DNA of 64,000 nucleotides from a bacterium (GTDB lineage Bacteria; CLD3; SB21), in contig JABWCP010000013.1 in the NCBI GenBank assembly GCA_013360215.1, positions 47,396-111,395 of the forward strand, given 5' to 3'. A model generated the notes under the pieces. It was not told the DNA's origin. It made no database searches and was given only the letters and a program-made list of their open reading frames with translations. Shown here in pieces: positions 1 through 64,000 of this stretch (positions within the stretch are counted from its first letter, which is position 1; each line of letters starts with the position of its first letter). The position numbers were made by a program, and so were the translations under genes.

Positions 1-25
1 AGCACCACAAGGCGGCGGTCAATAA
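1..25 (+). CDS. Possible C-terminal end of a truncated upstream gene
   Basis: Frame 2 reads A-P-Q-G-G-G-Q and then TAA at 23-25. A strong hairpin terminator follows at 50-86. A Gly/Gln-rich tail just before a terminator is what the last codons of a plus-strand gene entering from the left would look like. Seven codons are too few to identify a family, and chance cannot be excluded. Confidence 0.3.
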
Positions 26-49
26 GTTTTAATAATGATCTGAAAAAAT

Positions 50-86
50 CAAAGCCCTTTGGTAAAACAAAGGGCTTTGTTGTTTT
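50..86 (+). terminator. Rho-independent terminator, probably bidirectional
   Basis: AAAGCCCTTTG (51-61) and CAAAGGGCTTT (68-78) form an 11-bp stem around a short loop, followed by a T-rich run on the plus strand. The minus strand also ends in a run of T, so it could stop transcription in both directions. Between it and the next hairpin (87-265) I see no gene or clear signal. Confidence 0.75.
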
Positions 87-265
87 ATGCAATGATCCGC
101 ATGAAGATAAAAATGATCGAATAGAAAGTATTCTGATGTCGAATTCGAGGGCGAGAGCTACACCTGAATGTGACGAATGTGAATAGAATAGTCATTATAT
201 ATAAGCTTATGGCTTATACCATGCTCTGACGTTTCGTAATAAGTATCATTACTGTTGGTACAAAT

Positions 266-298
266 GAAAAACCCGCTAAAGGTATTAGCGGGTTTTTT
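266..298 (-). terminator. Terminator downstream of the DUF2147 gene
   Basis: ACCCGCTAA and TTAGCGGGT form a GC-rich stem flanked by A-run and T-run, so it works in either direction. It lies 31 bases past the stop of the minus-strand gene ending at 329, and probably ends that transcription unit. Confidence 0.8.
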
Positions 299-328
299 AT
301 GATCAAACAAATAGAATGTAATTCCTAA

Positions 329-811
329 TTAATTGGCGCGACTCCAATACGAAGTACGTCCGATCAATGAAAATCCTATGAATCCGCGGATTTTCAATTT
401 ATTCTGTTCCATGAGCTGCATATAGCATTTATAATCAGAGCCTTTTTTGGGATCATAGATCATACCGTTGCTCCATTCACCTTCAGCAGAATCATACGTG
501 AAGTCCCGCAAAATCACCAAACCGATGATTTTTTGTGAGCGACGACCAGAATCGGGGTTTTTGAAATCTACTTTTTCGGCGCCAAGTTTGACTAAGGGTT
601 CGCCTTCATTATCGCTTACATCATTGGCGTTATACGTAGGTTCTTTGAGCCATACGATTTTGCCAAAATACTGTGAACCTTGTTTGTAAATTTCGATCTG
701 TGCCGTGCCTTCTTCATTGTACCACTTACCGATGATGGCATCCGGATCGCCCGCAAATGCGGCTGACAAACCGACTACCATAAGTAAACCGAGGATCATA
801 AAACGCTTCAT
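329..811 (-). CDS. DUF2147 family secreted protein
   Basis: 160 aa. A signal peptide (about residues 1-20, ending A-F-A before G-D) is followed by a single small beta-rich domain. Its features match the DUF2147 family: the opening GKWYNEEGTAQIEIY, a middle section around the phrase ILRDF-YD, the segment WSNGMIYDPKKGSDY, and an ending around GFIGFSLIGRTSYW. Family members are exported; their biochemical role is not established. An excellent Shine-Dalgarno AAAGGAGG sits 6 nt before the ATG. It lies 24 nt downstream of the helicase gene, so the two may be co-transcribed, with a terminator just after. Confidence 0.85.
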   Translation of the reverse strand: MKRFMILGLLMVVGLSAAFAGDPDAIIGKWYNEEGTAQIEIYKQGSQYFGKIVWLKEPTYNANDVSDNEGEPLVKLGAEKVDFKNPDSGRRSQKIIGLVILRDFTYDSAEGEWSNGMIYDPKKGSDYKCYMQLMEQNKLKIRGFIGFSLIGRTSYWSRAN

Positions 812-835
812 ACAGCGCCTCCTTTGAATGATGAA

Positions 836-2554
836 TTAAGAAGAATGATCTTTCTTATATGTTCGTGATTTACGAAACGGGGAATCCTCTTTTGTGTGAG
901 TTGATCGTTTGGCGAAGGGCATACGCGGTGCGCCGCCGGAGCGTCCATCGGTTCGCTCGACGACGGCTTTTTTTCCGCCGATGGTAATGCCTGTGAGGGA
1001 ACGGATCACACGATCCACGGATTCGGCATCCACGCGGAACACGGAATGATCTTCATTGATAAATACTTTGCCTACTTGCCGTCCTTCAAGGCGCGCCAGA
1101 TTACATATTTTTCCGACAAGTGTGCCGGTTTGCAGATTGTGCTGTGCACCGACATTGATACGCAGTTCGGTCATCTCTGCACGCGGCGCATAGCTGCGGT
1201 CACGCATTCCGCTACGCTGTCCGAAATTATCCGGTACATTAAGTTCTTTGTCGTCTTCGTATTTTTCCAAAAATTCACGGCAAAGCAAGGTTACCAAACC
1301 GCGCATGATTTCTTCGGTTTCATATTTTTTGAGTATGGGTTTCCACCGGTCAAAATAACGATCAAACCCGGTCGGATTTTTCAACGCCTCTTCAAATTCT
1401 GTAATCGTCCGGTCAATGTTGGCTTCCATGATTTCTTGTATGCCGGGAATCGTGGATTTGGTAATACGTTTACGTGTATTACCTTCAAGCCGACGAAGCT
1501 TATAATTTTCCGACGGGGTTACCAGGGTAATGGCAATTCCTGTTTTGCCGGCACGTCCGGTACGACCGATGCGGTGAATATAGCTTTCAGATTCCATCGG
1601 CAGCGAATAATTGATGACGTGCGTAAGATCATTGACGTCAATGCCACGCGCAGCAACGTCCGTCGCGATCAACAGCCGTACGCCTTTAGCTTTAAATTTA
1701 CGCATTACATGCTCGCGTTGGGCCTGATTCATGTCGCCGTGCAAAGCCTCGGCTTTAAATCCTTTGAGTACCAAGCGCTCGGCGACTTCGGCGCATTGAG
1801 CTTTGGTTTGACAGAAAACGATCGCGTACATTTCTTTGGCGTGATCAATAAGCCGGCATAACGCTTCAAATTTATTATGTTCCTGTACGGCGTAATAAAT
1901 CTCTTCCGTGTTTTCCGTCGTGGCCGTGTTTTTTTGAATTTTCACTTCACGCGGCTCGGTCATAAATCGTTTGGCAATACCGCGAATTTGACTGCTGAGT
2001 GTGGCCGAAAAAAGCCAGATGCTGCGTTCGGTGCCCGCATGCGTAAGAATTTCTTCGATTTCCTCCAGAAAACCCATGTCGAGCATTTCGTCGGCTTCAT
2101 CGAGGACAAAGTGTTTGATCTGCGAAAGCTGTAATGTGCCGCGATGCAAGTGATCTACAACGCGACCGGGCGTACCGACGACGATCTGCACGCCTTGGCG
2201 CAACGCACGGAGCTGTACGCCGATATCTTGACCGCCGTAAATCGGAAGAATGCGCAAGCGTTTATGTTTACTTAATTTTTTTAATTCCTCGCTGATTTGC
2301 ACGGCTAATTCGCGTGTCGGGGAAAGAATAATAGCTTGTACCGTTTTAGCGGAGGGATCAATTTTTTCGATGAGCGGGATGCCAAAAGCCGCGGTTTTAC
2401 CGGTACCGGTTTGTGCCTGGCCTACAAAATCGCCATGGTGTGATAAAAGCAGAGGAATGGCTTTTGCTTGAATTTCAGACGGTGTGACAAAACCCATTTC
2501 TTCGATGGCTTTTTGCACTTCGGGACTAAGAGAATACTCTTTGAATGTGGACAT
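836..2554 (-). CDS. deaD: DEAD-box ATP-dependent RNA helicase, DeaD/CsdA type
   Basis: Unwinds RNA duplexes, typically in ribosome assembly and cold adaptation. Numbering from the upstream ATG at 2578 (580 aa): Q motif near 29-37, Walker A AQTGTGKT 55-62, PTRELA 87-92, DEAD 160-163, SAT 191-193, and later HRIGRTGRAG. After the two RecA folds comes a linker and, at roughly 460-545, a DbpA-type RNA-binding domain, then a basic tail. I prefer the start at 2554 (572 aa): AAGGAAAG lies just before it, and homologues usually begin M-S-T-F-K-E. The upstream ATG at 2578 has no good ribosome site. Long open frames on the plus strand across this gene are shadows. Confidence 0.93.
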   Translation of the reverse strand: MSTFKEYSLSPEVQKAIEEMGFVTPSEIQAKAIPLLLSHHGDFVGQAQTGTGKTAAFGIPLIEKIDPSAKTVQAIILSPTRELAVQISEELKKLSKHKRLRILPIYGGQDIGVQLRALRQGVQIVVGTPGRVVDHLHRGTLQLSQIKHFVLDEADEMLDMGFLEEIEEILTHAGTERSIWLFSATLSSQIRGIAKRFMTEPREVKIQKNTATTENTEEIYYAVQEHNKFEALCRLIDHAKEMYAIVFCQTKAQCAEVAERLVLKGFKAEALHGDMNQAQREHVMRKFKAKGVRLLIATDVAARGIDVNDLTHVINYSLPMESESYIHRIGRTGRAGKTGIAITLVTPSENYKLRRLEGNTRKRITKSTIPGIQEIMEANIDRTITEFEEALKNPTGFDRYFDRWKPILKKYETEEIMRGLVTLLCREFLEKYEDDKELNVPDNFGQRSGMRDRSYAPRAEMTELRINVGAQHNLQTGTLVGKICNLARLEGRQVGKVFINEDHSVFRVDAESVDRVIRSLTGITIGGKKAVVERTDGRSGGAPRMPFAKRSTHTKEDSPFRKSRTYKKDHSS

Positions 2555-2652
2555 ACTTTCCTTGGGAAACGCTGACATGAGAAATCAATAAATTATGACT
2601 ATGACGTTTTATGAAATATCAGCGGTCTTCATAAAAATCATAAAAGACAGGT

Positions 2653-3615
2653 TTATAAAATTTGGACGCTGTCGCGGCGAACAAAAGAATCGGCCACCAC
2701 ATCGGTCTGTTCATCGGCGTGATACGAACTCCGTACCAGCGGTCCGGACTCGACCACACGAAAACCCATAGCCAGGCCTTTTTCGCGGAACATGGCAAAA
2801 TCATCGGGATGAACAAAACGATCCACGGGGATATGTTCTTTGGTAGGCTGGAGATATTGGCCGAGTGTGAGTATGTCCAAATCCACTTTTCGCAGATCGT
2901 CCATGACGGCAAGTACTTCATCGTTTTTTTCGCCAAGACCGAGCATGAGTCCGCTTTTGGTGATCATGCCGTTTTTCTTGGAGCGATCGAGTACCTCCAA
3001 CGTTTGTGCATAGTTGGCTTGAGGGCGTACGACCTGATACAAACGCGGAACAGTTTCCGTATTGTGATTGAGTATATCAGGGTGCGCATCAATGACGTTT
3101 TTGAGATTTTCAAAATTGCCCTTAAAATCAGGGATCAGTACTTCGATGCGGCATGTGGGAATGGCTTTACGAATTGCGCGAATCGTTTCGGCAAAAATCA
3201 TAGAACCGCCATCTTGCAATTCATCCCGATTGACGGACGTGATTACGGCATGGCGAAGATTCATCGTTCGCACGGACTCGGCAACGCGCCGGGGTTCATC
3301 TTTATCGAGCCATGTCGGTTTACCTGTTTTGACCGCACAAAAACCGCAACTGCGGGTACAGGTATCGCCGAGTATCATAAACGTGGCCGTGCCGCGATTC
3401 CAACATTCGGACAGATTAGGGCAACGGGCTTCTTCGCAGACGGTATGCAGTTTTTTGGAACCGACAAGGTTTTTGATTTCCGAAAATTTTTCACCGATCG
3501 GAATTTTGACTTTGAGCCATTCGGGGCGCTTGAGCGGTTCTTTTTCCTGAACTTCTTCGGTTTTCTTTTTGATGTAGTCAACCTGTACGGAAGTCATCGG
3601 ATATTGACGGGACAT
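2653..3615 (-). CDS. lipA: Lipoyl synthase (radical SAM)
   Basis: 320 aa, normal family length. Inserts two sulfurs into protein-bound octanoyl groups to make lipoyl cofactor. Both iron-sulfur clusters can be read: the auxiliary-cluster ligands in [12 protein letters not shown], the radical-SAM triad in CTRSCGFC, and the C-terminal RSSYHADE element that contributes the serine ligand. Its partner octanoyltransferase gene lipB is at 13487-14182 on the other strand, about 10 kb away, so the pathway is complete here but not an operon. The 344-codon open frame antisense to it is a shadow. Confidence 0.96.
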
Positions 3616-3731
3616 AGCGAACTTTCTTACTCCTCAGTTTCGAGACGTTATATCAAATCCCGACGCCAAAAGCAAAGGGAAAATGAATCATTTTAATCTC
3701 GGGTATTCCTGCATTATTCGTCGTTGTTAAC

Positions 3732-4343
3732 TCATTTGACGTACACGATATCACCGGCGGCGATAAACTTGATCCGCCCTTCATTTTCTTTGGTAAAACC
3801 GACGGTTTTATCGGTTTCGCGGTCTTTCCATTCAGTCAGAACCTCTACGGTGCGAGCGCTCCATACTTCGATGCGGAGATTGTGCGTACCCTCAGGCAAT
3901 TCGTCAAAGCAGCGCTGCAAATCACTTGGAAGTTCCATAAGCCAAGATGACCAATCTGATTCCGGTAGGGCATCACCGCGCGATTCGATTTCATAAATGC
4001 GTTTACCGTTTTCGATGACGCGGTATTCGATCACTTCCGGCATTCCCCCCGGCAGGCCGCCCATGTGTACGGGGCTATATACGCGCCCAAAAAAAGTGTC
4101 GCCGTGATTAAATTGAGTTTGCAATAAGGGTTGTACCTCTGCGGTTTTACCGAGACGCGGGATTTCTTCTTTGGAAAAAACCACGGCGCCGGCACCCCAC
4201 CATTCCTGCCCTTTTGTCTTACGGCGTTCATCATCCGTTTTTTTAATAATATGTTTGTGGAACTCACCTTGCGGCTGCTGTGCTGTGACCATTGCCACTC
4301 CTATGAAAGTAAATAGGATGCAAAACATGGTAAAAAGTTTCAT
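3732..4343 (-). CDS. Secreted protein of unknown function
   Basis: 203 aa. An N-terminal signal peptide (about 1-21, ending V-T-A before Q-Q) is clear; the rest is soluble and contains repeated short beta-strand-like stretches and a Trp-rich middle (W-W-G-A-G-A, then S-D-W-S-S-W). The C-terminal third (RIEVWSARTVEVLTEWKDRE) could be a beta-sandwich. I do not recognise the family. A Shine-Dalgarno GGAG is 7 nt before the ATG. It lies between hinT and lipA on the same strand, with 116 nt to lipA and 51 nt to hinT. Confidence 0.7.
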   Translation of the reverse strand: MKLFTMFCILFTFIGVAMVTAQQPQGEFHKHIIKKTDDERRKTKGQEWWGAGAVVFSKEEIPRLGKTAEVQPLLQTQFNHGDTFFGRVYSPVHMGGLPGGMPEVIEYRVIENGKRIYEIESRGDALPESDWSSWLMELPSDLQRCFDELPEGTHNLRIEVWSARTVEVLTEWKDRETDKTVGFTKENEGRIKFIAAGDIVYVK

Positions 4344-4394
4344 ACGGATGCTCCGTTTTTTTTATTTAACGCATAAGCAGAAAGGACAAAAGAA

Positions 4395-4739
4395 TCAGGC
4401 AGGGTTCCAACCCATCGGTTTGCCGCCAAGGATATGCAAATGAAGATGAAAAACTTCTTGGCCGGCGTATTTACCGTTATTTACGACGACACGAAAACCA
4501 TTGTCTTTGATGCCGGCCGCTTCGGCGACTTTGCCTACGGCAAGTAATAATTTTCCGCCGAGCTTCGAATCATCGCCCGTCATGTCGGATAATTTTTCGA
4601 TATGTTTTTTGGGTATCAATAAAATATGAGTAGGCGCTTTAGGATGCAGATCATCAAACGCGATAACATCGCTGTCTTCATATACAGGTTTGGACGGGAT
4701 ACGGTGATCGGCGATTTTGCAAAAAATACAATCATTCAT
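4395..4739 (-). CDS. hinT: HIT-family nucleotide-binding protein (HinT-like)
   Basis: 114 aa, full length for the HinT/PKCI branch. It starts with the CxxC pair (C-I-F-C) and ends with the histidine triad HLHLHILGG, whose central His is the catalytic nucleophile in this family; members hydrolyse purine nucleoside phosphoramidates and acyl-AMPs. AGGAG stands 7 nt ahead of the ATG. It follows the amidotransferase gene by 9 nt, so the two are probably co-transcribed. Confidence 0.93.
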   Translation of the reverse strand: MNDCIFCKIADHRIPSKPVYEDSDVIAFDDLHPKAPTHILLIPKKHIEKLSDMTGDDSKLGGKLLLAVGKVAEAAGIKDNGFRVVVNNGKYAGQEVFHLHLHILGGKPMGWNPA

Positions 4740-4748
4740 AAAAAACTC

Positions 4749-5669
4749 CTACGCTATCGGTTTTTGCAAGTGCGGCAATTCGTAATAATTCATCAAGCCG
4801 TTAAAAGAGCGGCGAAGGAATCCCGGAAGTATGGCTTTGTACGTACGCAAAAGTTTATTAGGATTGAGAACAGATTGGATAAATTCTTCATACGCTTTAT
4901 CACCCAACACTTCGATGATGTGTGATTTTTCGTCCGGATCGGTAAACCGCATTAAAATGGCACTCTTTTCAGCCTCGGGATGAAATTGTACGGACTCCAT
5001 TTCATCCGAATAGCGAATACCTGTGATCGCTTTACCGGCATGCGATTCCGATCCTTCAAAGGACAAAATGAGGGCATTCATGTTTTTTAGCCGCTGCGCA
5101 TCGGGTTCGGTTACTTGCCAGTCGCGATTATCAAAAGCATAAAACTTGTCCTGAAGTCCTTCGAATAAATAATCCTGCCGACCTTCTTCGGAGCGAAAAA
5201 TGGGAACGATGCCCAGGTTACGTTTATCGCGCTGACTGATATATCCTACTTCAAATTTTTTGGCCATGAGTTGAAACGAATGGCAAATACCGAAAAAGTA
5301 CTGCTTGTTTTCGTGCGAAAGGTTGTGCTCTAATATTTGATCTAAAAGTTTCGAAAACTTTTCTTCCCAGTCGGTTGTCGTCTCTTCGAGAGGGCTTCCC
5401 GGGCCGCCGCTGGAAATATAAATGTCGTACCCGTTTTCGGGCACTTCATTGCGATCGCGCACATGAAAATGATCAATCTGAAAATCGACCGCATAACCGT
5501 TGACCCGGACGTAATACGTAAAATTATCAATAATACGTTTGATATTGCGAATGCCTAGATTGCGCAGGCCGTTATTCATATCTAAAATAGCAATGCGTAT
5601 CGTGACCGAAGCGTGCCAGTCCAGATGCTGTTCCTGATTGAGAGAGCGTGCGAGTGAATCTGAGATCAT
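4749..5669 (-). CDS. Class I glutamine amidotransferase-like protein
   Basis: 306 aa. The triad-type fold can be read: a core strand start RIAILDMNNG, an oxyanion-like loop SSGGPGSP, the nucleophile elbow FFGICHSFQLM (Cys) and VQFHPEAEKS (His-x-Glu). This resembles stand-alone GMP-synthase-like amidotransferases, which release ammonia from glutamine. No synthetase domain follows; about 80 extra C-terminal residues are of unknown role. The substrate cannot be told. The first ATG has no visible Shine-Dalgarno and the fold begins only near residue 24, so the true start may lie downstream. Four bases separate it from the M50-like gene. Confidence 0.8.
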   Translation of the reverse strand: MISDSLARSLNQEQHLDWHASVTIRIAILDMNNGLRNLGIRNIKRIIDNFTYYVRVNGYAVDFQIDHFHVRDRNEVPENGYDIYISSGGPGSPLEETTTDWEEKFSKLLDQILEHNLSHENKQYFFGICHSFQLMAKKFEVGYISQRDKRNLGIVPIFRSEEGRQDYLFEGLQDKFYAFDNRDWQVTEPDAQRLKNMNALILSFEGSESHAGKAITGIRYSDEMESVQFHPEAEKSAILMRFTDPDEKSHIIEVLGDKAYEEFIQSVLNPNKLLRTYKAILPGFLRRSFNGLMNYYELPHLQKPIA

Positions 5670-5673
5670 ACGT

Positions 5674-6477
5674 TTATCCGGCGGAGGGTTGTGGTGGTTT
5701 GGCAGAAGCTTGAAAGCGCGCGCTGATTTTTAACGCATAATACAAAATCGCTACAGCGGTAATGACCCACAGAATGGACCACACTATGGCCGGTAAAAAA
5801 AACAATTGCGCCACGGTGTCCGCATCCGAATGGCCGAGACTATAGCGGCTTCGTGTCGCTCCCATAGACAGACGTACCAGAGTCAATGCGTCGCTGACGG
5901 CGTTAAGCGCACATTGTACGGCGAGAAAATTAATCACAATATAGTTGAGCCATGTACCGCCTTTGAAAGCGAGTAACAGCAAGACAACGCATAGGCCACC
6001 GCTAACAGCTAATGTAAAAAAATCACGCACATAAAAAATAATGGCTACGGCAAACCCGATACCGATCACGGCTAAAATAACCCGCGCCAGATTTCGCCGA
6101 CCACTCATGATGATCAAAATGCCTGCGAATAATGCTGCGCCCAGATAACCCGCACTCGCGATGAAGCCTTGCGCTAATCTACCGCCGGAAACGGTGTGTT
6201 GCATATAACCGCTGGTATCAGGATTGATGACAATGCGACTGACCGATTCGCCCATGATCAGGCTGGCGATGGCGTGACCGCTTTCGTGAACGAATGTGGT
6301 GAAAAACTCAAACGGCAGAAGGATCATGCCGGTAAACGGGAAAAAATCTAGAGCGATAGATACCGCGACAAGAGCAAGGATTAAACCGTTGCTGCGAAAA
6401 AACCCTCTACCGTTAGGTGAAGATTGGGATGGACCGGCGGGGCCGGTTTCGGTTGTATGTGATGTGGTTTCTTCCAA
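5674..6477 (-). CDS. M50-like membrane metallopeptidase
   Basis: 267 aa integral membrane protein with several hydrophobic helices. The zinc motif HESGH is at residues 64-68 just after the first helix and before a conserved-looking G-E-S segment, as in the M50B-like group of site-2-protease relatives. The second, distal zinc ligand (an Asp near an N/D-P-G motif in classical S2P) is not obvious to me, so activity is unproven. The short N-terminal stretch rich in Thr/Ser/Pro is cytoplasmic. It is followed tightly by the amidotransferase and hinT genes, suggesting one operon. Confidence 0.78.
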   Translation of the reverse strand: MEETTSHTTETGPAGPSQSSPNGRGFFRSNGLILALVAVSIALDFFPFTGMILLPFEFFTTFVHESGHAIASLIMGESVSRIVINPDTSGYMQHTVSGGRLAQGFIASAGYLGAALFAGILIIMSGRRNLARVILAVIGIGFAVAIIFYVRDFFTLAVSGGLCVVLLLLAFKGGTWLNYIVINFLAVQCALNAVSDALTLVRLSMGATRSRYSLGHSDADTVAQLFFLPAIVWSILWVITAVAILYYALKISARFQASAKPPQPSAG

Positions 6478-6595
6478 AACACAGGAAACTTACATTTTTT
6501 TTAAGTGGCGTGCAAATGAATGTTGAAAGCAAATCGTATTTAGAGGCCGGTGGAAACAAATATATAGAAACACAATGATGGACAAATATTAACGG

Positions 6596-6979
6596 TTACT
6601 CTTCATCCGGGCAAGCATCAATAATACGCGTTGGACGCGATCGGAGTAGTCGTATTGCTTCGTCGCCCGAGCGAATCCACAACGTGTCAGCTTGACCAAA
6701 AAAATCATACACCAAACGGTTATCCAATCGGTCTATCATGATAAGTTCATCCGAAGAAATATGATATTGACCGCACATAAAAACGTGTACGACCGAGTCT
6801 TGCCGTCCATACTGAAAAGCACCGTTTTTTTCAAATATCCAACATGTTTTACGTTGGGTATCCGACCAAAAACCTTCGATGTTTTTTAAAGCAGGATACG
6901 TTGTGCTCAAAGACTCGGTATGTTTGCAAGCGATACACATCAATACTATCATTGCTATCAGCAGGGTGTAGTTTTTCAT
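6596..6979 (-). CDS. Small putative lipoprotein
   Basis: 127 aa. A short hydrophobic N-terminus ends in C-I-A-C followed by K-H, a plausible lipobox with Cys18 as the lipidated residue. The remainder has beta-strand-like segments (SDTQRKTCWIFEKNGAFQYG; DELIMIDRLDNRLVYDF) reminiscent of lipocalin-like small lipoproteins, but no family is recognised. Its ATG overlaps the stop of the HAD phosphatase gene (ATGA, 6976-6979), so it is translationally coupled to it. Confidence 0.65.
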   Translation of the reverse strand: MKNYTLLIAMIVLMCIACKHTESLSTTYPALKNIEGFWSDTQRKTCWIFEKNGAFQYGRQDSVVHVFMCGQYHISSDELIMIDRLDNRLVYDFFGQADTLWIRSGDEAIRLLRSRPTRIIDACPDEE

Positions 6980-7638
6980 AAAGCGTTGACCTTAGCCCAT
7001 GTTTTATCGTCCCAAGCGTCTAATGAAGCAAGTTGAATATCGGCAATACACCACTGCGGTTTGCCCGCTGCCGCGGTATCCGGTACGCATGCGGCCAACA
7101 TACGGGCCGCTTTAGCAGCGATCACGCCACTAAGTGAATCTTCGATGACGAGGCATTCTGTCGGGTTGACGTTGAGCCGCTCCGCTGTCGTGATAAAAAT
7201 TCCCGGATGCGGTTTACCGTAGGGTTCATATTCTGCGGAGTGGATAACTTCAAAACGATCTTTGATTTTTAGATGAGTAAGAACGGCCTGGATAATGCGC
7301 ATAGCGGACGATGAAGCTAAAGCCAATTTGCCGACGTGTTTTGTAAAAAAATCCAAAGCATGATATACACCTGGCATAACTTTGCCGTGCGTTGTGGATA
7401 GGGCTATGACGCGGTCCACCACGCGCTGCTCTACGGTATAAAGATCAACACCGCTCCACGGTTTACGTTTATACCAATAGTGAACGACTTCATCAAACCG
7501 CCAACCCATCGTGCGTTCGCAGTCCGCATCCGTTAGAGCGATGCCCAAATCAGCGAATACTTCACGTTCGGCTTGCCTCCAAAAGGGTTCTGAATTGATC
7601 AAAAGCCCGTCCATATCAAAAATAACCGATTTTATCAT
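6976..7638 (-). CDS. HAD-superfamily sugar-phosphatase-like hydrolase
   Basis: 220 aa. Motif I FDMDGLLINSEPFW (nucleophile Asp8, general acid Asp10), motif II in ALASSSAMRI, motif III Lys in YGKPHPGIF, motif IV VIEDSLSGV. The helical cap between motifs I and II is the small C1 type. The motif I context DGLLINSEPFW closely resembles 2-deoxyglucose-6-phosphate/hexitol phosphatases (YniC/HxpB) and beta-phosphoglucomutases; a phosphatase is more likely but the substrate is not certain. Coupled to the downstream small lipoprotein gene; 11 nt behind the AlkD-like gene. Confidence 0.88.
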   Translation of the reverse strand: MIKSVIFDMDGLLINSEPFWRQAEREVFADLGIALTDADCERTMGWRFDEVVHYWYKRKPWSGVDLYTVEQRVVDRVIALSTTHGKVMPGVYHALDFFTKHVGKLALASSSAMRIIQAVLTHLKIKDRFEVIHSAEYEPYGKPHPGIFITTAERLNVNPTECLVIEDSLSGVIAAKAARMLAACVPDTAAAGKPQWCIADIQLASLDAWDDKTWAKVNAL

Positions 7639-7649
7639 AACGGAGTTTC

Positions 7650-8318
7650 CTACAAACGGCTTTTTTTAAATTTATCTTGCAGTTTTTTATCGGTTAATAT
7701 TTTCAATGCATCGGGTGCATCCGTATGATCGAGCACGACCGGCCCGATTTGTGTCACCGCAAAAAGCGCTTCTTTATTGAGCCGTGGAGATATTTGGCCG
7801 ATAGCGATGACGGCTTTATTCATGGCTTCACGAGCAAAATTGGGCGATTCGTGAATATCACGTACGATATTCCACAAATAAGCCATGCAATCGGCTTCAC
7901 TAATGGCTGGTCCGGATAGTGCCAAAATCGTATAACCGCACCGACGCACCATTTCTTTTGGGGATGAAGTCCAGCGATCAATCCATTGTTTTCGATCGGT
8001 TAAGTCGGGAGTGATGCTTTCGATTAACGCATCCGCAACATGAGGGTGCTGTACAGTCTCTATACGGTGCTTTAGAAGATTAATATCGGGTGAAGTATGG
8101 CGTGAGGTCATTGCAACCAAAATTTGTGCTTCAGGTATATTGGTGTTCCATAAGTTTTCCAACAAAGCCGCGTCGTTAGATATTTTCTTTTGAATTTTTT
8201 TGAGTAATGCGAGCTTGATTCGCGATTGGATCAAATCGGGGGGTACGTGCGCAAGTGGTTGGTGTGCCTCGTTTTCGTGAGCCTGGCATAACAAAGTTAT
8301 AACTTCATCCGGGGTCAT
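7650..8318 (-). CDS. DNA alkylation repair protein (AlkD/HEAT-like)
   Basis: 222 aa, almost wholly helical, with HEAT-like repeats and the segment WTSSPKEMVRRCGYTIL, then SPNFAREAMNKAVIAIGQIS near residues 155-180, which resembles the COG4912/AlkD-related group of proteins. AlkD excises bulky alkylated bases without base flipping. I cannot point to the catalytic Asp/Trp pair with confidence, so a non-catalytic HEAT relative is possible. Likely operonic with the HAD gene (11 nt apart). Confidence 0.7.
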   Translation of the reverse strand: MTPDEVITLLCQAHENEAHQPLAHVPPDLIQSRIKLALLKKIQKKISNDAALLENLWNTNIPEAQILVAMTSRHTSPDINLLKHRIETVQHPHVADALIESITPDLTDRKQWIDRWTSSPKEMVRRCGYTILALSGPAISEADCMAYLWNIVRDIHESPNFAREAMNKAVIAIGQISPRLNKEALFAVTQIGPVVLDHTDAPDALKILTDKKLQDKFKKSRL

Positions 8319-8363
8319 GTGGTCTTCTTAATCATAAAATTCTATGTGATCAGACGTTTGGGA

Positions 8364-11300
8364 TTATACGTTATAACGAGGCAGTTCGATGATGAAAACG
8401 GCACCTTCACCGGGTGTGCTTTCGACTGAAATTTGGCCATCATGCAATTCAACAAGTTGTTTTACGATCGCCAATCCAAGACCGGTGGATGATTCACGGC
8501 CGGTTGGTTTGGCCGAAAGGCGCTGAAATTTACCGAACAATTTTCGTCTATCTTCTAATGTAAGGCCCGGCCCGCGATCACGTACAGAGAAGCGAATAAT
8601 TGAATCCGTAGCTTCTACCTTGATATCTATTTCTGAATCGCGCGGGCTGTACTTTATCGCATTATTGACAATATTTTCAAACGACTCCCTCAAACGAATC
8701 GCATCCCCCCATACATACGAATCAGCATGCGGATGAAAGTGAATGCGTTGCGCTTTTTTTTCGGCATGGATCAGGTTGTCTTGTATAACCAAAGCGGTTA
8801 TTTCTGAAACGTCGGTTTTTTCTTTGTTCAGTTTAAGCTTACCGGATTCGATGCTCATGGTCTCAAGTAATCCGTTTATAAGATGAAGCATCTGTGAAGA
8901 CGATCGCTGAATCTGATCAAGGTCTTTATTGGCTTTTTCGGGATTGTTCAGTTCGACGCGAACCAGATCAGTATAACCGACAATTCCTTGAAGTGGGTTG
9001 CGTAGATCGTGTGCAGCGATTCCCAATAACTGCGATTTGGTTTCGCTTGCTTGTTGAGCGATTTCCCGTTCTCTTTCGGCAACACGCCGTGCGGATTCGG
9101 CCATTTGCAATGCGTTTTCTGTTCTTTCTTTTTCTTCTTCGAGTTTACGCGTACGCATTTGTACCAACGCGGCCAGTTGTTGTTCGCGGGCGATCAGCTG
9201 ACGTACGTTGTATCGGTATGCACCCAACACAACAAAAACAACTCCGGTCAAACACAAAAGTACAAACCACCATGTTTGGTAAAAAAATGGTTGTTGCACA
9301 AAATCCAGGCTTGCGCCCTGTGTATTCCAAATTCCGCTGGCATTGGCGGCAATGACTTGAAAACGGTACGTACCGGGCGGGATATTGGTATAAACAGCCG
9401 TTCTCCGGTAACCTGCATCAATCCAGTCATTGTCATAACCATCTAACTTAAATTTGAAACGAATTTTACCGGGTGCACTATAACTCAAACCGGTATAATA
9501 AAATTCAATGCGATCGTGCCCCGCAGGAATGAATATAGTCGAATCCAATCTGATATTTTGTTGACCGTCGGCAAATCGAGTAATGACAACGTAAGGAGGA
9601 TCAAAATTTTTTACAATTTTGGAAGGATCAACCACAGATACGCCATTAATGGTAGCAAACCACAACCGGCCTGATTTATCTTTTATCCCGCCGTATTGTG
9701 CTCCGCCATTGCATTCATTGGTTTTCATGCCGTCATCAATCCCGTAAGCATGGCTTTCCAGTTTCGTTATAATACGACGGTCTAATTGTTCAAATTGATG
9801 TTTATTGATTCTGAAAATGCCGCGATTGCAACTCATCCAAAAATTGGCACTGTCATCTTCTAATATAGAAAACACGACGTCATCAAATAATCCGTCACGA
9901 CTGGAGTAGCGCTTAAAATGCCCGTCATGATAACGAATAATCCCCCCGCCGTGTGTACCAATCCACATATCACCGCTTTCTTCTTCGTAAAAAGTCATAA
10001 CCGAGTGGCTCACCGTCTCGTCCGGCGACTTAAAAGATTCAAATTTACTGTTGCGGAGAATATTGACGCCGCTACCGGTGCCTATCCAGAGCCCTCCCTT
10101 GCGATCTTCGTGAAGAGCGCGCACAATATCATGATTCAAACCGTTAAACGTCGTGTAAACGGAAATATTATTATGATGTAACGCGTGCAGGCCGCCTTTG
10201 GTGCCAATCCACACGATTCCCGAACGGTCTTTCAATACAACGTTGATAAAGTTATTGGTCAAACCGTTAGTTTTATTATATAACTTATATTTTCCGTCGG
10301 ACCATCGGGTCAATCCACCCCCGTCTGTTCCGATCCACATCGCACCCTCGGGGTCTTCATATAATGCATGTATGGGAAAGTTTGGTAACCCATTGGTTCC
10401 CAAATGAAGTGATGTATGCCTTGTGTTTTGATTGCCGAAGTCAAGCATGCTTACACCAAGGTCGGTACCAAGCCATACCCGATTTTTTCGATCCACAAAT
10501 AAACATTGGATTACGTTATCCAAAATGCCTTCTTCGTTGCCATACGTAATAAAAAGCGCATCTTTGAAACAACTTAAGCCTCCGGATTCCGAACCAAACC
10601 AAAAAATACCCTCGCGGTCTTCATAAAGTGAAATTATCGTATTATTCATCAATCCTTCTTTGGCGCTGATGAGTTCCAGGTGTTTTTGATTCCATCGGAA
10701 TAACCCTAATGAAGATCCGAGCCATAGATTGCCGTGACGATCATACCGGATTGCATATATCTGAGTGTTGTTTGGAATATCAAATTCGGAATAACTTTTT
10801 AAACCATAAGATTGATCGGTTTGTTCAACCCCAAAAAAACCGTTGTTTGTTCCGACTAAAATGCGATTGTCTTTGTTTATGGATAAAGCGTGGATGGCGC
10901 TTTTGTTTGAGATATTCTTGTTTATGGAATCCACAATAATGATTTTTTTAGAAATGGAGTTAATCATGTATAACCCATCGTGCGAACCAACCCAAATGTT
11001 TCCGTTTAGATCACATTGAAGTGCATGAATGATAGATTCGGATGAATTATACGGTAAAAAAACGCGTGATAACGAATCGCCATTGGTATGGTACAAGCCT
11101 CTGTCTGTTGCAATCCAAATACGTTTATCGTGGTCCATGGTGATGGCGTTGACAAACCGTTCGCTCAAAGGGGAAAACGAAGCGGCACTATAAAAACGAT
11201 TGTTCTTGTGTATGACAATACCGCCGCCGCCCGTTCCAATCCATAACGAGCTGTCGGGCATTACGGTTAAGCTTATAATGCTGTGGGATATAAATACAGG

Positions 11301-11561
11301 TTCGGTGGTTTTATTGAATACTTCAAACTGGATTCCGTCAAATCTAACGAGGCCTTCGAATGTTCCTATCCATAAGTACCCGTCCGAAGTTTGTACGATT
11401 GATGTTACCGTTGACTGGGGTAAACCTTCTTTCAAGTGCCAATTGGTATGCGCGTATTGAGTCAATCGGCGCGCAGGATCAAGAGCATAAGAAAAATCTA
11501 ATCCTACAAAAACACATACGAAGAAAAAAAGATGTACAGATTTAACAAGAAGTGCATTCAT
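8364..11561 (-). CDS. Two-component propeller sensor histidine kinase (HisKA type)
   Basis: 1065 aa. Signal peptide; then about 14 repeats with the W-I/L-G-T signature of two-component regulator propellers (roughly residues 30-650), a Y_Y_Y domain ending IPPGTYRFQVIAANASGIW, a transmembrane helix near 770-790, a coiled coil, a HisKA domain with the phospho-acceptor His in GIAAHDLRNPLQGIVGY, and an HATPase domain (N box NAIKYSP, G boxes RDRGPGL and GLGLAIVKQL). No receiver or DNA-binding domain is attached, so it is not a classical Bacteroides hybrid. No response regulator adjoins it; the partner must be elsewhere. It faces the rarA operon across a 144-bp divergent gap. Confidence 0.92.
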   Translation of the reverse strand: MNALLVKSVHLFFFVCVFVGLDFSYALDPARRLTQYAHTNWHLKEGLPQSTVTSIVQTSDGYLWIGTFEGLVRFDGIQFEVFNKTTEPVFISHSIISLTVMPDSSLWIGTGGGGIVIHKNNRFYSAASFSPLSERFVNAITMDHDKRIWIATDRGLYHTNGDSLSRVFLPYNSSESIIHALQCDLNGNIWVGSHDGLYMINSISKKIIIVDSINKNISNKSAIHALSINKDNRILVGTNNGFFGVEQTDQSYGLKSYSEFDIPNNTQIYAIRYDRHGNLWLGSSLGLFRWNQKHLELISAKEGLMNNTIISLYEDREGIFWFGSESGGLSCFKDALFITYGNEEGILDNVIQCLFVDRKNRVWLGTDLGVSMLDFGNQNTRHTSLHLGTNGLPNFPIHALYEDPEGAMWIGTDGGGLTRWSDGKYKLYNKTNGLTNNFINVVLKDRSGIVWIGTKGGLHALHHNNISVYTTFNGLNHDIVRALHEDRKGGLWIGTGSGVNILRNSKFESFKSPDETVSHSVMTFYEEESGDMWIGTHGGGIIRYHDGHFKRYSSRDGLFDDVVFSILEDDSANFWMSCNRGIFRINKHQFEQLDRRIITKLESHAYGIDDGMKTNECNGGAQYGGIKDKSGRLWFATINGVSVVDPSKIVKNFDPPYVVITRFADGQQNIRLDSTIFIPAGHDRIEFYYTGLSYSAPGKIRFKFKLDGYDNDWIDAGYRRTAVYTNIPPGTYRFQVIAANASGIWNTQGASLDFVQQPFFYQTWWFVLLCLTGVVFVVLGAYRYNVRQLIAREQQLAALVQMRTRKLEEEKERTENALQMAESARRVAEREREIAQQASETKSQLLGIAAHDLRNPLQGIVGYTDLVRVELNNPEKANKDLDQIQRSSSQMLHLINGLLETMSIESGKLKLNKEKTDVSEITALVIQDNLIHAEKKAQRIHFHPHADSYVWGDAIRLRESFENIVNNAIKYSPRDSEIDIKVEATDSIIRFSVRDRGPGLTLEDRRKLFGKFQRLSAKPTGRESSTGLGLAIVKQLVELHDGQISVESTPGEGAVFIIELPRYNV

Positions 11562-11705
11562 ATGTCAAAGGGTGTGAGGGCAACAGAACTGAAAATTGCG
11601 GTTAGCAAGTTAAACGCTGATCCAAATTAGAAGTATTTCTACAATTATTCAAATACTTAGAAGTAATTTTTTGCATTTGCATGTCGAGCATGATAGATTG
11701 GTGCC

Positions 11706-13049
11706 ATGTCATTATTTGAAATAGACAAATCAGGATTTGAACAACACACAGCACGCATACCGCTTGCAGAACGCATCAGGCCGCGTACGCTAAGTATGGT
11801 TATCGGGCAAGAGCATTTGCTTGGGCATGGGAAAGCTTTGCGTACCCAGATCGAACAAGGTAATGTCGTATCTATGATTTTCTGGGGTCCGCCGGGTACC
11901 GGCAAAACTACTTTGGCGCGCGTGATCGCCGCAGAGACGCGGTCCAAGTTTGTTTCGCTGAGTGCCGTGGAGGCGGGTGTAGCGGATGTACGTCGGGTCA
12001 TTCAGGATGCCCAGGCGCTCAAACGGCAGACCGGGGAACGAATGATGTTGTTTATTGATGAAATTCACCGGTTTAACAAGTCACAACAAGATGCCTTGCT
12101 GCATAGTGTTGAAGAAGGAACTATCACGTTGATCGGCGCGACGACAGAGAACCCTTCGTTTGAGGTTATCAATGCTTTACAATCCCGATGTAAAATATAC
12201 AAGCTGGAATCTTTGACGGATGCACATCTTGAAAAGATTTTGGATCAAGCGTTAAAAACGGATGATCTTTTAAAAACTCTGACTGTCGAAATCGCCGATC
12301 TTCACAGTTTGATTTTTTACGCCGCCGGCGATGCCCGTAATTTACTCAACACGTTGGAATTAGCCATACAGATCACCCGACCAGATACGAACGGGAAACA
12401 CATTGTTACTCGGGAGATCGTTGAAGAGGCTTATCAGCAGCGTAATATTCATTACGATCGGGCCGGCGAATATCATTATGACACGATCAGCGCTTTTATT
12501 AAAAGCGTCCGCGGGAGCGATCCGGATGCGGCATTGTATTGGATGGCACGTATGCTCGAAGGCGGAGAAGATCCTAAGTTCATTGCTCGACGATTGATTG
12601 TTTTGGCGTCGGAAGATATCGGCAACGCTGATCCCTACGCGCTTACACTGGCGGTTTCGACGTTTACAGCCGTAGATTACATAGGCATGCCGGAGGGTCG
12701 CATCGTCCTTGCGCAGTGTGTTACGTATCTCGCCTCTTGTCCTAAAAGTAACGCATCCTATCTGGCTGTTGACGCTGCTATCCATGATGTACGCTCAGAA
12801 AAAGCACATCCTGTACCGCTGCATCTTCGTAATGCGCCTACCAAACTGATGGAAAAAATGGATTATAGTAAGGGCTATAAATATGCGCATGATTTTTCAG
12901 ATCAGGGGGAGCCGCACTTTGTTGAACAAATATATTTACCGGATGATTTGAAAGCGCGCATTTATTATCAGCCCACAGCCAACGGCGGAGAAAAGCGGTT
13001 AAAAGATCGGTTGGAAAAAATCTCGAAAAAACGAAATAAAAAGGATTGA
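11706..13049 (+). CDS. rarA: Replication-associated recombination protein A (AAA ATPase)
   Basis: 447 aa, normal length. Acts at stalled replication forks. Walker A WGPPGTGKTT near residue 60-69, Walker B MMLFIDEIHRF near 115, sensor I GATTENPSFE near 145, then the helical lid and tetramerisation region with the characteristic LPDDLKARIYYQPTANGGE near the end. First of a four-gene plus-strand run with dut, lipB and the TPR gene (gaps of 3 and 2 nt, then an overlap). The ATG has only a weak ribosome site. Confidence 0.95.
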   Translation: MSLFEIDKSGFEQHTARIPLAERIRPRTLSMVIGQEHLLGHGKALRTQIEQGNVVSMIFWGPPGTGKTTLARVIAAETRSKFVSLSAVEAGVADVRRVIQDAQALKRQTGERMMLFIDEIHRFNKSQQDALLHSVEEGTITLIGATTENPSFEVINALQSRCKIYKLESLTDAHLEKILDQALKTDDLLKTLTVEIADLHSLIFYAAGDARNLLNTLELAIQITRPDTNGKHIVTREIVEEAYQQRNIHYDRAGEYHYDTISAFIKSVRGSDPDAALYWMARMLEGGEDPKFIARRLIVLASEDIGNADPYALTLAVSTFTAVDYIGMPEGRIVLAQCVTYLASCPKSNASYLAVDAAIHDVRSEKAHPVPLHLRNAPTKLMEKMDYSKGYKYAHDFSDQGEPHFVEQIYLPDDLKARIYYQPTANGGEKRLKDRLEKISKKRNKKD

Positions 13050-13052
13050 GTT

Positions 13053-13484
13053 ATGCCTGTTGTTAAAATTCAAAAACTTCATCCGGATGCCAAACTTCCT
13101 TCGTATGCGCACCCCGGCGATGCAGGTTTGGATATTTGTTCAGTCGAGAGGGTAGAAATATTACCCCATGCTTCAGCTTTGATCAAAACAGGTTTTTGCA
13201 TGCAGCTTCCCGACGGCACAGAAGCACAAGTGCGACCTCGAAGCGGTCTTGCTCTCAAACATCAAATCACCGTACTCAATTCACCCGGTACGATTGATCA
13301 CGGTTATCGGGGTGAGGTGGGTATCATTCTTATCAATCACGGGTCAACTCCTTTTATAGTAGAACCCGGTATGAAAATCGCACAAATGGTCATCGCAGAA
13401 GTGCTGCACGCACATGTGGAGGAGGCGACGGAGCTCACGGATAGTTCGCGCGGTCAGGGCGGGTTTGGCAGTACGGGGCGGTAG
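13053..13484 (+). CDS. dut: Deoxyuridine 5'-triphosphate nucleotidohydrolase
   Basis: 143 aa. All five trimeric dUTPase motifs are present in order: [35 protein letters not shown] and the C-terminal [10 protein letters not shown]. It converts dUTP to dUMP, keeping uracil out of DNA and feeding dTMP synthesis. AAGGA is embedded in the end of rarA just upstream, so the two genes are coupled. Confidence 0.97.
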
Positions 13485-13486
13485 AT

Positions 13487-14182
13487 ATGTCAAATTTATT
13501 TCAAATACATCGTTTGGGTTTGGCGGATTACCAAGCCGCTTGGGATCTACAAAAACAACTTTTTGATGATTGTTTAAGTGGTCGAAATGGTGATGCGATT
13601 ATTATTTGCGAGCATCCTCATACATATACAGTTGGTAAAAACGGTGTTGAGAGCGTTGGAAAACATTTATTGCTTAATCAGGAACAGCTCCGGGAAAACG
13701 GAATTCGGGTTTTTGAAATCGATCGTGGCGGCGATATCACATATCATGGTCCGGGACAAATCGTAGGCTATCCGATTCTCAACCTAAACCGTTATTATCG
13801 CGATGTGCACCGATATTTGCGTGATATCGAAGAAGTAATTATTCGTACGATTCGTCATTATAATATTGTAGGAAAACGAATTGAAAAGGTTACCGGGGTA
13901 TGGGTTGATACACCGCGCGGACCTGAAAAAATCTGTGCGATCGGCGTTAAAGTAACCCGATGGGTCACGATGCACGGCTTTGCAATGAATGTGAATACAA
14001 ATCTCGATTTTTTTAACGGAATCGTACCCTGCGGTATCACGGACAAGGGCGTAACATCCATAGCAAAGTTGCTTAATAAAGAACAAGATATCAGAGAAAT
14101 AGAAAACGTGATCATCCATGAGTTTCAGTCCGTATTTAAACCTGCCGAAATGCCAATAATGGAAAATCAAGGAGCGATATGA
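13487..14182 (+). CDS. lipB: Lipoyl(octanoyl) transferase
   Basis: 231 aa. Transfers octanoyl from acyl carrier protein to lipoyl domains, the step before LipA. Recognised by GGDITYHGPGQIVGYPIL, the lysine region KICAIGVKVTRWVTMHG and the catalytic Cys in GIVPCGITDKGVTS. Two bases after dut; its stop overlaps the next ATG (ATGA). Confidence 0.96.
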   Translation: MSNLFQIHRLGLADYQAAWDLQKQLFDDCLSGRNGDAIIICEHPHTYTVGKNGVESVGKHLLLNQEQLRENGIRVFEIDRGGDITYHGPGQIVGYPILNLNRYYRDVHRYLRDIEEVIIRTIRHYNIVGKRIEKVTGVWVDTPRGPEKICAIGVKVTRWVTMHGFAMNVNTNLDFFNGIVPCGITDKGVTSIAKLLNKEQDIREIENVIIHEFQSVFKPAEMPIMENQGAI

Positions 14183-15063
14183 AAAAATATATCTTTTGTT
14201 ATGTGGTAATAATATCTGAAGTGTTGGGTCGGTGGGGCCTGGCACAAAATCCGGATCAAGCCAAATTCTGGTATGATAAAGGACGATCCGCGTATCTTCG
14301 TTTTATGTCAGAAGACTACAAGACGGCGTTGTCTTATTATGAAAGGTCGACTGCTGCGGATTCCAACTACGCACCGGCTTTTGCCGGAAAAGCGGAGGCG
14401 TTGACGCTTTTAGCTTTGGAAAAAGAACAAAATGGTTTGGCAGCAGAAGTTGATTTTACCCATGCGTTACGATCAGCCCAACAAGCGATAGCTAAAAAAC
14501 CAGACCAAAACTTAGGTTACCGTGCTCTTGCACAAGCATATCTGAATATGGACCCCAAAACATACGGCGAAAAAGCGCATGATGCGTTACAGCGTGCCAT
14601 AGAGTTGGATTCAACCGATGCGGAAAGTTATTTTTTATTGTGGCTTCTGACCGAAAACGACAAACCAAACAGCCCGTTTTTGCGATTATCATTGAAGTTA
14701 GATCCTAATTCGTTTCAAACTCACTATGCTTTAGGCCAATACTGGTCTCGTAATAAACAGCCGGATAAAGCGATAGACGAGTACAAGTTATGTATACGGA
14801 TTAATCCGGACAATTACCGCTCTTATTATTCACTTGGCAATGTATACTCACAAATCAAACGCTACGATATGGCCGTGGAAGAATACGAGAAAGCTATTGC
14901 AATAAATAAAAACCTGTACGAAGCGTATTTTTATGTCGGTGTAGCGTATTATTATTTAGATAAAAACAAAAAAGCACAACAACGACTCTCTCAATATATA
15001 GAGATGCAACCTAATCCTAAATATAAGCCACAGGCCGAACAGCTTCTCATGGATATGAAATAA
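14179..15063 (+). CDS. Secreted TPR-repeat protein
   Basis: 294 aa. A signal peptide-like start (residues 1-23, ending W-G-L-A before Q-N) and then tandem tetratricopeptide repeats; the clearest are ALSYYERSTAADSNYAPAFA, AIDEYKLCIRINPDNYRSYY and AVEEYEKAIAINKNLYEAYF. Probably a periplasmic protein-interaction scaffold. AAGGAG lies 4 nt before the ATG, which overlaps the lipB stop by 4 nt. No clear terminator follows; the next gene is on the opposite strand. Confidence 0.88.
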   Translation: MKKYIFCYVVIISEVLGRWGLAQNPDQAKFWYDKGRSAYLRFMSEDYKTALSYYERSTAADSNYAPAFAGKAEALTLLALEKEQNGLAAEVDFTHALRSAQQAIAKKPDQNLGYRALAQAYLNMDPKTYGEKAHDALQRAIELDSTDAESYFLLWLLTENDKPNSPFLRLSLKLDPNSFQTHYALGQYWSRNKQPDKAIDEYKLCIRINPDNYRSYYSLGNVYSQIKRYDMAVEEYEKAIAINKNLYEAYFYVGVAYYYLDKNKKAQQRLSQYIEMQPNPKYKPQAEQLLMDMK

Positions 15064-15133
15064 AACGCTTTGAGCGCGAAAGTAACGCGGCATCCTAAAA
15101 TAGGGCATGGCCATATTTGGAGTGCATATGGTA

Positions 15134-15619
15134 TTATACTTTCCAACGATATTGATACGCTAGCGGGCCTGGCTTCTTACATTCTACTATGTTACTGTTT
15201 CCAAAATGAAGTTTATTTAGGTGAATTATGATATGATATCCATCTTTCGATATTATCCATAGATTGGGTTTTAGTTTATAAGGTTTTAAACTATAATCAG
15301 GATCAAGGAATACCCCTGTTTTCTTTCTTAACTCCTTAAGTGTAATGTCAATATTATAATTATTTTGAATCGAACTCGATACAAAAGCTCTACCGTTGGA
15401 AAGATAGAGAAAATGATGATAAAACTCTGTGAATGAATCGCCATCAGGGTTGCCGTGCTTTCGGTGAGTCAAAACATGTAGTCCCTGCTGGTGTTTATCA
15501 AAATAAACGCACTCAAGGCTCGTTGGGTATTTAAATACTAATAAGTAGAATATCCAAAATGGAACGATCAAAATAGATATTACAAAAAAAACTCCAGCGT
15601 CCATAGGTGTCGTATCCAT
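15134..15619 (-). CDS. Hypothetical protein with one N-terminal membrane segment
   Basis: 161 aa. Hydrophobic residues 10-30 (FFVISILIVPFWIFYLLVF) form a membrane anchor; the rest is soluble and rich in aromatic, Lys and His residues. Not recognised. The DNA here is very AT-rich (one 60-base row, 15181-15240, has 15 G/C) compared with the housekeeping genes. It is the last gene of the minus-strand accessory block, 2 nt after the preceding gene. Confidence 0.55.
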   Translation of the reverse strand: MDTTPMDAGVFFVISILIVPFWIFYLLVFKYPTSLECVYFDKHQQGLHVLTHRKHGNPDGDSFTEFYHHFLYLSNGRAFVSSSIQNNYNIDITLKELRKKTGVFLDPDYSLKPYKLKPNLWIISKDGYHIIIHLNKLHFGNSNIVECKKPGPLAYQYRWKV

Positions 15620-15621
15620 TT

Positions 15622-15990
15622 CTATTTTACTTCAATCTGTCCACAACCGCTTAGCTCGGATTCGTCGTTTACAACTATCGCAGCCGTAAATACACCACTT
15701 TCCGCCACTTCTATAAACGTTGTAAAATAATCTAATTGATCTGCTTGTATTTCGGAGATTTTATACTTCAAATTGTTTTTATACCATTGTACTTTTAACG
15801 GTATAAAATCACTGCATCTTTTCTCAAAGTGCGCATACAATTTGACGGTATCCTTTTTATCAATATCAAAAAAAGAACAATAATCGCTATTTCGAATTTG
15901 CTGATATGGCGTAACGAACAGATGGGTGCAGTCGCTCATGGAAGTAAATTGCTGTGCACATAAAATCGAAGCGTATATTATAATAATCAA
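15622..15990 (-). CDS. Small secreted hypothetical protein
   Basis: 122 aa if the TTG at 15988-15990 is the start. A short hydrophobic head (I-I-I-I-Y-A-S-I-L-C-A) looks like a minimal signal peptide. The body has a pattern that could be an immunoglobulin-like strand set (KKDTVKLYAHFEKRCSDFIP; VQWYKNNLKYKIS; YFTTFIEVAESGVFTAAIVV), ending CGQIEVK. Not recognised by family. It begins 10 nt after the stop of the upstream lectin-like gene, so it is probably coupled. Confidence 0.5.
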   Translation of the reverse strand: MIIIIYASILCAQQFTSMSDCTHLFVTPYQQIRNSDYCSFFDIDKKDTVKLYAHFEKRCSDFIPLKVQWYKNNLKYKISEIQADQLDYFTTFIEVAESGVFTAAIVVNDESELSGCGQIEVK

Positions 15991-15999
15991 TTTATTATC

Positions 16000-17217
16000 T
16001 CATTTTGAGATAGGGCCGATATACTTTTTAGCAATTACCAAATGATCAAAGAATATAGAGCCGATGTGATTAGCATTATTATTATCATTAAAATTTTTCA
16101 ACCAAATATAATTTAAGTTTAACGCGGGGTCATTTCGCCACTGAAATCCCTCGAACGGTATGCCTGAACCCTCTGTAAAAAATGCTTCACTCCAAGTCCC
16201 AACAGGAAACATGTAGCCCAGATGAAATATTTGAACACCATCAACCCACAGTTTCAGTTCGCCATTAGAAGCCGAAACCGGACTATTTAATTTAATCATC
16301 ATTTCGATGCAGTGCCACGAGGTCAAACTAATATTATTGGCGGTCGAGTTATTAATAAACTCATTTCCATAATAGGATCCAGCATTCGGCCCGGTAGTGT
16401 AGGGGTGCATGCCCATCCAATAATTATAAAATCCAAATTTCGAATAGTCGGCGGGATTTTGTCTTGCAGCACCTGTTATTTCTGTACCTACGTGAAATTC
16501 TACATTGCCAAGCGGTTTGACGCCGGACTTTTGTCCGGCTGTTGGCGATGGTGGATTTTTGCCGCCGACATAAACACCGGAATGGTGATATGCAGTGGTA
16601 TTGTCATATTTGATGTAATATCGAACAAAAATAGAATCGGTGATGTCAGGGTTCAACTGTTTATAGATAAATGTATTTTCATTAGCGTTTGTTCCATCAT
16701 CAATAGTCTTTAGTTGCAAGGATTGAGATCCCAAACTTCCTGATGGAACAGACTTGTCAAAGACTATATTGGAAGATACGGTGGTTTTTTGATTCCAATA
16801 AGTCATCATATTAGATATAGTTGCTTCTTCAAACATCTCTGTAAAAATCACGTCGGCATCTTCTTCTATTTTGAGATCGCCCGGATACTTCTGAGCTATA
16901 CCTATATAATTAGTTGGATTAGAATTCACAATTACGGTGGTTATTGCTGAATCAATCCCAGCCTTATTACTTGCTTTCAATTTATAAATAGTTGTGAAAG
17001 CTGGTGTAACAGTTTTTAGAGTTCCTGACACGATCCCGATGTTATTATCGATAAAAATCGTTTCAGCTCCGCTAACATCCCATGAAAGCATGGTGCTTTG
17101 TCCGCTCGTTATGCTGTCAGGATTGGCTATAAAGCTTATAATCTTGGGTTTTTTTTCATGTTCTTCACTGTTACAAGCCAAAACTATAAGGAGTAATAAT
17201 ACAATATTATTTTTCAT
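16000..17217 (-). CDS. Lipoprotein with Ig-like domain and concanavalin-like domain
   Basis: 405 aa. Lipobox L-A-C-N near residue 15, then an Ig-like domain (about 24-100) that begins K-P-K-I-I-S-F-I-A-N-P-D-S-I-T-S-G and closely matches the same region of the next protein (17222-18973). The remainder, about 120-405, has features of a concanavalin-like lectin/glucanase fold such as heparin-lyase or LamG relatives (HCIEMMIKLN, LKLWVDGVQIF, IFFDHLVIAKKYIG). It is probably a surface polysaccharide-binding or degrading protein; I see no catalytic residues I can name. Confidence 0.65.
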   Translation of the reverse strand: MKNNIVLLLLIVLACNSEEHEKKPKIISFIANPDSITSGQSTMLSWDVSGAETIFIDNNIGIVSGTLKTVTPAFTTIYKLKASNKAGIDSAITTVIVNSNPTNYIGIAQKYPGDLKIEEDADVIFTEMFEEATISNMMTYWNQKTTVSSNIVFDKSVPSGSLGSQSLQLKTIDDGTNANENTFIYKQLNPDITDSIFVRYYIKYDNTTAYHHSGVYVGGKNPPSPTAGQKSGVKPLGNVEFHVGTEITGAARQNPADYSKFGFYNYWMGMHPYTTGPNAGSYYGNEFINNSTANNISLTSWHCIEMMIKLNSPVSASNGELKLWVDGVQIFHLGYMFPVGTWSEAFFTEGSGIPFEGFQWRNDPALNLNYIWLKNFNDNNNANHIGSIFFDHLVIAKKYIGPISK

Positions 17218-17221
17218 AGGC

Positions 17222-18973
17222 TTATTCCTTAAGGTATTCTAAAATTAACACACAGGATTTTCCCAACAAGTACGTATTATCAGATTGTAACGTAACTATG
17301 CTTTTGGTTAAATTGTCATCCGTTAATGCGCCAGTCAATGATGATGCTTTGGCGATGGAGTAACCCGAAACAACGGGCAGCGCCAGTTTCTTGGTTTTTG
17401 ACAGATCAATATTCACCACTATTATGGAGAGATGTTTACCATCATTAGTTTGAAAAGCTGACGCCCTAACGAAAGAGTCCATACCACCGTCAATCATTTT
17501 TATGGATGTTAGAACAGATTTATCATGCATGATGGGAAAGAATTCTTCGTAAACCTGGGCTGCTGCCATAAAGGTAAAACTACCGTCGTTATTACGTCTA
17601 ATAGGATGCCATTGTGCAAGCCAGCTTCCATAAATCCAATAGTTGGCTCGTTCAATATTCGTTATCTGACTTGCCATCGTGAGGAAGTTGGCGGTTGATA
17701 GCGCACCTTCCCATTTAAATCCTTTGTCCGGATTAGATTGCGGAGCATCATGGGCATGATCGCCAATAACAATCTTCAATCCCTTGTTTAGCGTGACAGC
17801 TTCCCAAGATTTTAGTAATGTTTCATCTTGAAGTATGTTGGGATTTCCGGTGGCCGGATCTTCGTCATAAAAAAAGTGAGGAGATATACCCCAAAATTTT
17901 CCTGAAAAACTTGATGCATTAAGTATGGCTGTATTCCATGCAGAATTGGGGTTGCCCACAACCGGTAATGTGATTTGAATGGTAGGATCAATACGTCTCA
18001 TAGCATCAATAACCGGAGTAGCAAGAGGTATGTACTTAGAAGCATCAAAATTAAACTCACTGGGAGACCAAGGCTCATTGCCAATGTTCCATGTCCGCAC
18101 ATTGTATGGCACTTCGCGGCCGTTAGCTGCGCGCTGTGCCGCCCATGGATGGTTCCCGTCATTCGGTGCGTTGCAATACTCAACCCAATCGGCAGCATTT
18201 TGTGCGGCGCTACTTTCGCTGGAAATGGGATAAATGTTGACCATAATTTGAATATCGGCTCCAGTCAATCCTCGCGCTAATACCATTTGCATAAACTCAT
18301 CAAAACCGAAAGCCAGTATATTATTAGAATTTGGTGCGAGCTGTTGTGGTAGCCTGTTGGCGATTGGGCCTACGGTATATTTCCAGTTCCAATTCATTAC
18401 CACTGGATTTCCGGGATAGCGAACTCCCGTTACAGGTAGTTTGTTCCAGAGCGGTTGAAGTCCGGCAAGCATGGCGCCGGTCGCAATATCGTGGTAACCT
18501 ATGGATAAACCAATTCCATTGTCTAAACTACTCCGTGCATCGTAACTGATACCTAAGAGTTTTCTTGGTTTAAGATTCAGGACATGAGATTCATCTACTG
18601 TAACAATCAATGTGTTCGGATCGGGAGACACAAATACGGTTACAGAGGCTGAGTCTGCTCCATATTTGTTGATTGCTTTTAGTTGGTAGGTTGTGGTATT
18701 GAACGGAGTAACAATATAGCTCACGCTTGTTATGGCTCCGATATCATTGTCAATGGTAACTGATTCAGCGCCGGTAACATCCCATGAAAGCGTAACGCTT
18801 TCGCCGCTTGTTATGTTTTCAGGGTTAGCTATAAAGCTGTAAATAACGGGTTTTTTGTTTTTTGCTCTCGGCTCGTCTTCTTTACATGACTGGATGCCCA
18901 GTAGAAAGAATCCGATCAAATAAAAGACGGCACAGTTGCCGGGATCTATGAAGTTACCTTTATACTTTGACAT
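17222..18973 (-). CDS. Ig-domain glycoside-hydrolase-like protein (clan GH-A-like)
   Basis: 583 aa. N-terminal membrane segment with C (G-I-Q-S-C-K, possible lipobox), an Ig-like domain matching that of the next gene, then a TIM-barrel region resembling alpha-L-arabinofuranosidases and related GH-A enzymes: the acid/base signature RTWNIGNEPW, the motif AADWVEYCNAP and a C-terminal beta-sandwich. At the place where the nucleophile Glu is expected (I-T-E in the family) the sequence is KIVIGDHAHD, an Asp or nothing. The enzyme may therefore be inactive or use a different residue. Five nt before the lectin-like gene. Confidence 0.72.
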   Translation of the reverse strand: MSKYKGNFIDPGNCAVFYLIGFFLLGIQSCKEDEPRAKNKKPVIYSFIANPENITSGESVTLSWDVTGAESVTIDNDIGAITSVSYIVTPFNTTTYQLKAINKYGADSASVTVFVSPDPNTLIVTVDESHVLNLKPRKLLGISYDARSSLDNGIGLSIGYHDIATGAMLAGLQPLWNKLPVTGVRYPGNPVVMNWNWKYTVGPIANRLPQQLAPNSNNILAFGFDEFMQMVLARGLTGADIQIMVNIYPISSESSAAQNAADWVEYCNAPNDGNHPWAAQRAANGREVPYNVRTWNIGNEPWSPSEFNFDASKYIPLATPVIDAMRRIDPTIQITLPVVGNPNSAWNTAILNASSFSGKFWGISPHFFYDEDPATGNPNILQDETLLKSWEAVTLNKGLKIVIGDHAHDAPQSNPDKGFKWEGALSTANFLTMASQITNIERANYWIYGSWLAQWHPIRRNNDGSFTFMAAAQVYEEFFPIMHDKSVLTSIKMIDGGMDSFVRASAFQTNDGKHLSIIVVNIDLSKTKKLALPVVSGYSIAKASSLTGALTDDNLTKSIVTLQSDNTYLLGKSCVLILEYLKE

Positions 18974-18978
18974 CAGAT

Positions 18979-19473
18979 TTACGGGTTAAATTGTATAAAT
19001 GAGAGGGAAAAAACTATTAGAGTATCATCTGCCGTACTTGAAGAAATGTTAAGGTCAGTCAACCCGTTTACAACAAAAGCGCCATTGACTAGAGGAATTC
19101 TTGCGAATAGAAGCTGCCGGAACATGTATTTCATACATTCAAGAAACTCCATGTTCTTAGTCCCTTCATACACTATCTTCACACCTTCAACGTTGCCTGC
19201 CGGTTTTACAACAAATTGTATGCGGATTCTAAAATCCTGCTTTTCGCCAGAGCTAACGTTCCTAACGTAACAACTAGCAAAATACTGAATTTTTGAATTA
19301 ATTTTTTCTGCAATTTCACTATCCTTACGCCCAGTGCCATAGACTGCTGGCGCTGTACAGAATATGTTCAGCCTTCCGGTTTTTGAGTCTTGCGCATTTA
19401 ATAAATTATCACCACACGCAAGGGCGCATGCAAACCAAGCAAATAAAACAAACTGATTAAACAAACCTTTCAT
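18979..19473 (-). CDS. Secreted protein resembling the AgmX/PglI C-terminal domain
   Basis: 164 aa. Signal peptide up to about residue 27 (L-N-A before Q-D). The middle has the pattern of the AgmX/PglI/TonB-like C-terminal domain: I-N-S-K-I-Q-Y-F-A-S-C-Y-V, then RIRIQFVVKPAGNVEGVKIV and a Cys in ECMKYMFRQLLFARIPL. Such domains are found in gliding and energy-transducing envelope machines of FCB and myxobacteria. The match is partial, with a lower-confidence call. Adjacent to the glycosidase-like gene (5 nt) in the same block. Confidence 0.5.
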   Translation of the reverse strand: MKGLFNQFVLFAWFACALACGDNLLNAQDSKTGRLNIFCTAPAVYGTGRKDSEIAEKINSKIQYFASCYVRNVSSGEKQDFRIRIQFVVKPAGNVEGVKIVYEGTKNMEFLECMKYMFRQLLFARIPLVNGAFVVNGLTDLNISSSTADDTLIVFSLSFIQFNP

Positions 19474-19489
19474 GAATTATGTTCTAAAT

Positions 19490-20194
19490 CTAATTAGTAT
19501 AAATTAATTTTAACTGAGCAGCAGTCAAGCCGATATCAAACAAAGCCACTTCATCAATACTTCCCTTAAAGCTGTCACCGCTCAAACCAAGCCGCGTCCC
19601 AATGAACAAAGGAGACGTGTCGATGACAAGCGCGTTCGCGGCTGATAAGGATCCTACCTCTTCACCATTAACATATAATCTCATCGTTATCCCATCATAG
19701 CTTCCAGCTATATGCATCCACTGATTTAGAGAATAACCGGTATTGCGTACTTCAGAATTATTAATACTAAATATCACGTCTCCCGTCCCGGATAATGCTA
19801 ACTTATAAGGTGACGGCAATCCGCCCCCTTTCGTTAGAATGTATTGTGTTTTTTGTTCTTCAGCATAAACCCATGCTGTAATGGTGATGCCGTTTAAGAA
19901 ATGAAATGCGGTGTCATCGGGAACGGTTATTAAATCATCCGTCCCGTCAAAGTGATAAGCATCATTGACTGAATCATTGTGTCCGGCCGTCAATAGCGGA
20001 CCAAAGGAAGTCCCAATATGTTGATTGGCTGATGCATCGTCGGTATTGCCATGAAATGGGTAATAGGCTACCGCTTCGCTATAAGGATTGCCAGTACTGT
20101 CTGTATCAGTAATGTCCGTATCCTCGTGAATATTCTCATCACAAGACATCGCTATAACCAACACAATTATCAGAGCGAATAAATTGAAGCGCAT
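19490..20194 (-). CDS. LamG-domain lipoprotein
   Basis: 234 aa. Lipoprotein signal with S-C-D at about residue 18. The rest is a typical LamG/concanavalin-like jelly roll: YYPFHGNTDDASANQHIG, HFDGTDDLITVPDD, ITAWVYAEEQ, WMHIAGSYDGITMRLYVNGE, PLFIGTRLGLSGDSFKGSIDEVALF. It probably binds carbohydrate at the cell surface. Gap of 222 nt to the TonB receptor start of unit upstream; 16 nt to the next gene. Confidence 0.85.
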   Translation of the reverse strand: MRFNLFALIIVLVIAMSCDENIHEDTDITDTDSTGNPYSEAVAYYPFHGNTDDASANQHIGTSFGPLLTAGHNDSVNDAYHFDGTDDLITVPDDTAFHFLNGITITAWVYAEEQKTQYILTKGGGLPSPYKLALSGTGDVIFSINNSEVRNTGYSLNQWMHIAGSYDGITMRLYVNGEEVGSLSAANALVIDTSPLFIGTRLGLSGDSFKGSIDEVALFDIGLTAAQLKLIYTN

Positions 20195-20416
20195 GTTTAC
20201 TCCTTGTTAGTTTCTATATTCTATAAAAGAGTATATTGAATTCGCCCCATCCATTTCCGATCCATGCGCCGATACAGGAGTTGACGGGTTTCGATCTGCG
20301 TTCTCCCAAGAAATAACAAGCGAAAAAAAATACATACGATTGAGTCTATTATTTCATTCTTCACTTTCAACTAAACACTTGAGCTATTAAGCTTATTTGT
20401 GTAAGCAAACGCACTC

Positions 20417-22384
20417 TTAAAACGCATATTGAATTCTTAATAAAAACTCTCTCTCTAAACCGGAAACGGGATTGTGTCCGCCATTATATCCTTGAGGAAA
20501 TTCGTAATGTTCTCCAAGAATATTGTATATACCCACACCGACATCTAATTTTGAGACAACATGACGGTACAACAAATAGAGATTTATCTGATAACTTGGA
20601 TCAAACGCTTTAATTCCAATGTTGGGGTCTACGCCGTCATAACCATAGCGTGTGCTCTGATAAATAAAGGAAGGGCTGACGGATAAACTAGCGGTTGGGA
20701 ACCAAGTAATGATTCCTGCAATCTTATGCTTTGCCATAGCTAAATAGTAATTCGATTTGCCGGGAACTTCGTAATCATTGATAGAATTCTTATTGGCCGT
20801 CGTGTAAAAAGAATAATTTACAATGAAATTGTTTTTGCCTAATCTGTATTTATTCTCGATCTCAATCCCGCGAGACCCGGTTTTTCCGAAATTCTGATAA
20901 CCTTCAACTACTACATCATTTATAGAGTCGTAATCGGCGCGATAAACGATAGGTTTATGTGTCGTTATATCATACACATTGGCGGTCAAATTCATATCTT
21001 TGGATACTTGCCATCCTAATTCTGCTTCAAGTACCGTAGTTATTTCCGGCTTGATATCAAATTGTTTTCCACTTCGTATGTTTTCAACGACGGGAGAGCG
21101 GAAAGCGCGGCTGGCTAATAGTTTCAAATGCCACTTATCGAAGGTTTTATTGAAAGCAGCGCGCGGTACAAACGATGTGCCGTATACGTTATGTCTTTCA
21201 AAACGCGCTCCTACTGTTATGCGACCAAATGGGATTGCTGAGTTTATTTGGGCGAAAGAGGACATATTATAAAATGTGGCAGAAGTTTTGTTAAAGTTGT
21301 CGCCATAAAGTCCGGATATTTCGTCAGCATGGTACGCGGCATCGCTTGAGTACTCGACGCCGACTAGCAATCCGGTATTTTTAGTAAATTCATACTGTGA
21401 TATGACATCAACCGTGTTCCTATAAATTCTCTTGCGATAAGTTATGTAGCTATCTACTGAATCGTAGGCAATGTTCCATGGCCGCTGCCATGTAATGTTG
21501 ATATGAGGTGTAAGAGTCCATTTATCATTCAATTGAAAATCATATTTGATATCAGACGCGATAGTCTTAAATGTCTGTGCTTTTGTTTTGGAAAAGTTGG
21601 CGTCAAAGCCGTCATTTATCTTATTTACATAATTTTCATACATAAACAGTGCGCTAAACGCATGGTGTTTTACACGTATGGTTGCGAACATCGGATCATG
21701 TGTATTCTCTTTAAGAGAAAAGGAATTACCGTAAATATCTGTAAATCTTCGATAGGAAGGGTGTGTCTGTCCTAAAAAAACCGATGTAACTATTTCTCCA
21801 TTTTCCCAACCGTGACTGTAAGCCGCGCTGACATCACGCCTTGAAAACGATTTATTAAATTTGCCCAAATTTGATGTCAAATTAAAACCGTTGATCTGTT
21901 CGGCGCCTTTAGTGATCACGTTGATCACGGCATATTCGGCAAATCCCCCATAGACAGCAGACCCGGGCCCGCGAATAATCTCAATACGTCTAATTTGATT
22001 CAAAGGAAATCTATTTTGCAAAACCAAGTTGCCAAAAAGTAATTCATTCACAGCCTGTCCGTCCCACAAGAATAGTATTTTTCCTTCCGGGGCCCACAAT
22101 CCACGCACTGCAGGGCGCCCAACACCCAAAATATCCCCCTGAAAATCCATTCCAGGTATTAGTCTCAGCACATCAACCATATCTCGGGCGCCGGAACTTG
22201 TTATTTCATCCTCTGTTATCACAGTAATAATTCCAGGTGTTTCACGTACATTGAGTCCGCCGGTTTTAGTTGCAACTTGTACGATGTCAACGTTTAAGAG
22301 TTCCTCAAGCGTCATGTTTTCATAATCCGCAGTTTGCGACCACGCCAGGGTTGCACTGAAAAGCATCAAGTAGAGGTGTTTCAC
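20417..22384 (-). CDS. TonB-dependent outer-membrane receptor
   Basis: 655 aa. Signal peptide (1-16), a plug domain with ETPGIITVITEDEI, RDMVDVLRLIPGM, GRPAVRG and RIEIIRGPGSAVYGGFAEYAVINVITKG, then a 22-strand-like barrel ending in an aromatic residue (LRIQYAF). It is on the small side. The N-terminal plug prefix NMTLEELLNVDIVQVATKT marks the vitamin B12/siderophore-like and glycan TonB receptors; the substrate is unknown. The adjacent YfiR-like gene (35 nt) and kinases suggest it reports on envelope or nutrient state. Confidence 0.93.
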   Translation of the reverse strand: MKHLYLMLFSATLAWSQTADYENMTLEELLNVDIVQVATKTGGLNVRETPGIITVITEDEITSSGARDMVDVLRLIPGMDFQGDILGVGRPAVRGLWAPEGKILFLWDGQAVNELLFGNLVLQNRFPLNQIRRIEIIRGPGSAVYGGFAEYAVINVITKGAEQINGFNLTSNLGKFNKSFSRRDVSAAYSHGWENGEIVTSVFLGQTHPSYRRFTDIYGNSFSLKENTHDPMFATIRVKHHAFSALFMYENYVNKINDGFDANFSKTKAQTFKTIASDIKYDFQLNDKWTLTPHINITWQRPWNIAYDSVDSYITYRKRIYRNTVDVISQYEFTKNTGLLVGVEYSSDAAYHADEISGLYGDNFNKTSATFYNMSSFAQINSAIPFGRITVGARFERHNVYGTSFVPRAAFNKTFDKWHLKLLASRAFRSPVVENIRSGKQFDIKPEITTVLEAELGWQVSKDMNLTANVYDITTHKPIVYRADYDSINDVVVEGYQNFGKTGSRGIEIENKYRLGKNNFIVNYSFYTTANKNSINDYEVPGKSNYYLAMAKHKIAGIITWFPTASLSVSPSFIYQSTRYGYDGVDPNIGIKAFDPSYQINLYLLYRHVVSKLDVGVGIYNILGEHYEFPQGYNGGHNPVSGLEREFLLRIQYAF

Positions 22385-22419
22385 GGGGGTTCTCCTTTAA
22401 ATGGTTTGGTGACGTTATT

Positions 22420-22950
22420 TTATTTTATCACTTGAGCCACTTTAAAAATTGCCGCATTCCACGTTATTCCCTGTAACGATGATGAGTTCAAGTTGACTAT
22501 GATTTTTGGTTTATTGTCATTCCCCGGTATAATTCCTAACGATGCCCCGCTCTCAATAATAGTAAGCCGTTTTGCTATAGTCATTATTTTATTCTTATTT
22601 GCATATTCAAATACCGCTTTAGGATCTTGTACATCCCCAATGTATATCACATCCGGAGGATTAAATGGCAATGTCGTTCCAAAGGTTACGGTCACAATAG
22701 TTGAAGTCCCGACCTTTTTTCCTTCATACGCTTTGAGTTTCTCTCCAAGCTTGGGTTGCAGCAAGACAAAGATTGTTAAGGAACGATCTATTGAAAGGCG
22801 CCGTTCATAATGCAATACCTTAACGATCAAGGGTGCAAGAATCTCGTTGGGTATCTCTTCATCTTGGCTATGAGCGGGATTATGTACTGATAGTAATCCA
22901 GCAAGTAAAATCACCAAAACAAAAATATCAAAAGTATAAGAGGTTTTCAT
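22420..22950 (-). CDS. YfiR/HmsC-like periplasmic protein (DUF4154)
   Basis: 176 aa. Signal peptide, then the compact periplasmic domain recognised by LIVKVLHYERRL, VVTFGTTLPF-like middle, PPDVIYIG and the C-terminal IIVNLNSSSLQGITWNAAIFKVAQVI. In Pseudomonas YfiR represses a membrane diguanylate cyclase; here no GGDEF gene is adjacent, but several sensor kinases are, so it probably acts on one of them. Small-gap neighbour of the TonB receptor. Confidence 0.8.
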   Translation of the reverse strand: MKTSYTFDIFVLVILLAGLLSVHNPAHSQDEEIPNEILAPLIVKVLHYERRLSIDRSLTIFVLLQPKLGEKLKAYEGKKVGTSTIVTVTFGTTLPFNPPDVIYIGDVQDPKAVFEYANKNKIMTIAKRLTIIESGASLGIIPGNDNKPKIIVNLNSSSLQGITWNAAIFKVAQVIK

Positions 22951-23044
22951 GGACGTTATATTAAGTTCTACCGTGCGTATTATTATTTGTGATTCGAAAG
23001 AAGTCGGTTTTCATATGGTCTTTAGACGAAAGCTTTCATAAAAA

Positions 23045-23443
23045 CTAGCTTGCAAATCGTGATTTTGCCCTCATTATGCCATTGGTAACGGCCGCAGTCA
23101 GTAGTCGGGTCGGGCAAGATTTAGTCAAAAACTCATCAATTACTTTGGCTTTGATCATGTTGTCCATTTCGGCTTCTACTTCAGAATATCCGGAATAAAT
23201 AATATTGTAAGTGCGGAATTCAGGATAAAGTTCTTTAACTTTCATTAAGAACTGAAGACCGTTCATCTCAGGCATTCTATGGTCACTGATAATGACAGAG
23301 ACCTTTTTGTTCGTTTCTAACTCTTTGATCGCGTTCTTTGGTTCGGTAAAAGTCAAGACATGAAAGTCGTCTTCAAATAAAAGGCGGAGTGATTTGCCGA
23401 TTTCCGGATCATCGTCTACGCACATTATGGTGTCGATTAGCAT
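23045..23443 (-). CDS. Stand-alone receiver (REC) response regulator
   Basis: 132 aa. One receiver domain only: acidic pocket CVDDDPE, phospho-acceptor Asp in VIISDHRMPEMNG, and a Thr/Ser-containing IIYSGYSE and FLTKSCP (Lys) ending. No output domain. Its start overlaps the 3' end of the sensor kinase gene by 7 nt, so the two form a coupled pair; it may be a phosphate sink or act through protein contacts. Confidence 0.9.
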   Translation of the reverse strand: MLIDTIMCVDDDPEIGKSLRLLFEDDFHVLTFTEPKNAIKELETNKKVSVIISDHRMPEMNGLQFLMKVKELYPEFRTYNIIYSGYSEVEAEMDNMIKAKVIDEFLTKSCPTRLLTAAVTNGIMRAKSRFAS

Positions 23444-24933
23444 AAGACCTCTTTTTCTTTTATATGTTGATTTGTATGGGAAATCGGGAGAGTTATGATA
23501 AATTCCGTTCCTACCCCTAATTGTGAATTAAAAGAAATTTCGCCGTTGTGTTTGAGCATTATATCGTAGCTTATGGACATGCCCAATCCAGTACCTTTGC
23601 CAACGGGTTTCGTAGTAAAGAAGGGGTCAAAAATTTTATTTTTAACTTCATCGGGTATACCTTGCCCATTGTCAGAAATGGTTATTAAAACATACTCGTT
23701 TCGTCTAGACGTAAAAATCGATATTAATCCTTGTTCCGGTATGGCCTGAATAGCGTTTGTTAAGATATTCATGAATACCTGGCTCAACTGACCTGGAAAA
23801 CATTCTATTTCAGGCAAGTCGCCGTATCTCTTTTCGACAACAATCTTACTTTTTAACTGGTTCTGTAGTAAGATCAGCACCGAATCGATAATTTTGTGAA
23901 GATTTGAGAATTTCATCTCGCGTTGATCTTTTCTAGTGAAATTAAGAAGTCCTTCAACGATTTCTCCGATCCTTGTACTGGCTAGTTCCATGGCAGGCAA
24001 CATCTCATTAGATATCATAGATGATATGTTCTTGACAGACTCCATACTTCCACTGTTTTCTATGACGCGCATCTTTTTCTCTACCACCGTCAAATAATGG
24101 TCTATGGTGGCCCTTGGCGTATTAATTTCGTGCGCAACGCCTGCAACCATCTGCCCAATTGCCGATAACTTTTCTGATTGAACCAGTTGGTTTTGAGCCT
24201 CTTTTATCTTCTCAAGATTATCTTCCAGTGTTTTATTCATTTCAGACAGTTGCTCCGATTTCTCTTCGGACAATTTCTTTTCTTCAATCAGCGAATGTTG
24301 GGCTACCTCCACCTGTAATGCCGTTTTATTCAGCAAATAACCCATCCAAAGCATTGCAAATAAAACTATCAAGCCAATTGTAAGGAACAGAATACTATTG
24401 CGTGACGTTCGGTCAATTAAGTAATCTTTCGAATATGCGATACCAATCAAGCCGATTTTGTGTTGTTCTACGTCAATCATCGGTAACCATGCGATAATTT
24501 CATTTTCGAATTCATGAAAGGATTCTTGTGTGTTTTCGGATTTAATATGTGAACCATTTATATTCGGTGTCGGATCTCTGATAATTTGTCTTTTTTCATT
24601 GTCTAAATGTCGTATCAAATGGTTGTTTTCATCATATATCTGAACCCACCGTAACGTAATTTCATCTTCTGAAGAGCGTCGTAATAAAAGATTTAATGAT
24701 TGATCGATTGAGGCGCCATCATCTAACATCATTGCTTGTGTACCCACCGACAGGTTCTCGGACAATAGTTTGCCAATAAACTCGACGTCACGGTAAACAA
24801 TTTCGGTAGCCATTCGTTTAGCTTGGTAAGGGGAGAAAAAAATCAACAAGCCTATCCAAGAAATGCATATAAATCCGATTAATAGGTATATTCGAAAACG
24901 AATATTGTGAGATCTACCGATTACATTTTTCAT
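23437..24933 (-). CDS. Membrane sensor histidine kinase
   Basis: 498 aa. Two hydrophobic segments (near 10-30 and 180-200) flank a periplasmic sensing loop of about 150 residues; a long coiled coil with [10 protein letters not shown] follows, then a HisKA domain with the phospho-acceptor His in [20 protein letters not shown] and an HATPase domain (N box NAIQAIPE, G boxes [10 protein letters not shown] and [11 protein letters not shown]). Stop overlaps the receiver gene; its ATG overlaps the stop of the hybrid kinase gene (24930-24933), so the three are a translational unit. Confidence 0.93.
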
Positions 24934-26897
24934 AGAGTAACTTCTCGAATGGTAGAAACAAGTTTTTCAATAGAAAACGGTTTCGCTAGGAATGTAAAGC
25001 CGCCGTTTGTGTAACATAAGTCAATTTGAGGGTCCATACCGCCACTGATAAGTATGGCTTTTATCTCGGGGTGAGACTTTTTAACGTGTTGAATGAAAGT
25101 TAATCCGTCCATTTCAGGCATATGAAAATCACAAATGATCAAAGAGATGTCTTTGCCAGAATCTTTTATTATTTGAAGGCCATCATTTCCAGTTCTAGTT
25201 GATATGACAGGATATCCTTTTTGATTTAGCATATCTTGGAGCACCTCTAATACATTTTCTTCATCATCTACCAAAAGTATCTTCGGTAAAGGTTGGGTTT
25301 GCTTATTCTGTGTTGCGGAATCAGGCACAAGAGAGTTTGAAATGTTTAAAGATTGTTCGGCTAAATCCGACGGAGATGATCTCAACGTTTTTGATGAAGC
25401 GGGAAGATAAAATGTAAAAACGGTACCTTTACCGGTATTACTAGCTACATCAATAAAGCCCCCATGTCCTCTTAAAATAGATTGGACGATTGAAAGGCCT
25501 AAGCCAGATCCTTTTTTTTCTTCTTTGGTTGAAAAAAAGGGGCTAAATAGTCTGGCGCGTATATCGGGATTGATGCCGACGCCTGTATCCTCAACGGAAA
25601 TAGCCACATAAGTTCCCGCTTTTACGCCTGGACGGCTTCGTGCTTTCGTCGTATCGATGCTACAATTATATGAACTAATCGTCATGACCCCTCCATCCGG
25701 CATGGCGTCTCGCGCATTCACGCATAAATTCATTAAGATTTGATGTATTTGAGTTTGATTGCCTAAAACGGGATAAAGATCAAAGTGGATACGTATAGCC
25801 AGTTGAATATTTTTGGGAAAAGTTTCATTGATTATTCTTGCCATTTCTAATACGCAATCATTGGGCTGAACAACTTCAAACTGATCTTTGATACCCTTGC
25901 TAAACGATAAAATCTGTTTGACTAAATGGGACGCTCTTTGAACGTTTTTGTCGATCATTTCTATATAACGCCTGTCTTCTCCTTTTTGTCTTTCGGAGAG
26001 CAAAGAAATAGAAATAGAAATAGGAGTTAAAATATTGTTGAGGTCGTGAGCGATACCACCAGCCAGTCCCCCAAGAGTATAAATGCGTTGGTTTCTCAGT
26101 AGATGGATTTCATCTTTTAAATCATTCTTTGTTTTCTCGAGATGTATAGCAAAAAGATGAGGATTTTTCTTGATCAGTCGCCATTCGCTATGGATATAAT
26201 CGTCTAAAGAATAAAGGGATAGCCGTCCTTTCCATTGTCCATTTTCTATAGCAGCTTTTCTAGCGGAAGGTAACATTTCATTAGCATCGCGGACGATATC
26301 GAATAACGAAGTCTTGGTGTTGGGTAATTTATGACCATAAATATTAATGGCAGAAGTGTTAGCGTATTCGATCGTCAAGGCCTCGTTACACAACCACATC
26401 GGTTCATTAGAAAACTCGATTAGTTGATTAAATTCGTCGTTTGTTCCTTGCGAATCGTATGCTAAGCTGTAACTCATGAGTGAACCATAATGAGTGTTTT
26501 TTATAATGAATGGCCAACCTTCAACTACGACTGGTATATGTTTATTGTTTTTTGTTTTTCGTATTGTATGAAGTTTTATCTGTTGTTTGTCGAGCAGCTT
26601 TTGATAAATAGTGAAAGCTTCATCATGCAAGTAAGGCGGTTGCAAGAATGAGTTCAGGTTTTTTCCAGAAACCTCCTTTTGAGAGAAACTAAACATCTGT
26701 TCAAAAGCAGAATTGACAAAGAATATGTTGTCATTCAAGTCTATTACCGCAAGGCCGGATTTGAACTTTTCAGCAAAAAATGCTAGCCACGGGTTCAACC
26801 GCCTCAAGGATTCACTTTTAGGGGCATGCAACACTTCAGATTGGTCGTTGCTTTTTATGGGACGAAGTACATGGGTTTTCATACCATTACAATACAA
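24930..26897 (-). CDS. PAS-PAS hybrid histidine kinase with C-terminal receiver
   Basis: 655 aa, soluble. Order: PAS (about 40-110, ending SGKNLNSFLQPP), second PAS (about 155-250, NEALTIEYANTSAINIYG), HisKA with the His in LAGGIAHDLNNILTPISI, HATPase (NARDAMPDGG, DTGVGI, GSGLGLSI) and a receiver domain (LLVDDEENVLEVL, Asp in CDFHMPEMDG). No membrane segment. Translation may begin at the first ATG or at the second Met five codons later. Operon member with the kinase downstream; the LuxR regulator lies 89 nt upstream. Confidence 0.93.
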   Translation of the reverse strand: MYCNGMKTHVLRPIKSNDQSEVLHAPKSESLRRLNPWLAFFAEKFKSGLAVIDLNDNIFFVNSAFEQMFSFSQKEVSGKNLNSFLQPPYLHDEAFTIYQKLLDKQQIKLHTIRKTKNNKHIPVVVEGWPFIIKNTHYGSLMSYSLAYDSQGTNDEFNQLIEFSNEPMWLCNEALTIEYANTSAINIYGHKLPNTKTSLFDIVRDANEMLPSARKAAIENGQWKGRLSLYSLDDYIHSEWRLIKKNPHLFAIHLEKTKNDLKDEIHLLRNQRIYTLGGLAGGIAHDLNNILTPISISISLLSERQKGEDRRYIEMIDKNVQRASHLVKQILSFSKGIKDQFEVVQPNDCVLEMARIINETFPKNIQLAIRIHFDLYPVLGNQTQIHQILMNLCVNARDAMPDGGVMTISSYNCSIDTTKARSRPGVKAGTYVAISVEDTGVGINPDIRARLFSPFFSTKEEKKGSGLGLSIVQSILRGHGGFIDVASNTGKGTVFTFYLPASSKTLRSSPSDLAEQSLNISNSLVPDSATQNKQTQPLPKILLVDDEENVLEVLQDMLNQKGYPVISTRTGNDGLQIIKDSGKDISLIICDFHMPEMDGLTFIQHVKKSHPEIKAILISGGMDPQIDLCYTNGGFTFLAKPFSIEKLVSTIREVTL

Positions 26898-26986
26898 TCA
26901 AGTCGATGGCGTAACAATAGTCCAAACGGACAGTGTTGGAGTTAATCCGGATTTTATTTGGAAGAAACTAACCGAAAAGACAGGTA

Positions 26987-27634
26987 TCAGATGATGCGAT
27001 TGCGAATTGCTTTTGCAATGGCCTCTGATTTAGTGGATGCATGCAGTTTGGTATATATGTTTCTGAGATGGTATTTAATTGTGCTGATGTGAATATGTAG
27101 ATCGTCGGCAATGGACTCGTGTGTATACCCTTTCGATAGGCGAGTTAATATGTCGCGTTCACGTTCAGAAAGCGTTATTTTTTGATCTTCAGTTACGTTA
27201 TAAGAGTGAAACGCTTTCAGCAAACTAACGATTTTTTTTGCAATGTTTGCATTCATAGGTGAACCTCCGCTGCATACCTCGCGAATAGATTCGAGGAGAC
27301 GAATTGGTTGTGTATGCTTCACCAGGTAACCATCTGCACCACTAAGCAACGCCTCTAAGATTAATTCATTATCGTCATATACTGTGAGCATGATGATATT
27401 AATATTGGCGTAATGCGCCTTAATGTGTTTAAGAGCTTGTATTCCTGACATGCCCGGCATTTTTATGTCCATTAATATTACATTTGGCAACGTTCTTTTT
27501 AATTTTTCCAAAAGGGTTTCGGCGTCAGCATAAGTGCCAATGCACCGAAATCCGTCTGTTCCATTAATGAGACTTGATAACCCTTGACGGACGGTCACAT
27601 TGTCATCAGTAATAATGACTTGAATTTCGCTCAT
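26987..27634 (-). CDS. NarL/LuxR-family response regulator
   Basis: 215 aa. A receiver domain (ITDDNVTVR, phospho-acceptor Asp in VILMDIKMPGMSG, HTQ-containing end) and a C-terminal LuxR-type helix-turn-helix (LSERERDILTRLSKGYTHESIADDLHIHISTIKYHLRNIY; about 150-210). Its ATG overlaps the last bases of the propeller kinase gene (27631-27634), so the two form a cognate pair. Confidence 0.94.
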   Translation of the reverse strand: MSEIQVIITDDNVTVRQGLSSLINGTDGFRCIGTYADAETLLEKLKRTLPNVILMDIKMPGMSGIQALKHIKAHYANINIIMLTVYDDNELILEALLSGADGYLVKHTQPIRLLESIREVCSGGSPMNANIAKKIVSLLKAFHSYNVTEDQKITLSERERDILTRLSKGYTHESIADDLHIHISTIKYHLRNIYTKLHASTKSEAIAKAIRNRII

Positions 27635-30600
27635 TTCAATTTTCCTCGGTACTCCACCGTTGTTCCTGTCTTTTCAGTACTGTATATAAGCAATTGGCCG
27701 CCAATACTGGCAGCTCTCTTTTTCATGTTACCAATACCCATACCTTGAACAGTTTTTTCATCGTAGCCGATGCCGTCATCAACAAGTTTGATTCTAATGA
27801 GGTTTCCGACTTTTGAAATGCAAAGATACATTTCGCGGCAGTGACTGTGTTTAATGCAATTGTGAATGGCTTCTTTGAAAATTAAAAATAACTGGCGACG
27901 GGACTCCATAGAGATATTCAGCTCATCGGTAAAGCCCAGATTCTCAATTCGAAATTTAATATTCATAATACTTAAAATATCCGAGTAATAATCGCTGAGT
28001 CGGATAGTCAATGCTTGAGCGGAATCATTTATAGGGTTAACAATCCATAACACGTCGCTAAAATTAGTGATTAAGTCATTAGATCTTTGCGATATGGTCT
28101 GCAGTATTTGTAATACTGGCATAGGGTCGTCGATACTATTTTTCTGGGTGGCCTCATTCGCCAAAATGACAATTTCCGTCAAACCTGCGCCGGTTTGGTC
28201 ATGCAATTCGCGTGCAATCGTTTCTCGGAATTTCTGCATTCTCAAATAAGATCGTATCCTATATAAAACTATGCCTGCAATGGTAAGTACACCAGTGAAG
28301 ATGCATCCCAAAAAAAACCATGTTGTTTGCCAAAATGGAGGGTCAATATAAAAATCAAATTTTTCTTCTTTTCCCCATAATCCATCGCGTCCAGCGCCAC
28401 GAACCCTAAAAGTATATGCTCCAGACGATAAATTTTCATAATGTGCCGTACGTTCACCTGAAGTTGCCCGTATCCAACTGTCATTGAATCCATCCAGGGC
28501 ATACTGATATTGATTTAGCTTTGGATTGTCAAAGTCAAGAACCGCAAACTTAAAACTAATCGTATTGTCCTGGTAGTATAATTTTAGTGGAGATGCATTG
28601 TTGTATCCGATGGAAGTTCCATTCACACTAATGTCGGTAATGGTTACATTGGGTTGTGGTACTTTCTTATGTATGTTCTTTGGGAAAAAGGAAGTGATGC
28701 CGTTTATTCCACCGAAAAAAAGCTTGCCTGATTGAGACTTTAAGAAAGCCCCGCTATTAAACTCATTGCTCTGTAATCCGTCACCTTTGTCATAATTGAA
28801 AAATCGCCTTGTGGACATATCAAACATTGAAATTCCATTATTAGTGCTCATCCATAAATTGCTATCGGCGTCTTCAATGATGTTATACACAACATTACTA
28901 GCCAGACCGTCCTCCTGAGTATAAACAGTGAATGAAGAATCTTGTTCATTGAACTTACACAAGCCTCCACTGGTTCCAACCCATATATCCCCGGTTGACG
29001 ATTCGGTTATTCCGAAGATATTGTTACCTCCTATGCTACCAATTTGTTTTTTTTCATAAATAAAGCGATTCCAAGTTTTCGTTCGGCGGTCGAATATTTG
29101 TAAGCCATACCCCCATGTTCCAATCCATAAGTTGCCCATACGGTCGTCATAAATAGAGTTGACCAAATCAAATCCCCATTCTCCTTGTAGATCACTGTTA
29201 GTGAAAACCGTAGTTGTGCCGGTAGTTTCATGAACACAAAATAATCCAATACCTTCAACGGCGACCCACAGATTTCCTTCTTTGTCATAATGTAAATCAA
29301 TGATGTTGATGCGATCGTTCGGATTCCATTTGGTCAATAAGTTAAAACGTTTAAATTCCTGTTGTTTAATGTTAAAAACATACAATCCATTTCCTTCTGT
29401 TCCAACCCAGAGTTCTGTCTCGTTTTTTTTTTGCAATGATAGTATGGATCGGTTTGAATATCGAACATCTGCCAGACTATAGCGTGTTAATTTATTTGTT
29501 TTGTAATCTATAAATGCCAAACTGCCACCTCGGGTTCCGACCCATAATCCACTTGCTGTATCCTCTTCGATAGCCCATACGATATTTGATTCAGTGTCCA
29601 TATCGCTCTGACGTAGAGAATAGTAGTTGAATGAATTTAGTGGACTGTTTAGTCGGTTGATACCGGCACCCTCCGTTCCTATCCATAAATGTTCTTGGCT
29701 GTCAGAGAAACCACAAAAAATGAAGTCACTGGACAAGGAAAATTCGTTTTTTCGATCATAATGATAATTTTTGTAGGTATGATTAGTCAAATCTAGCGAA
29801 AACAATCCATCGCCGTGCGTCCCTACCCATAAGTGATCGGAAATTTTAGATAAAAAACGAATATCGCATTGATTGAGTATTGAACTGTTGTTTGGGTAGG
29901 GAACCAAACTATTTTGTTCGGCAACAAACAATCCACTTCTGGTGCCAACAAAAAACACATTATCTGCATTCCGTAAGTTGATTTTAGTTATAGTATTGAT
30001 TTGAACTTCATTTTTATCATTTCTGCCCATTTTTAATTTTGAAAAATTTTGTGTGCCATATTCATACTTTAACACCCCTTTATTTTCTGTTCCAATCCAC
30101 AAAAAACGAGATTCGTGGTGCAAAGCGGTGACGCCCTCAAGTTCGAAGCCTGGTAAAACAATTTTCACGCTGATCCTCTTGTGTTTATCGAACTTGAATA
30201 GTCCTAAGCGAGTGCCTATCCATAAGCTTCCCAGGTTATCATCTGCTATGGATAGTATATCATTTTGTGATATCGAATAGGACGGGGAAGTATGAAATGT
30301 AAAACTGTAAAAAACATCTTGGCGGCGATCATACATATTGAGTCCGCCGCCTTTGGTTCCTATCCATATATTACCATTGGAATCTTCATATAGGCACCGA
30401 ATAAAATTTTCAGATAAACTGTTATAGTTCTTTCGAAGCTTATATACCTTAAATTCATTGCCATCAAACCGATTTAATCCGTCTTCTGTGCCTACCCAAA
30501 TAAATCCCAAATGATCCTGAAACGCACACTGAACGCTATTTTGTGATAAACCAAAATTGATGTCAATGTGATTGAATAATTCGGATTGCGAAAAGTTTGT

Positions 30601-30765
30601 TTTATCTTGTGCCAAGACTTTGTTAAAAATCAAGAGACAAAAAATAAAGCAAAAGATCGTCACATCAATAAAAAATACCCTCAAAATCCTTGTTGGCAGG
30701 TGGAAATTGCGAGGAATATCCGCGAATTCCCCAGCGAACTTTTTACTATAAAGAGATAACTTCAT
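27631..30765 (-). CDS. Two-component propeller sensor histidine kinase (HisKA_3 type)
   Basis: 1044 aa. Signal peptide or membrane anchor with a hydrophobic stretch near 30-50, then repeated propeller units with the W-I/L-G-T signature (roughly 60-700), a Y_Y_Y domain (YQYALDGFNDSWI and SSGAYTFRVRGAGRDGLWG), a membrane helix near 800-820, a HisKA_3 dimerisation/phospho-acceptor domain (ARELHDQTGAGLTEIVIL) and an HATPase with G1 DDGIGYDE. The HisKA_3 type normally pairs with NarL regulators, and one directly follows. Probably senses a periplasmic ligand and starts the kinase-receptor unit. Confidence 0.93.
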   Translation of the reverse strand: MKLSLYSKKFAGEFADIPRNFHLPTRILRVFFIDVTIFCFIFCLLIFNKVLAQDKTNFSQSELFNHIDINFGLSQNSVQCAFQDHLGFIWVGTEDGLNRFDGNEFKVYKLRKNYNSLSENFIRCLYEDSNGNIWIGTKGGGLNMYDRRQDVFYSFTFHTSPSYSISQNDILSIADDNLGSLWIGTRLGLFKFDKHKRISVKIVLPGFELEGVTALHHESRFLWIGTENKGVLKYEYGTQNFSKLKMGRNDKNEVQINTITKINLRNADNVFFVGTRSGLFVAEQNSLVPYPNNSSILNQCDIRFLSKISDHLWVGTHGDGLFSLDLTNHTYKNYHYDRKNEFSLSSDFIFCGFSDSQEHLWIGTEGAGINRLNSPLNSFNYYSLRQSDMDTESNIVWAIEEDTASGLWVGTRGGSLAFIDYKTNKLTRYSLADVRYSNRSILSLQKKNETELWVGTEGNGLYVFNIKQQEFKRFNLLTKWNPNDRINIIDLHYDKEGNLWVAVEGIGLFCVHETTGTTTVFTNSDLQGEWGFDLVNSIYDDRMGNLWIGTWGYGLQIFDRRTKTWNRFIYEKKQIGSIGGNNIFGITESSTGDIWVGTSGGLCKFNEQDSSFTVYTQEDGLASNVVYNIIEDADSNLWMSTNNGISMFDMSTRRFFNYDKGDGLQSNEFNSGAFLKSQSGKLFFGGINGITSFFPKNIHKKVPQPNVTITDISVNGTSIGYNNASPLKLYYQDNTISFKFAVLDFDNPKLNQYQYALDGFNDSWIRATSGERTAHYENLSSGAYTFRVRGAGRDGLWGKEEKFDFYIDPPFWQTTWFFLGCIFTGVLTIAGIVLYRIRSYLRMQKFRETIARELHDQTGAGLTEIVILANEATQKNSIDDPMPVLQILQTISQRSNDLITNFSDVLWIVNPINDSAQALTIRLSDYYSDILSIMNIKFRIENLGFTDELNISMESRRQLFLIFKEAIHNCIKHSHCREMYLCISKVGNLIRIKLVDDGIGYDEKTVQGMGIGNMKKRAASIGGQLLIYSTEKTGTTVEYRGKLK

Positions 30766-31358
30766 TAGATTCAGTGTGTTTTTTAAAATTTCAATTGATC
30801 TCTATTTTCCGTCTGTAAAATAATATAATTTCAGGACTTGTTGTGTCTCGATTGTAAAAAAAAAGTTTTACTAAAATGGAAAAAATATAAATCGATGTTC
30901 ATACTGTAAAGTAGACATCCCTATCGGCATTGACTCTTTTATTTATTAAAGTACACCACAATAGAATGTTGTACAATATAAAATAGCGAATTGCCTATTG
31001 TGCTTAGGTTGCCAATAATTCACACAACAAGTTCATGCTGCTTACAAATTGAACACTTATGGCCTTGCCTCAAATGATTCTTTTCTTTAGCGTCAGTCAT
31101 TAATATTCAAGTAGAATAGACGTTGTAATCCGAAAAGCCTAAATGAGCAAATTCTACGCGGTGCCCAACAAAAGTATACTTAAATGTTTTTCAATATAGC
31201 TATTAAACTAGTCAATGTTAAATACAAAATCTAACGATAAAGGAGATTAACTAAAGCCGATCGTGTATAGGATACCTACCAAAGAAATACATATTTCTAT
31301 ACAATTCGAAAATAAGTGATAGATTCAATAAATTTCGACATAATCATTCAAATACCTC
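30766..31358. other. AT-rich gap upstream of the rRNA operon
   Basis: About 590 bases with no credible gene. It is AT-rich with scattered T and A runs; there is a divergent promoter requirement for the kinase at 30765 and the rRNA promoters at the right edge. No repeat or RNA gene was recognised. Confidence 0.6.
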
Positions 31359-31387
31359 TTGACATCGGAAACTTTTTTTTGTATCAT
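31359..31387 (+). promoter_or_regulatory. rRNA operon promoter P1
   Basis: TTGACA (31359-31364), a 17-base spacer and TATCAT (31382-31387). Six bases after, starting five nucleotides beyond the -10, comes CCCGC, a GC-rich discriminator typical of stringently controlled rRNA promoters. P2 has the same pentamer at the same offset. Confidence 0.75.
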
Positions 31388-31488
31388 TGCAACCCGCTGA
31401 TGAAATGGCGAAAATAAGAAGCGGCAAGTGTTGATAAATTGTTAATTGTTCGCCGAATGTTCATAGAAATGAGATTTTTGATTCTGGT

Positions 31489-31513
31489 AGTAAGTTTTTT
31501 AAAAAAACTTACT
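31489..31513. repeat. Perfect inverted repeat between P1 and P2
   Basis: AGTAAGTTTTTT (31489-31500) is followed, one base later, by its exact reverse complement (31502-31513). It is A/T only in the centre, so it is a poor terminator stem; a protein-binding palindrome or a bent A-tract UP-like element just upstream of the P2 -35 are possible. Confidence 0.6.
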
Positions 31514-31530
31514 AAAAAGTAAAAAAAGAC

Positions 31531-31559
31531 TTGCAATCAGAAACAAATTTGTTTATACT
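31531..31559 (+). promoter_or_regulatory. rRNA operon promoter P2
   Basis: TTGCAA (31531-31536), a 17-base spacer and TATACT (31554-31559). A-tracts lie directly upstream (possible UP element). Five bases past the -10 stands CCCGC, as for P1. The 16S gene begins about 200 nt downstream. Confidence 0.75.
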
Positions 31560-31585
31560 TACGTCCCGCAGTTGAAAAAGCGGTT

Positions 31586-31598
31586 TGTTCCTTAAAAA
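31586..31598 (+). promoter_or_regulatory. boxA-like antitermination site in the 16S leader
   Basis: TGTTCCTTAAAAA resembles the boxA consensus TGCTCTTTAACA recognised by NusB-NusE. A second boxA-like site lies before the 23S gene at 33647-33660. The assignment rests on resemblance and position only. Confidence 0.5.
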
Positions 31599-31762
31599 AC
31601 AAGACTATAGCTCGCGAAAGCGAATTATAAATTATATCGCTGAGACCTTGAGTCGAAGCCCAATGTTGTTTGAAAATGAGAGTATACGTCGATCAATTCA
31701 TTTATTGAGTGATTCTGGTCAAGATTAACCATCTTCTTTGTTAATAACAAAAAAAGATATTG

Positions 31763-33261
<1,499 letters not shown>

Positions 33262-33400
33262 GGAGAATCTGTGTTGATTCGCTTTTAGTGAATTTACACA
33301 AATTCCGAATATAACGATCAAATTATCTTGTAAATGAATTTCGCGTATACTCTCTTTTTTTTTAAATTTTTGTTCTTTTAAAAATTTTGGTTTTATCCGC

Positions 33401-33474
<74 letters not shown>

Positions 33475-33501
33475 CTTATCGGACGACGTTTATAAATAAT
33501 C

Positions 33502-33575
33502 GGGGCTATAGCTCAATTTGGGAGAGCGCCTGCCTTGCACGCAGGAGGTTAACGGTTCGAGCCCGTTTAGCTCCA
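33502..33575 (+). tRNA. tRNA-Ala (TGC)
   Basis: 74 nt without CCA. Acceptor GGGGCTA pairs with TAGCTCC (one G-T wobble), anticodon TGC at 33536-33538, T loop TTCGAGC with stem AACGG/CCGTT. 27 nt after tRNA-Ile. Confidence 0.96.
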
Positions 33576-33591
33576 CTAATCAGATTACGCA

Positions 33592-33640
33592 TATCGCTTC
33601 GGCGATAATAATATAGCGTGAAGATATCTCAGTGATATCT
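33592..33640 (+). other. Two spacer hairpins, first with a UUCG tetraloop
   Basis: TATCGC-TTCG-GCGATA (33592-33607) is a six-bp stem closed by the stable UUCG loop; AGATATC-TCAGT-GATATCT (33622-33640) is a seven-bp stem. They lie between tRNA-Ala and 23S and are probably processing or folding elements of the pre-rRNA. Confidence 0.65.
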
Positions 33641-33646
33641 GCCAAA

Positions 33647-33660
33647 GTTCTTTGACAATT
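33647..33660 (+). promoter_or_regulatory. boxA-like antitermination site before 23S
   Basis: GTTCTTTGACAATT matches the usual boxA found in the 16S-23S spacer (TGCTCTTTAACAATT-like). It lies about 100 nt ahead of the 23S 5' end. Confidence 0.6.
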
Positions 33661-33747
33661 GGTGATGTATGTAAGATTAATGAATGAAACACGACTACAT
33701 GTTTCATTCAACGAGAAAATGCTACTCATTTGCAGGAAGCTGATGTT

Positions 33748-33762
33748 TTATTAAAATAAAAT

Positions 33763-33770
<8 letters not shown>
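33748..33770 (+). other. 5' half of the 23S processing stem
   Basis: TTATTAAAATAAAAT and then CAAGC are complementary to the sequence just after the 23S gene (36627-36650: GCTTG, then ATTTTATTTTAATAA). Pairing of the two flanks would enclose 23S in the long stem that RNase III usually cuts. Confidence 0.75.
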
Positions 33771-36626
<2,856 letters not shown>

Positions 36627-36636
<10 letters not shown>

Positions 36637-36650
36637 TTTTATTTTAATAA
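36627..36650 (+). other. 3' half of the 23S processing stem
   Basis: GCTTG followed by ATTTTATTTTAATAA pairs with 33748-33770 upstream of 23S, closing the RNase III-type stem. Confidence 0.75.
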
Positions 36651-36712
36651 GACATTATGCATTTTTTCAGCTTCCATACATCCCATTGTCTTTATTTTTG
36701 ATGATAACAATT

Positions 36713-36828
<116 letters not shown>

Positions 36829-36837
36829 TTTATTTTT

Positions 36838-36880
36838 AGCCCCAATCACCTCAAAAGTTATTGGGGCTTTTATATTTTTT
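36838..36880 (+). terminator. rRNA operon terminator
   Basis: AGCCCCAAT (36838-36846) pairs with ATTGGGGCT (36860-36868), followed by a T run. It directly follows the 5S gene. Confidence 0.88.
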
Positions 36881-36922
36881 TTGGATTCCGGTGGCGCTGC
36901 GTTGGGCGATCCGGATGATCGG

Positions 36923-36951
36923 TTGACAACGTAAATTAATATTTTTCTAAT
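36923..36951 (+). promoter_or_regulatory. Probable sigma-70 promoter of the RRM gene
   Basis: TTGACA (36923-36928), a 17-base spacer and TCTAAT (36946-36951). The start codon is only about 20 nt further on, giving a very short leader. Confidence 0.45.
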
Positions 36952-36970
36952 TTTTAAGAGGAAGTGTATC

Positions 36971-37264
36971 ATGAATTCCAACAAACTTTACGTTGGCAAT
37001 CTTTCGTACAAAGCGGACGATCAATCATTGACGGATCTGTTTTCACAAGCCGGTTCGGTAACGTCTGCTAAGATCATCATGGACAAAATGTCCGGTCGTT
37101 CCAAAGGTTTTGGTTTCGTCGAAATGGCCACCGAAGAAGAAGCTTCAAAAGCGATCGAAATGTTCCACAACTATTCGTTTATGGAACGCAATCTGACTGT
37201 GAATGTTGCTAAACCGATGGAAAAGAAATCGTTTGGCGATCGTTCACGCTCAAACCGCTATTAA
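36971..37264 (+). CDS. RRM RNA-binding protein
   Basis: 97 aa. A single RNA recognition motif with RNP2 LYVGNL near residue 6-11 and RNP1 KGFGFVEM near residue 45-52, followed by a short basic tail (KKSFGDRSRSNRY). Such small RRM proteins are common in cyanobacteria and FCB/PVC bacteria and are often cold-inducible. AGAGGAAG precedes the ATG. A strong terminator follows. Confidence 0.95.
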   Translation: MNSNKLYVGNLSYKADDQSLTDLFSQAGSVTSAKIIMDKMSGRSKGFGFVEMATEEEASKAIEMFHNYSFMERNLTVNVAKPMEKKSFGDRSRSNRY

Positions 37265-37305
37265 TCGATATTGAAAATCTCTTCGGATTAAACCGAAGTT
37301 AATTT

Positions 37306-37338
37306 TGACCTCAGCTATGAAAATGGCTGAGGTTTTTT
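37306..37338 (+). terminator. Terminator after the RRM gene
   Basis: ACCTCAGC (37308-37315) pairs with GCTGAGGT (37326-37333), followed by a run of T. On the minus strand it lies after the SpoIIM-like gene stop, and could serve both. Confidence 0.85.
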
Positions 37339-37369
37339 GTTTAAATAATTCGATTCAATAGAGTATAAA

Positions 37370-38335
37370 TTAGCTTATTTTATCCATTGCTTTGGATCGC
37401 ATCAGGTACCAACCTAACACTATTAAATTTGCTCCAATAAAAATAATTTTCATCTCGTCCGGTAAAGAAAGTCTTGTAATAAAGCCTTCGATAATACCTG
37501 CAATAATAAGCATAGGAACAATGCCGATGATCAGCGTGAGGGCTTCGCGGGATGCATTGCGTAAAGCTGTTATGCGTGGAAAATTTCCGGGAAAAACCAA
37601 AGCGCGGCCGATACACAAACCGGCCCCGCCGGCAATAAAAACACTGAATAATTCCAATGTTCCGTGCATCATGATCGTAAGAAACGAAGAGAACAACAGA
37701 CCATGCTTAAAAAATATATAAAAGAATGCGCCGATGATCAGTCCGTTGTGAAATAAAACATAGAGTGTGCCGATGCCGGCAAAAAGGCCAAATGCAAATG
37801 TTAAAAATGTCACTTTTATATTATTTGTCATCAAAAACCCGGACATCGCGGGACTTTGTTCGGATTTATATATTGCAAAAGGATCGTCAGAACGAATATT
37901 GGATTCTGTTTTGCTGACATAGGCATCACCAAGTAAATGCCTCGGCAAGTCGTTATTAGCAAAAGAACCGGCAAACGCAAATAATCCCCCAAGCACAAAA
38001 ATCAAAGCTGAAAGAAAGATCAGACGTCGGTGACGTAAAATAGTGGCCGGAATATCTATTAAAAAATATGATGACCAGTGAAACCTTGTTATTTTGGTTC
38101 TTCCGTAGATCGTGTTATGAGAGCGGCTGATAAGCTGATGCAACTCGCCAACGATGCGTTCATATGGAAACGTCAACCGGGCAAATGCATAATCGGCACA
38201 AGCGGCCCGGTAAAGACGAATCATTTCCGTCAAATCCTGATGCGGTAAATTTTTGTCACGCTCATACGTATCTACTAATGCGTGAAGCTTGTACCAATGT
38301 GGTTTCTTTTTAGTGACGAAATCATCTAATGTCAT
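37370..38335 (-). CDS. SpoIIM-family integral membrane protein (DUF95)
   Basis: 321 aa. A soluble helical N-terminal region (1-105), then about six hydrophobic helices including LIFLSALIFVLGGLFAFAG, VTFLTFAFGLFAGIGTLYVLF, HGLLFSSFLTIMMHGTLELFSVFIAGGAGL, and LIIGIVPMLIIAGIIEGF. The HGTLE and GAGL pattern is typical of the SpoIIM/DUF95 family; in spore formers it serves engulfment, but it is widespread elsewhere with unknown function. Confidence 0.88.
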   Translation of the reverse strand: MTLDDFVTKKKPHWYKLHALVDTYERDKNLPHQDLTEMIRLYRAACADYAFARLTFPYERIVGELHQLISRSHNTIYGRTKITRFHWSSYFLIDIPATILRHRRLIFLSALIFVLGGLFAFAGSFANNDLPRHLLGDAYVSKTESNIRSDDPFAIYKSEQSPAMSGFLMTNNIKVTFLTFAFGLFAGIGTLYVLFHNGLIIGAFFYIFFKHGLLFSSFLTIMMHGTLELFSVFIAGGAGLCIGRALVFPGNFPRITALRNASREALTLIIGIVPMLIIAGIIEGFITRLSLPDEMKIIFIGANLIVLGWYLMRSKAMDKIS

Positions 38336-38410
38336 AAAAACTTGTGGGCCTCTTCGATAAACTATATATTACAATATCTGAATTTTATCATAAAACGTAA
38401 AGAAAGTAAA

Positions 38411-38830
38411 ATGATCCGAAGACAATTTTTGCTACGCATGGCAACTGCTTGTGCGGGGATTTTTGGAATGGGATTTACCGCTAAAAAAGCATTATTGGGC
38501 GAAAACGAAAAATTCGAAATCTTGATCAAGGACTATCCGGAATTGGAAAAAGTCGGCGGGTCAAAGCTCATAAAAGATATCGAAATAGGCTCACAAACGG
38601 ACAATATTATTGTTGTTCGTAAAAAGGAAGATGAGTTTGTTGTTTTTTCTGCCATTTGTCGCCACAAAAAGTGTAATGTAAAATACAAAAACGAAAAATC
38701 GCTTTTCGTATGCCCTTGTCACGGTAGTACTTACGATATGGACGGAAAAGTGCAAAAAGGACCTTCCACAACCGACATTTTGAAATACAAATCGGAAAGA
38801 AAAGGCGATAAACTTATCGTATATGCTTAG
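38411..38830 (+). CDS. Rieske 2Fe-2S protein with Tat signal
   Basis: 139 aa from the ATG at 38411. N-terminus M-I-R-R-Q-F-L-L-R-M is a twin-arginine signal with a hydrophobic core. Cluster ligands appear as CRHKKC and CPCHGS, spaced as in Rieske proteins. A longer frame starts with TTG at 38342, but the ATG fits the signal peptide better. Its stop overlaps the next gene's start by 8 nt. No cytochrome b gene is near. Confidence 0.85.
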   Translation: MIRRQFLLRMATACAGIFGMGFTAKKALLGENEKFEILIKDYPELEKVGGSKLIKDIEIGSQTDNIIVVRKKEDEFVVFSAICRHKKCNVKYKNEKSLFVCPCHGSTYDMDGKVQKGPSTTDILKYKSERKGDKLIVYA

Positions 38831-39281
38831 AAAACCAACACAAGGTCGCAGAAGATTTGTAAAAGATATGATGCGGTTGATCGTAGCGTTACCGGTGATC
38901 GGAGGACTGGTGTTCTGGCTTAATGAAGATGAATCAACACCGGATTTGCAAGGCGATGTAAAAGATAAAAACGGTCAACCGATAAAAGCTTCGGATATAG
39001 ATATCGGCCGCGGCAAAATTTGCTTGGTCAACGAAGAAAAGATCTTAGTGATCAACGATCTGGAACGTTACTATGCGCTTTATGCGCACTGTACACATCA
39101 AGGATGTATCGTTCGGTGGAACACTAAAGAAGCATTAGTGCAATGCGGTTGTCATGGCGCACGATTTGATACATCGGGTCATGTACTTATGGGGCCGGCC
39201 ACGCGACCTCTTACAGCATATCAAGTCGTAATCAAAGACGGGTTTCTAAAATTATCCGGTAAAAAAATCACCCCAGCATAA
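38823..39281 (+). CDS. Second Rieske 2Fe-2S protein (QcrA-like)
   Basis: 152 aa. An RRR-containing N-terminus with a single hydrophobic helix (LIVALPVIGGLVFWL), then ligands CTHQGC and CGCHGARFD and a glycine/proline hinge MGPATRPL, matching QcrA-like subunits. Overlaps the first Rieske gene by 8 nt and the converging formimidoyltransferase gene (39268-39281) by 14 nt. The pair suggests a redox module with an unknown partner. Confidence 0.87.
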   Translation: MLRKPTQGRRRFVKDMMRLIVALPVIGGLVFWLNEDESTPDLQGDVKDKNGQPIKASDIDIGRGKICLVNEEKILVINDLERYYALYAHCTHQGCIVRWNTKEALVQCGCHGARFDTSGHVLMGPATRPLTAYQVVIKDGFLKLSGKKITPA

Positions 39282-40317
39282 AATCAATGATCTTCTTCTT
39301 GGGATCAAAAGGAGCCAGTTGGTTGAGGCCCAGTTGTTCGATCGCACAGTCTATGAGATCGTCATCGCTGCTGATTTGTAACTTTAATTTATCCGCATAA
39401 AATCGTCCGGCCATCGTAATTGCATCTTTAGGTATCAATCCTACAATTTCACTCCCGGTTACGCGTGTACCAAGGTTCGCGGCTTCCTTTTTACATTCTT
39501 CATAGGCCGTATGCATTCCGGTAATAAGGTAATTGAGTAAATTCATGGAGACTTGTGTGATCCCGAAAGACTCCATCCATATGCCTTTAGCTTGTGTTTC
39601 GCGTAATGAGCCCGGGATGCGAATGACTTTACCTTTTTCATCCTTCACCGTATTGCCTTGTGCATCCTTTTTGGGGCGCCCGCTTTCACGCACACGCAGT
39701 GCGATTTCATCAGCTTGCTGGACATCTTTGGTTTCTACGTTGACATTATAAGCGACAAGAAAAAATCGTGCACCGGTAACCGTAGCTCCGGAACGGGCTA
39801 CGCGTTCAGAGTAATCTGAACTGCCGTAATCGGGAGCCCACATCGGATCGGTTAATTTTTCGCGTAAGCCTTCGTATTCACCTTTGCGGATGTCCGGTAG
39901 TTTTTTACGTTCCGGGCGACGTGCGGCATGTGCGTACAAATACATAGGAACGTGAAGATCGCGAGCAGCACGTTCGCCAAATTGATATGCGAGAGCGGCG
40001 CAATCATCCATGGTAACACCACTGACCGGAACAAAAGGCACCACATCCGTCGCGCCCATGCGCGGGTGTTCGCCCTTATGCCGACGCATGTCGATCGTTT
40101 CACAAGCGGCGGCCATACCGGCCAGAGCCGCATCCACACAGGGTTGCGGGTCGCCTGCAAAGGTTACGACCACGCGATTGTAATCTTTATCAGGTTCGAC
40201 ATTAAGCAAGCGGATGCCGTTTGTTTTTTCAATGGCGTCCGTAATGGTTTGTATTACTTTGGTATCGCGGCCTTCGCTGAAATTAGGCACGCATTCGACT
40301 ATCGATTTGGTTGACAT
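39268..40317 (-). CDS. ftcD: Glutamate formimidoyltransferase
   Basis: 349 aa. Transfers the formimino group of N-formimino-L-glutamate to tetrahydrofolate in histidine breakdown. Signatures: ECVPNFSEGRD, the catalytic His region RRHKGEHPRMGATDVVPFVPV and ARFFLVAYNVNVET. No cyclodeaminase domain is fused and no other histidine-utilisation gene is near, so its physiological role could be one-carbon supply. A short insertion rich in Lys/Asp lies near residue 215-235. Confidence 0.9.
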   Translation of the reverse strand: MSTKSIVECVPNFSEGRDTKVIQTITDAIEKTNGIRLLNVEPDKDYNRVVVTFAGDPQPCVDAALAGMAAACETIDMRRHKGEHPRMGATDVVPFVPVSGVTMDDCAALAYQFGERAARDLHVPMYLYAHAARRPERKKLPDIRKGEYEGLREKLTDPMWAPDYGSSDYSERVARSGATVTGARFFLVAYNVNVETKDVQQADEIALRVRESGRPKKDAQGNTVKDEKGKVIRIPGSLRETQAKGIWMESFGITQVSMNLLNYLITGMHTAYEECKKEAANLGTRVTGSEIVGLIPKDAITMAGRFYADKLKLQISSDDDLIDCAIEQLGLNQLAPFDPKKKIIDFMLG

Positions 40318-40320
40318 AAG

Positions 40321-40800
40321 CTATCGGTTTCCTGTGACTTTGTAGAACTTCATATATTCGTCCGGTTGCAAAAACTCCAATTTTCCGAAACGACCGGCAT
40401 ACATTTTTTTATAACGCGGGGCATTCCATGAAACAAAAAGACGTATCGTACGCTGACGCACCAATGTAAACATCATGGCATCCAGAATATTACCCGTATT
40501 TTGGGTCATATACATGATTTCACCGAAAAAATGGTCTAAAAAATATTCGGTCGAAAGATCGTAAGTGCTTGGGTGAATAATTTCCAAGTTATACGTCCGA
40601 TCAAAATTTTCATAAAAACCTAAAAGTTCTTTTTCGGTACAGTGCGGCGCGATCAAGCTGCATACTTCGAGCAGATTGAAAATCGTAGTATAGTTTTTTT
40701 GGACCTGAATGCGGTGGAGGAATAAACTATTGGTCTCGTATCGCGGATCATTGGTATAAAAATTATCCATGATAAAGATATCGCTGTCAATCATGATCAT
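40321..40800 (-). CDS. PIN-domain protein, probable toxin
   Basis: 159 aa. N-terminal MIDSDIFIMDNFY gives the first PIN acidic position, LLEVCSL the second and GNILDAMMFTLVR the third; the final position is FVSWNAPRYK, with Asn where Asp is common. PIN proteins (VapC) cut RNA with a metal. The upstream gene ends 14 nt into this one, the usual toxin-antitoxin arrangement with antitoxin first. Confidence 0.72.
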   Translation of the reverse strand: MIMIDSDIFIMDNFYTNDPRYETNSLFLHRIQVQKNYTTIFNLLEVCSLIAPHCTEKELLGFYENFDRTYNLEIIHPSTYDLSTEYFLDHFFGEIMYMTQNTGNILDAMMFTLVRQRTIRLFVSWNAPRYKKMYAGRFGKLEFLQPDEYMKFYKVTGNR

Positions 40801-41101
40801 CGGCGTATCTCCTCAGGCTTTGGGATGCCGCTTCGATATTTTCATAGGGCAGTTTTCCGTCTATTTTGGCCGAGACCTGTTTTAGTTTCTCACGTGAACT
40901 GACTTGTTGTTCGGTAGAGACATCCGCTGCTTGACGGCGCCTGATTTTTTCCAATACGCTAACACCTTGCAATTCCGGTGCGACGCCATCGGAGATTTTT
41001 TCATCCGTCACGATGATGAGCAATTTCGTGTTGTTGTCGGCTTTGAGTTCCTCCAAAGCTTCCACTTTTCCGTTTCTATAAACGCCTTGTACGGTTTTCA
41101 A
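40787..41101 (-). CDS. Probable antitoxin of the PIN protein
   Basis: 104 aa, TTG start (GGAG 8 nt upstream). N-terminus VQGVYRNGKVEALEELKADNNTKL... resembles the AF2212/DUF104-like antitoxin beta strand domain; the C-terminal half is helical and Gln/Lys/Arg-rich. Overlaps the PIN gene by 14 nt. Antitoxin status is inferred from order, overlap and size. Confidence 0.62.
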   Translation of the reverse strand: MKTVQGVYRNGKVEALEELKADNNTKLLIIVTDEKISDGVAPELQGVSVLEKIRRRQAADVSTEQQVSSREKLKQVSAKIDGKLPYENIEAASQSLRRYADDHD

Positions 41102-41129
41102 TCGGTGTACTCCGGTTACATACGTCGTA

Positions 41130-42767
41130 TCATGCGATGATCAGATCGGCTTCGTTGATTTGTACCGTCGGATATTCGCGTAATTTGGTTATCACCTCAT
41201 TCATAATGGCATGAACGCGGGCTTCGGTTTTGGCTTCGAATCGTACCACCAGTACAGGCTGTGTATTGGATGCACGCACAAGACCCCAACCGTCACCATA
41301 TAAAATTCGTACGCCATCTACGTCAATGATTTCATATTTCTTACGGAAATAATCGCGAACTTCATCTACGATGCGAAATTTATCCGCCTCGGTGGTGTCC
41401 ACGCGAATTTCAGGCGTTGAATAAAATTTTGGAAAACTATCTGAAAGTTCAGATAGAGTATGCGGTGCACGGCTTATCATCTGCACCAGGCGTGCGGCCA
41501 CATAAATCGCATCATCATACCCATAAAAGTCATCAGCAAAGAAAATATGCCCGCTCATTTCACCGGCGAGCGGATTATGGAGTTCTTTCATCTTAGCTTT
41601 AAGCAGCGAATGGCCGGTTTTCCACATTACCGGAACACCACCATGGGTTTGAATATCTTCAATTAAACCTTGCGAACATTTGACATCAAAAAGAATTTTC
41701 TGGCCTGGGTTTTTCTGATTGATTTCGCGGGCCAGCAAAGCGATCAGCTTGTCCGCCCAAACGACGCGGCCGAGTTCGTCAATAGCGCCTACGCGGTCCG
41801 TATCACCGTCAAATCCAAGGCCAAGATCGGCTTGATGTTCGACCACGAGATCCTGAAGGTCTTTGATATACTCCAGTTTGGTGGGATCAGGAAGGTGATT
41901 GGGGAATGTTCCGTCCGGTTCGCAATACAATTCGATCACTTCACAACCCAGTTTGCGGAAAATTTTGGGTGCGATCGTGCCAGCCGTACCATTGCCGGCA
42001 TCAATAACGATTTTAAATTTCTTATCCAGATGGATTTTTTCGGTAATCATCTGAATGTATTGCGAAATGATCGTTTTTTCATGATAGGTGCCGTTGCCGG
42101 TAGCGAAAGCTTTGCCGTCAATGATGTGGCGGAGGCGCTGAATCTCTGTGCCAAAAATAGGGGCCAAGCCGAGGCACATTTTGAACCCGTTGTATTCACG
42201 CGGATTGTGGCTGCCGGTGACCATGATGCCGCCGTCGGTTTTATAAAAAACAATCGAGTAATAAAGTACGGGTGTGGGCACTTCACCGACGTCAATCACT
42301 TCAAGTCCGGTGGACATCATACCTTTGACCAATGCATTTTTGAGCGCGAGCGACGTAGTCCGGACATCCCGTCCGACGGTTACAACTTTGGCGCCTTTAT
42401 CCACCATATACGTGCCGTATGCTTTACCGAGTAATTCAACGACTTCGATCTGTAAGTCATCGGCGACAATGCCGCGAATGTCGTATTCACGGAATATATT
42501 AGGATTTACAAAAACAGGTGATTTGGGTTTAAGCGAAGCGACGGATGATTTCTTCCCTGTGCTCTTCTTTTTTACAACTTTGCGAGATACCGGTTTAACC
42601 TTCTTACGCGCCGTAACTTTTTTGGACGGTTTACGCTTTGGTTTTACGGATTTCGTTTTTTTGGCAGGACGCGCAGATGTTTTAGCTAAAGTTTTTTTGG
42701 TCGCTTTTTTTGCTTTGAGTTTGGACTTGCGAACTACTTTTTTTACGGGTTTCTTTTTGGTCGGCAT
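41130..42767 (-). CDS. Phosphomannomutase/phosphoglucomutase with histone-H1-like tail
   Basis: 545 aa. Residues 1-82 contain 37 Lys or Arg and no Asp or Glu, with Ala/Pro/Ser/Thr/Val fillers, resembling histone H1 or HctA-like proteins. From about 88 it is an alpha-phosphohexomutase: FREYDIRGI, the phospho-Ser loop MVTGSHNPREYNG, the metal loop GFDGDTDRVG, the sugar loop GEMSGHIFF and the phosphate loop RASNTQPVLVVRFEA. It interconverts hexose-1-P and hexose-6-P. The tail is not needed for catalysis in the family and may bind nucleic acid. Confidence 0.92.
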   Translation of the reverse strand: MPTKKKPVKKVVRKSKLKAKKATKKTLAKTSARPAKKTKSVKPKRKPSKKVTARKKVKPVSRKVVKKKSTGKKSSVASLKPKSPVFVNPNIFREYDIRGIVADDLQIEVVELLGKAYGTYMVDKGAKVVTVGRDVRTTSLALKNALVKGMMSTGLEVIDVGEVPTPVLYYSIVFYKTDGGIMVTGSHNPREYNGFKMCLGLAPIFGTEIQRLRHIIDGKAFATGNGTYHEKTIISQYIQMITEKIHLDKKFKIVIDAGNGTAGTIAPKIFRKLGCEVIELYCEPDGTFPNHLPDPTKLEYIKDLQDLVVEHQADLGLGFDGDTDRVGAIDELGRVVWADKLIALLAREINQKNPGQKILFDVKCSQGLIEDIQTHGGVPVMWKTGHSLLKAKMKELHNPLAGEMSGHIFFADDFYGYDDAIYVAARLVQMISRAPHTLSELSDSFPKFYSTPEIRVDTTEADKFRIVDEVRDYFRKKYEIIDVDGVRILYGDGWGLVRASNTQPVLVVRFEAKTEARVHAIMNEVITKLREYPTVQINEADLIIA

Positions 42768-42890
42768 GATGGATCTCCGGTGCGTAGGCTAGTATTTATA
42801 ACGGCAGTAAATTGTTTGTTTAGTGAGAAAAAAGCTTTAAAATTTAAAGCTGAATGACGGCTTTATCAAGAACTAAAACGCACAAAAAAT

Positions 42891-44261
42891 ATGTTACCAT
42901 TTATCAGTATCAATCCATCCAACGGTAAAAAAATACAAAGTTATACAGAAACAGATAAGGACAAGCTCAACCGGATGATCCGCCAGTCTCATGAGCGATT
43001 TATTTTGTGGTCCCGAACAAGTTTTACCGAGCGCGCGAATCTGTTGAATAAAATTTCAGACGGATTGCTTCGTGAGAGAGAAAATTTGGCACGGCTGATG
43101 GCGTTGGAAATGGGTAAGCCGATAACGCAGGGGTTAGCCGAAGCCGACAAATGTGCATGGGTTTGCAGGTATTATGCCGAAAACGCAGAAACTTTTCTCA
43201 AACCAAACGATATTCCCACCGAAGCGAAAAAAAGTTACGTTTGTTTTTCTCCACTAGGTGTGGTACTGGGCATCATGCCATGGAATTTTCCGTTGTGGCA
43301 GGTGTTGCGATTTGCAGCGCCGACATGGATGGCGGGTAACACGATCATACTCAAACATGCACCGAATGTTTCGGGATGTGCGGAGGCCATTGCCCGATTG
43401 GTATCCGAAGCCGGCGCACCGCAAGGATTGTACTCCGTGATTCATGTTCAGCCTGATGTAATCGAAGATGTTATTTCTAATCCTTGTATCGCGGCGGTGA
43501 CGCTCACCGGCAGTACAGCCGCGGGAAAGTCGGTCGCGGGTTTGGCCGGGCGAAATTTAAAAAAATGCGTACTTGAGCTTGGAGGGAGTGATCCGTACAT
43601 CATTTTAGAAGATGCGAATTTGGAGACAACCGTGGACGCTTGTGTCACTTCACGCCTCATCAATAGCGGTCAAAGTTGCATCGCGGCCAAACGATTTATC
43701 GTCACAGCACCGGTCTATGATGATTTTGTGGAGCAATTTGTGCAGACGATGAAAATAAAAACGTATGGTGATCCGCAGGAGGGTAATTACGATATCGGGC
43801 CGATCGCGCGAAACGATTTACGTGAAAAACTTCATTCGCAAGTTCTAACAGGAAAACAAGAAGGCGCCCATGTAATACTAGGTGGTGAGATACCGGAAAG
43901 AGCGGGTTTCTTTTATCCTTGTACGGTAATTACCGATGTAAAAAAAGGAATGGCTTTATATCATGAAGAGACGTTTGGACCTGTGGCTACTATAATCCGT
44001 TCGGAAAATGAAACAGAAGCTATCGCGATAGCCAATGATACGATGTACGGGCTTGGCGCAGCCGTATTTACTTCCGACGTCGAGCGCGGTGAAAAATTAG
44101 CCAAGGATCATCTTTTAGCCGGTTCGTGTTTCGTTAATGCGTTTGTGCGCTCAGATCCGAGATTACCATTTGGCGGCATCAAAGAATCCGGATTGGGAAG
44201 AGAATTGGGTTTGTATGGCATACGCGAATTTGTAAACGTTAAAACAGTATATGTAGCGTGA
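42891..44261 (+). CDS. Aldehyde dehydrogenase, succinate-semialdehyde-like
   Basis: 456 aa, NAD(P)-dependent. Motifs: LELGGSDPYIILEDA (general base Glu), INSGQSCIAAKRF (catalytic Cys), EETFGPVATI and FGGIKESGLGRELG. Length and the start SINPSNGK resemble SSADH GabD/Sad relatives, but the aldehyde substrate cannot be told. It diverges from the mutase gene across 123 nt. Confidence 0.88.
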   Translation: MLPFISINPSNGKKIQSYTETDKDKLNRMIRQSHERFILWSRTSFTERANLLNKISDGLLRERENLARLMALEMGKPITQGLAEADKCAWVCRYYAENAETFLKPNDIPTEAKKSYVCFSPLGVVLGIMPWNFPLWQVLRFAAPTWMAGNTIILKHAPNVSGCAEAIARLVSEAGAPQGLYSVIHVQPDVIEDVISNPCIAAVTLTGSTAAGKSVAGLAGRNLKKCVLELGGSDPYIILEDANLETTVDACVTSRLINSGQSCIAAKRFIVTAPVYDDFVEQFVQTMKIKTYGDPQEGNYDIGPIARNDLREKLHSQVLTGKQEGAHVILGGEIPERAGFFYPCTVITDVKKGMALYHEETFGPVATIIRSENETEAIAIANDTMYGLGAAVFTSDVERGEKLAKDHLLAGSCFVNAFVRSDPRLPFGGIKESGLGRELGLYGIREFVNVKTVYVA

Positions 44262-44322
44262 GTATGGTGTTGCGCAATATTAATGCCATCGCACTCGGAA
44301 CGAAATAAATTTCTTGGTAAAA

Positions 44323-45210
44323 CTAACTCTTTATTTCTTGTGCTGTTGTTGTTCGTTTGATCGTCATCAAAACTACGGCCAAAATAATAATACCGGCAGA
44401 TACCAAAGTTCGCACGGTCAATTCCTCGCCGCCCATCAAGGCACCCAGCAAAACGGCTACGATGGGGTTGACATACGCATACGTTGCTACTTTATTGGGG
44501 GCAACGTGTTTGAGAAGCCAAATATACGCTGTAAACCCAAGCAGCGAGCCAAAAACGCATAAATAAATAACAGCAAGAATGGATTTTTGTGATACGGCGC
44601 TCCATTGTACGGAATACCAGTCCCCGGTAAATACGGCAAGAATGAGCAATAACCCACCGCCGACCATCATCTCTATAGACACCGTCATCATCGGTGAGCT
44701 TGGCAAATGAGCACGTCGTGAAAAAAGCGAACCAAATGACCAAAGGAGCGTGGCTGCAATCAAAGCGAATGCGCCTAAGGTGTGGATTCTACCGCCGCCA
44801 ATAATTTCCTCAGGTCCGATCAAGACGGCCAAACCGCATAAACCAAGAAGAATACTTACGATTTCGCGGCGCGTAGGCATTAGCTTATCACCGTAAAATC
44901 CATTGATCACGGACATCCATAGAGGCACGGTTGCTACAAGCAAAGCGGCTAAGCCGGACGGCACGTACGATTCGGCCCAGGTCACAAGACCATTTCCACC
45001 AAGCAGAAGCAAAGCGCCGATGATCGAGGCGTCACGCCAGTGTGAACGTTCCGGTGAGGGTTCACCGCGAAGTTTTAATACGATGAACAAAAATAAACCC
45101 GGTGAAAAATTTCGAATACCGGCCATCAAAAATGGCGGGATCGTTTCGATCGCATACTTAATGCCGAGATACGTTGAACCCCAAATGAAATAAATAGCCG
45201 CAAAGGCCAA
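44323..45210 (-). CDS. EamA/DMT-family transporter
   Basis: 295 aa with about ten hydrophobic helices arranged as two EamA repeats; the first is IYFIWGSTYLGIKYAIETIP. Drug/metabolite exporter family, substrate unknown. The listed start is TTG, but the reading frame continues upstream (SSHRLKTLL) to a GGAG next to ATC-ATC-ATC, so the true start is uncertain. 51 nt from the LysE gene. Confidence 0.85.
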   Translation of the reverse strand: MAFAAIYFIWGSTYLGIKYAIETIPPFLMAGIRNFSPGLFLFIVLKLRGEPSPERSHWRDASIIGALLLLGGNGLVTWAESYVPSGLAALLVATVPLWMSVINGFYGDKLMPTRREIVSILLGLCGLAVLIGPEEIIGGGRIHTLGAFALIAATLLWSFGSLFSRRAHLPSSPMMTVSIEMMVGGGLLLILAVFTGDWYSVQWSAVSQKSILAVIYLCVFGSLLGFTAYIWLLKHVAPNKVATYAYVNPIVAVLLGALMGGEELTVRTLVSAGIIILAVVLMTIKRTTTAQEIKS

Positions 45211-45261
45211 AAGCGTTTTCAGACGGTGTGATGAATTTCCGATGATGATCTCCGATAAAGT

Positions 45262-45870
45262 TTATTTGGTAATAAGAACCAACGCTACGGTCAGTAAACA
45301 AATTCCCGCAATACGGTCTTGCCAGAGTACGGCTCGCGGTCCGGGTAAAAATTGTGCACCTTTATGAGCAATCCATCCATACGCCGACAGGATGATAAAC
45401 TCCATGACACAACCTACAACAGCTAAAACAGTAAATTGTAAAGCAATGGATTTGTCCGGAGCGATAAATTGCGGTAACATGGATCCAAAATAAATCACCG
45501 CCTTGGGATTGGCCGCTTGTGTAATGATGCCTTGGCTGAATAATTTTTTATCAGCTTCAACTTGAACCGTTTGCATAGGGCGAGGTTTGGCCGTGATCAG
45601 TATTTTGATGCCCATAAATATGAGATATCCGATGCCGCCCCATTTTAGAACTTGAAATATAACAGGAAAAGCAAGCAAAGCGGCGCTTAGACCAAGAGCC
45701 GAAATAAAAAAATACAGCGCATTCATTACCTCAATACCCAGCGCACCCAGCATGCTTCCGCGCACGCCAAACTTCATGCCCTGACTCATAATGAGAAAAA
45801 CCGCCGGACCCGGCGATAACGCCATCAAAAAAGTGGTTACAAAAAAAATCGAAAATAGAGCGTAGTCCAT
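45262..45870 (-). CDS. LysE-family amino-acid exporter
   Basis: 202 aa from the ATG at 45870, with six hydrophobic segments. The N-terminal MALSPGPAVFLIMSQG and the middle QAANPKAVIYFGSMLPQF are characteristic of LysE/RhtB translocators. An upstream TTG at 45900 would add ten residues, but M-D-Y-A-L-F is the usual beginning. Substrate unknown. Confidence 0.9.
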   Translation of the reverse strand: MDYALFSIFFVTTFLMALSPGPAVFLIMSQGMKFGVRGSMLGALGIEVMNALYFFISALGLSAALLAFPVIFQVLKWGGIGYLIFMGIKILITAKPRPMQTVQVEADKKLFSQGIITQAANPKAVIYFGSMLPQFIAPDKSIALQFTVLAVVGCVMEFIILSAYGWIAHKGAQFLPGPRAVLWQDRIAGICLLTVALVLITK

Positions 45871-46068
45871 ACGTGGCTTTTTAAATAATTTAAAGGTCAA
45901 AGATAAGTCGAATGAATAACCGGCACAAGTACCATTCTATGTCAAAAGATCATAGTCCATTGATCACACGATTCATCATAGTGCATTTCATTGGTTATAC
46001 CAACCCGAAACTTGATATTGTCTTAACGAATCCACACATTCATTGTATCACTTATACTGGAGCGCGTT

Positions 46069-46485
46069 ATGCTGAAGAAGTCTGTTTACAGCGTGATGGT
46101 TGTTTGGTTTTGGGTATTTAACGGTTTGGCGCAAGAAAAAGATCCTCTGAATTTGGCGGCATTAATGGCGTCACCCAATACAGTATATGAAGTACGATAT
46201 AAAGACGGCGATGGTATACGCAAAACCCTATGCTATTTGCGGGCATCATTCAAGCCGGATCATATTTTATTATATGTCTTTGATACGGCTACTGACACTT
46301 ATAAAAACATAGAAGTTCCTAAATCAGCCATCTACAGTGTCAAAGCATCTGGTGAAAGTATAGGACGTCACGCCGAGGAACAAAAAAAGCAATCACCGTT
46401 TACGCCCAAAAAACTGATCATCGGCGGAGTGATCGCATGCGCCTTGATCGGGGGTGTCGTCGCTGTATTACTTTTGCCCAAATAA
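46069..46485 (+). CDS. Small membrane protein, paralogue of the 50497 protein
   Basis: 138 aa. Signal peptide (about 1-20, ending G-L-A before Q-E), a soluble core, and one C-terminal membrane helix (LIIGGVIACALIGGVVAVLLL). The core shares the pattern T-Y-K-N-I-E-V-P-...-I-Y-S-V with the 134-aa protein at 50497-50901. GGAG is 7 nt before ATG. LRR gene starts 3 nt after its stop. Function unknown. Confidence 0.72.
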   Translation: MLKKSVYSVMVVWFWVFNGLAQEKDPLNLAALMASPNTVYEVRYKDGDGIRKTLCYLRASFKPDHILLYVFDTATDTYKNIEVPKSAIYSVKASGESIGRHAEEQKKQSPFTPKKLIIGGVIACALIGGVVAVLLLPK

Positions 46486-46488
46486 ACA

Positions 46489-47403
46489 ATGATCGGATAT
46501 AAGCGCGAAAACCTGAACACGTTTCCGAATGAAATTTTTTCATTCCGCGATCTCAGGGTTTTGCATCTTCATAAAAGCAATCTTACTTCGTTGCCCGATC
46601 GTTTTGAATTCTGCCCTCAGCTCACCGATGCGAGCTTTTATCAAAACGATTTAACTAAAATTCCCGAAAGTATTTTTAAGCTTAAAAACTTACGAAGACT
46701 CAATTTTGGTGATAATCGTATTGACACCCTCTCCTCTTTGATCGGTGAACTTCCCTGTCTTGAAATGCTTGATCTCGGACACAATGAACTGGATGAAATA
46801 CCCGATGAAATCGGTGATTTGAGCGCTTTGCAATTTCTCTATCTCACAGATAACAATTTGACCGATTTCCCGCAAACATTAAAAAAACTAACCAACCTCC
46901 GGTATCTAAATATATCAGAGAATTCATTTAGTGGGTTACCGACTTCAATTGGGGAACTTACTTCGCTAGTCGAATTGCGAGCAAGCGATAATCGTATTGA
47001 GAACATGGATATTCGGTGGAACGGATGGCCAGCGCTTCGCGAACTGCATTTGCAAAATAATCAATTGACCAAATTACCGGATGGTTTGGGCGGCTTATCG
47101 TTATTGAGAAAACTTTTTTTACAAAATAATGAATTAAAAGAATTACCGTCGGTGCTGGCGAAGCTGAAGAGTTTAGTAGAACTTAATTTGCGAAATAACT
47201 GTCTATACGAATTGCCGAAAATGATCGGTGACTTAGTTCGTTTGGCTGATCTTGATCTTCGACAAAACTGCTTAAAAGACTTACCGGGGTCTTTAACCCG
47301 ACTACCGCATCTCTATAAACTGGATTTGCGTTGGAATGAAATCAAAGAAAACAATCCTGTAGTCGAAGCATTACGCGAAAAGGGTTGTGTGGTTTATACC
47401 TGA
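46489..47403 (+). CDS. Leucine-rich-repeat protein
   Basis: 304 aa, composed of about twelve LRR units of the type L-x-x-L-x-L-x-x-N-x-L-x-x-L-P (for example LEMLDLGHNELDEIP and LVELNLRNNCLYELP), with no signal peptide, membrane helix or extra domain. A cytoplasmic protein-binding scaffold is likely. Starts three nt after the preceding stop, without its own ribosome site, so it is translationally coupled to the small membrane protein. Confidence 0.9.
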   Translation: MIGYKRENLNTFPNEIFSFRDLRVLHLHKSNLTSLPDRFEFCPQLTDASFYQNDLTKIPESIFKLKNLRRLNFGDNRIDTLSSLIGELPCLEMLDLGHNELDEIPDEIGDLSALQFLYLTDNNLTDFPQTLKKLTNLRYLNISENSFSGLPTSIGELTSLVELRASDNRIENMDIRWNGWPALRELHLQNNQLTKLPDGLGGLSLLRKLFLQNNELKELPSVLAKLKSLVELNLRNNCLYELPKMIGDLVRLADLDLRQNCLKDLPGSLTRLPHLYKLDLRWNEIKENNPVVEALREKGCVVYT

Positions 47404-47682
47404 ATACAAGAAATTTAAATATCACTACATATCCAATCTCAATGTTACAAATCCAAATATAATTTACCCGCTTACGTTGAACTGAACGTAGAACTTATCT
47501 TACTCTCTCAAATCGTTATAAAATCAATTCCACAGAACATGATTTTTGTCATTCATTCATCTGCGATTGTAGGGGATATTGGCACATTCAGAAAAGTGTA
47601 ACTTAATCTTTTCGAAATGTTTGTTTTATTTCTAAATCCTTGTACTTTACGCGGTCTTACTATTAACCAAAGGAGTCTGACC

Positions 47683-48213
47683 ATGCGTATCGTATTATTA
47701 TTAGCTGCATTGAATTTATCCGCGTCGCTTTACGCCCAGGATAAAAAAACGCCCGCCGCCGGTTTTCGAGCCGAATTTCTCATGCATTTGGATCAAATGG
47801 AAAAGAAATACACGGATATGGCGAACACCATTCCTGCGGATAAATACGGGTACCGTCCCGCTGAAGGCGTACGATCCATCGGTGAAGTACTGATGCATTG
47901 TGCCGGGGGAAATTATTTTTTACTCGGATTTATCGGCGTCAAATCCGATACACCGATGAACGAGAATTTTGAAAAAAATGCCGACCCCAAAAAAGCCACG
48001 GAAACGATTAAAGCTTCGTTTGCACTGGTGCGCAACACGGTGTTAAACATGAGCGATGCCGACATGGATAAGACAGTAAAATTTTTCGGCGGCAAAGACG
48101 CCACCATTCGCAATGTACTTTTTACGGCAATGAATCATCAACATGAACACCTTGGCCAGCTTATAGCGTACGCGCGTGCGAATGGAATTACGCCGCCGTG
48201 GAGTGCCAACTGA
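47683..48213 (+). CDS. Secreted DinB-family protein
   Basis: 176 aa from the ATG at 47683, which has AAAGGAG ahead of it; an upstream frame to 47617 is rejected. Signal peptide (1-19, ending L-Y-A before Q-D), then a four-helix DinB-like domain with putative metal ligands in VLMHCAGGN and MNHQHEHLGQLIAYAR. Function of exported members is unknown. 279 bases before it hold no gene; a short inverted repeat TACGTT-GAACTG-AACGTA is at 47473-47490. Confidence 0.85.
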   Translation: MRIVLLLAALNLSASLYAQDKKTPAAGFRAEFLMHLDQMEKKYTDMANTIPADKYGYRPAEGVRSIGEVLMHCAGGNYFLLGFIGVKSDTPMNENFEKNADPKKATETIKASFALVRNTVLNMSDADMDKTVKFFGGKDATIRNVLFTAMNHQHEHLGQLIAYARANGITPPWSAN

Positions 48214-48237
48214 TTCGTGTAAACCAAAGTGAGTACC

Positions 48238-50484
48238 ATGATTTCCAAAGAAGAAGTTCTCGAATTTCATGCCCAGGGGCGTAAAGGGAAAATCGAAGTT
48301 GTCCCGACCAAACCCTGCTCGACCCAGCGTGATCTATCCATCGCATACAGTCCCGGTGTGGCTGTGCCATGTTTAGAGATCGAAAAAAACCCTGAAGACG
48401 CTTATAACTACACGGCTAAAGGGAATTTAGTCGCCGTCATTTCCAATGGAACAGCGGTGTTGGGGCTCGGAGATATCGGCGCTTTAGCCGGTAAACCGGT
48501 GATGGAAGGCAAAGGTGTGCTATTCAAGCGGTTTGCCGATATTGACGTTTTTGATATCGAACTGGATACTAAAAAAGTGGACGAAATCATCCGTGTCTGT
48601 CAGATTCTCGAGCCGACATTTGGCGGTATCAATCTTGAAGATATCAAAGCGCCGGAATGTTTTGAAATCGAAGAAACACTCAAAAAAACGATGAAAATCC
48701 CCGTGTTTCATGACGATCAACACGGGACAGCGATCATCTCCGGAGCGGCATTGCTCAATGCGACGGAACTTGTAGGCAAACGTATGGATGAAGTGCGCGT
48801 CGTCGTTAACGGTGCGGGAGCTTCAGGAATCGCGTGCGCCAATTTTTATATTAGCTTGGGTGTGAAACCGGAAAATCTGATTCTTTGCGATACCAAAGGC
48901 GTCGTGTATAAAGGACGCAAAGAGGGTATGAATAAATACAAAGAAGTTTTGGCCAACGATACGCCGCTTCGCACATTAGCGGACGCACTCAAAGGCGCCG
49001 ATGTATTTGCCGGATTGTCCGTGGCGAATGTATTGACCCAAGACATGGTTAAAACGATGGCTCGTGATCCCATCATTTTTGCGATGGCCAACCCGGATCC
49101 GGAGATCACGTATGATGACGCCAAGGCCGCACGGCCTGATGCGATCGTCGCAACCGGACGATCTGACTATCCCAATCAGGTCAATAATGTTTTGGGCTTC
49201 CCGTTCATTTTTCGCGGCGCATTGGACGTACGCGCAACCACGATCAATGAAGAAATGAAGCGCGCGGCCGCGATGGCGCTGGCTAAGTTAGCCAAAGAAG
49301 ACGTTCCGGATTCCGTATCTAAAGCCTACGGTGATGAGCGGCTTCGATTTGGTCGGGAGTATGTGATTCCCAAACCGTTTGATTACCGTGTGCTGATTTG
49401 GGAAGCGGCGGCCGTCGCACAAGCGGCGATGGAGTCGGGTGTGGCGCGCATCAAAGTGAATATCGAAGAGTATAAGGAACTTTTAGAGCGACGTCTTGGC
49501 AAATCTCGTGAAGTGATGCGTACCATGATCCATACGGCACGCAAACATCCTAAACGCGTGGTATTCCCGGAAGGCGCGCATGAAAAAATCTTACGGGCGG
49601 CGCATATTATTTTAGAAGAAGGTATCGCCAAACCCATACTTTTGGGGCGTCGCGAGCTGATCGAAAAAACGGCTGCTGAACTCGGCGTCAATATCAGCGG
49701 TGCGGAGATCATACATCCCTCGACGTCGGATAATTACCTGTCGTATGTAGAGAAATATTACGCGATGCGTCAGCGAAAAGGTGCAACCCTCACGGAAGCG
49801 CGCAATGCGATACGAAACTATACGACGTACGGTTCGATGATGGTGCGCTTGCGTGCCGCCGATGCGCTCATTGCGGGCGTGTCGCAGCATTATCCGGATA
49901 CGATTCGCCCCGCGCTCCAGATCGTCGAAATGGAAGAAGGTATATCAAGCGTCAGCGGTTTGTATATGCTGATCATAAAAAATCAGATTTATTTTATCGC
50001 CGATGCGACGGTCAATATTGATCCGAGTGTGGAAGAACTGGCAGAGATTGCCATCGTCAGCGCTCGCGTGGCGCGTCGGTTTAATACCGAGCCGCGTGTC
50101 GCCATGATCAGTTTTAGTAATTTTGGCAGTGCACGTCATCCGCATGCGGAAAAAGTACGCAAGGCCGTTGAAATAGTTCGCCAACGTGAACCCAAACTCA
50201 TGGTGGACGGTGAAATGCAGGCGGACACGGCGGTGGATGCGACCATACTTGAAAAAGACTATCCGTTCAGTACCCTCAAAGGCGGCGCCAACGTGCTTGT
50301 ATTTCCGGAGTTGCAATCAGCCAACGCCGCATATAAATTACTCCAAAAGCTGGGCGGCGCAGAAACCATCGGCCCGATCCTTATGGGACTCCGTTATCCC
50401 GTGCACGTCTTGCAGCGCGGTTGCGAAGTCAACGATATCGTCAATATGACGGCTATCGCCGTGGTGGAAGCGCAGGAAAAATAA
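48238..50484 (+). CDS. maeB: NADP-dependent malic enzyme with phosphotransacetylase-like domain
   Basis: 748 aa from ATG 48238 (a GTG at 48229 is an alternative). Decarboxylates malate to pyruvate. Malic enzyme domain (about 10-400): [55 protein letters not shown] and [11 protein letters not shown]. The C-terminal third is the phosphate acetyltransferase-like domain typical of MaeB, which serves regulation and oligomerisation. The small membrane protein gene starts 12 nt after it. Confidence 0.96.
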
Positions 50485-50496
50485 AACAGGAGACGC

Positions 50497-50901
50497 ATGC
50501 GCCTTTTTTTAAACGGTATATTTGTATTCATACTATTAAATCTTGTCGCATGCGCTGCTACCCAACAAACGTCTTATAAACGTAAAGAAATTACGATGGA
50601 CTTGTTGAGGGAACGCTTTTTAGATAAGAAATTTGCCGTTCGTATGCAGTTTTATATAAGCCGTGAAGAATTGATTGAGGAGACGGGTTATCTGAAATCC
50701 GCCGAGTCCGATAAGGCCGTGCTGTTCGAATATTATGATGCGCGAGACAAACAGTACCGCAATCTCGAAGTGCCGATACAAAATATCAATACGATTGAGC
50801 TTGCCAGTAAAGGCTCGGATCGTTTTAGTAAAACTCAAAAAGTCGCTATGGGATCAGCGATTGCGATGGCCTTATTGCTTGTGTTTGCCATTTCGATTTA
50901 G
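50497..50901 (+). CDS. Small lipoprotein with C-terminal membrane helix
   Basis: 134 aa. Lipobox L-V-A-C near residue 20. Core shares the K-Q-Y-R-N-L-E-V-P-...-I-N-T-I pattern with the 138-aa protein at 46069-46485. The last 25 residues are a hydrophobic helix (MGSAIAMALLLVFAISI). AGGAG is 4 nt before the ATG. Function unknown. Confidence 0.68.
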   Translation: MRLFLNGIFVFILLNLVACAATQQTSYKRKEITMDLLRERFLDKKFAVRMQFYISREELIEETGYLKSAESDKAVLFEYYDARDKQYRNLEVPIQNINTIELASKGSDRFSKTQKVAMGSAIAMALLLVFAISI

Positions 50902-50915
50902 TTAAATGAATGTTT

Positions 50916-50980
50916 AAGCTGCCCAAAATCCGTCTGTAATTCGTCCTACAGATCGGCTTTGGCGCAGCTTTTATTTTATA
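50916..50980 (+). terminator. Probable branched terminator
   Basis: AAGCTGC (50916-50922) pairs with GCAGCTT (50964-50970), enclosing an inner CCGTCTGTA/TACAGATCGG stem; a T-rich run follows. It ends the maeB unit before the phosphatase gene. Confidence 0.55.
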
Positions 50981-50993
50981 GGAGATCAAACAT

Positions 50994-52400
50994 ATTCGTT
51001 CGATTATTTTGATTTTGATAGACGGCGCACGATACGATGTCTTTGAACGCCTTCTTGCCGAGGGCCGTCTGCCGGCGATTCAGGAGCACATTGTAGCCCG
51101 CGGCGCTTACCGTCGCATGACCACAGTTTTCACGTCCACCACAGGCCCTGCTTACGTCCCATTTCTGACAGGTTGTTTCCCCGGCAAAGCCAATTTACCG
51201 GGTATTCGCTGGTTTGATAAAACGGCCTTTGCCGAGAAACCTTTTTGGAATCCGCATCGCTTCCGTAGTTATTGCGGATGGGAAGGGTTTTTTATGAACC
51301 GGGATATTAACCCCAATATTAAAACAATATTCGATCTCACCGAGAATCCGATTAACATATTCGGCCCGATCACACGCGGAATTCCAAAAAACAACAATCG
51401 CGGTCCGCTGAAAAAAGCATGGATGATCGCACGGGCACACAGTAATGGGATATACGAACCGGTAGACGATGCGGCGTTTGAAGTATGCATGAAAACGTTG
51501 GATGAACCCACGGCGTTTCGGTTTCTGGCATTACCCGGTGTCGATGGTATTTCGCATAATACGTTTCCTCATCACGAACGCGTCCTAGCGGCATATGAAC
51601 GAGCGGATCGCGGCATTGCGGCCATAGTCAGAAAACTAAAGTCCGCCGGACAATACGATCAAACCGTCATCGCCATATGCAGCGACCACGGTCTTTCGCA
51701 AACTCATACGCATTTTGATGTGCCGGTTTATATGGAAACATCGCTTGGTTTTAAAACGTTGTTTTATACCAATATTTTTCGGTGGAATCCCGATGCGTCG
51801 GCACAAGTTTCCGGCAATGGCATGGTGCACATTTATTTTAAAAACGGAGATTGGCGAAAACCGTGTTTTTATGAAGACATAATACGCTTCCCCATAAATC
51901 CGGTGGATGATTTTTTAAAACATGAAGCGGTTGATCTGGTGATAACGCGCATGCAAAACGGAGAAGCGCGCGTTGACAGCCGGCGTGGTACGGGTTTTAT
52001 AAAAGAAGAAAATGAGCGTATCCTGTATCGTATCGAAGGCAATGATCCGTTTGGTTTTGAAGTTTTGCCGCCGTCCATGTCGCGAAATGAAGCGCTTGCA
52101 AGAACATTTGAGACGAACTACCCGGATGCGCTAGTGCAGATCGTACAAAATTTCCATTCACCCCGATGCGGAGATATGATGCTTTCGGCGACGGTCGGGT
52201 ATGATCTGCGCTTTCGATGGGAAAACCCGGAACATAAATCGTCACACGGTTCACTGCATTGCGAACACATGATGACGCCCTTTTGCTGGAGTGTTCCAAT
52301 ATCGGCCGATCATGTGCGTACGGCCGATGTCTTTCCTTCTATGTTAAAAATTTTAGGACAAGATATCCCTGAGGGTATTGACGGCGTGTCGTTTGTTTAG
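50994..52400 (+). CDS. Alkaline-phosphatase-superfamily phosphodiesterase
   Basis: 468 aa if translation begins at ATT 50994. Metal site elements: ILILIDGARYD, a Thr nucleophile region TSTTGPAYVPFLTG, LPGVDGISHNTFPHH and CSDHGLSQTHTHFDV. Similar proteins are type I phosphodiesterases/nucleotide pyrophosphatases. The first TTG in the listed frame (51009) is inside the conserved beta strand; GGAG at 50981-50984 is 9 nt from the ATT, so an ATT start (or a sequence error for ATG) is likely. Overlaps the converging SEC59 gene by 4 nt. Confidence 0.85.
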   Translation: MRSIILILIDGARYDVFERLLAEGRLPAIQEHIVARGAYRRMTTVFTSTTGPAYVPFLTGCFPGKANLPGIRWFDKTAFAEKPFWNPHRFRSYCGWEGFFMNRDINPNIKTIFDLTENPINIFGPITRGIPKNNNRGPLKKAWMIARAHSNGIYEPVDDAAFEVCMKTLDEPTAFRFLALPGVDGISHNTFPHHERVLAAYERADRGIAAIVRKLKSAGQYDQTVIAICSDHGLSQTHTHFDVPVYMETSLGFKTLFYTNIFRWNPDASAQVSGNGMVHIYFKNGDWRKPCFYEDIIRFPINPVDDFLKHEAVDLVITRMQNGEARVDSRRGTGFIKEENERILYRIEGNDPFGFEVLPPSMSRNEALARTFETNYPDALVQIVQNFHSPRCGDMMLSATVGYDLRFRWENPEHKSSHGSLHCEHMMTPFCWSVPISADHVRTADVFPSMLKILGQDIPEGIDGVSFV

Positions 52401-53065
52401 GCGTTGCCGTACAAATTGAAATAGTTTATAAAAGACAATACAAACTCTTTCTCTTCCAAATATATCGGTTGTTTTTGCTGGATCTGAATCACCATCAGTT
52501 GCATGATACTGCCGCTGATGATCGGAATGCGCAGGTTATCGCTTGTGCGCATGGGCATGATTTCGGCTACGGTAGCTGTAAAGGCTCCGGCGATACGAAC
52601 CGAAAGCGGCAGATGCCCGAAGAAAAAGCTTATCCCCAAACAAACAGCAAAACAAGCCAAAGCGCCTTCAAGCGTTTTTTCTAAACCTAAAAGGCGTGTG
52701 CGACCGATAGTTTTACCGATCAGCGCAGCCATACCGTCTCCAAATATCAAAAACAACAAACACAAGACCGCCACATCTTTGTGAAATGCAAAGATTACCA
52801 AAAATGAAGCGATGAGTAAAAAGGTAGCCCCGCTGTAGTGATCCGTTTCTCCGTCGCGCAGCATAGAACCGAAAAAACGATTGAAAAACGCACTAAAACT
52901 CGGAATATATAATCGCAAATATTCGGTAACGATCGCGATGCCAAGCAGCGCACCGATGCACCACAAGGCCGTAGCGTAATCGGTCAGATAATAGCCGATG
53001 GGTATTATCGCCGCCGAAAAATGAAAAAATTTGCGACGTAATTCGAGTGTAATTGATAAGCTCAT
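52397..53065 (-). CDS. SEC59/DGK1/VTE5-family membrane kinase
   Basis: 222 aa, six or seven hydrophobic helices. Signatures: ELRRKFFHFSAAIIPIGYYL near the N-terminus and FGDGMAALIGKTIGRTRLLGLEKTLEG in the second half, which fits CTP-dependent lipid-alcohol kinases (dolichol, phytol or diacylglycerol). The exact lipid cannot be told. AGGA precedes the ATG. Confidence 0.85.
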   Translation of the reverse strand: MSLSITLELRRKFFHFSAAIIPIGYYLTDYATALWCIGALLGIAIVTEYLRLYIPSFSAFFNRFFGSMLRDGETDHYSGATFLLIASFLVIFAFHKDVAVLCLLFLIFGDGMAALIGKTIGRTRLLGLEKTLEGALACFAVCLGISFFFGHLPLSVRIAGAFTATVAEIMPMRTSDNLRIPIISGSIMQLMVIQIQQKQPIYLEEKEFVLSFINYFNLYGNA

Positions 53066-53113
53066 AAAATCCTGTTACATCGGTTCATGCTAAAAACATG
53101 ATTGCCGGCGGTA

Positions 53114-53893
53114 TTATTGCGGTGAGTTTATTAATCCTACGGATTTGGCATAACTGATAGCTTCAAACGTATTGCTGACATTCAGCTTTTCAATGATACG
53201 CTGGCGGTGCGTATTGACGGTATTAACGCTGATATATAGCTTGTCTGCGATCTCTTTGCTGATCAATCCTTGAGCGATGAGTGTGAGTATTTCGTTTTCG
53301 CGTTCCGATAGCGGCGTTGAACCGATATCTTGTTTGGGCGGAAAATGATATAATGCGCCGGTTTTAAAATTAAGTGCCCGCGCGGTGAAAGGATTGTGTA
53401 CATCTTCGAGCGGTGCCATATCCATCACCCCCAATCCCAACCACAGGTGGCCGTGGGCATCCGTTTCAAGACAAGAGTACTGCTCAATCACGGGAATGGT
53501 TTCCCCGGTTGATTTTACAATGCGATATGAGGTGACCATTTTATAATTTTTCTGTTCTGCCGCATCCAAATGCATGGCGAAACGCATAAAATAAATACCG
53601 GCTTGCAGCAGTTTGGGCAAATCTTCGTCCAGCACATGGTGATCCATGTAGGCATTGCCCTCCGCATTGGCGCGACTTACATCATACCCAAAAAGAGAAG
53701 TGTATTTGGACGAAAGGTAAATGTGCTCCTTGCGCTGTAAATCAAAAATGGACATAGCGCCACTGTTGACGACATCCAGTTGGTCAAGCAGGCGTTTGTG
53801 TTTGGCGATAATTTTGTCAGCCGATTTGGGAGGAACGATCGGCAAACTATCAAGCAGCGCATAATATTCGTCATATAGTGTTTTGAGTTCCAT
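53114..53893 (-). CDS. PAS-containing LuxR-type transcription regulator
   Basis: 259 aa. The N-terminal part (about 40-160) resembles a PAS domain (AMSIFDLQRKEHIYLSSKYTSLFGYD), and the C-terminal 195-255 is a LuxR HTH (LSERENEILTLIAQGLISKEIADKLYISVNTVNTHRQRIIEKLNVSN). No receiver, so ligand sensing rather than phosphorylation is likely. It diverges from the TonB-dependent receptor gene and may control it. Confidence 0.88.
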   Translation of the reverse strand: MELKTLYDEYYALLDSLPIVPPKSADKIIAKHKRLLDQLDVVNSGAMSIFDLQRKEHIYLSSKYTSLFGYDVSRANAEGNAYMDHHVLDEDLPKLLQAGIYFMRFAMHLDAAEQKNYKMVTSYRIVKSTGETIPVIEQYSCLETDAHGHLWLGLGVMDMAPLEDVHNPFTARALNFKTGALYHFPPKQDIGSTPLSERENEILTLIAQGLISKEIADKLYISVNTVNTHRQRIIEKLNVSNTFEAISYAKSVGLINSPQ

Positions 53894-53986
53894 AATCTCC
53901 GGAATACTGATTTATCAGTATGGCAATGTAGAGGGCTGTAAGATTACTTTCAAGCGTTGAACTTAAGTATGGAAAGGAATTTTACG

Positions 53987-56275
53987 ATGCGCATTTTACG
54001 CAGCCTGTTGTTATGGTCCTGTTTTTATTGTAGCTCGATTATAGGGCAAACGCCGGGTGGTACGATCAAGGGATTGATCATAGACAAAGAAACGAAAGAA
54101 ACATTGCCGGGTGCTAATGTTTGGATTGTTGGGACGTCGCGGGGTGCCGTTACAAAAACGGACGGTAGTTTTGAAATCAAAGAACTGACATCAGGAACAT
54201 ACAGCCTCTCCGTGCAATATATCGGTTATGCGGTATTTACCAAACCGGATGTGATTGTCCGTGAACAGCGTATCACACCAGTTTTGATTGAACTGTTGCC
54301 GGAAGATGTTGAAGGGGAAACTATCGAAGTGCACGCCGATTATTTTAGCGCCACGGAATCCGCTTCTACCAGTACGACCAATCTTTCGTCGGAGGAAGTG
54401 CGTCGTTCGTCGGCGGCAGCCGGTGATGTAAGTCGTATCATCGCCGGTCTTCCGAGTGTGGCAAAAACGGATGAGCAAAAAAACAGTTTAGCTGTTCGCG
54501 GAGGAAGCCCTACCGAAAATGCTTTTTTTGTGGACGGGATTGAAATTCCTAACATCAATCATTTTCCGACGCAAGGGTCCAGCGGCGGCGCCATCGGTAT
54601 CCTCAATGTGGATTTGATACAAGATGTTAATTTTATGACGGGCGGGTTTTCATCCGCATACGGTGATCGTCTATCATCCGTTCTTGATTTACGTCTTCGC
54701 GAAGGCAATCGTGATGCGATGGACGGGCAATGGGATCTCAATTTTGGAGGAACGGGCGGTGTTTTTGAAGGCCCATTCTCGGGCAAAAAAGGGTCATGGC
54801 TTTTTTCCGTCCGACGCAGTTATGTGGATATCATTGCCAAAATGATAGATGTTAATGTGACGCCTTGGTATGCCGATGCGCAATCTAAAATAGTATATGA
54901 TGTCGGAAACAATCATCAACTCAGTTTGATCCATATTTCAGGTTATGATGAAAACAACATTTCAAAAAAGCAGGGAAAAAAATTGGATATTCCTACTTAT
55001 GGCAAGGAGACGCACTTGCAAAATACGACCGGATTGACGTGGCGATGGCTGTGGAATAAAAAAGGTTATACTTTAGGCGTCGTATCGTTTTCCGCTATTC
55101 GCTTCGGAACAGATTTTAATTCAGCCCGAACGGATTCACTTTTGATAAAAAACAAGTCCAGTGAAAATTATATTCAATACCGGCAGACCGCGTTTTATCG
55201 GTTTAATAATTTTCACAGTTTAGAATTTGGTTGGCATGCCAAAACGGATGTTAATCATTACGATCAGGCGTATGGTGCCAATACGGATCCGGTGGGTAAT
55301 GTGATACCCTCAATGACGCTAAATGATAAGCTAAAAACATTTCAAACCGGTTTTTTTGCAACCTATACGATGCGTCCGTTTCAAAAACTGGAAACACAAA
55401 TCGGTACACGTGGTGACTATTTCTCCTATACGCAGCGATGGCACGTATCGCCTCGTGTGTCGGTCGGATATGAATTGACCACGGCTACATCTGCACAAAT
55501 AGCGGCGGGGATATATTATCAGAATTTACCGAAAAATCTTTTAGCGCAGAATAAGGCTCTTAAAAACAATAACGATCCATATGCGGTACACTATGTTGCC
55601 GGAATGCGGCACCGTTTTTCCGAAGATACACGCCTGACCGTCGAAGGGTATCTAAAAGAATATTATCATATGCCGATGGATCCGACACAACCCGGCCTTT
55701 TTGTGGTGGATGAAATCCAATATCGTAACGGTTTTTTTTACGATCATGCTACGCTAAATGATGACGGCAAGGCACGCGTCATAGGTATTGAAGTTACGAT
55801 TCAAAAAAAATTAGCACGACGCTTTTACGGTATTATCAGCGGTACTTACTATCAATCGCGGTATAAAGGACTCGATCATCGTTGGCGCGACCGCGTTTTT
55901 GATAACCGATTTATTGCGGGGATAGAAGGCGGCTTTAAACCGAATGCAAAATGGGAGTACAGCGGACGATTCATTATCGCCGGAGGTGCGCCCTATACAC
56001 CATTTAACGTGCCGGCTTCGGAAGCGGCGCAGCAAGCTGTATTTGATGTGAATCAGATTAATGCTAAACGGTATCCGGTGTATCATTCGATGAACTTGCG
56101 CGCAGATCGGAGATTTCAATTGAGCGGAAGTAATCTCATTACGTATATCAGTCTATGGAATGTGTACAATCAAAAAAATGTAGCTTCGTATTATTGGAAT
56201 GAAATCGAAAACAAAAAGGATAAAGCCTACCAGTGGGGGTTCGTACCGGTTTTTGGGTTGGAATATGAATTTTAA
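53987..56275 (+). CDS. TonB-dependent receptor with N-terminal carboxypeptidase-like domain
   Basis: 762 aa from ATG 53987 (AAAGGA 9 nt upstream; earlier TTG/ATG at 53957/53969 rejected). Signal peptide, a carboxypeptidase-D-regulatory-like domain (GTIKGLIIDKETKETLPGANVWI...), a plug (ENAFFVDGIEIPNINHFPTQ, GGFSSAYGDRLSSVLDLRLREG) and a barrel ending in an aromatic residue (LEYEF). The substrate is unknown. A strong terminator follows at 56294. Confidence 0.93.
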   Translation: MRILRSLLLWSCFYCSSIIGQTPGGTIKGLIIDKETKETLPGANVWIVGTSRGAVTKTDGSFEIKELTSGTYSLSVQYIGYAVFTKPDVIVREQRITPVLIELLPEDVEGETIEVHADYFSATESASTSTTNLSSEEVRRSSAAAGDVSRIIAGLPSVAKTDEQKNSLAVRGGSPTENAFFVDGIEIPNINHFPTQGSSGGAIGILNVDLIQDVNFMTGGFSSAYGDRLSSVLDLRLREGNRDAMDGQWDLNFGGTGGVFEGPFSGKKGSWLFSVRRSYVDIIAKMIDVNVTPWYADAQSKIVYDVGNNHQLSLIHISGYDENNISKKQGKKLDIPTYGKETHLQNTTGLTWRWLWNKKGYTLGVVSFSAIRFGTDFNSARTDSLLIKNKSSENYIQYRQTAFYRFNNFHSLEFGWHAKTDVNHYDQAYGANTDPVGNVIPSMTLNDKLKTFQTGFFATYTMRPFQKLETQIGTRGDYFSYTQRWHVSPRVSVGYELTTATSAQIAAGIYYQNLPKNLLAQNKALKNNNDPYAVHYVAGMRHRFSEDTRLTVEGYLKEYYHMPMDPTQPGLFVVDEIQYRNGFFYDHATLNDDGKARVIGIEVTIQKKLARRFYGIISGTYYQSRYKGLDHRWRDRVFDNRFIAGIEGGFKPNAKWEYSGRFIIAGGAPYTPFNVPASEAAQQAVFDVNQINAKRYPVYHSMNLRADRRFQLSGSNLITYISLWNVYNQKNVASYYWNEIENKKDKAYQWGFVPVFGLEYEF

Positions 56276-56293
56276 TGCATACTCTCTCTTCAC

Positions 56294-56324
56294 AAAACCG
56301 CTTCCATCCGAAGCGGTTTTTTTG
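56294..56324 (+). terminator. Terminator after the TonB receptor
   Basis: AAAACCGCTT (56294-56303) pairs with AAGCGGTTTT (56311-56320), followed by T-rich DNA. Confidence 0.85.
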
Positions 56325-56335
56325 TTAAAAATCGT

Positions 56336-56364
56336 TTGACAGCGACATACGTGTTCCCTATATT
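56336..56364 (+). promoter_or_regulatory. Strong sigma-70-like promoter of the PorV-like gene
   Basis: TTGACA (56336-56341), a 17-base spacer and TATATT (56359-56364). The gene start is about 260 nt later, so the mRNA has a long untranslated leader. I see no riboswitch or gene in that leader (56371-56626). Confidence 0.7.
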
Positions 56365-56626
56365 CTCCATGTGTTTGATCCCCTAACCCCCTCTATACGA
56401 AAGGAGATTTTGATCAGACAATTGCTACGGTTTCAATGACGCGAAAGCGATCTGATTAAAACTCACTCAGCCTTATTTCCGGTTGTTGTTATACGTCAAA
56501 GAAACGAAAATTTCTTTGTATTGGTTTTTTTAAATTTATTATCTTACAGGAGGTTTATCGTAGTACACTTTGCTAAAGGGAAAATCAACACTAACTTCTA
56601 AGAATCTTATTGGAGAAAAGAAATAT

Positions 56627-57736
56627 ATGCAGGTATCATGTTTGAAAAATAGCAACATTGTTGCGGCGATTTTTTTGATGTTCGTTTGCTCTTTTGAAAC
56701 ACAAGCCCAGACGAGTGAAGCGGGAGTTCTCTTTTTGCTTGTACCTCCGGGCGCACGACACAACGGTATGGGCCAAACCGGTGTATCAACGGCTAACGAT
56801 GCCAACGCCATTTACTACAATCCCGGTGCACTGGGATTTATTGCAACGCAAGAAACGCCTCGCGATGTCCAGTTTATGCACGTCAATTGGTTGCCGCAGT
56901 TCAACCTCAGTGATCTTTTTTATGACTACGGCTCTGTTGTTATGTATTTGCCGGATATCGGCGTTGTCGGATACAACTTCACCTATTTTAATATCGGCGA
57001 ACAACAGCGTACCAATGCCGCCGGCGATGATCTCGGAACGATTCATAGCTACGAATTGTCCACCGGAGTGACCTACGCTACAAAAATGACCGAAGATTGG
57101 GGTATTGGCGGCAATTTCAAATTTATCTATAGCAGTCTTGATAATAAAAAAGGGGCAGACAATAATACGGCTGAAGTTCAAAACGGCGTCGGCAGTTCCG
57201 TTGCGATAGATATTGGCGTGATGAAAAAAAACTTTTTCGTTGAAGACCTTACTTTCGGGGCGAGCCTTGTCAATGTCGGTCCGAGCATCGCTTATGCGGA
57301 TGAAGATCAAGCGGATCCCTTACCGACTAATTTGCGTTTAGGTGTGTCGTATCCGGCCTACCAATCCGAATTTAATAATGTTCTTGTCGCCTACGAAATC
57401 AATCGCCAAATTGTACGCGGACGCAGCACCGGTTCAGATCCTTTGATCAGCGGCAATTCTAAGTTTTTTACACGCTCGGCGATCTTTACAACATGGGCTG
57501 ACAATGGATGGCATCGTTTAGGACATAACATCGGAGCTGAATACACCTATTCGGATTTCGTAGCTATGCGAACGGGTACATCACTTGATTTTGCCGGTAA
57601 ACTTTATGATCTGACATTTGGTGTAGGTATTCGTTATGATGTATTCAAAATTGATTTTGCGTACTCTACAGGTTTGACGGAACGCTTCAATGCGAGAGAC
57701 GGGTCGCAGTTTTACAGCATCGGCGTTCGTTTCTGA
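56627..57736 (+). CDS. PorV/PorQ-family outer-membrane protein
   Basis: 369 aa from ATG 56627 (GGAG is 12 nt upstream; a longer frame to 56570 is rejected because the signal peptide begins later). Signal peptide up to about Q-A before Q-T. The mature start SEAGVLFLLVPPGARHNGMGQTGVSTANDANAIYYNPGALG is the PorV/PorQ/UPF0164 signature, and the rest is beta-barrel-like. PorV carries T9SS cargo to the surface, and the next gene encodes such a cargo. Confidence 0.9.
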   Translation: MQVSCLKNSNIVAAIFLMFVCSFETQAQTSEAGVLFLLVPPGARHNGMGQTGVSTANDANAIYYNPGALGFIATQETPRDVQFMHVNWLPQFNLSDLFYDYGSVVMYLPDIGVVGYNFTYFNIGEQQRTNAAGDDLGTIHSYELSTGVTYATKMTEDWGIGGNFKFIYSSLDNKKGADNNTAEVQNGVGSSVAIDIGVMKKNFFVEDLTFGASLVNVGPSIAYADEDQADPLPTNLRLGVSYPAYQSEFNNVLVAYEINRQIVRGRSTGSDPLISGNSKFFTRSAIFTTWADNGWHRLGHNIGAEYTYSDFVAMRTGTSLDFAGKLYDLTFGVGIRYDVFKIDFAYSTGLTERFNARDGSQFYSIGVRF

Positions 57737-57761
57737 TATCAATTTTTTAATGTATGTTCAG

Positions 57762-57796
57762 AGCCGAATTCTCCGCGCGTGAATTCGGCTTTTTTA
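57762..57796 (+). terminator. Terminator after the PorV-like gene
   Basis: AGCCGAATTC (57762-57771) pairs with GAATTCGGCT (57781-57790), followed by TTTTT. The next gene begins 26 nt later, so it is either read through or has its own promoter. Confidence 0.85.
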
Positions 57797-57821
57797 TATC
57801 TATCAATATTTCTAAAAAATC

Positions 57822-60800
57822 ATGAAAAAAGTTTTTTTGTTTTTCGTCCTGTGTGTTTTTTACGGAGTTCATGGGCAGTCCAATCTGCAACGCGCCTTCA
57901 CATCCAAAAAAGATTTCGCTTCCAAAAGTAAAACGAGCGGTCCGCTCCGAGTTTTAGCGCTAAGGGTTCAATTTAAAGCGGATAACAGCGGACAAACTAC
58001 AGGGAATGGCCGCTTTGATTTGCGGGATCTGCGTGACTCGCTACGCATTGATCCGGCGCCCCACGACAAGCGTTATTTCGAAGATCATTTGCTGAGTATG
58101 CGTAATTATTTTTATGATGTATCGGACGGCGCACTGGATATTACTTATACCGTAAAGCCGAATGGGGACACCGCCGCATATAATCTTTCAAGGACGATGG
58201 AGTATTATGGTCGTATCGTTTCCCGCGACGAACGCGACGAACTTTTGGCTGAACTTTTGCATGATGCGATAACAACGGCCGATACCACGGATGGCATTGA
58301 TTTTTCACAATACGACCACGTTATTGTTTTTCATGCCGGAGTCGGACAGGATTTTAGCTTGGAAGATGCGACACCTCGCGATATACCCTCACGTTTTGTG
58401 ACACCGTCAGTCGTTGATCAAAAATACAGCGGAGGAATTTCGGTCAATAACGGTGCGCATCACGTCCAATCCGGCATCATCGTTCCGGAAACGGAAAGTC
58501 AATATTTCACCGATGCTGTTTTAGGTGTTGAGGTTTTTCGTGAAATCGGGCTGAACGGTATTTTGATTGCCAATTTTGGCAGTGCGCTCGGCATGCCGGA
58601 TATGTTTAATACCGATCAGGGAACGCCCGGCATTGGCGTTTTTGGCCTCGAAGATCAAGGTGCTGTCAACGGTGACGGCATGATCCCTGCCGAACCTGAT
58701 CCATGGACTAAAATATATATGGGTTGGGCGCAACCCATCGTTGTTACCGATACTATCCATGCGCAACTGCAGTCTCGTAAAACGGCAGGGCATTCGGTAA
58801 TATTAAAAGTTCCTGTTTCGGCATCCGAATACTATCTCATCGAAAACAGGCAACGTGACGTTATTTCCAATACCCTGTCACCGGAAACATTAATTCGAAT
58901 TGACACGATATATAATGTGGACAATACGATTGATGAGATAGACACGGCTTACATGACGGGAGTCGAGCGCTCACCCGTCAGCGGCGTAATAACCAAAGTG
59001 GATGAATACGACAGTGCTTTACCAGGCAGTGGTTTGTTGATATGGCATGTGGATGAAAATGTCATCGCGGCTAATCTCAGTGATAACGCGATCAATAATA
59101 ATATCGAACGTCGCGGTGTTCGCGTAGTGGAAGGATCCGGTTCGCAGGATATCGGGCGCAATTTTCAGAGTTTTTTTGGAACGACCGTCGGTGCCGGAGA
59201 TAAGTATGATTTTTTCTTTCACGGTAATGAAGGGTTTAGGTTCTACAATAAAAAAACAGATTCGGTGTTTTTTGATTCTAAATCTGTACCGGCCGCACTA
59301 ACTTACGATCGCGCATCGACCGGCGTACGTATCACCGGTATCAGTGTGCGCCAACCGGTCATGGCATTTAATCTGCAAACATCGCTTCAACAAAATGGGT
59401 TTCCTCAATATACGGGCGTCACCATACCTCAAGCCGGGTTGACATGGGGTAACATTCAGGGCGACGCCCAAAAAGAAATCATAGCGGTTAGTGAAAAAGG
59501 TTTGGTTTTTGTTTGGCAAGCGAATGGATCTGAAGTGATAGATCGCGATCAGACTATTACGGATCATCGTTTGGGCCAAGATTCAGTTCAGTTTGCGTAT
59601 GCGTGGATTTCGAATCTTGATGATTCTGTAGCCGGTGGACCGGCGATATCCGATTTGGATCAGGATGGTTATGATGAAATCATCATTACGACTAAAAGCG
59701 GTAAAATTTTTGCCCTGCGTGGCACCGATGGTAATAACGATAAAATAGCCGATACTTTATTTGTGTACCTTACCGGTCAGACGATCACAACTTCCGCGAT
59801 GGTATTACCCGATCGGCGAATTGTCGTCGGAACTTCGACGGGGAATATAATTATCTTACATCCTAATGGAGTTTTCGATGCTACTCTGGCGTTGAGTTCG
59901 GCGATAAGAGCAATTGCGCGATTGGAAAACGATTATTTGGTTGTAGCGACAAGACAACATATTGCGAAAGTCAATTTGAACAATATGACATTCACGTCGG
60001 ACGCATATGTTCCTGCATCAGGTTCTGTTTGGCTGGTAGCAGGCGATATGGATCAAAATGGCGTCAATTCCATTATCGCAGCAAACGGAAAAAACATACA
60101 TCCGTTTTATTCGGAACCACCGTTTACGTATGAATTACCTTCCGTTATTTCGGCACCGCCTGTGATCGGTGACATAGACGGAGATGAATATCCGGATATT
60201 GTTTTTGCTGTAGAAAACTTTGTATATGCACTCAACCATAATGGCGCGTTGGTAAATAATTTTCCCGTAAGGCTCAGTGATGCATACCGGGTGGATCAGA
60301 TCATTTCCTCACCGCTTTTAGCGGATATTGATAATGACGGGCAATGCGATATTTTGATTGGGGGCTCGGATGGGCTCATCTATGCCGTGAATGCTCGTGG
60401 AGAGAAGATCGGCGGTTTTCCGCTCACGATCGGTGATGAAGCAATCGCGTCGCCTATGATAACGGATCTGGACGGAGATTTTGATTTGGAAATGGTTTCC
60501 GTTTCCGCTGAAGGGTATGTGTATAATTTTGATTTACCGGCGACGTTGACTTTACAAACACTAAAATGGCCAAAGTACGGACGTGATCTTTCACTTAGTC
60601 ACTTGAGTAATGAAAGCAATACGCCCGATTCGGTCTCGACGGGAGTGCTCATGCCGGCCCGATCGGTTTATAATTATCCCAATCCGACGCGCGGTGAACG
60701 AACGGTAATACGTTATTTTCTTTCGGAATCGGCAAAAGTATCAATTAAAATTTTTGATTTGGCCGGTGATTTAGTAACGACACTTCACGGTCCCGGTTTG

Positions 60801-60932
60801 GCTCAGACGGATAATGAAGTAGTTTGGAATCTGGATCGCGTTCAAAGCGGCGTGTATTTTGCAAAAGTACAGGCTAAAACGTCTTCCGGGAAAAAGGAAA
60901 TACGTACGGTAAAAATCGCCGTGACCAAATAA
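57822..60932 (+). CDS. T9SS-secreted M6-like protein lacking the zinc motif
   Basis: 1036 aa. Signal peptide (1-18), an M6 metalloprotease-like region (about 40-330), FG-GAP/VCBS-like repeats (SDLDQDGYDEIIITT, GDIDGDEYPDIVFAV, ADIDNDGQCDILIGG, TDLDGDFDLEMVSV; about 580-905) and a T9SS type A sorting domain (about 945-1036) beginning YNYPNPTRGERTVIRYFLS. Where M6 enzymes have H-E-F-G-H-x-L-G-x-P-D this protein reads A250-N-F-G-S-A-L-G-M-P-D260, so it is not a zinc protease of the usual kind. The next gene is purM, 15-84 nt away. Confidence 0.85.
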   Translation: MKKVFLFFVLCVFYGVHGQSNLQRAFTSKKDFASKSKTSGPLRVLALRVQFKADNSGQTTGNGRFDLRDLRDSLRIDPAPHDKRYFEDHLLSMRNYFYDVSDGALDITYTVKPNGDTAAYNLSRTMEYYGRIVSRDERDELLAELLHDAITTADTTDGIDFSQYDHVIVFHAGVGQDFSLEDATPRDIPSRFVTPSVVDQKYSGGISVNNGAHHVQSGIIVPETESQYFTDAVLGVEVFREIGLNGILIANFGSALGMPDMFNTDQGTPGIGVFGLEDQGAVNGDGMIPAEPDPWTKIYMGWAQPIVVTDTIHAQLQSRKTAGHSVILKVPVSASEYYLIENRQRDVISNTLSPETLIRIDTIYNVDNTIDEIDTAYMTGVERSPVSGVITKVDEYDSALPGSGLLIWHVDENVIAANLSDNAINNNIERRGVRVVEGSGSQDIGRNFQSFFGTTVGAGDKYDFFFHGNEGFRFYNKKTDSVFFDSKSVPAALTYDRASTGVRITGISVRQPVMAFNLQTSLQQNGFPQYTGVTIPQAGLTWGNIQGDAQKEIIAVSEKGLVFVWQANGSEVIDRDQTITDHRLGQDSVQFAYAWISNLDDSVAGGPAISDLDQDGYDEIIITTKSGKIFALRGTDGNNDKIADTLFVYLTGQTITTSAMVLPDRRIVVGTSTGNIIILHPNGVFDATLALSSAIRAIARLENDYLVVATRQHIAKVNLNNMTFTSDAYVPASGSVWLVAGDMDQNGVNSIIAANGKNIHPFYSEPPFTYELPSVISAPPVIGDIDGDEYPDIVFAVENFVYALNHNGALVNNFPVRLSDAYRVDQIISSPLLADIDNDGQCDILIGGSDGLIYAVNARGEKIGGFPLTIGDEAIASPMITDLDGDFDLEMVSVSAEGYVYNFDLPATLTLQTLKWPKYGRDLSLSHLSNESNTPDSVSTGVLMPARSVYNYPNPTRGERTVIRYFLSESAKVSIKIFDLAGDLVTTLHGPGLAQTDNEVVWNLDRVQSGVYFAKVQAKTSSGKKEIRTVKIAVTK

Positions 60933-61016
60933 GAGTTTTTTTGATCGTTGTTTTTGGTATTGGCTTTTTTGTATAATCCCGCAACGAGAGTTTTTTACAC
61001 AGATGGAGATACTTTT

Positions 61017-62018
61017 TTGTCCAAAGTAATTACATACAAAGATGCCGGCGTAGATATAGCCGCCGGTAATTCGACCAAAGATCAAATCAAAAAAATGGTT
61101 CGAAAAACGTACAACGCCAATGTACTTTCGGAGATTGGCCTATTCGGAGGGTTTTATCGTTTTCCCAAGAGTAAATATAAAGACCCGGTATTAGTTTCGA
61201 GCGCGGATGGCGTGGGTACCAAATTAAAAATTGCCGTGATGACCGGCCAGCACGATACCGTCGGGGAAGATTTGGTTAATCATTGTGTGAACGACATTTT
61301 AGCTTGCGGGGCCAAACCGCTATTTTTTCTGGATTATCTCGGGCTTGGAAAAGTACATCCGGATGTGATCCGCAATATCATCATCGGTCTGACGCGCGGC
61401 TGCAAAAATAACGGCTGTGCACTTATCGGCGGTGAAACGGCGCAAATGCCCGGGTTTTATGCGGATGACGAATACGATATGGCGGGTACGATCATCGGCG
61501 CCGTCGAACGAAAAAACATGATCAATGGCCGCACGATACGCAAAGGCGATATCATGATCGGACTTTATTCCAGTGGTTTGCATACTAACGGCTATTCGCT
61601 GGCCCGCAAGGTTTTACTGGAAACGTATAAACTGGAGCAATACGTGGAAGAATTGGGTTGCACGGTAGCTGAGGAATTATTGAAAACGCACAAAAGTTAT
61701 TTGAAACCCGTTTCTGCAGTGATGGATAAAATTCAAATCAAAGGTATTTCCCATATTACGGGCGGCGGTATTGTAGAGAATACGGAACGCATCATTCCGA
61801 AAAAACTGAAAATGCATATCGATTGGTCGGCCTGGCAGGAGTTGCCTATTTTCGGATTGATTCGCCGCTTAGGCAATGTACCGCACGATGATATGGTGCG
61901 TACTTTTAATCTTGGCGTCGGCATGATACTGATCGTGAGTCCGAAAGACGTAACAAAGACGATGCAGACATTGAAATCTAAAAAAGAAAAACCGTTTGTG
62001 ATGGGTGAAATAGGTTGA
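61017..62018 (+). CDS. purM: Phosphoribosylformylglycinamidine cyclo-ligase
   Basis: 333 aa from TTG 61017, with GGAG 8 nt upstream; the frame extends to 60948 but homologues begin near YKDAGVDI. Makes AIR in purine synthesis using ATP. Signatures: YKDAGVDIAAGN, SSADGVGTKLKIA, HCVNDILACGAKPLFFLDY, GGETAQMPGFY, GLYSSGLHTNGYSLAR and ITGGGIVENTERI. No other pur gene is in the window. Confidence 0.96.
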   Translation: MSKVITYKDAGVDIAAGNSTKDQIKKMVRKTYNANVLSEIGLFGGFYRFPKSKYKDPVLVSSADGVGTKLKIAVMTGQHDTVGEDLVNHCVNDILACGAKPLFFLDYLGLGKVHPDVIRNIIIGLTRGCKNNGCALIGGETAQMPGFYADDEYDMAGTIIGAVERKNMINGRTIRKGDIMIGLYSSGLHTNGYSLARKVLLETYKLEQYVEELGCTVAEELLKTHKSYLKPVSAVMDKIQIKGISHITGGGIVENTERIIPKKLKMHIDWSAWQELPIFGLIRRLGNVPHDDMVRTFNLGVGMILIVSPKDVTKTMQTLKSKKEKPFVMGEIG

Positions 62019-62051
62019 TCGAAAAATCAACCCGGTGAAGGTATCGGAAAA

Positions 62052-63038
62052 CTAAAACTTTAGTTTACTTACACGATTTTTGAAAACCGTCGAAGCCGGA
62101 TTATAAATCACCACGCGATTGCGGCCGGTTTCCTTGGCTTCGTACAAAGCTTCGTCGGCACATCGTACCAAGTTATCACCCTCGTTGGAATCATTGGGAT
62201 ACTGCGCTACGCCGATACTGATATTGACGTTGAAATCCGTTTTATCGTACGGCGAGTGAAAATAACGATCCTGGAAATCGGATCGTATGCGGCTCATTAC
62301 CATCGCCGCATCTTTGCTCAACGTCATAGGCATTATTATACAAAACTCTTCTCCGCCATACCGGCACACGATATCCTGTGTTCGCAATGATTTTTTTATA
62401 GTTTGTCCGACGGCATTGAGCACAAAATCGCCGGCACGGTGTCCGTACGTATCGTTGAATTTTTTGAAGTGGTCAATATCCACCATCACCAGCGCCAGAG
62501 GTTGATTATAGCGTTTGGAGCGGTTCAGTTCGACCGGCAAACGATCGTCAAACAAGCGGCGATTGTACACACCCGTCAAAGCGTCCACGTATGTAAGTTT
62601 CATGAAGTTGCTGGAAATCTGAATTGCGCGATCAATGCGCACTTCGAGTTCCTGTAAATCAAACGGTTTTTGCAGAAGGCCGTCGCCGCCAGCTCTGAAT
62701 ACATTTATTTTGGTTTCGAGATTGCTGACCGCCGTCATCACGATAACAGGAATAAGCATAGTACCGGGATGTTGACGCAACTGGCGTATCATCTCAAGTC
62801 CGTCCATTTCCGGCATAATGATATCAACGAGTATCGCATCCGGTTTTTCCGTCATGGCAATACGGAGACCTTCGACACCATTGGTAGCTTCGCGAATTTC
62901 AAACGAACGTTTACCCAAAAACTCCGTAACCATATTGCGTACGGCTGTATCGTCTTCGACGATCAGAATACGGCTCTTAGGTATGATATTATCGTTGTTT
63001 TCGTTTGAGGGTTCGGCAAAGATCGGATCTTGTGTCAT
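62052..63038 (-). CDS. Response regulator with diguanylate cyclase output
   Basis: 328 aa from ATG 63038 (TTG 63056 would add six residues). Receiver domain (LIVEDDTAVRNM, phospho-acceptor Asp in ILVDIIMPEMDG, GLLQKPF) followed by a GGDEF-type domain with catalytic YGGEEFCI and DIDHFKKFNDTYGHRAGD. PleD-like enzyme that makes c-di-GMP on phosphorylation. It starts directly after the vWA gene stop, so the two are co-transcribed. No cognate kinase is adjacent. Confidence 0.93.
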   Translation of the reverse strand: MTQDPIFAEPSNENNDNIIPKSRILIVEDDTAVRNMVTEFLGKRSFEIREATNGVEGLRIAMTEKPDAILVDIIMPEMDGLEMIRQLRQHPGTMLIPVIVMTAVSNLETKINVFRAGGDGLLQKPFDLQELEVRIDRAIQISSNFMKLTYVDALTGVYNRRLFDDRLPVELNRSKRYNQPLALVMVDIDHFKKFNDTYGHRAGDFVLNAVGQTIKKSLRTQDIVCRYGGEEFCIIMPMTLSKDAAMVMSRIRSDFQDRYFHSPYDKTDFNVNISIGVAQYPNDSNEGDNLVRCADEALYEAKETGRNRVVIYNPASTVFKNRVSKLKF

Positions 63039-63039
63039 A

Positions 63040-63822
63040 TTAGCGAATACTTTCAAGTAATTTTCTTTTCGAGTCCGTGAGAATACCTTTTTGCCGCAGT
63101 TCTTCGGTATAAGCCTGAAGCAGCAGTGGGTTGGATTCTTTGATGCTCACGGCCACTATCAGATTGACCAAGTCGTGAATGGCTTCCAATGTCACAAACT
63201 TACCGCCGGTTTTGTCGGCAAGCCATTGAAAATTAGCACGCGTTTCCGCGACATTATTACACAGCACGGTGTACACTTTAACATGTTTTTCGATCAGACG
63301 GTTGGTTTCAACCCGGTAATCACGATGGCTCGTACATTCTTCAAAACCATCCATCACACCATGAGGCGGTTTATCGCCGATCAAAATAATAGCTTTTCCT
63401 TTATTACCGGGCGACCAATCAAGTTGATTGGCCTCAAACAGTGCGCATTCGACCGCTTCCGGACCACCGCCACCGGCACCGGGTTCGATTGCCGGGGAAC
63501 GTAGAAATGAAATCACATCCTCTTCTTTATCCGTCAGCGGCAGGGTTTTGGTAACGTATGGCCCCTGCTCGTGATCTTTATAAACGATAACAGATAAACG
63601 TGCATCGGGTACTCGTTTACGAATTTCACGCACGATGAGCTGGACGTGAACCTGCACTTCGGACAAGTACGTATCCATACTGCCCGTCGTATCAAACATG
63701 ATCACTACTTCAAGCGAACTGGCTTTTCGCACTTTATCCAAAACAGGCTTGGATAGCGCTTTGTGCTCAGCGATCTTTTTTAAGAGCGCTTCTTTTTGCT
63801 TTTGTACGATTTCGCCACTCAT
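63040..63822 (-). CDS. Von Willebrand factor type A domain protein
   Basis: 260 aa from ATG 63822 (a TTG at 63885 gives 281). The vWA domain has a MIDAS-like VVIMFDTTGSMDTYL, with the Asp-x-Thr/Ser-x-Ser part readable, and ends around LLLQAYTEELRQKG. No signal peptide or membrane helix; probably a cytoplasmic metal-dependent protein-binding factor. It is coupled to a REC-GGDEF gene, so it may take part in the same signalling. Confidence 0.85.
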   Translation of the reverse strand: MSGEIVQKQKEALLKKIAEHKALSKPVLDKVRKASSLEVVIMFDTTGSMDTYLSEVQVHVQLIVREIRKRVPDARLSVIVYKDHEQGPYVTKTLPLTDKEEDVISFLRSPAIEPGAGGGGPEAVECALFEANQLDWSPGNKGKAIILIGDKPPHGVMDGFEECTSHRDYRVETNRLIEKHVKVYTVLCNNVAETRANFQWLADKTGGKFVTLEAIHDLVNLIVAVSIKESNPLLLQAYTEELRQKGILTDSKRKLLESIR

Positions 63823-64000
63823 AGCTGCATTTGAAGTGTTCGGGAAATGATTTTCGAATATACACGAAAAGCCATGCACAGACAAACAAAAATTTTAAGA
63901 TAAATGGGAAACGGAAGCAACATCGTACCCCCCTTTGGATAGAAGGGAAAGAAGGATTGAGATTGGTGATAGAACATTGCAGGAAGTCTTGCGAGCGTAG

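Follow-up and report, generated by a model that had tools for sequence, protein, structure and literature searches.

A conserved TonB receptor–YfiR–histidine kinase gene set and its proposed role as a trans-envelope phosphorelay

Signalling by TonB-dependent receptors is usually accounted for by an STN domain on the receptor, an anti-sigma factor and an ECF sigma factor. Seven adjacent genes in a 64,000-nt stretch of bacterial DNA, the whole of which we call the window, raise the question of whether such a receptor might instead be connected to a histidine kinase through a periplasmic YfiR-like protein and, if so, which of the neighbouring two-component proteins take part. Here, we report that five of these genes form a true member of a wide, barely described class of receptor–YfiR–kinase gene sets, here permuted and divergent and otherwise an ordinary two-component operon. 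What we observe directly comprises the gene set, how widely it is conserved, the relationships of its domains and the association of a receptor N-terminal motif with YfiR. Because the neighbourhood is conserved, the partner kinases elsewhere have the CHASE8 type of domain, through which YfiR is proposed to recognise YfiN, and the window kinase carries a related domain, the best reading of the sequence is that YfiR gates the membrane kinase and that the receptor is its input. We put at roughly 60% the probability that positions 20417–26897 encode a trans-envelope phosphorelay running from the receptor to YfiR, to the membrane kinase and on to the receiver and hybrid kinase.

The open reading frame list and Pfam bear out the placement and domains that the original prediction gave for the seven genes, all of which lie on the minus strand within 20417–30765 (Table 1). 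The claimed ATGA overlaps are real (27631–27634 and 24930–24933), as is the overlap of 7 nt between the kinase and receiver genes; the HisKA_3 propeller, hybrid and membrane HisKA architectures are all present, and the number of GGDEF genes in this block is zero, in line with the predicted absence of a diguanylate cyclase. Gaps of 89 nt (regulator/hybrid kinase), 94 nt (receiver/YfiR) and 35 nt (YfiR/receptor) separate the remaining genes and, despite them, a single transcript seems likely. The receptor gene starts at a GTG with a good AGGAG site 5′ of it, and the true start of the hybrid kinase is probably an in-frame ATG five codons past the listed TTG. As read from the translations, the two-component proteins retain the residues of active kinases and receivers, and the receiver-only protein has its acidic pocket, phospho-acceptor Asp and Lys. 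A divergent rRNA operon (31763–36829) lies upstream of the block. The host genome (3.7 Mb, 56 contigs) contains one DUF4154 gene, that of the window, together with seven GGDEF proteins, 19 plug-domain receptors and three ExbB/MotA-type genes.

Table 1 Features of the seven-gene block, in window coordinates
Feature	Position	Strand	Basis and assignment
TonB-dependent receptor	20417..22384	-	Pfam Plug 5e-17, barrel 3e-23; no STN; proposed outer-membrane input
Receptor N-terminal motif MTLEELLNVDIVQVATK	22265..22315	-	Between signal peptide and plug; signature of YfiR-linked receptors
YfiR-like periplasmic adaptor (DUF4154)	22420..22950	-	PF13689 41 bits; divergent subgroup
Receiver-only protein (CheY-like)	23045..23443	-	Response_reg 6.5e-16; proposed phosphate shuttle
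Membrane histidine kinase	23437..24933	-	HisKA and HATPase (Pfam), two TM segments; proposed YfiR target
Periplasmic CHASE8-like/extracytoplasmic PAS domain of the membrane kinase	24394..24846	-	hhalign, hmmsearch, AF2
Cytoplasmic PAS-PAS-HisKA-HATPase-REC hybrid kinase	24930..26897	-	Pfam; fifth part of the conserved set
NarL/LuxR-type response regulator	26987..27634	-	Response_reg and GerE; assigned with the propeller kinase to a separate module
Two-component propeller kinase	27631..30765	-	Reg_prop, Y_Y_Y, HisKA_3, HATPase; judged a separate module

The window YfiR matches its family above the curated PF13689 cut-off of 24.9 bits. The F..F..WP motif of canonical members, which is common but is no Pfam criterion for the family, is replaced by LHYERRL, and a subgroup alignment places the protein in a divergent subgroup that has a Y-D/E-R type motif at this position. 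It contains no cysteines. Its identity to canonical YfiRs is about 9–21%, and our alignment puts Ile in place of two proposed contact-surface residues, Phe162 and Glu163; both observations count against the relay. A 20-row YfiR alignment was too diverse to yield patterns. The AF2 model has a pLDDT of 84 and resembles P. aeruginosa YfiR, both unbound and bound to YfiB, with TM scores of 0.6–0.73 (4zhu, 4yn7, 5eb1), and a PDB sequence search with the family profile returned only YfiR entries at E below 0.01. Judged by this model, the protein has the YfiR fold. Rhodothermus marinus entries named ‘substrate-binding proteins’ (8wgl, 5z6v and 6k1y) rank with P. aeruginosa YfiR among its fold matches.

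The membrane kinase has intact HisKA and HATPase motifs and two hydrophobic stretches, around residues 11 and 176. Pfam finds in it no sensor domain, no CHASE8 and no HAMP, which counts against the relay; where HAMP would follow the second transmembrane segment, there is a Glu/Lys-rich, coiled-coil-like stretch. Compared with 12 CHASE8 proteins encoded as YfiR partners, the N-terminus aligns across both transmembrane segments with an hhalign probability of 95.6, and hmmsearch with the same partners gives the kinase 22.6 bits against 2.6 for the next best window protein. In this alignment the kinase sequence TQAMMLDD faces TAALAF of the partners. The contact motif of P. aeruginosa YfiN is AAVVF (PMC3375315), and the corresponding position reads QAMML in the window kinase versus AALAF in the partners, hydrophobic with Phe replaced by Leu. 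An AF2 model of the sensor domain (pLDDT 75) has a long helix and a five-stranded sheet, as in extracytoplasmic PAS/CACHE domains; its best solved match is the extracellular PAS domain of WalK, followed by other PAS/CACHE sensors. The periplasmic domain thus appears CHASE8-like by profile and, on the model, extracytoplasmic-PAS-like by fold, giving the kinase the TM-PAS/CHASE8-TM layout of a YfiN-type partner next to YfiR. We also considered, and rejected, action of YfiR through CHASE8 on the GGDEF proteins of the genome, as none of the seven has a CHASE8-like sensor; among these and the neighbouring genes, the adjacent membrane kinase is the sole partner seen. The whole kinase proved unsuitable as a tracer of the system: as sole query it gave no relatives in a search for related loci, and genome searches mostly returned the kinase core, which is expanded in the lineage.

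A PF13689 profile search of 386 genomes, mostly one per family, gave 34 positives, whose neighbourhoods were annotated with purpose-built profiles and checked for domain assignment against Pfam; a receptor was counted as a neighbour when at most two genes away on the same strand. With the window excluded, YfiR has a receptor beside it in 26/37 cases, a CHASE8 kinase in 27/37 and both in 21/37. A second sample of 80 loci from named organisms, which is not unbiased as it was picked by similarity to one canonical YfiR, gives 68/80, 70/80 and 59/80. By our own rough estimate, about 15 receptors per genome would place one at most two genes away on the same strand for about 1% of genes, and the clustering of YfiR, receptor and kinase exceeds chance. 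CHASE8-GGDEF neighbours number zero in the 37-gene sample and zero in the 80 named loci. Usually the receptor comes first, followed by YfiR, the CHASE8 kinase, a lone receiver and a hybrid kinase, with frequent 4-nt overlaps, and in Pfam most of the YfiR-linked kinases tested, which come from different families, are CHASE8-HAMP-HisKA-HATPase proteins. Titles of the locus records name Acidobacteria, Bacteroidetes, Verrucomicrobia, Gemmatimonadetes, Proteobacteria, Planctomycetota, Nitrospirae, Ignavibacteriae, Armatimonadota, FCPU426, Desulfobacterales/Desulfuromonadales and Eisenbacteria. The order proposed for checking in other genomes, YfiR–TonB receptor–kinase–receiver, is thus a conserved neighbourhood in both samples.

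The hybrid kinase, too, belongs to the system as predicted: a hybrid or REC-kinase recurs beside the receptor, YfiR, CHASE8 kinase and receiver in nine loci (L024, L035, L145, L147, L155, L170, L173, L186 and L324). The window contains all five parts, but permuted: the hybrid kinase comes first, then the membrane kinase, the receiver, YfiR and the receptor. This permutation, together with the 94-nt gap between receiver and YfiR, counts against the relay. The closest match to this inventory is the five-part operon L324:1195-7545 (REC-kinase, YfiR, motif-bearing receptor, CHASE8 kinase, receiver), whose divergent YfiR is related to the window subgroup and is missed by Pfam. In the window’s own family, a canonical cassette of receptor, YfiR and CHASE8 hybrid kinase occurs in three loci (L029, L030 and L032), flanked by OmpR-type regulators; the window set is therefore not a simple orthologue of that cassette. 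Elsewhere, L041 pairs a YfiR of the divergent subgroup with a CHASE8-like hybrid kinase, and L038, L075 and L078 pair theirs with CHASE8 chemoreceptors. A CHASE8 chemoreceptor adjoins YfiR in 3/37 cases of the family sample, and divergent YfiRs lie beside CHASE8-HAMP chemoreceptors at L038:1304-1870, L075:7887-8516, L078:8713-9231 and L325:4010-4555, pairs that suggest YfiR-gated chemotaxis.

Receptors near YfiR share an N-terminal block between the signal peptide and the plug, in short form LSLEELMNxxVTSVSK, for which their alignment gives the consensus L-S-[LI]-E-[EDQ]-L-M-[ND]-[IVL]-[ED]-V-T-S-[VA]-S-[KR]. Column conservation in the motif (2.54 bits) is about that of the plug (2.63) and exceeds that of the barrel (1.82). 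Scored with a position-specific matrix from whose training the window receptor was left out, 77/81 YfiR-linked receptors reach the threshold of at least 15, versus 2/68 unlinked ones. Within nine genomes the split is 9/9 linked to 2/68 unlinked (Fisher p 3e-10), scores and a p value that are optimistic in that the nine linked receptors recur in the training set under other identifiers; the separation is visible by eye in the alignment. The window receptor scores 26.3 out of sample, and the best unlinked receptor of the nine genomes 16.9. Both unlinked exceptions (16.9 and 16.6) belong to a tandem receptor cluster of one genome, and one of them is, in addition, the next closest homologue of the window receptor. 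Three entries (L282, L284 and L288; G112 contig C12, about 7800–13500) are tandem TonB receptors with no YfiR seen and a degenerate motif, SFYELENLLD. We define YfiR-linked receptors by two traits, the motif and a YfiR neighbour, and the window receptor has both. In the receptor tree it is sister, with support 100, to the L076 receptor, which comes from a far-off lineage and lies tail-to-tail beside another divergent YfiR. The occurrence of this motif in receptors next to YfiR is newly noticed and makes the input hypothesis testable.

These distributions bear on whether the receptor is simply a regulated target of the two-component genes, in an operon shared by outputs and regulators, with YfiR modulating the kinase independently of it. 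Receptors are common near two-component genes, and YfiR–CHASE8 pairs that have no nearby receptor do exist (L038, L075 and L078, with chemoreceptors). Yet the receptor is usually the immediate neighbour of yfiR, and in the genomes tested the motif is almost confined to receptors near yfiR; we regard this account as improbable.

The position of the motif raises a different account. Its second half, V-T-S-V-S-K, sits where the other receptors of the genome have their TonB box, and because of this overlap the motif could be the TonB contact of one receptor subfamily, not a contact for YfiR, which counts against the relay. The receptor would then merely import a small molecule that YfiR binds, like a substrate-binding protein, to switch the kinase and adjust the uptake genes. 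In P. aeruginosa, the YfiR pocket for YfiB Phe57 also binds vitamin B6 and L-Trp (PMC4887326), and substrate-binding proteins are among the matches of the window YfiR model. The SLEEL half, however, adds a conserved block before the TonB-box position that unlinked receptors almost entirely lack, and on balance we find ligand sensing by YfiR with a mere importer rather unlikely. Relay and ligand import alike place the receptor upstream of YfiR and YfiR upstream of the kinase.

In the relay that we favour, whose contacts, sign of control, phosphate flow, ligand and output we infer throughout, the outer-membrane receptor would detect a ligand or a surface state, and its periplasm-facing N-terminal segment with the L-S-L-E-E-L-M motif, or the imported ligand, would act on YfiR. 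YfiR, bound to the CHASE8-like domain, would hold the membrane kinase in one state; once YfiR is drawn off, the kinase would switch and phosphorylate the co-encoded lone receiver, which may pass phosphate to and from the soluble hybrid kinase. The end output would lie outside the conserved set, to which some lineages add REC-GGDEF or DNA-binding regulators. REC-GGDEF genes follow YfiR–CHASE8 kinase cassettes in 11/80 loci (L176, L180, L184, L187, L193, L194, L200, L205, L208, L216 and L219), so cyclic di-GMP can still be the end point by phosphotransfer.

This scheme resembles YfiBNR (TpbB) of P. aeruginosa in its same-fold periplasmic YfiR, an inner-membrane partner with an extracytoplasmic PAS/CHASE8-type domain and an outer-membrane protein upstream. 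Its differences are an output through a histidine kinase with a receiver and a hybrid kinase in place of GGDEF, a TonB receptor instead of the lipoprotein YfiB, and the lack of HAMP and of the YfiR cysteines; no OmpA/Pal-type gene is found in the block. In P. aeruginosa the N-terminal segment of YfiB rearranges to form a long loop that wraps around YfiR, anchored by Phe48, Trp55 and Phe57, and the YfiB site on YfiR overlaps the proposed YfiN site (PMC4887326). The simplest transfer would give the receptor N-terminal segment the role of YfiB and the CHASE8-like domain that of YfiN. By this analogy we tentatively suggest, at somewhat less than even odds, a third way for TonB receptors to signal to the cytoplasm, in which the N-terminal segment sequesters YfiR as YfiB does and so frees a CHASE8 histidine kinase.

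The idea that YfiR can gate a histidine kinase is not new, since YfiR–kinase pairs were reported in 2012: distant Yfi operons lack yfiB and often have the GGDEF output swapped for sensor kinases or other outputs, and a YfiR–YfiN[PAS] core was proposed as a modular signalling unit driving other outputs, kinases included (Malone et al. 2012, PMC3375315). Those systems, in Thauera and others, share with the window a YfiR that adjoins a membrane kinase with a YfiN-type periplasmic domain; the paper contains no occurrence of TonB and does not describe receptor, motif, lone receiver and hybrid kinase as a set. A search of the open-access literature found no paper linking YfiR with TonB receptors in a signalling sense. 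Like FecA/FpvA-type transducers, the window receptor would signal through its N-terminal part across the periplasm to an inner-membrane protein. We rejected identity with these STN-type systems, as Pfam finds no STN, sigma or anti-sigma among the genes of the block; a soluble adaptor and a histidine kinase stand in their place. In LuxP–LuxQ type pairs, too, a periplasmic protein controls a kinase by way of an extracytoplasmic PAS/CACHE-like domain, as YfiR may do here, but these pairs use another binding-protein family and have no outer-membrane receptor in the set.

If the relay holds, the receptor–YfiR–kinase set would be a general pathway from the surface to a phosphorelay in a dozen phyla, an alternative account of TonB receptor signalling that ends in phosphotransfer, and it would explain many YfiR genes that have no diguanylate cyclase partner. 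The N-terminal motif would predict which receptors are sensors, allowing these to be picked cheaply from genomes, and gives mutagenesis a small target.

The propeller kinase and LuxR regulator, which the original prediction had included in the same system, lie outside the conserved set. A propeller kinase of this type occurs near YfiR in only 2/117 other loci, and relatives within the family are only paralogues of 30–40% identity; on these grounds we rejected the pair as core parts. That the whole block is one pathway with the LuxR protein as transcriptional output would fit the shared strand, the 89-nt gap and the lack of any other DNA-binding output in the set. Propeller kinases and GerE regulators are, however, rare near YfiR elsewhere, the kinase is one of several paralogues in the genome, the pair has no close orthologue in the family, and a HisKA_3 kinase with a NarL-type regulator is self-sufficient. 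We therefore hold a single pathway very unlikely, and the upstream pair most likely forms a two-component system of its own. Another propeller protein of the two-component type, likewise with several genome paralogues, lies in the window at 10001–11561 on the minus strand, a range that covers part of its reading frame.

Downstream of the receptor, at 14000–20200 on the minus strand, are genes for a lipoprotein with a LamG domain, a secreted protein of 164 aa and a pair of Ig-like lipoproteins that resemble each other at their N-termini; one of the pair has a weak, sub-threshold arabinofuranosidase match. Pfam gives LamG and this match only among these genes and points to no clear ligand; they are possibly polysaccharide related. 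About 31 kb beyond the block, a REC-GGDEF protein (62052–63056, minus strand) is a possible distant output.
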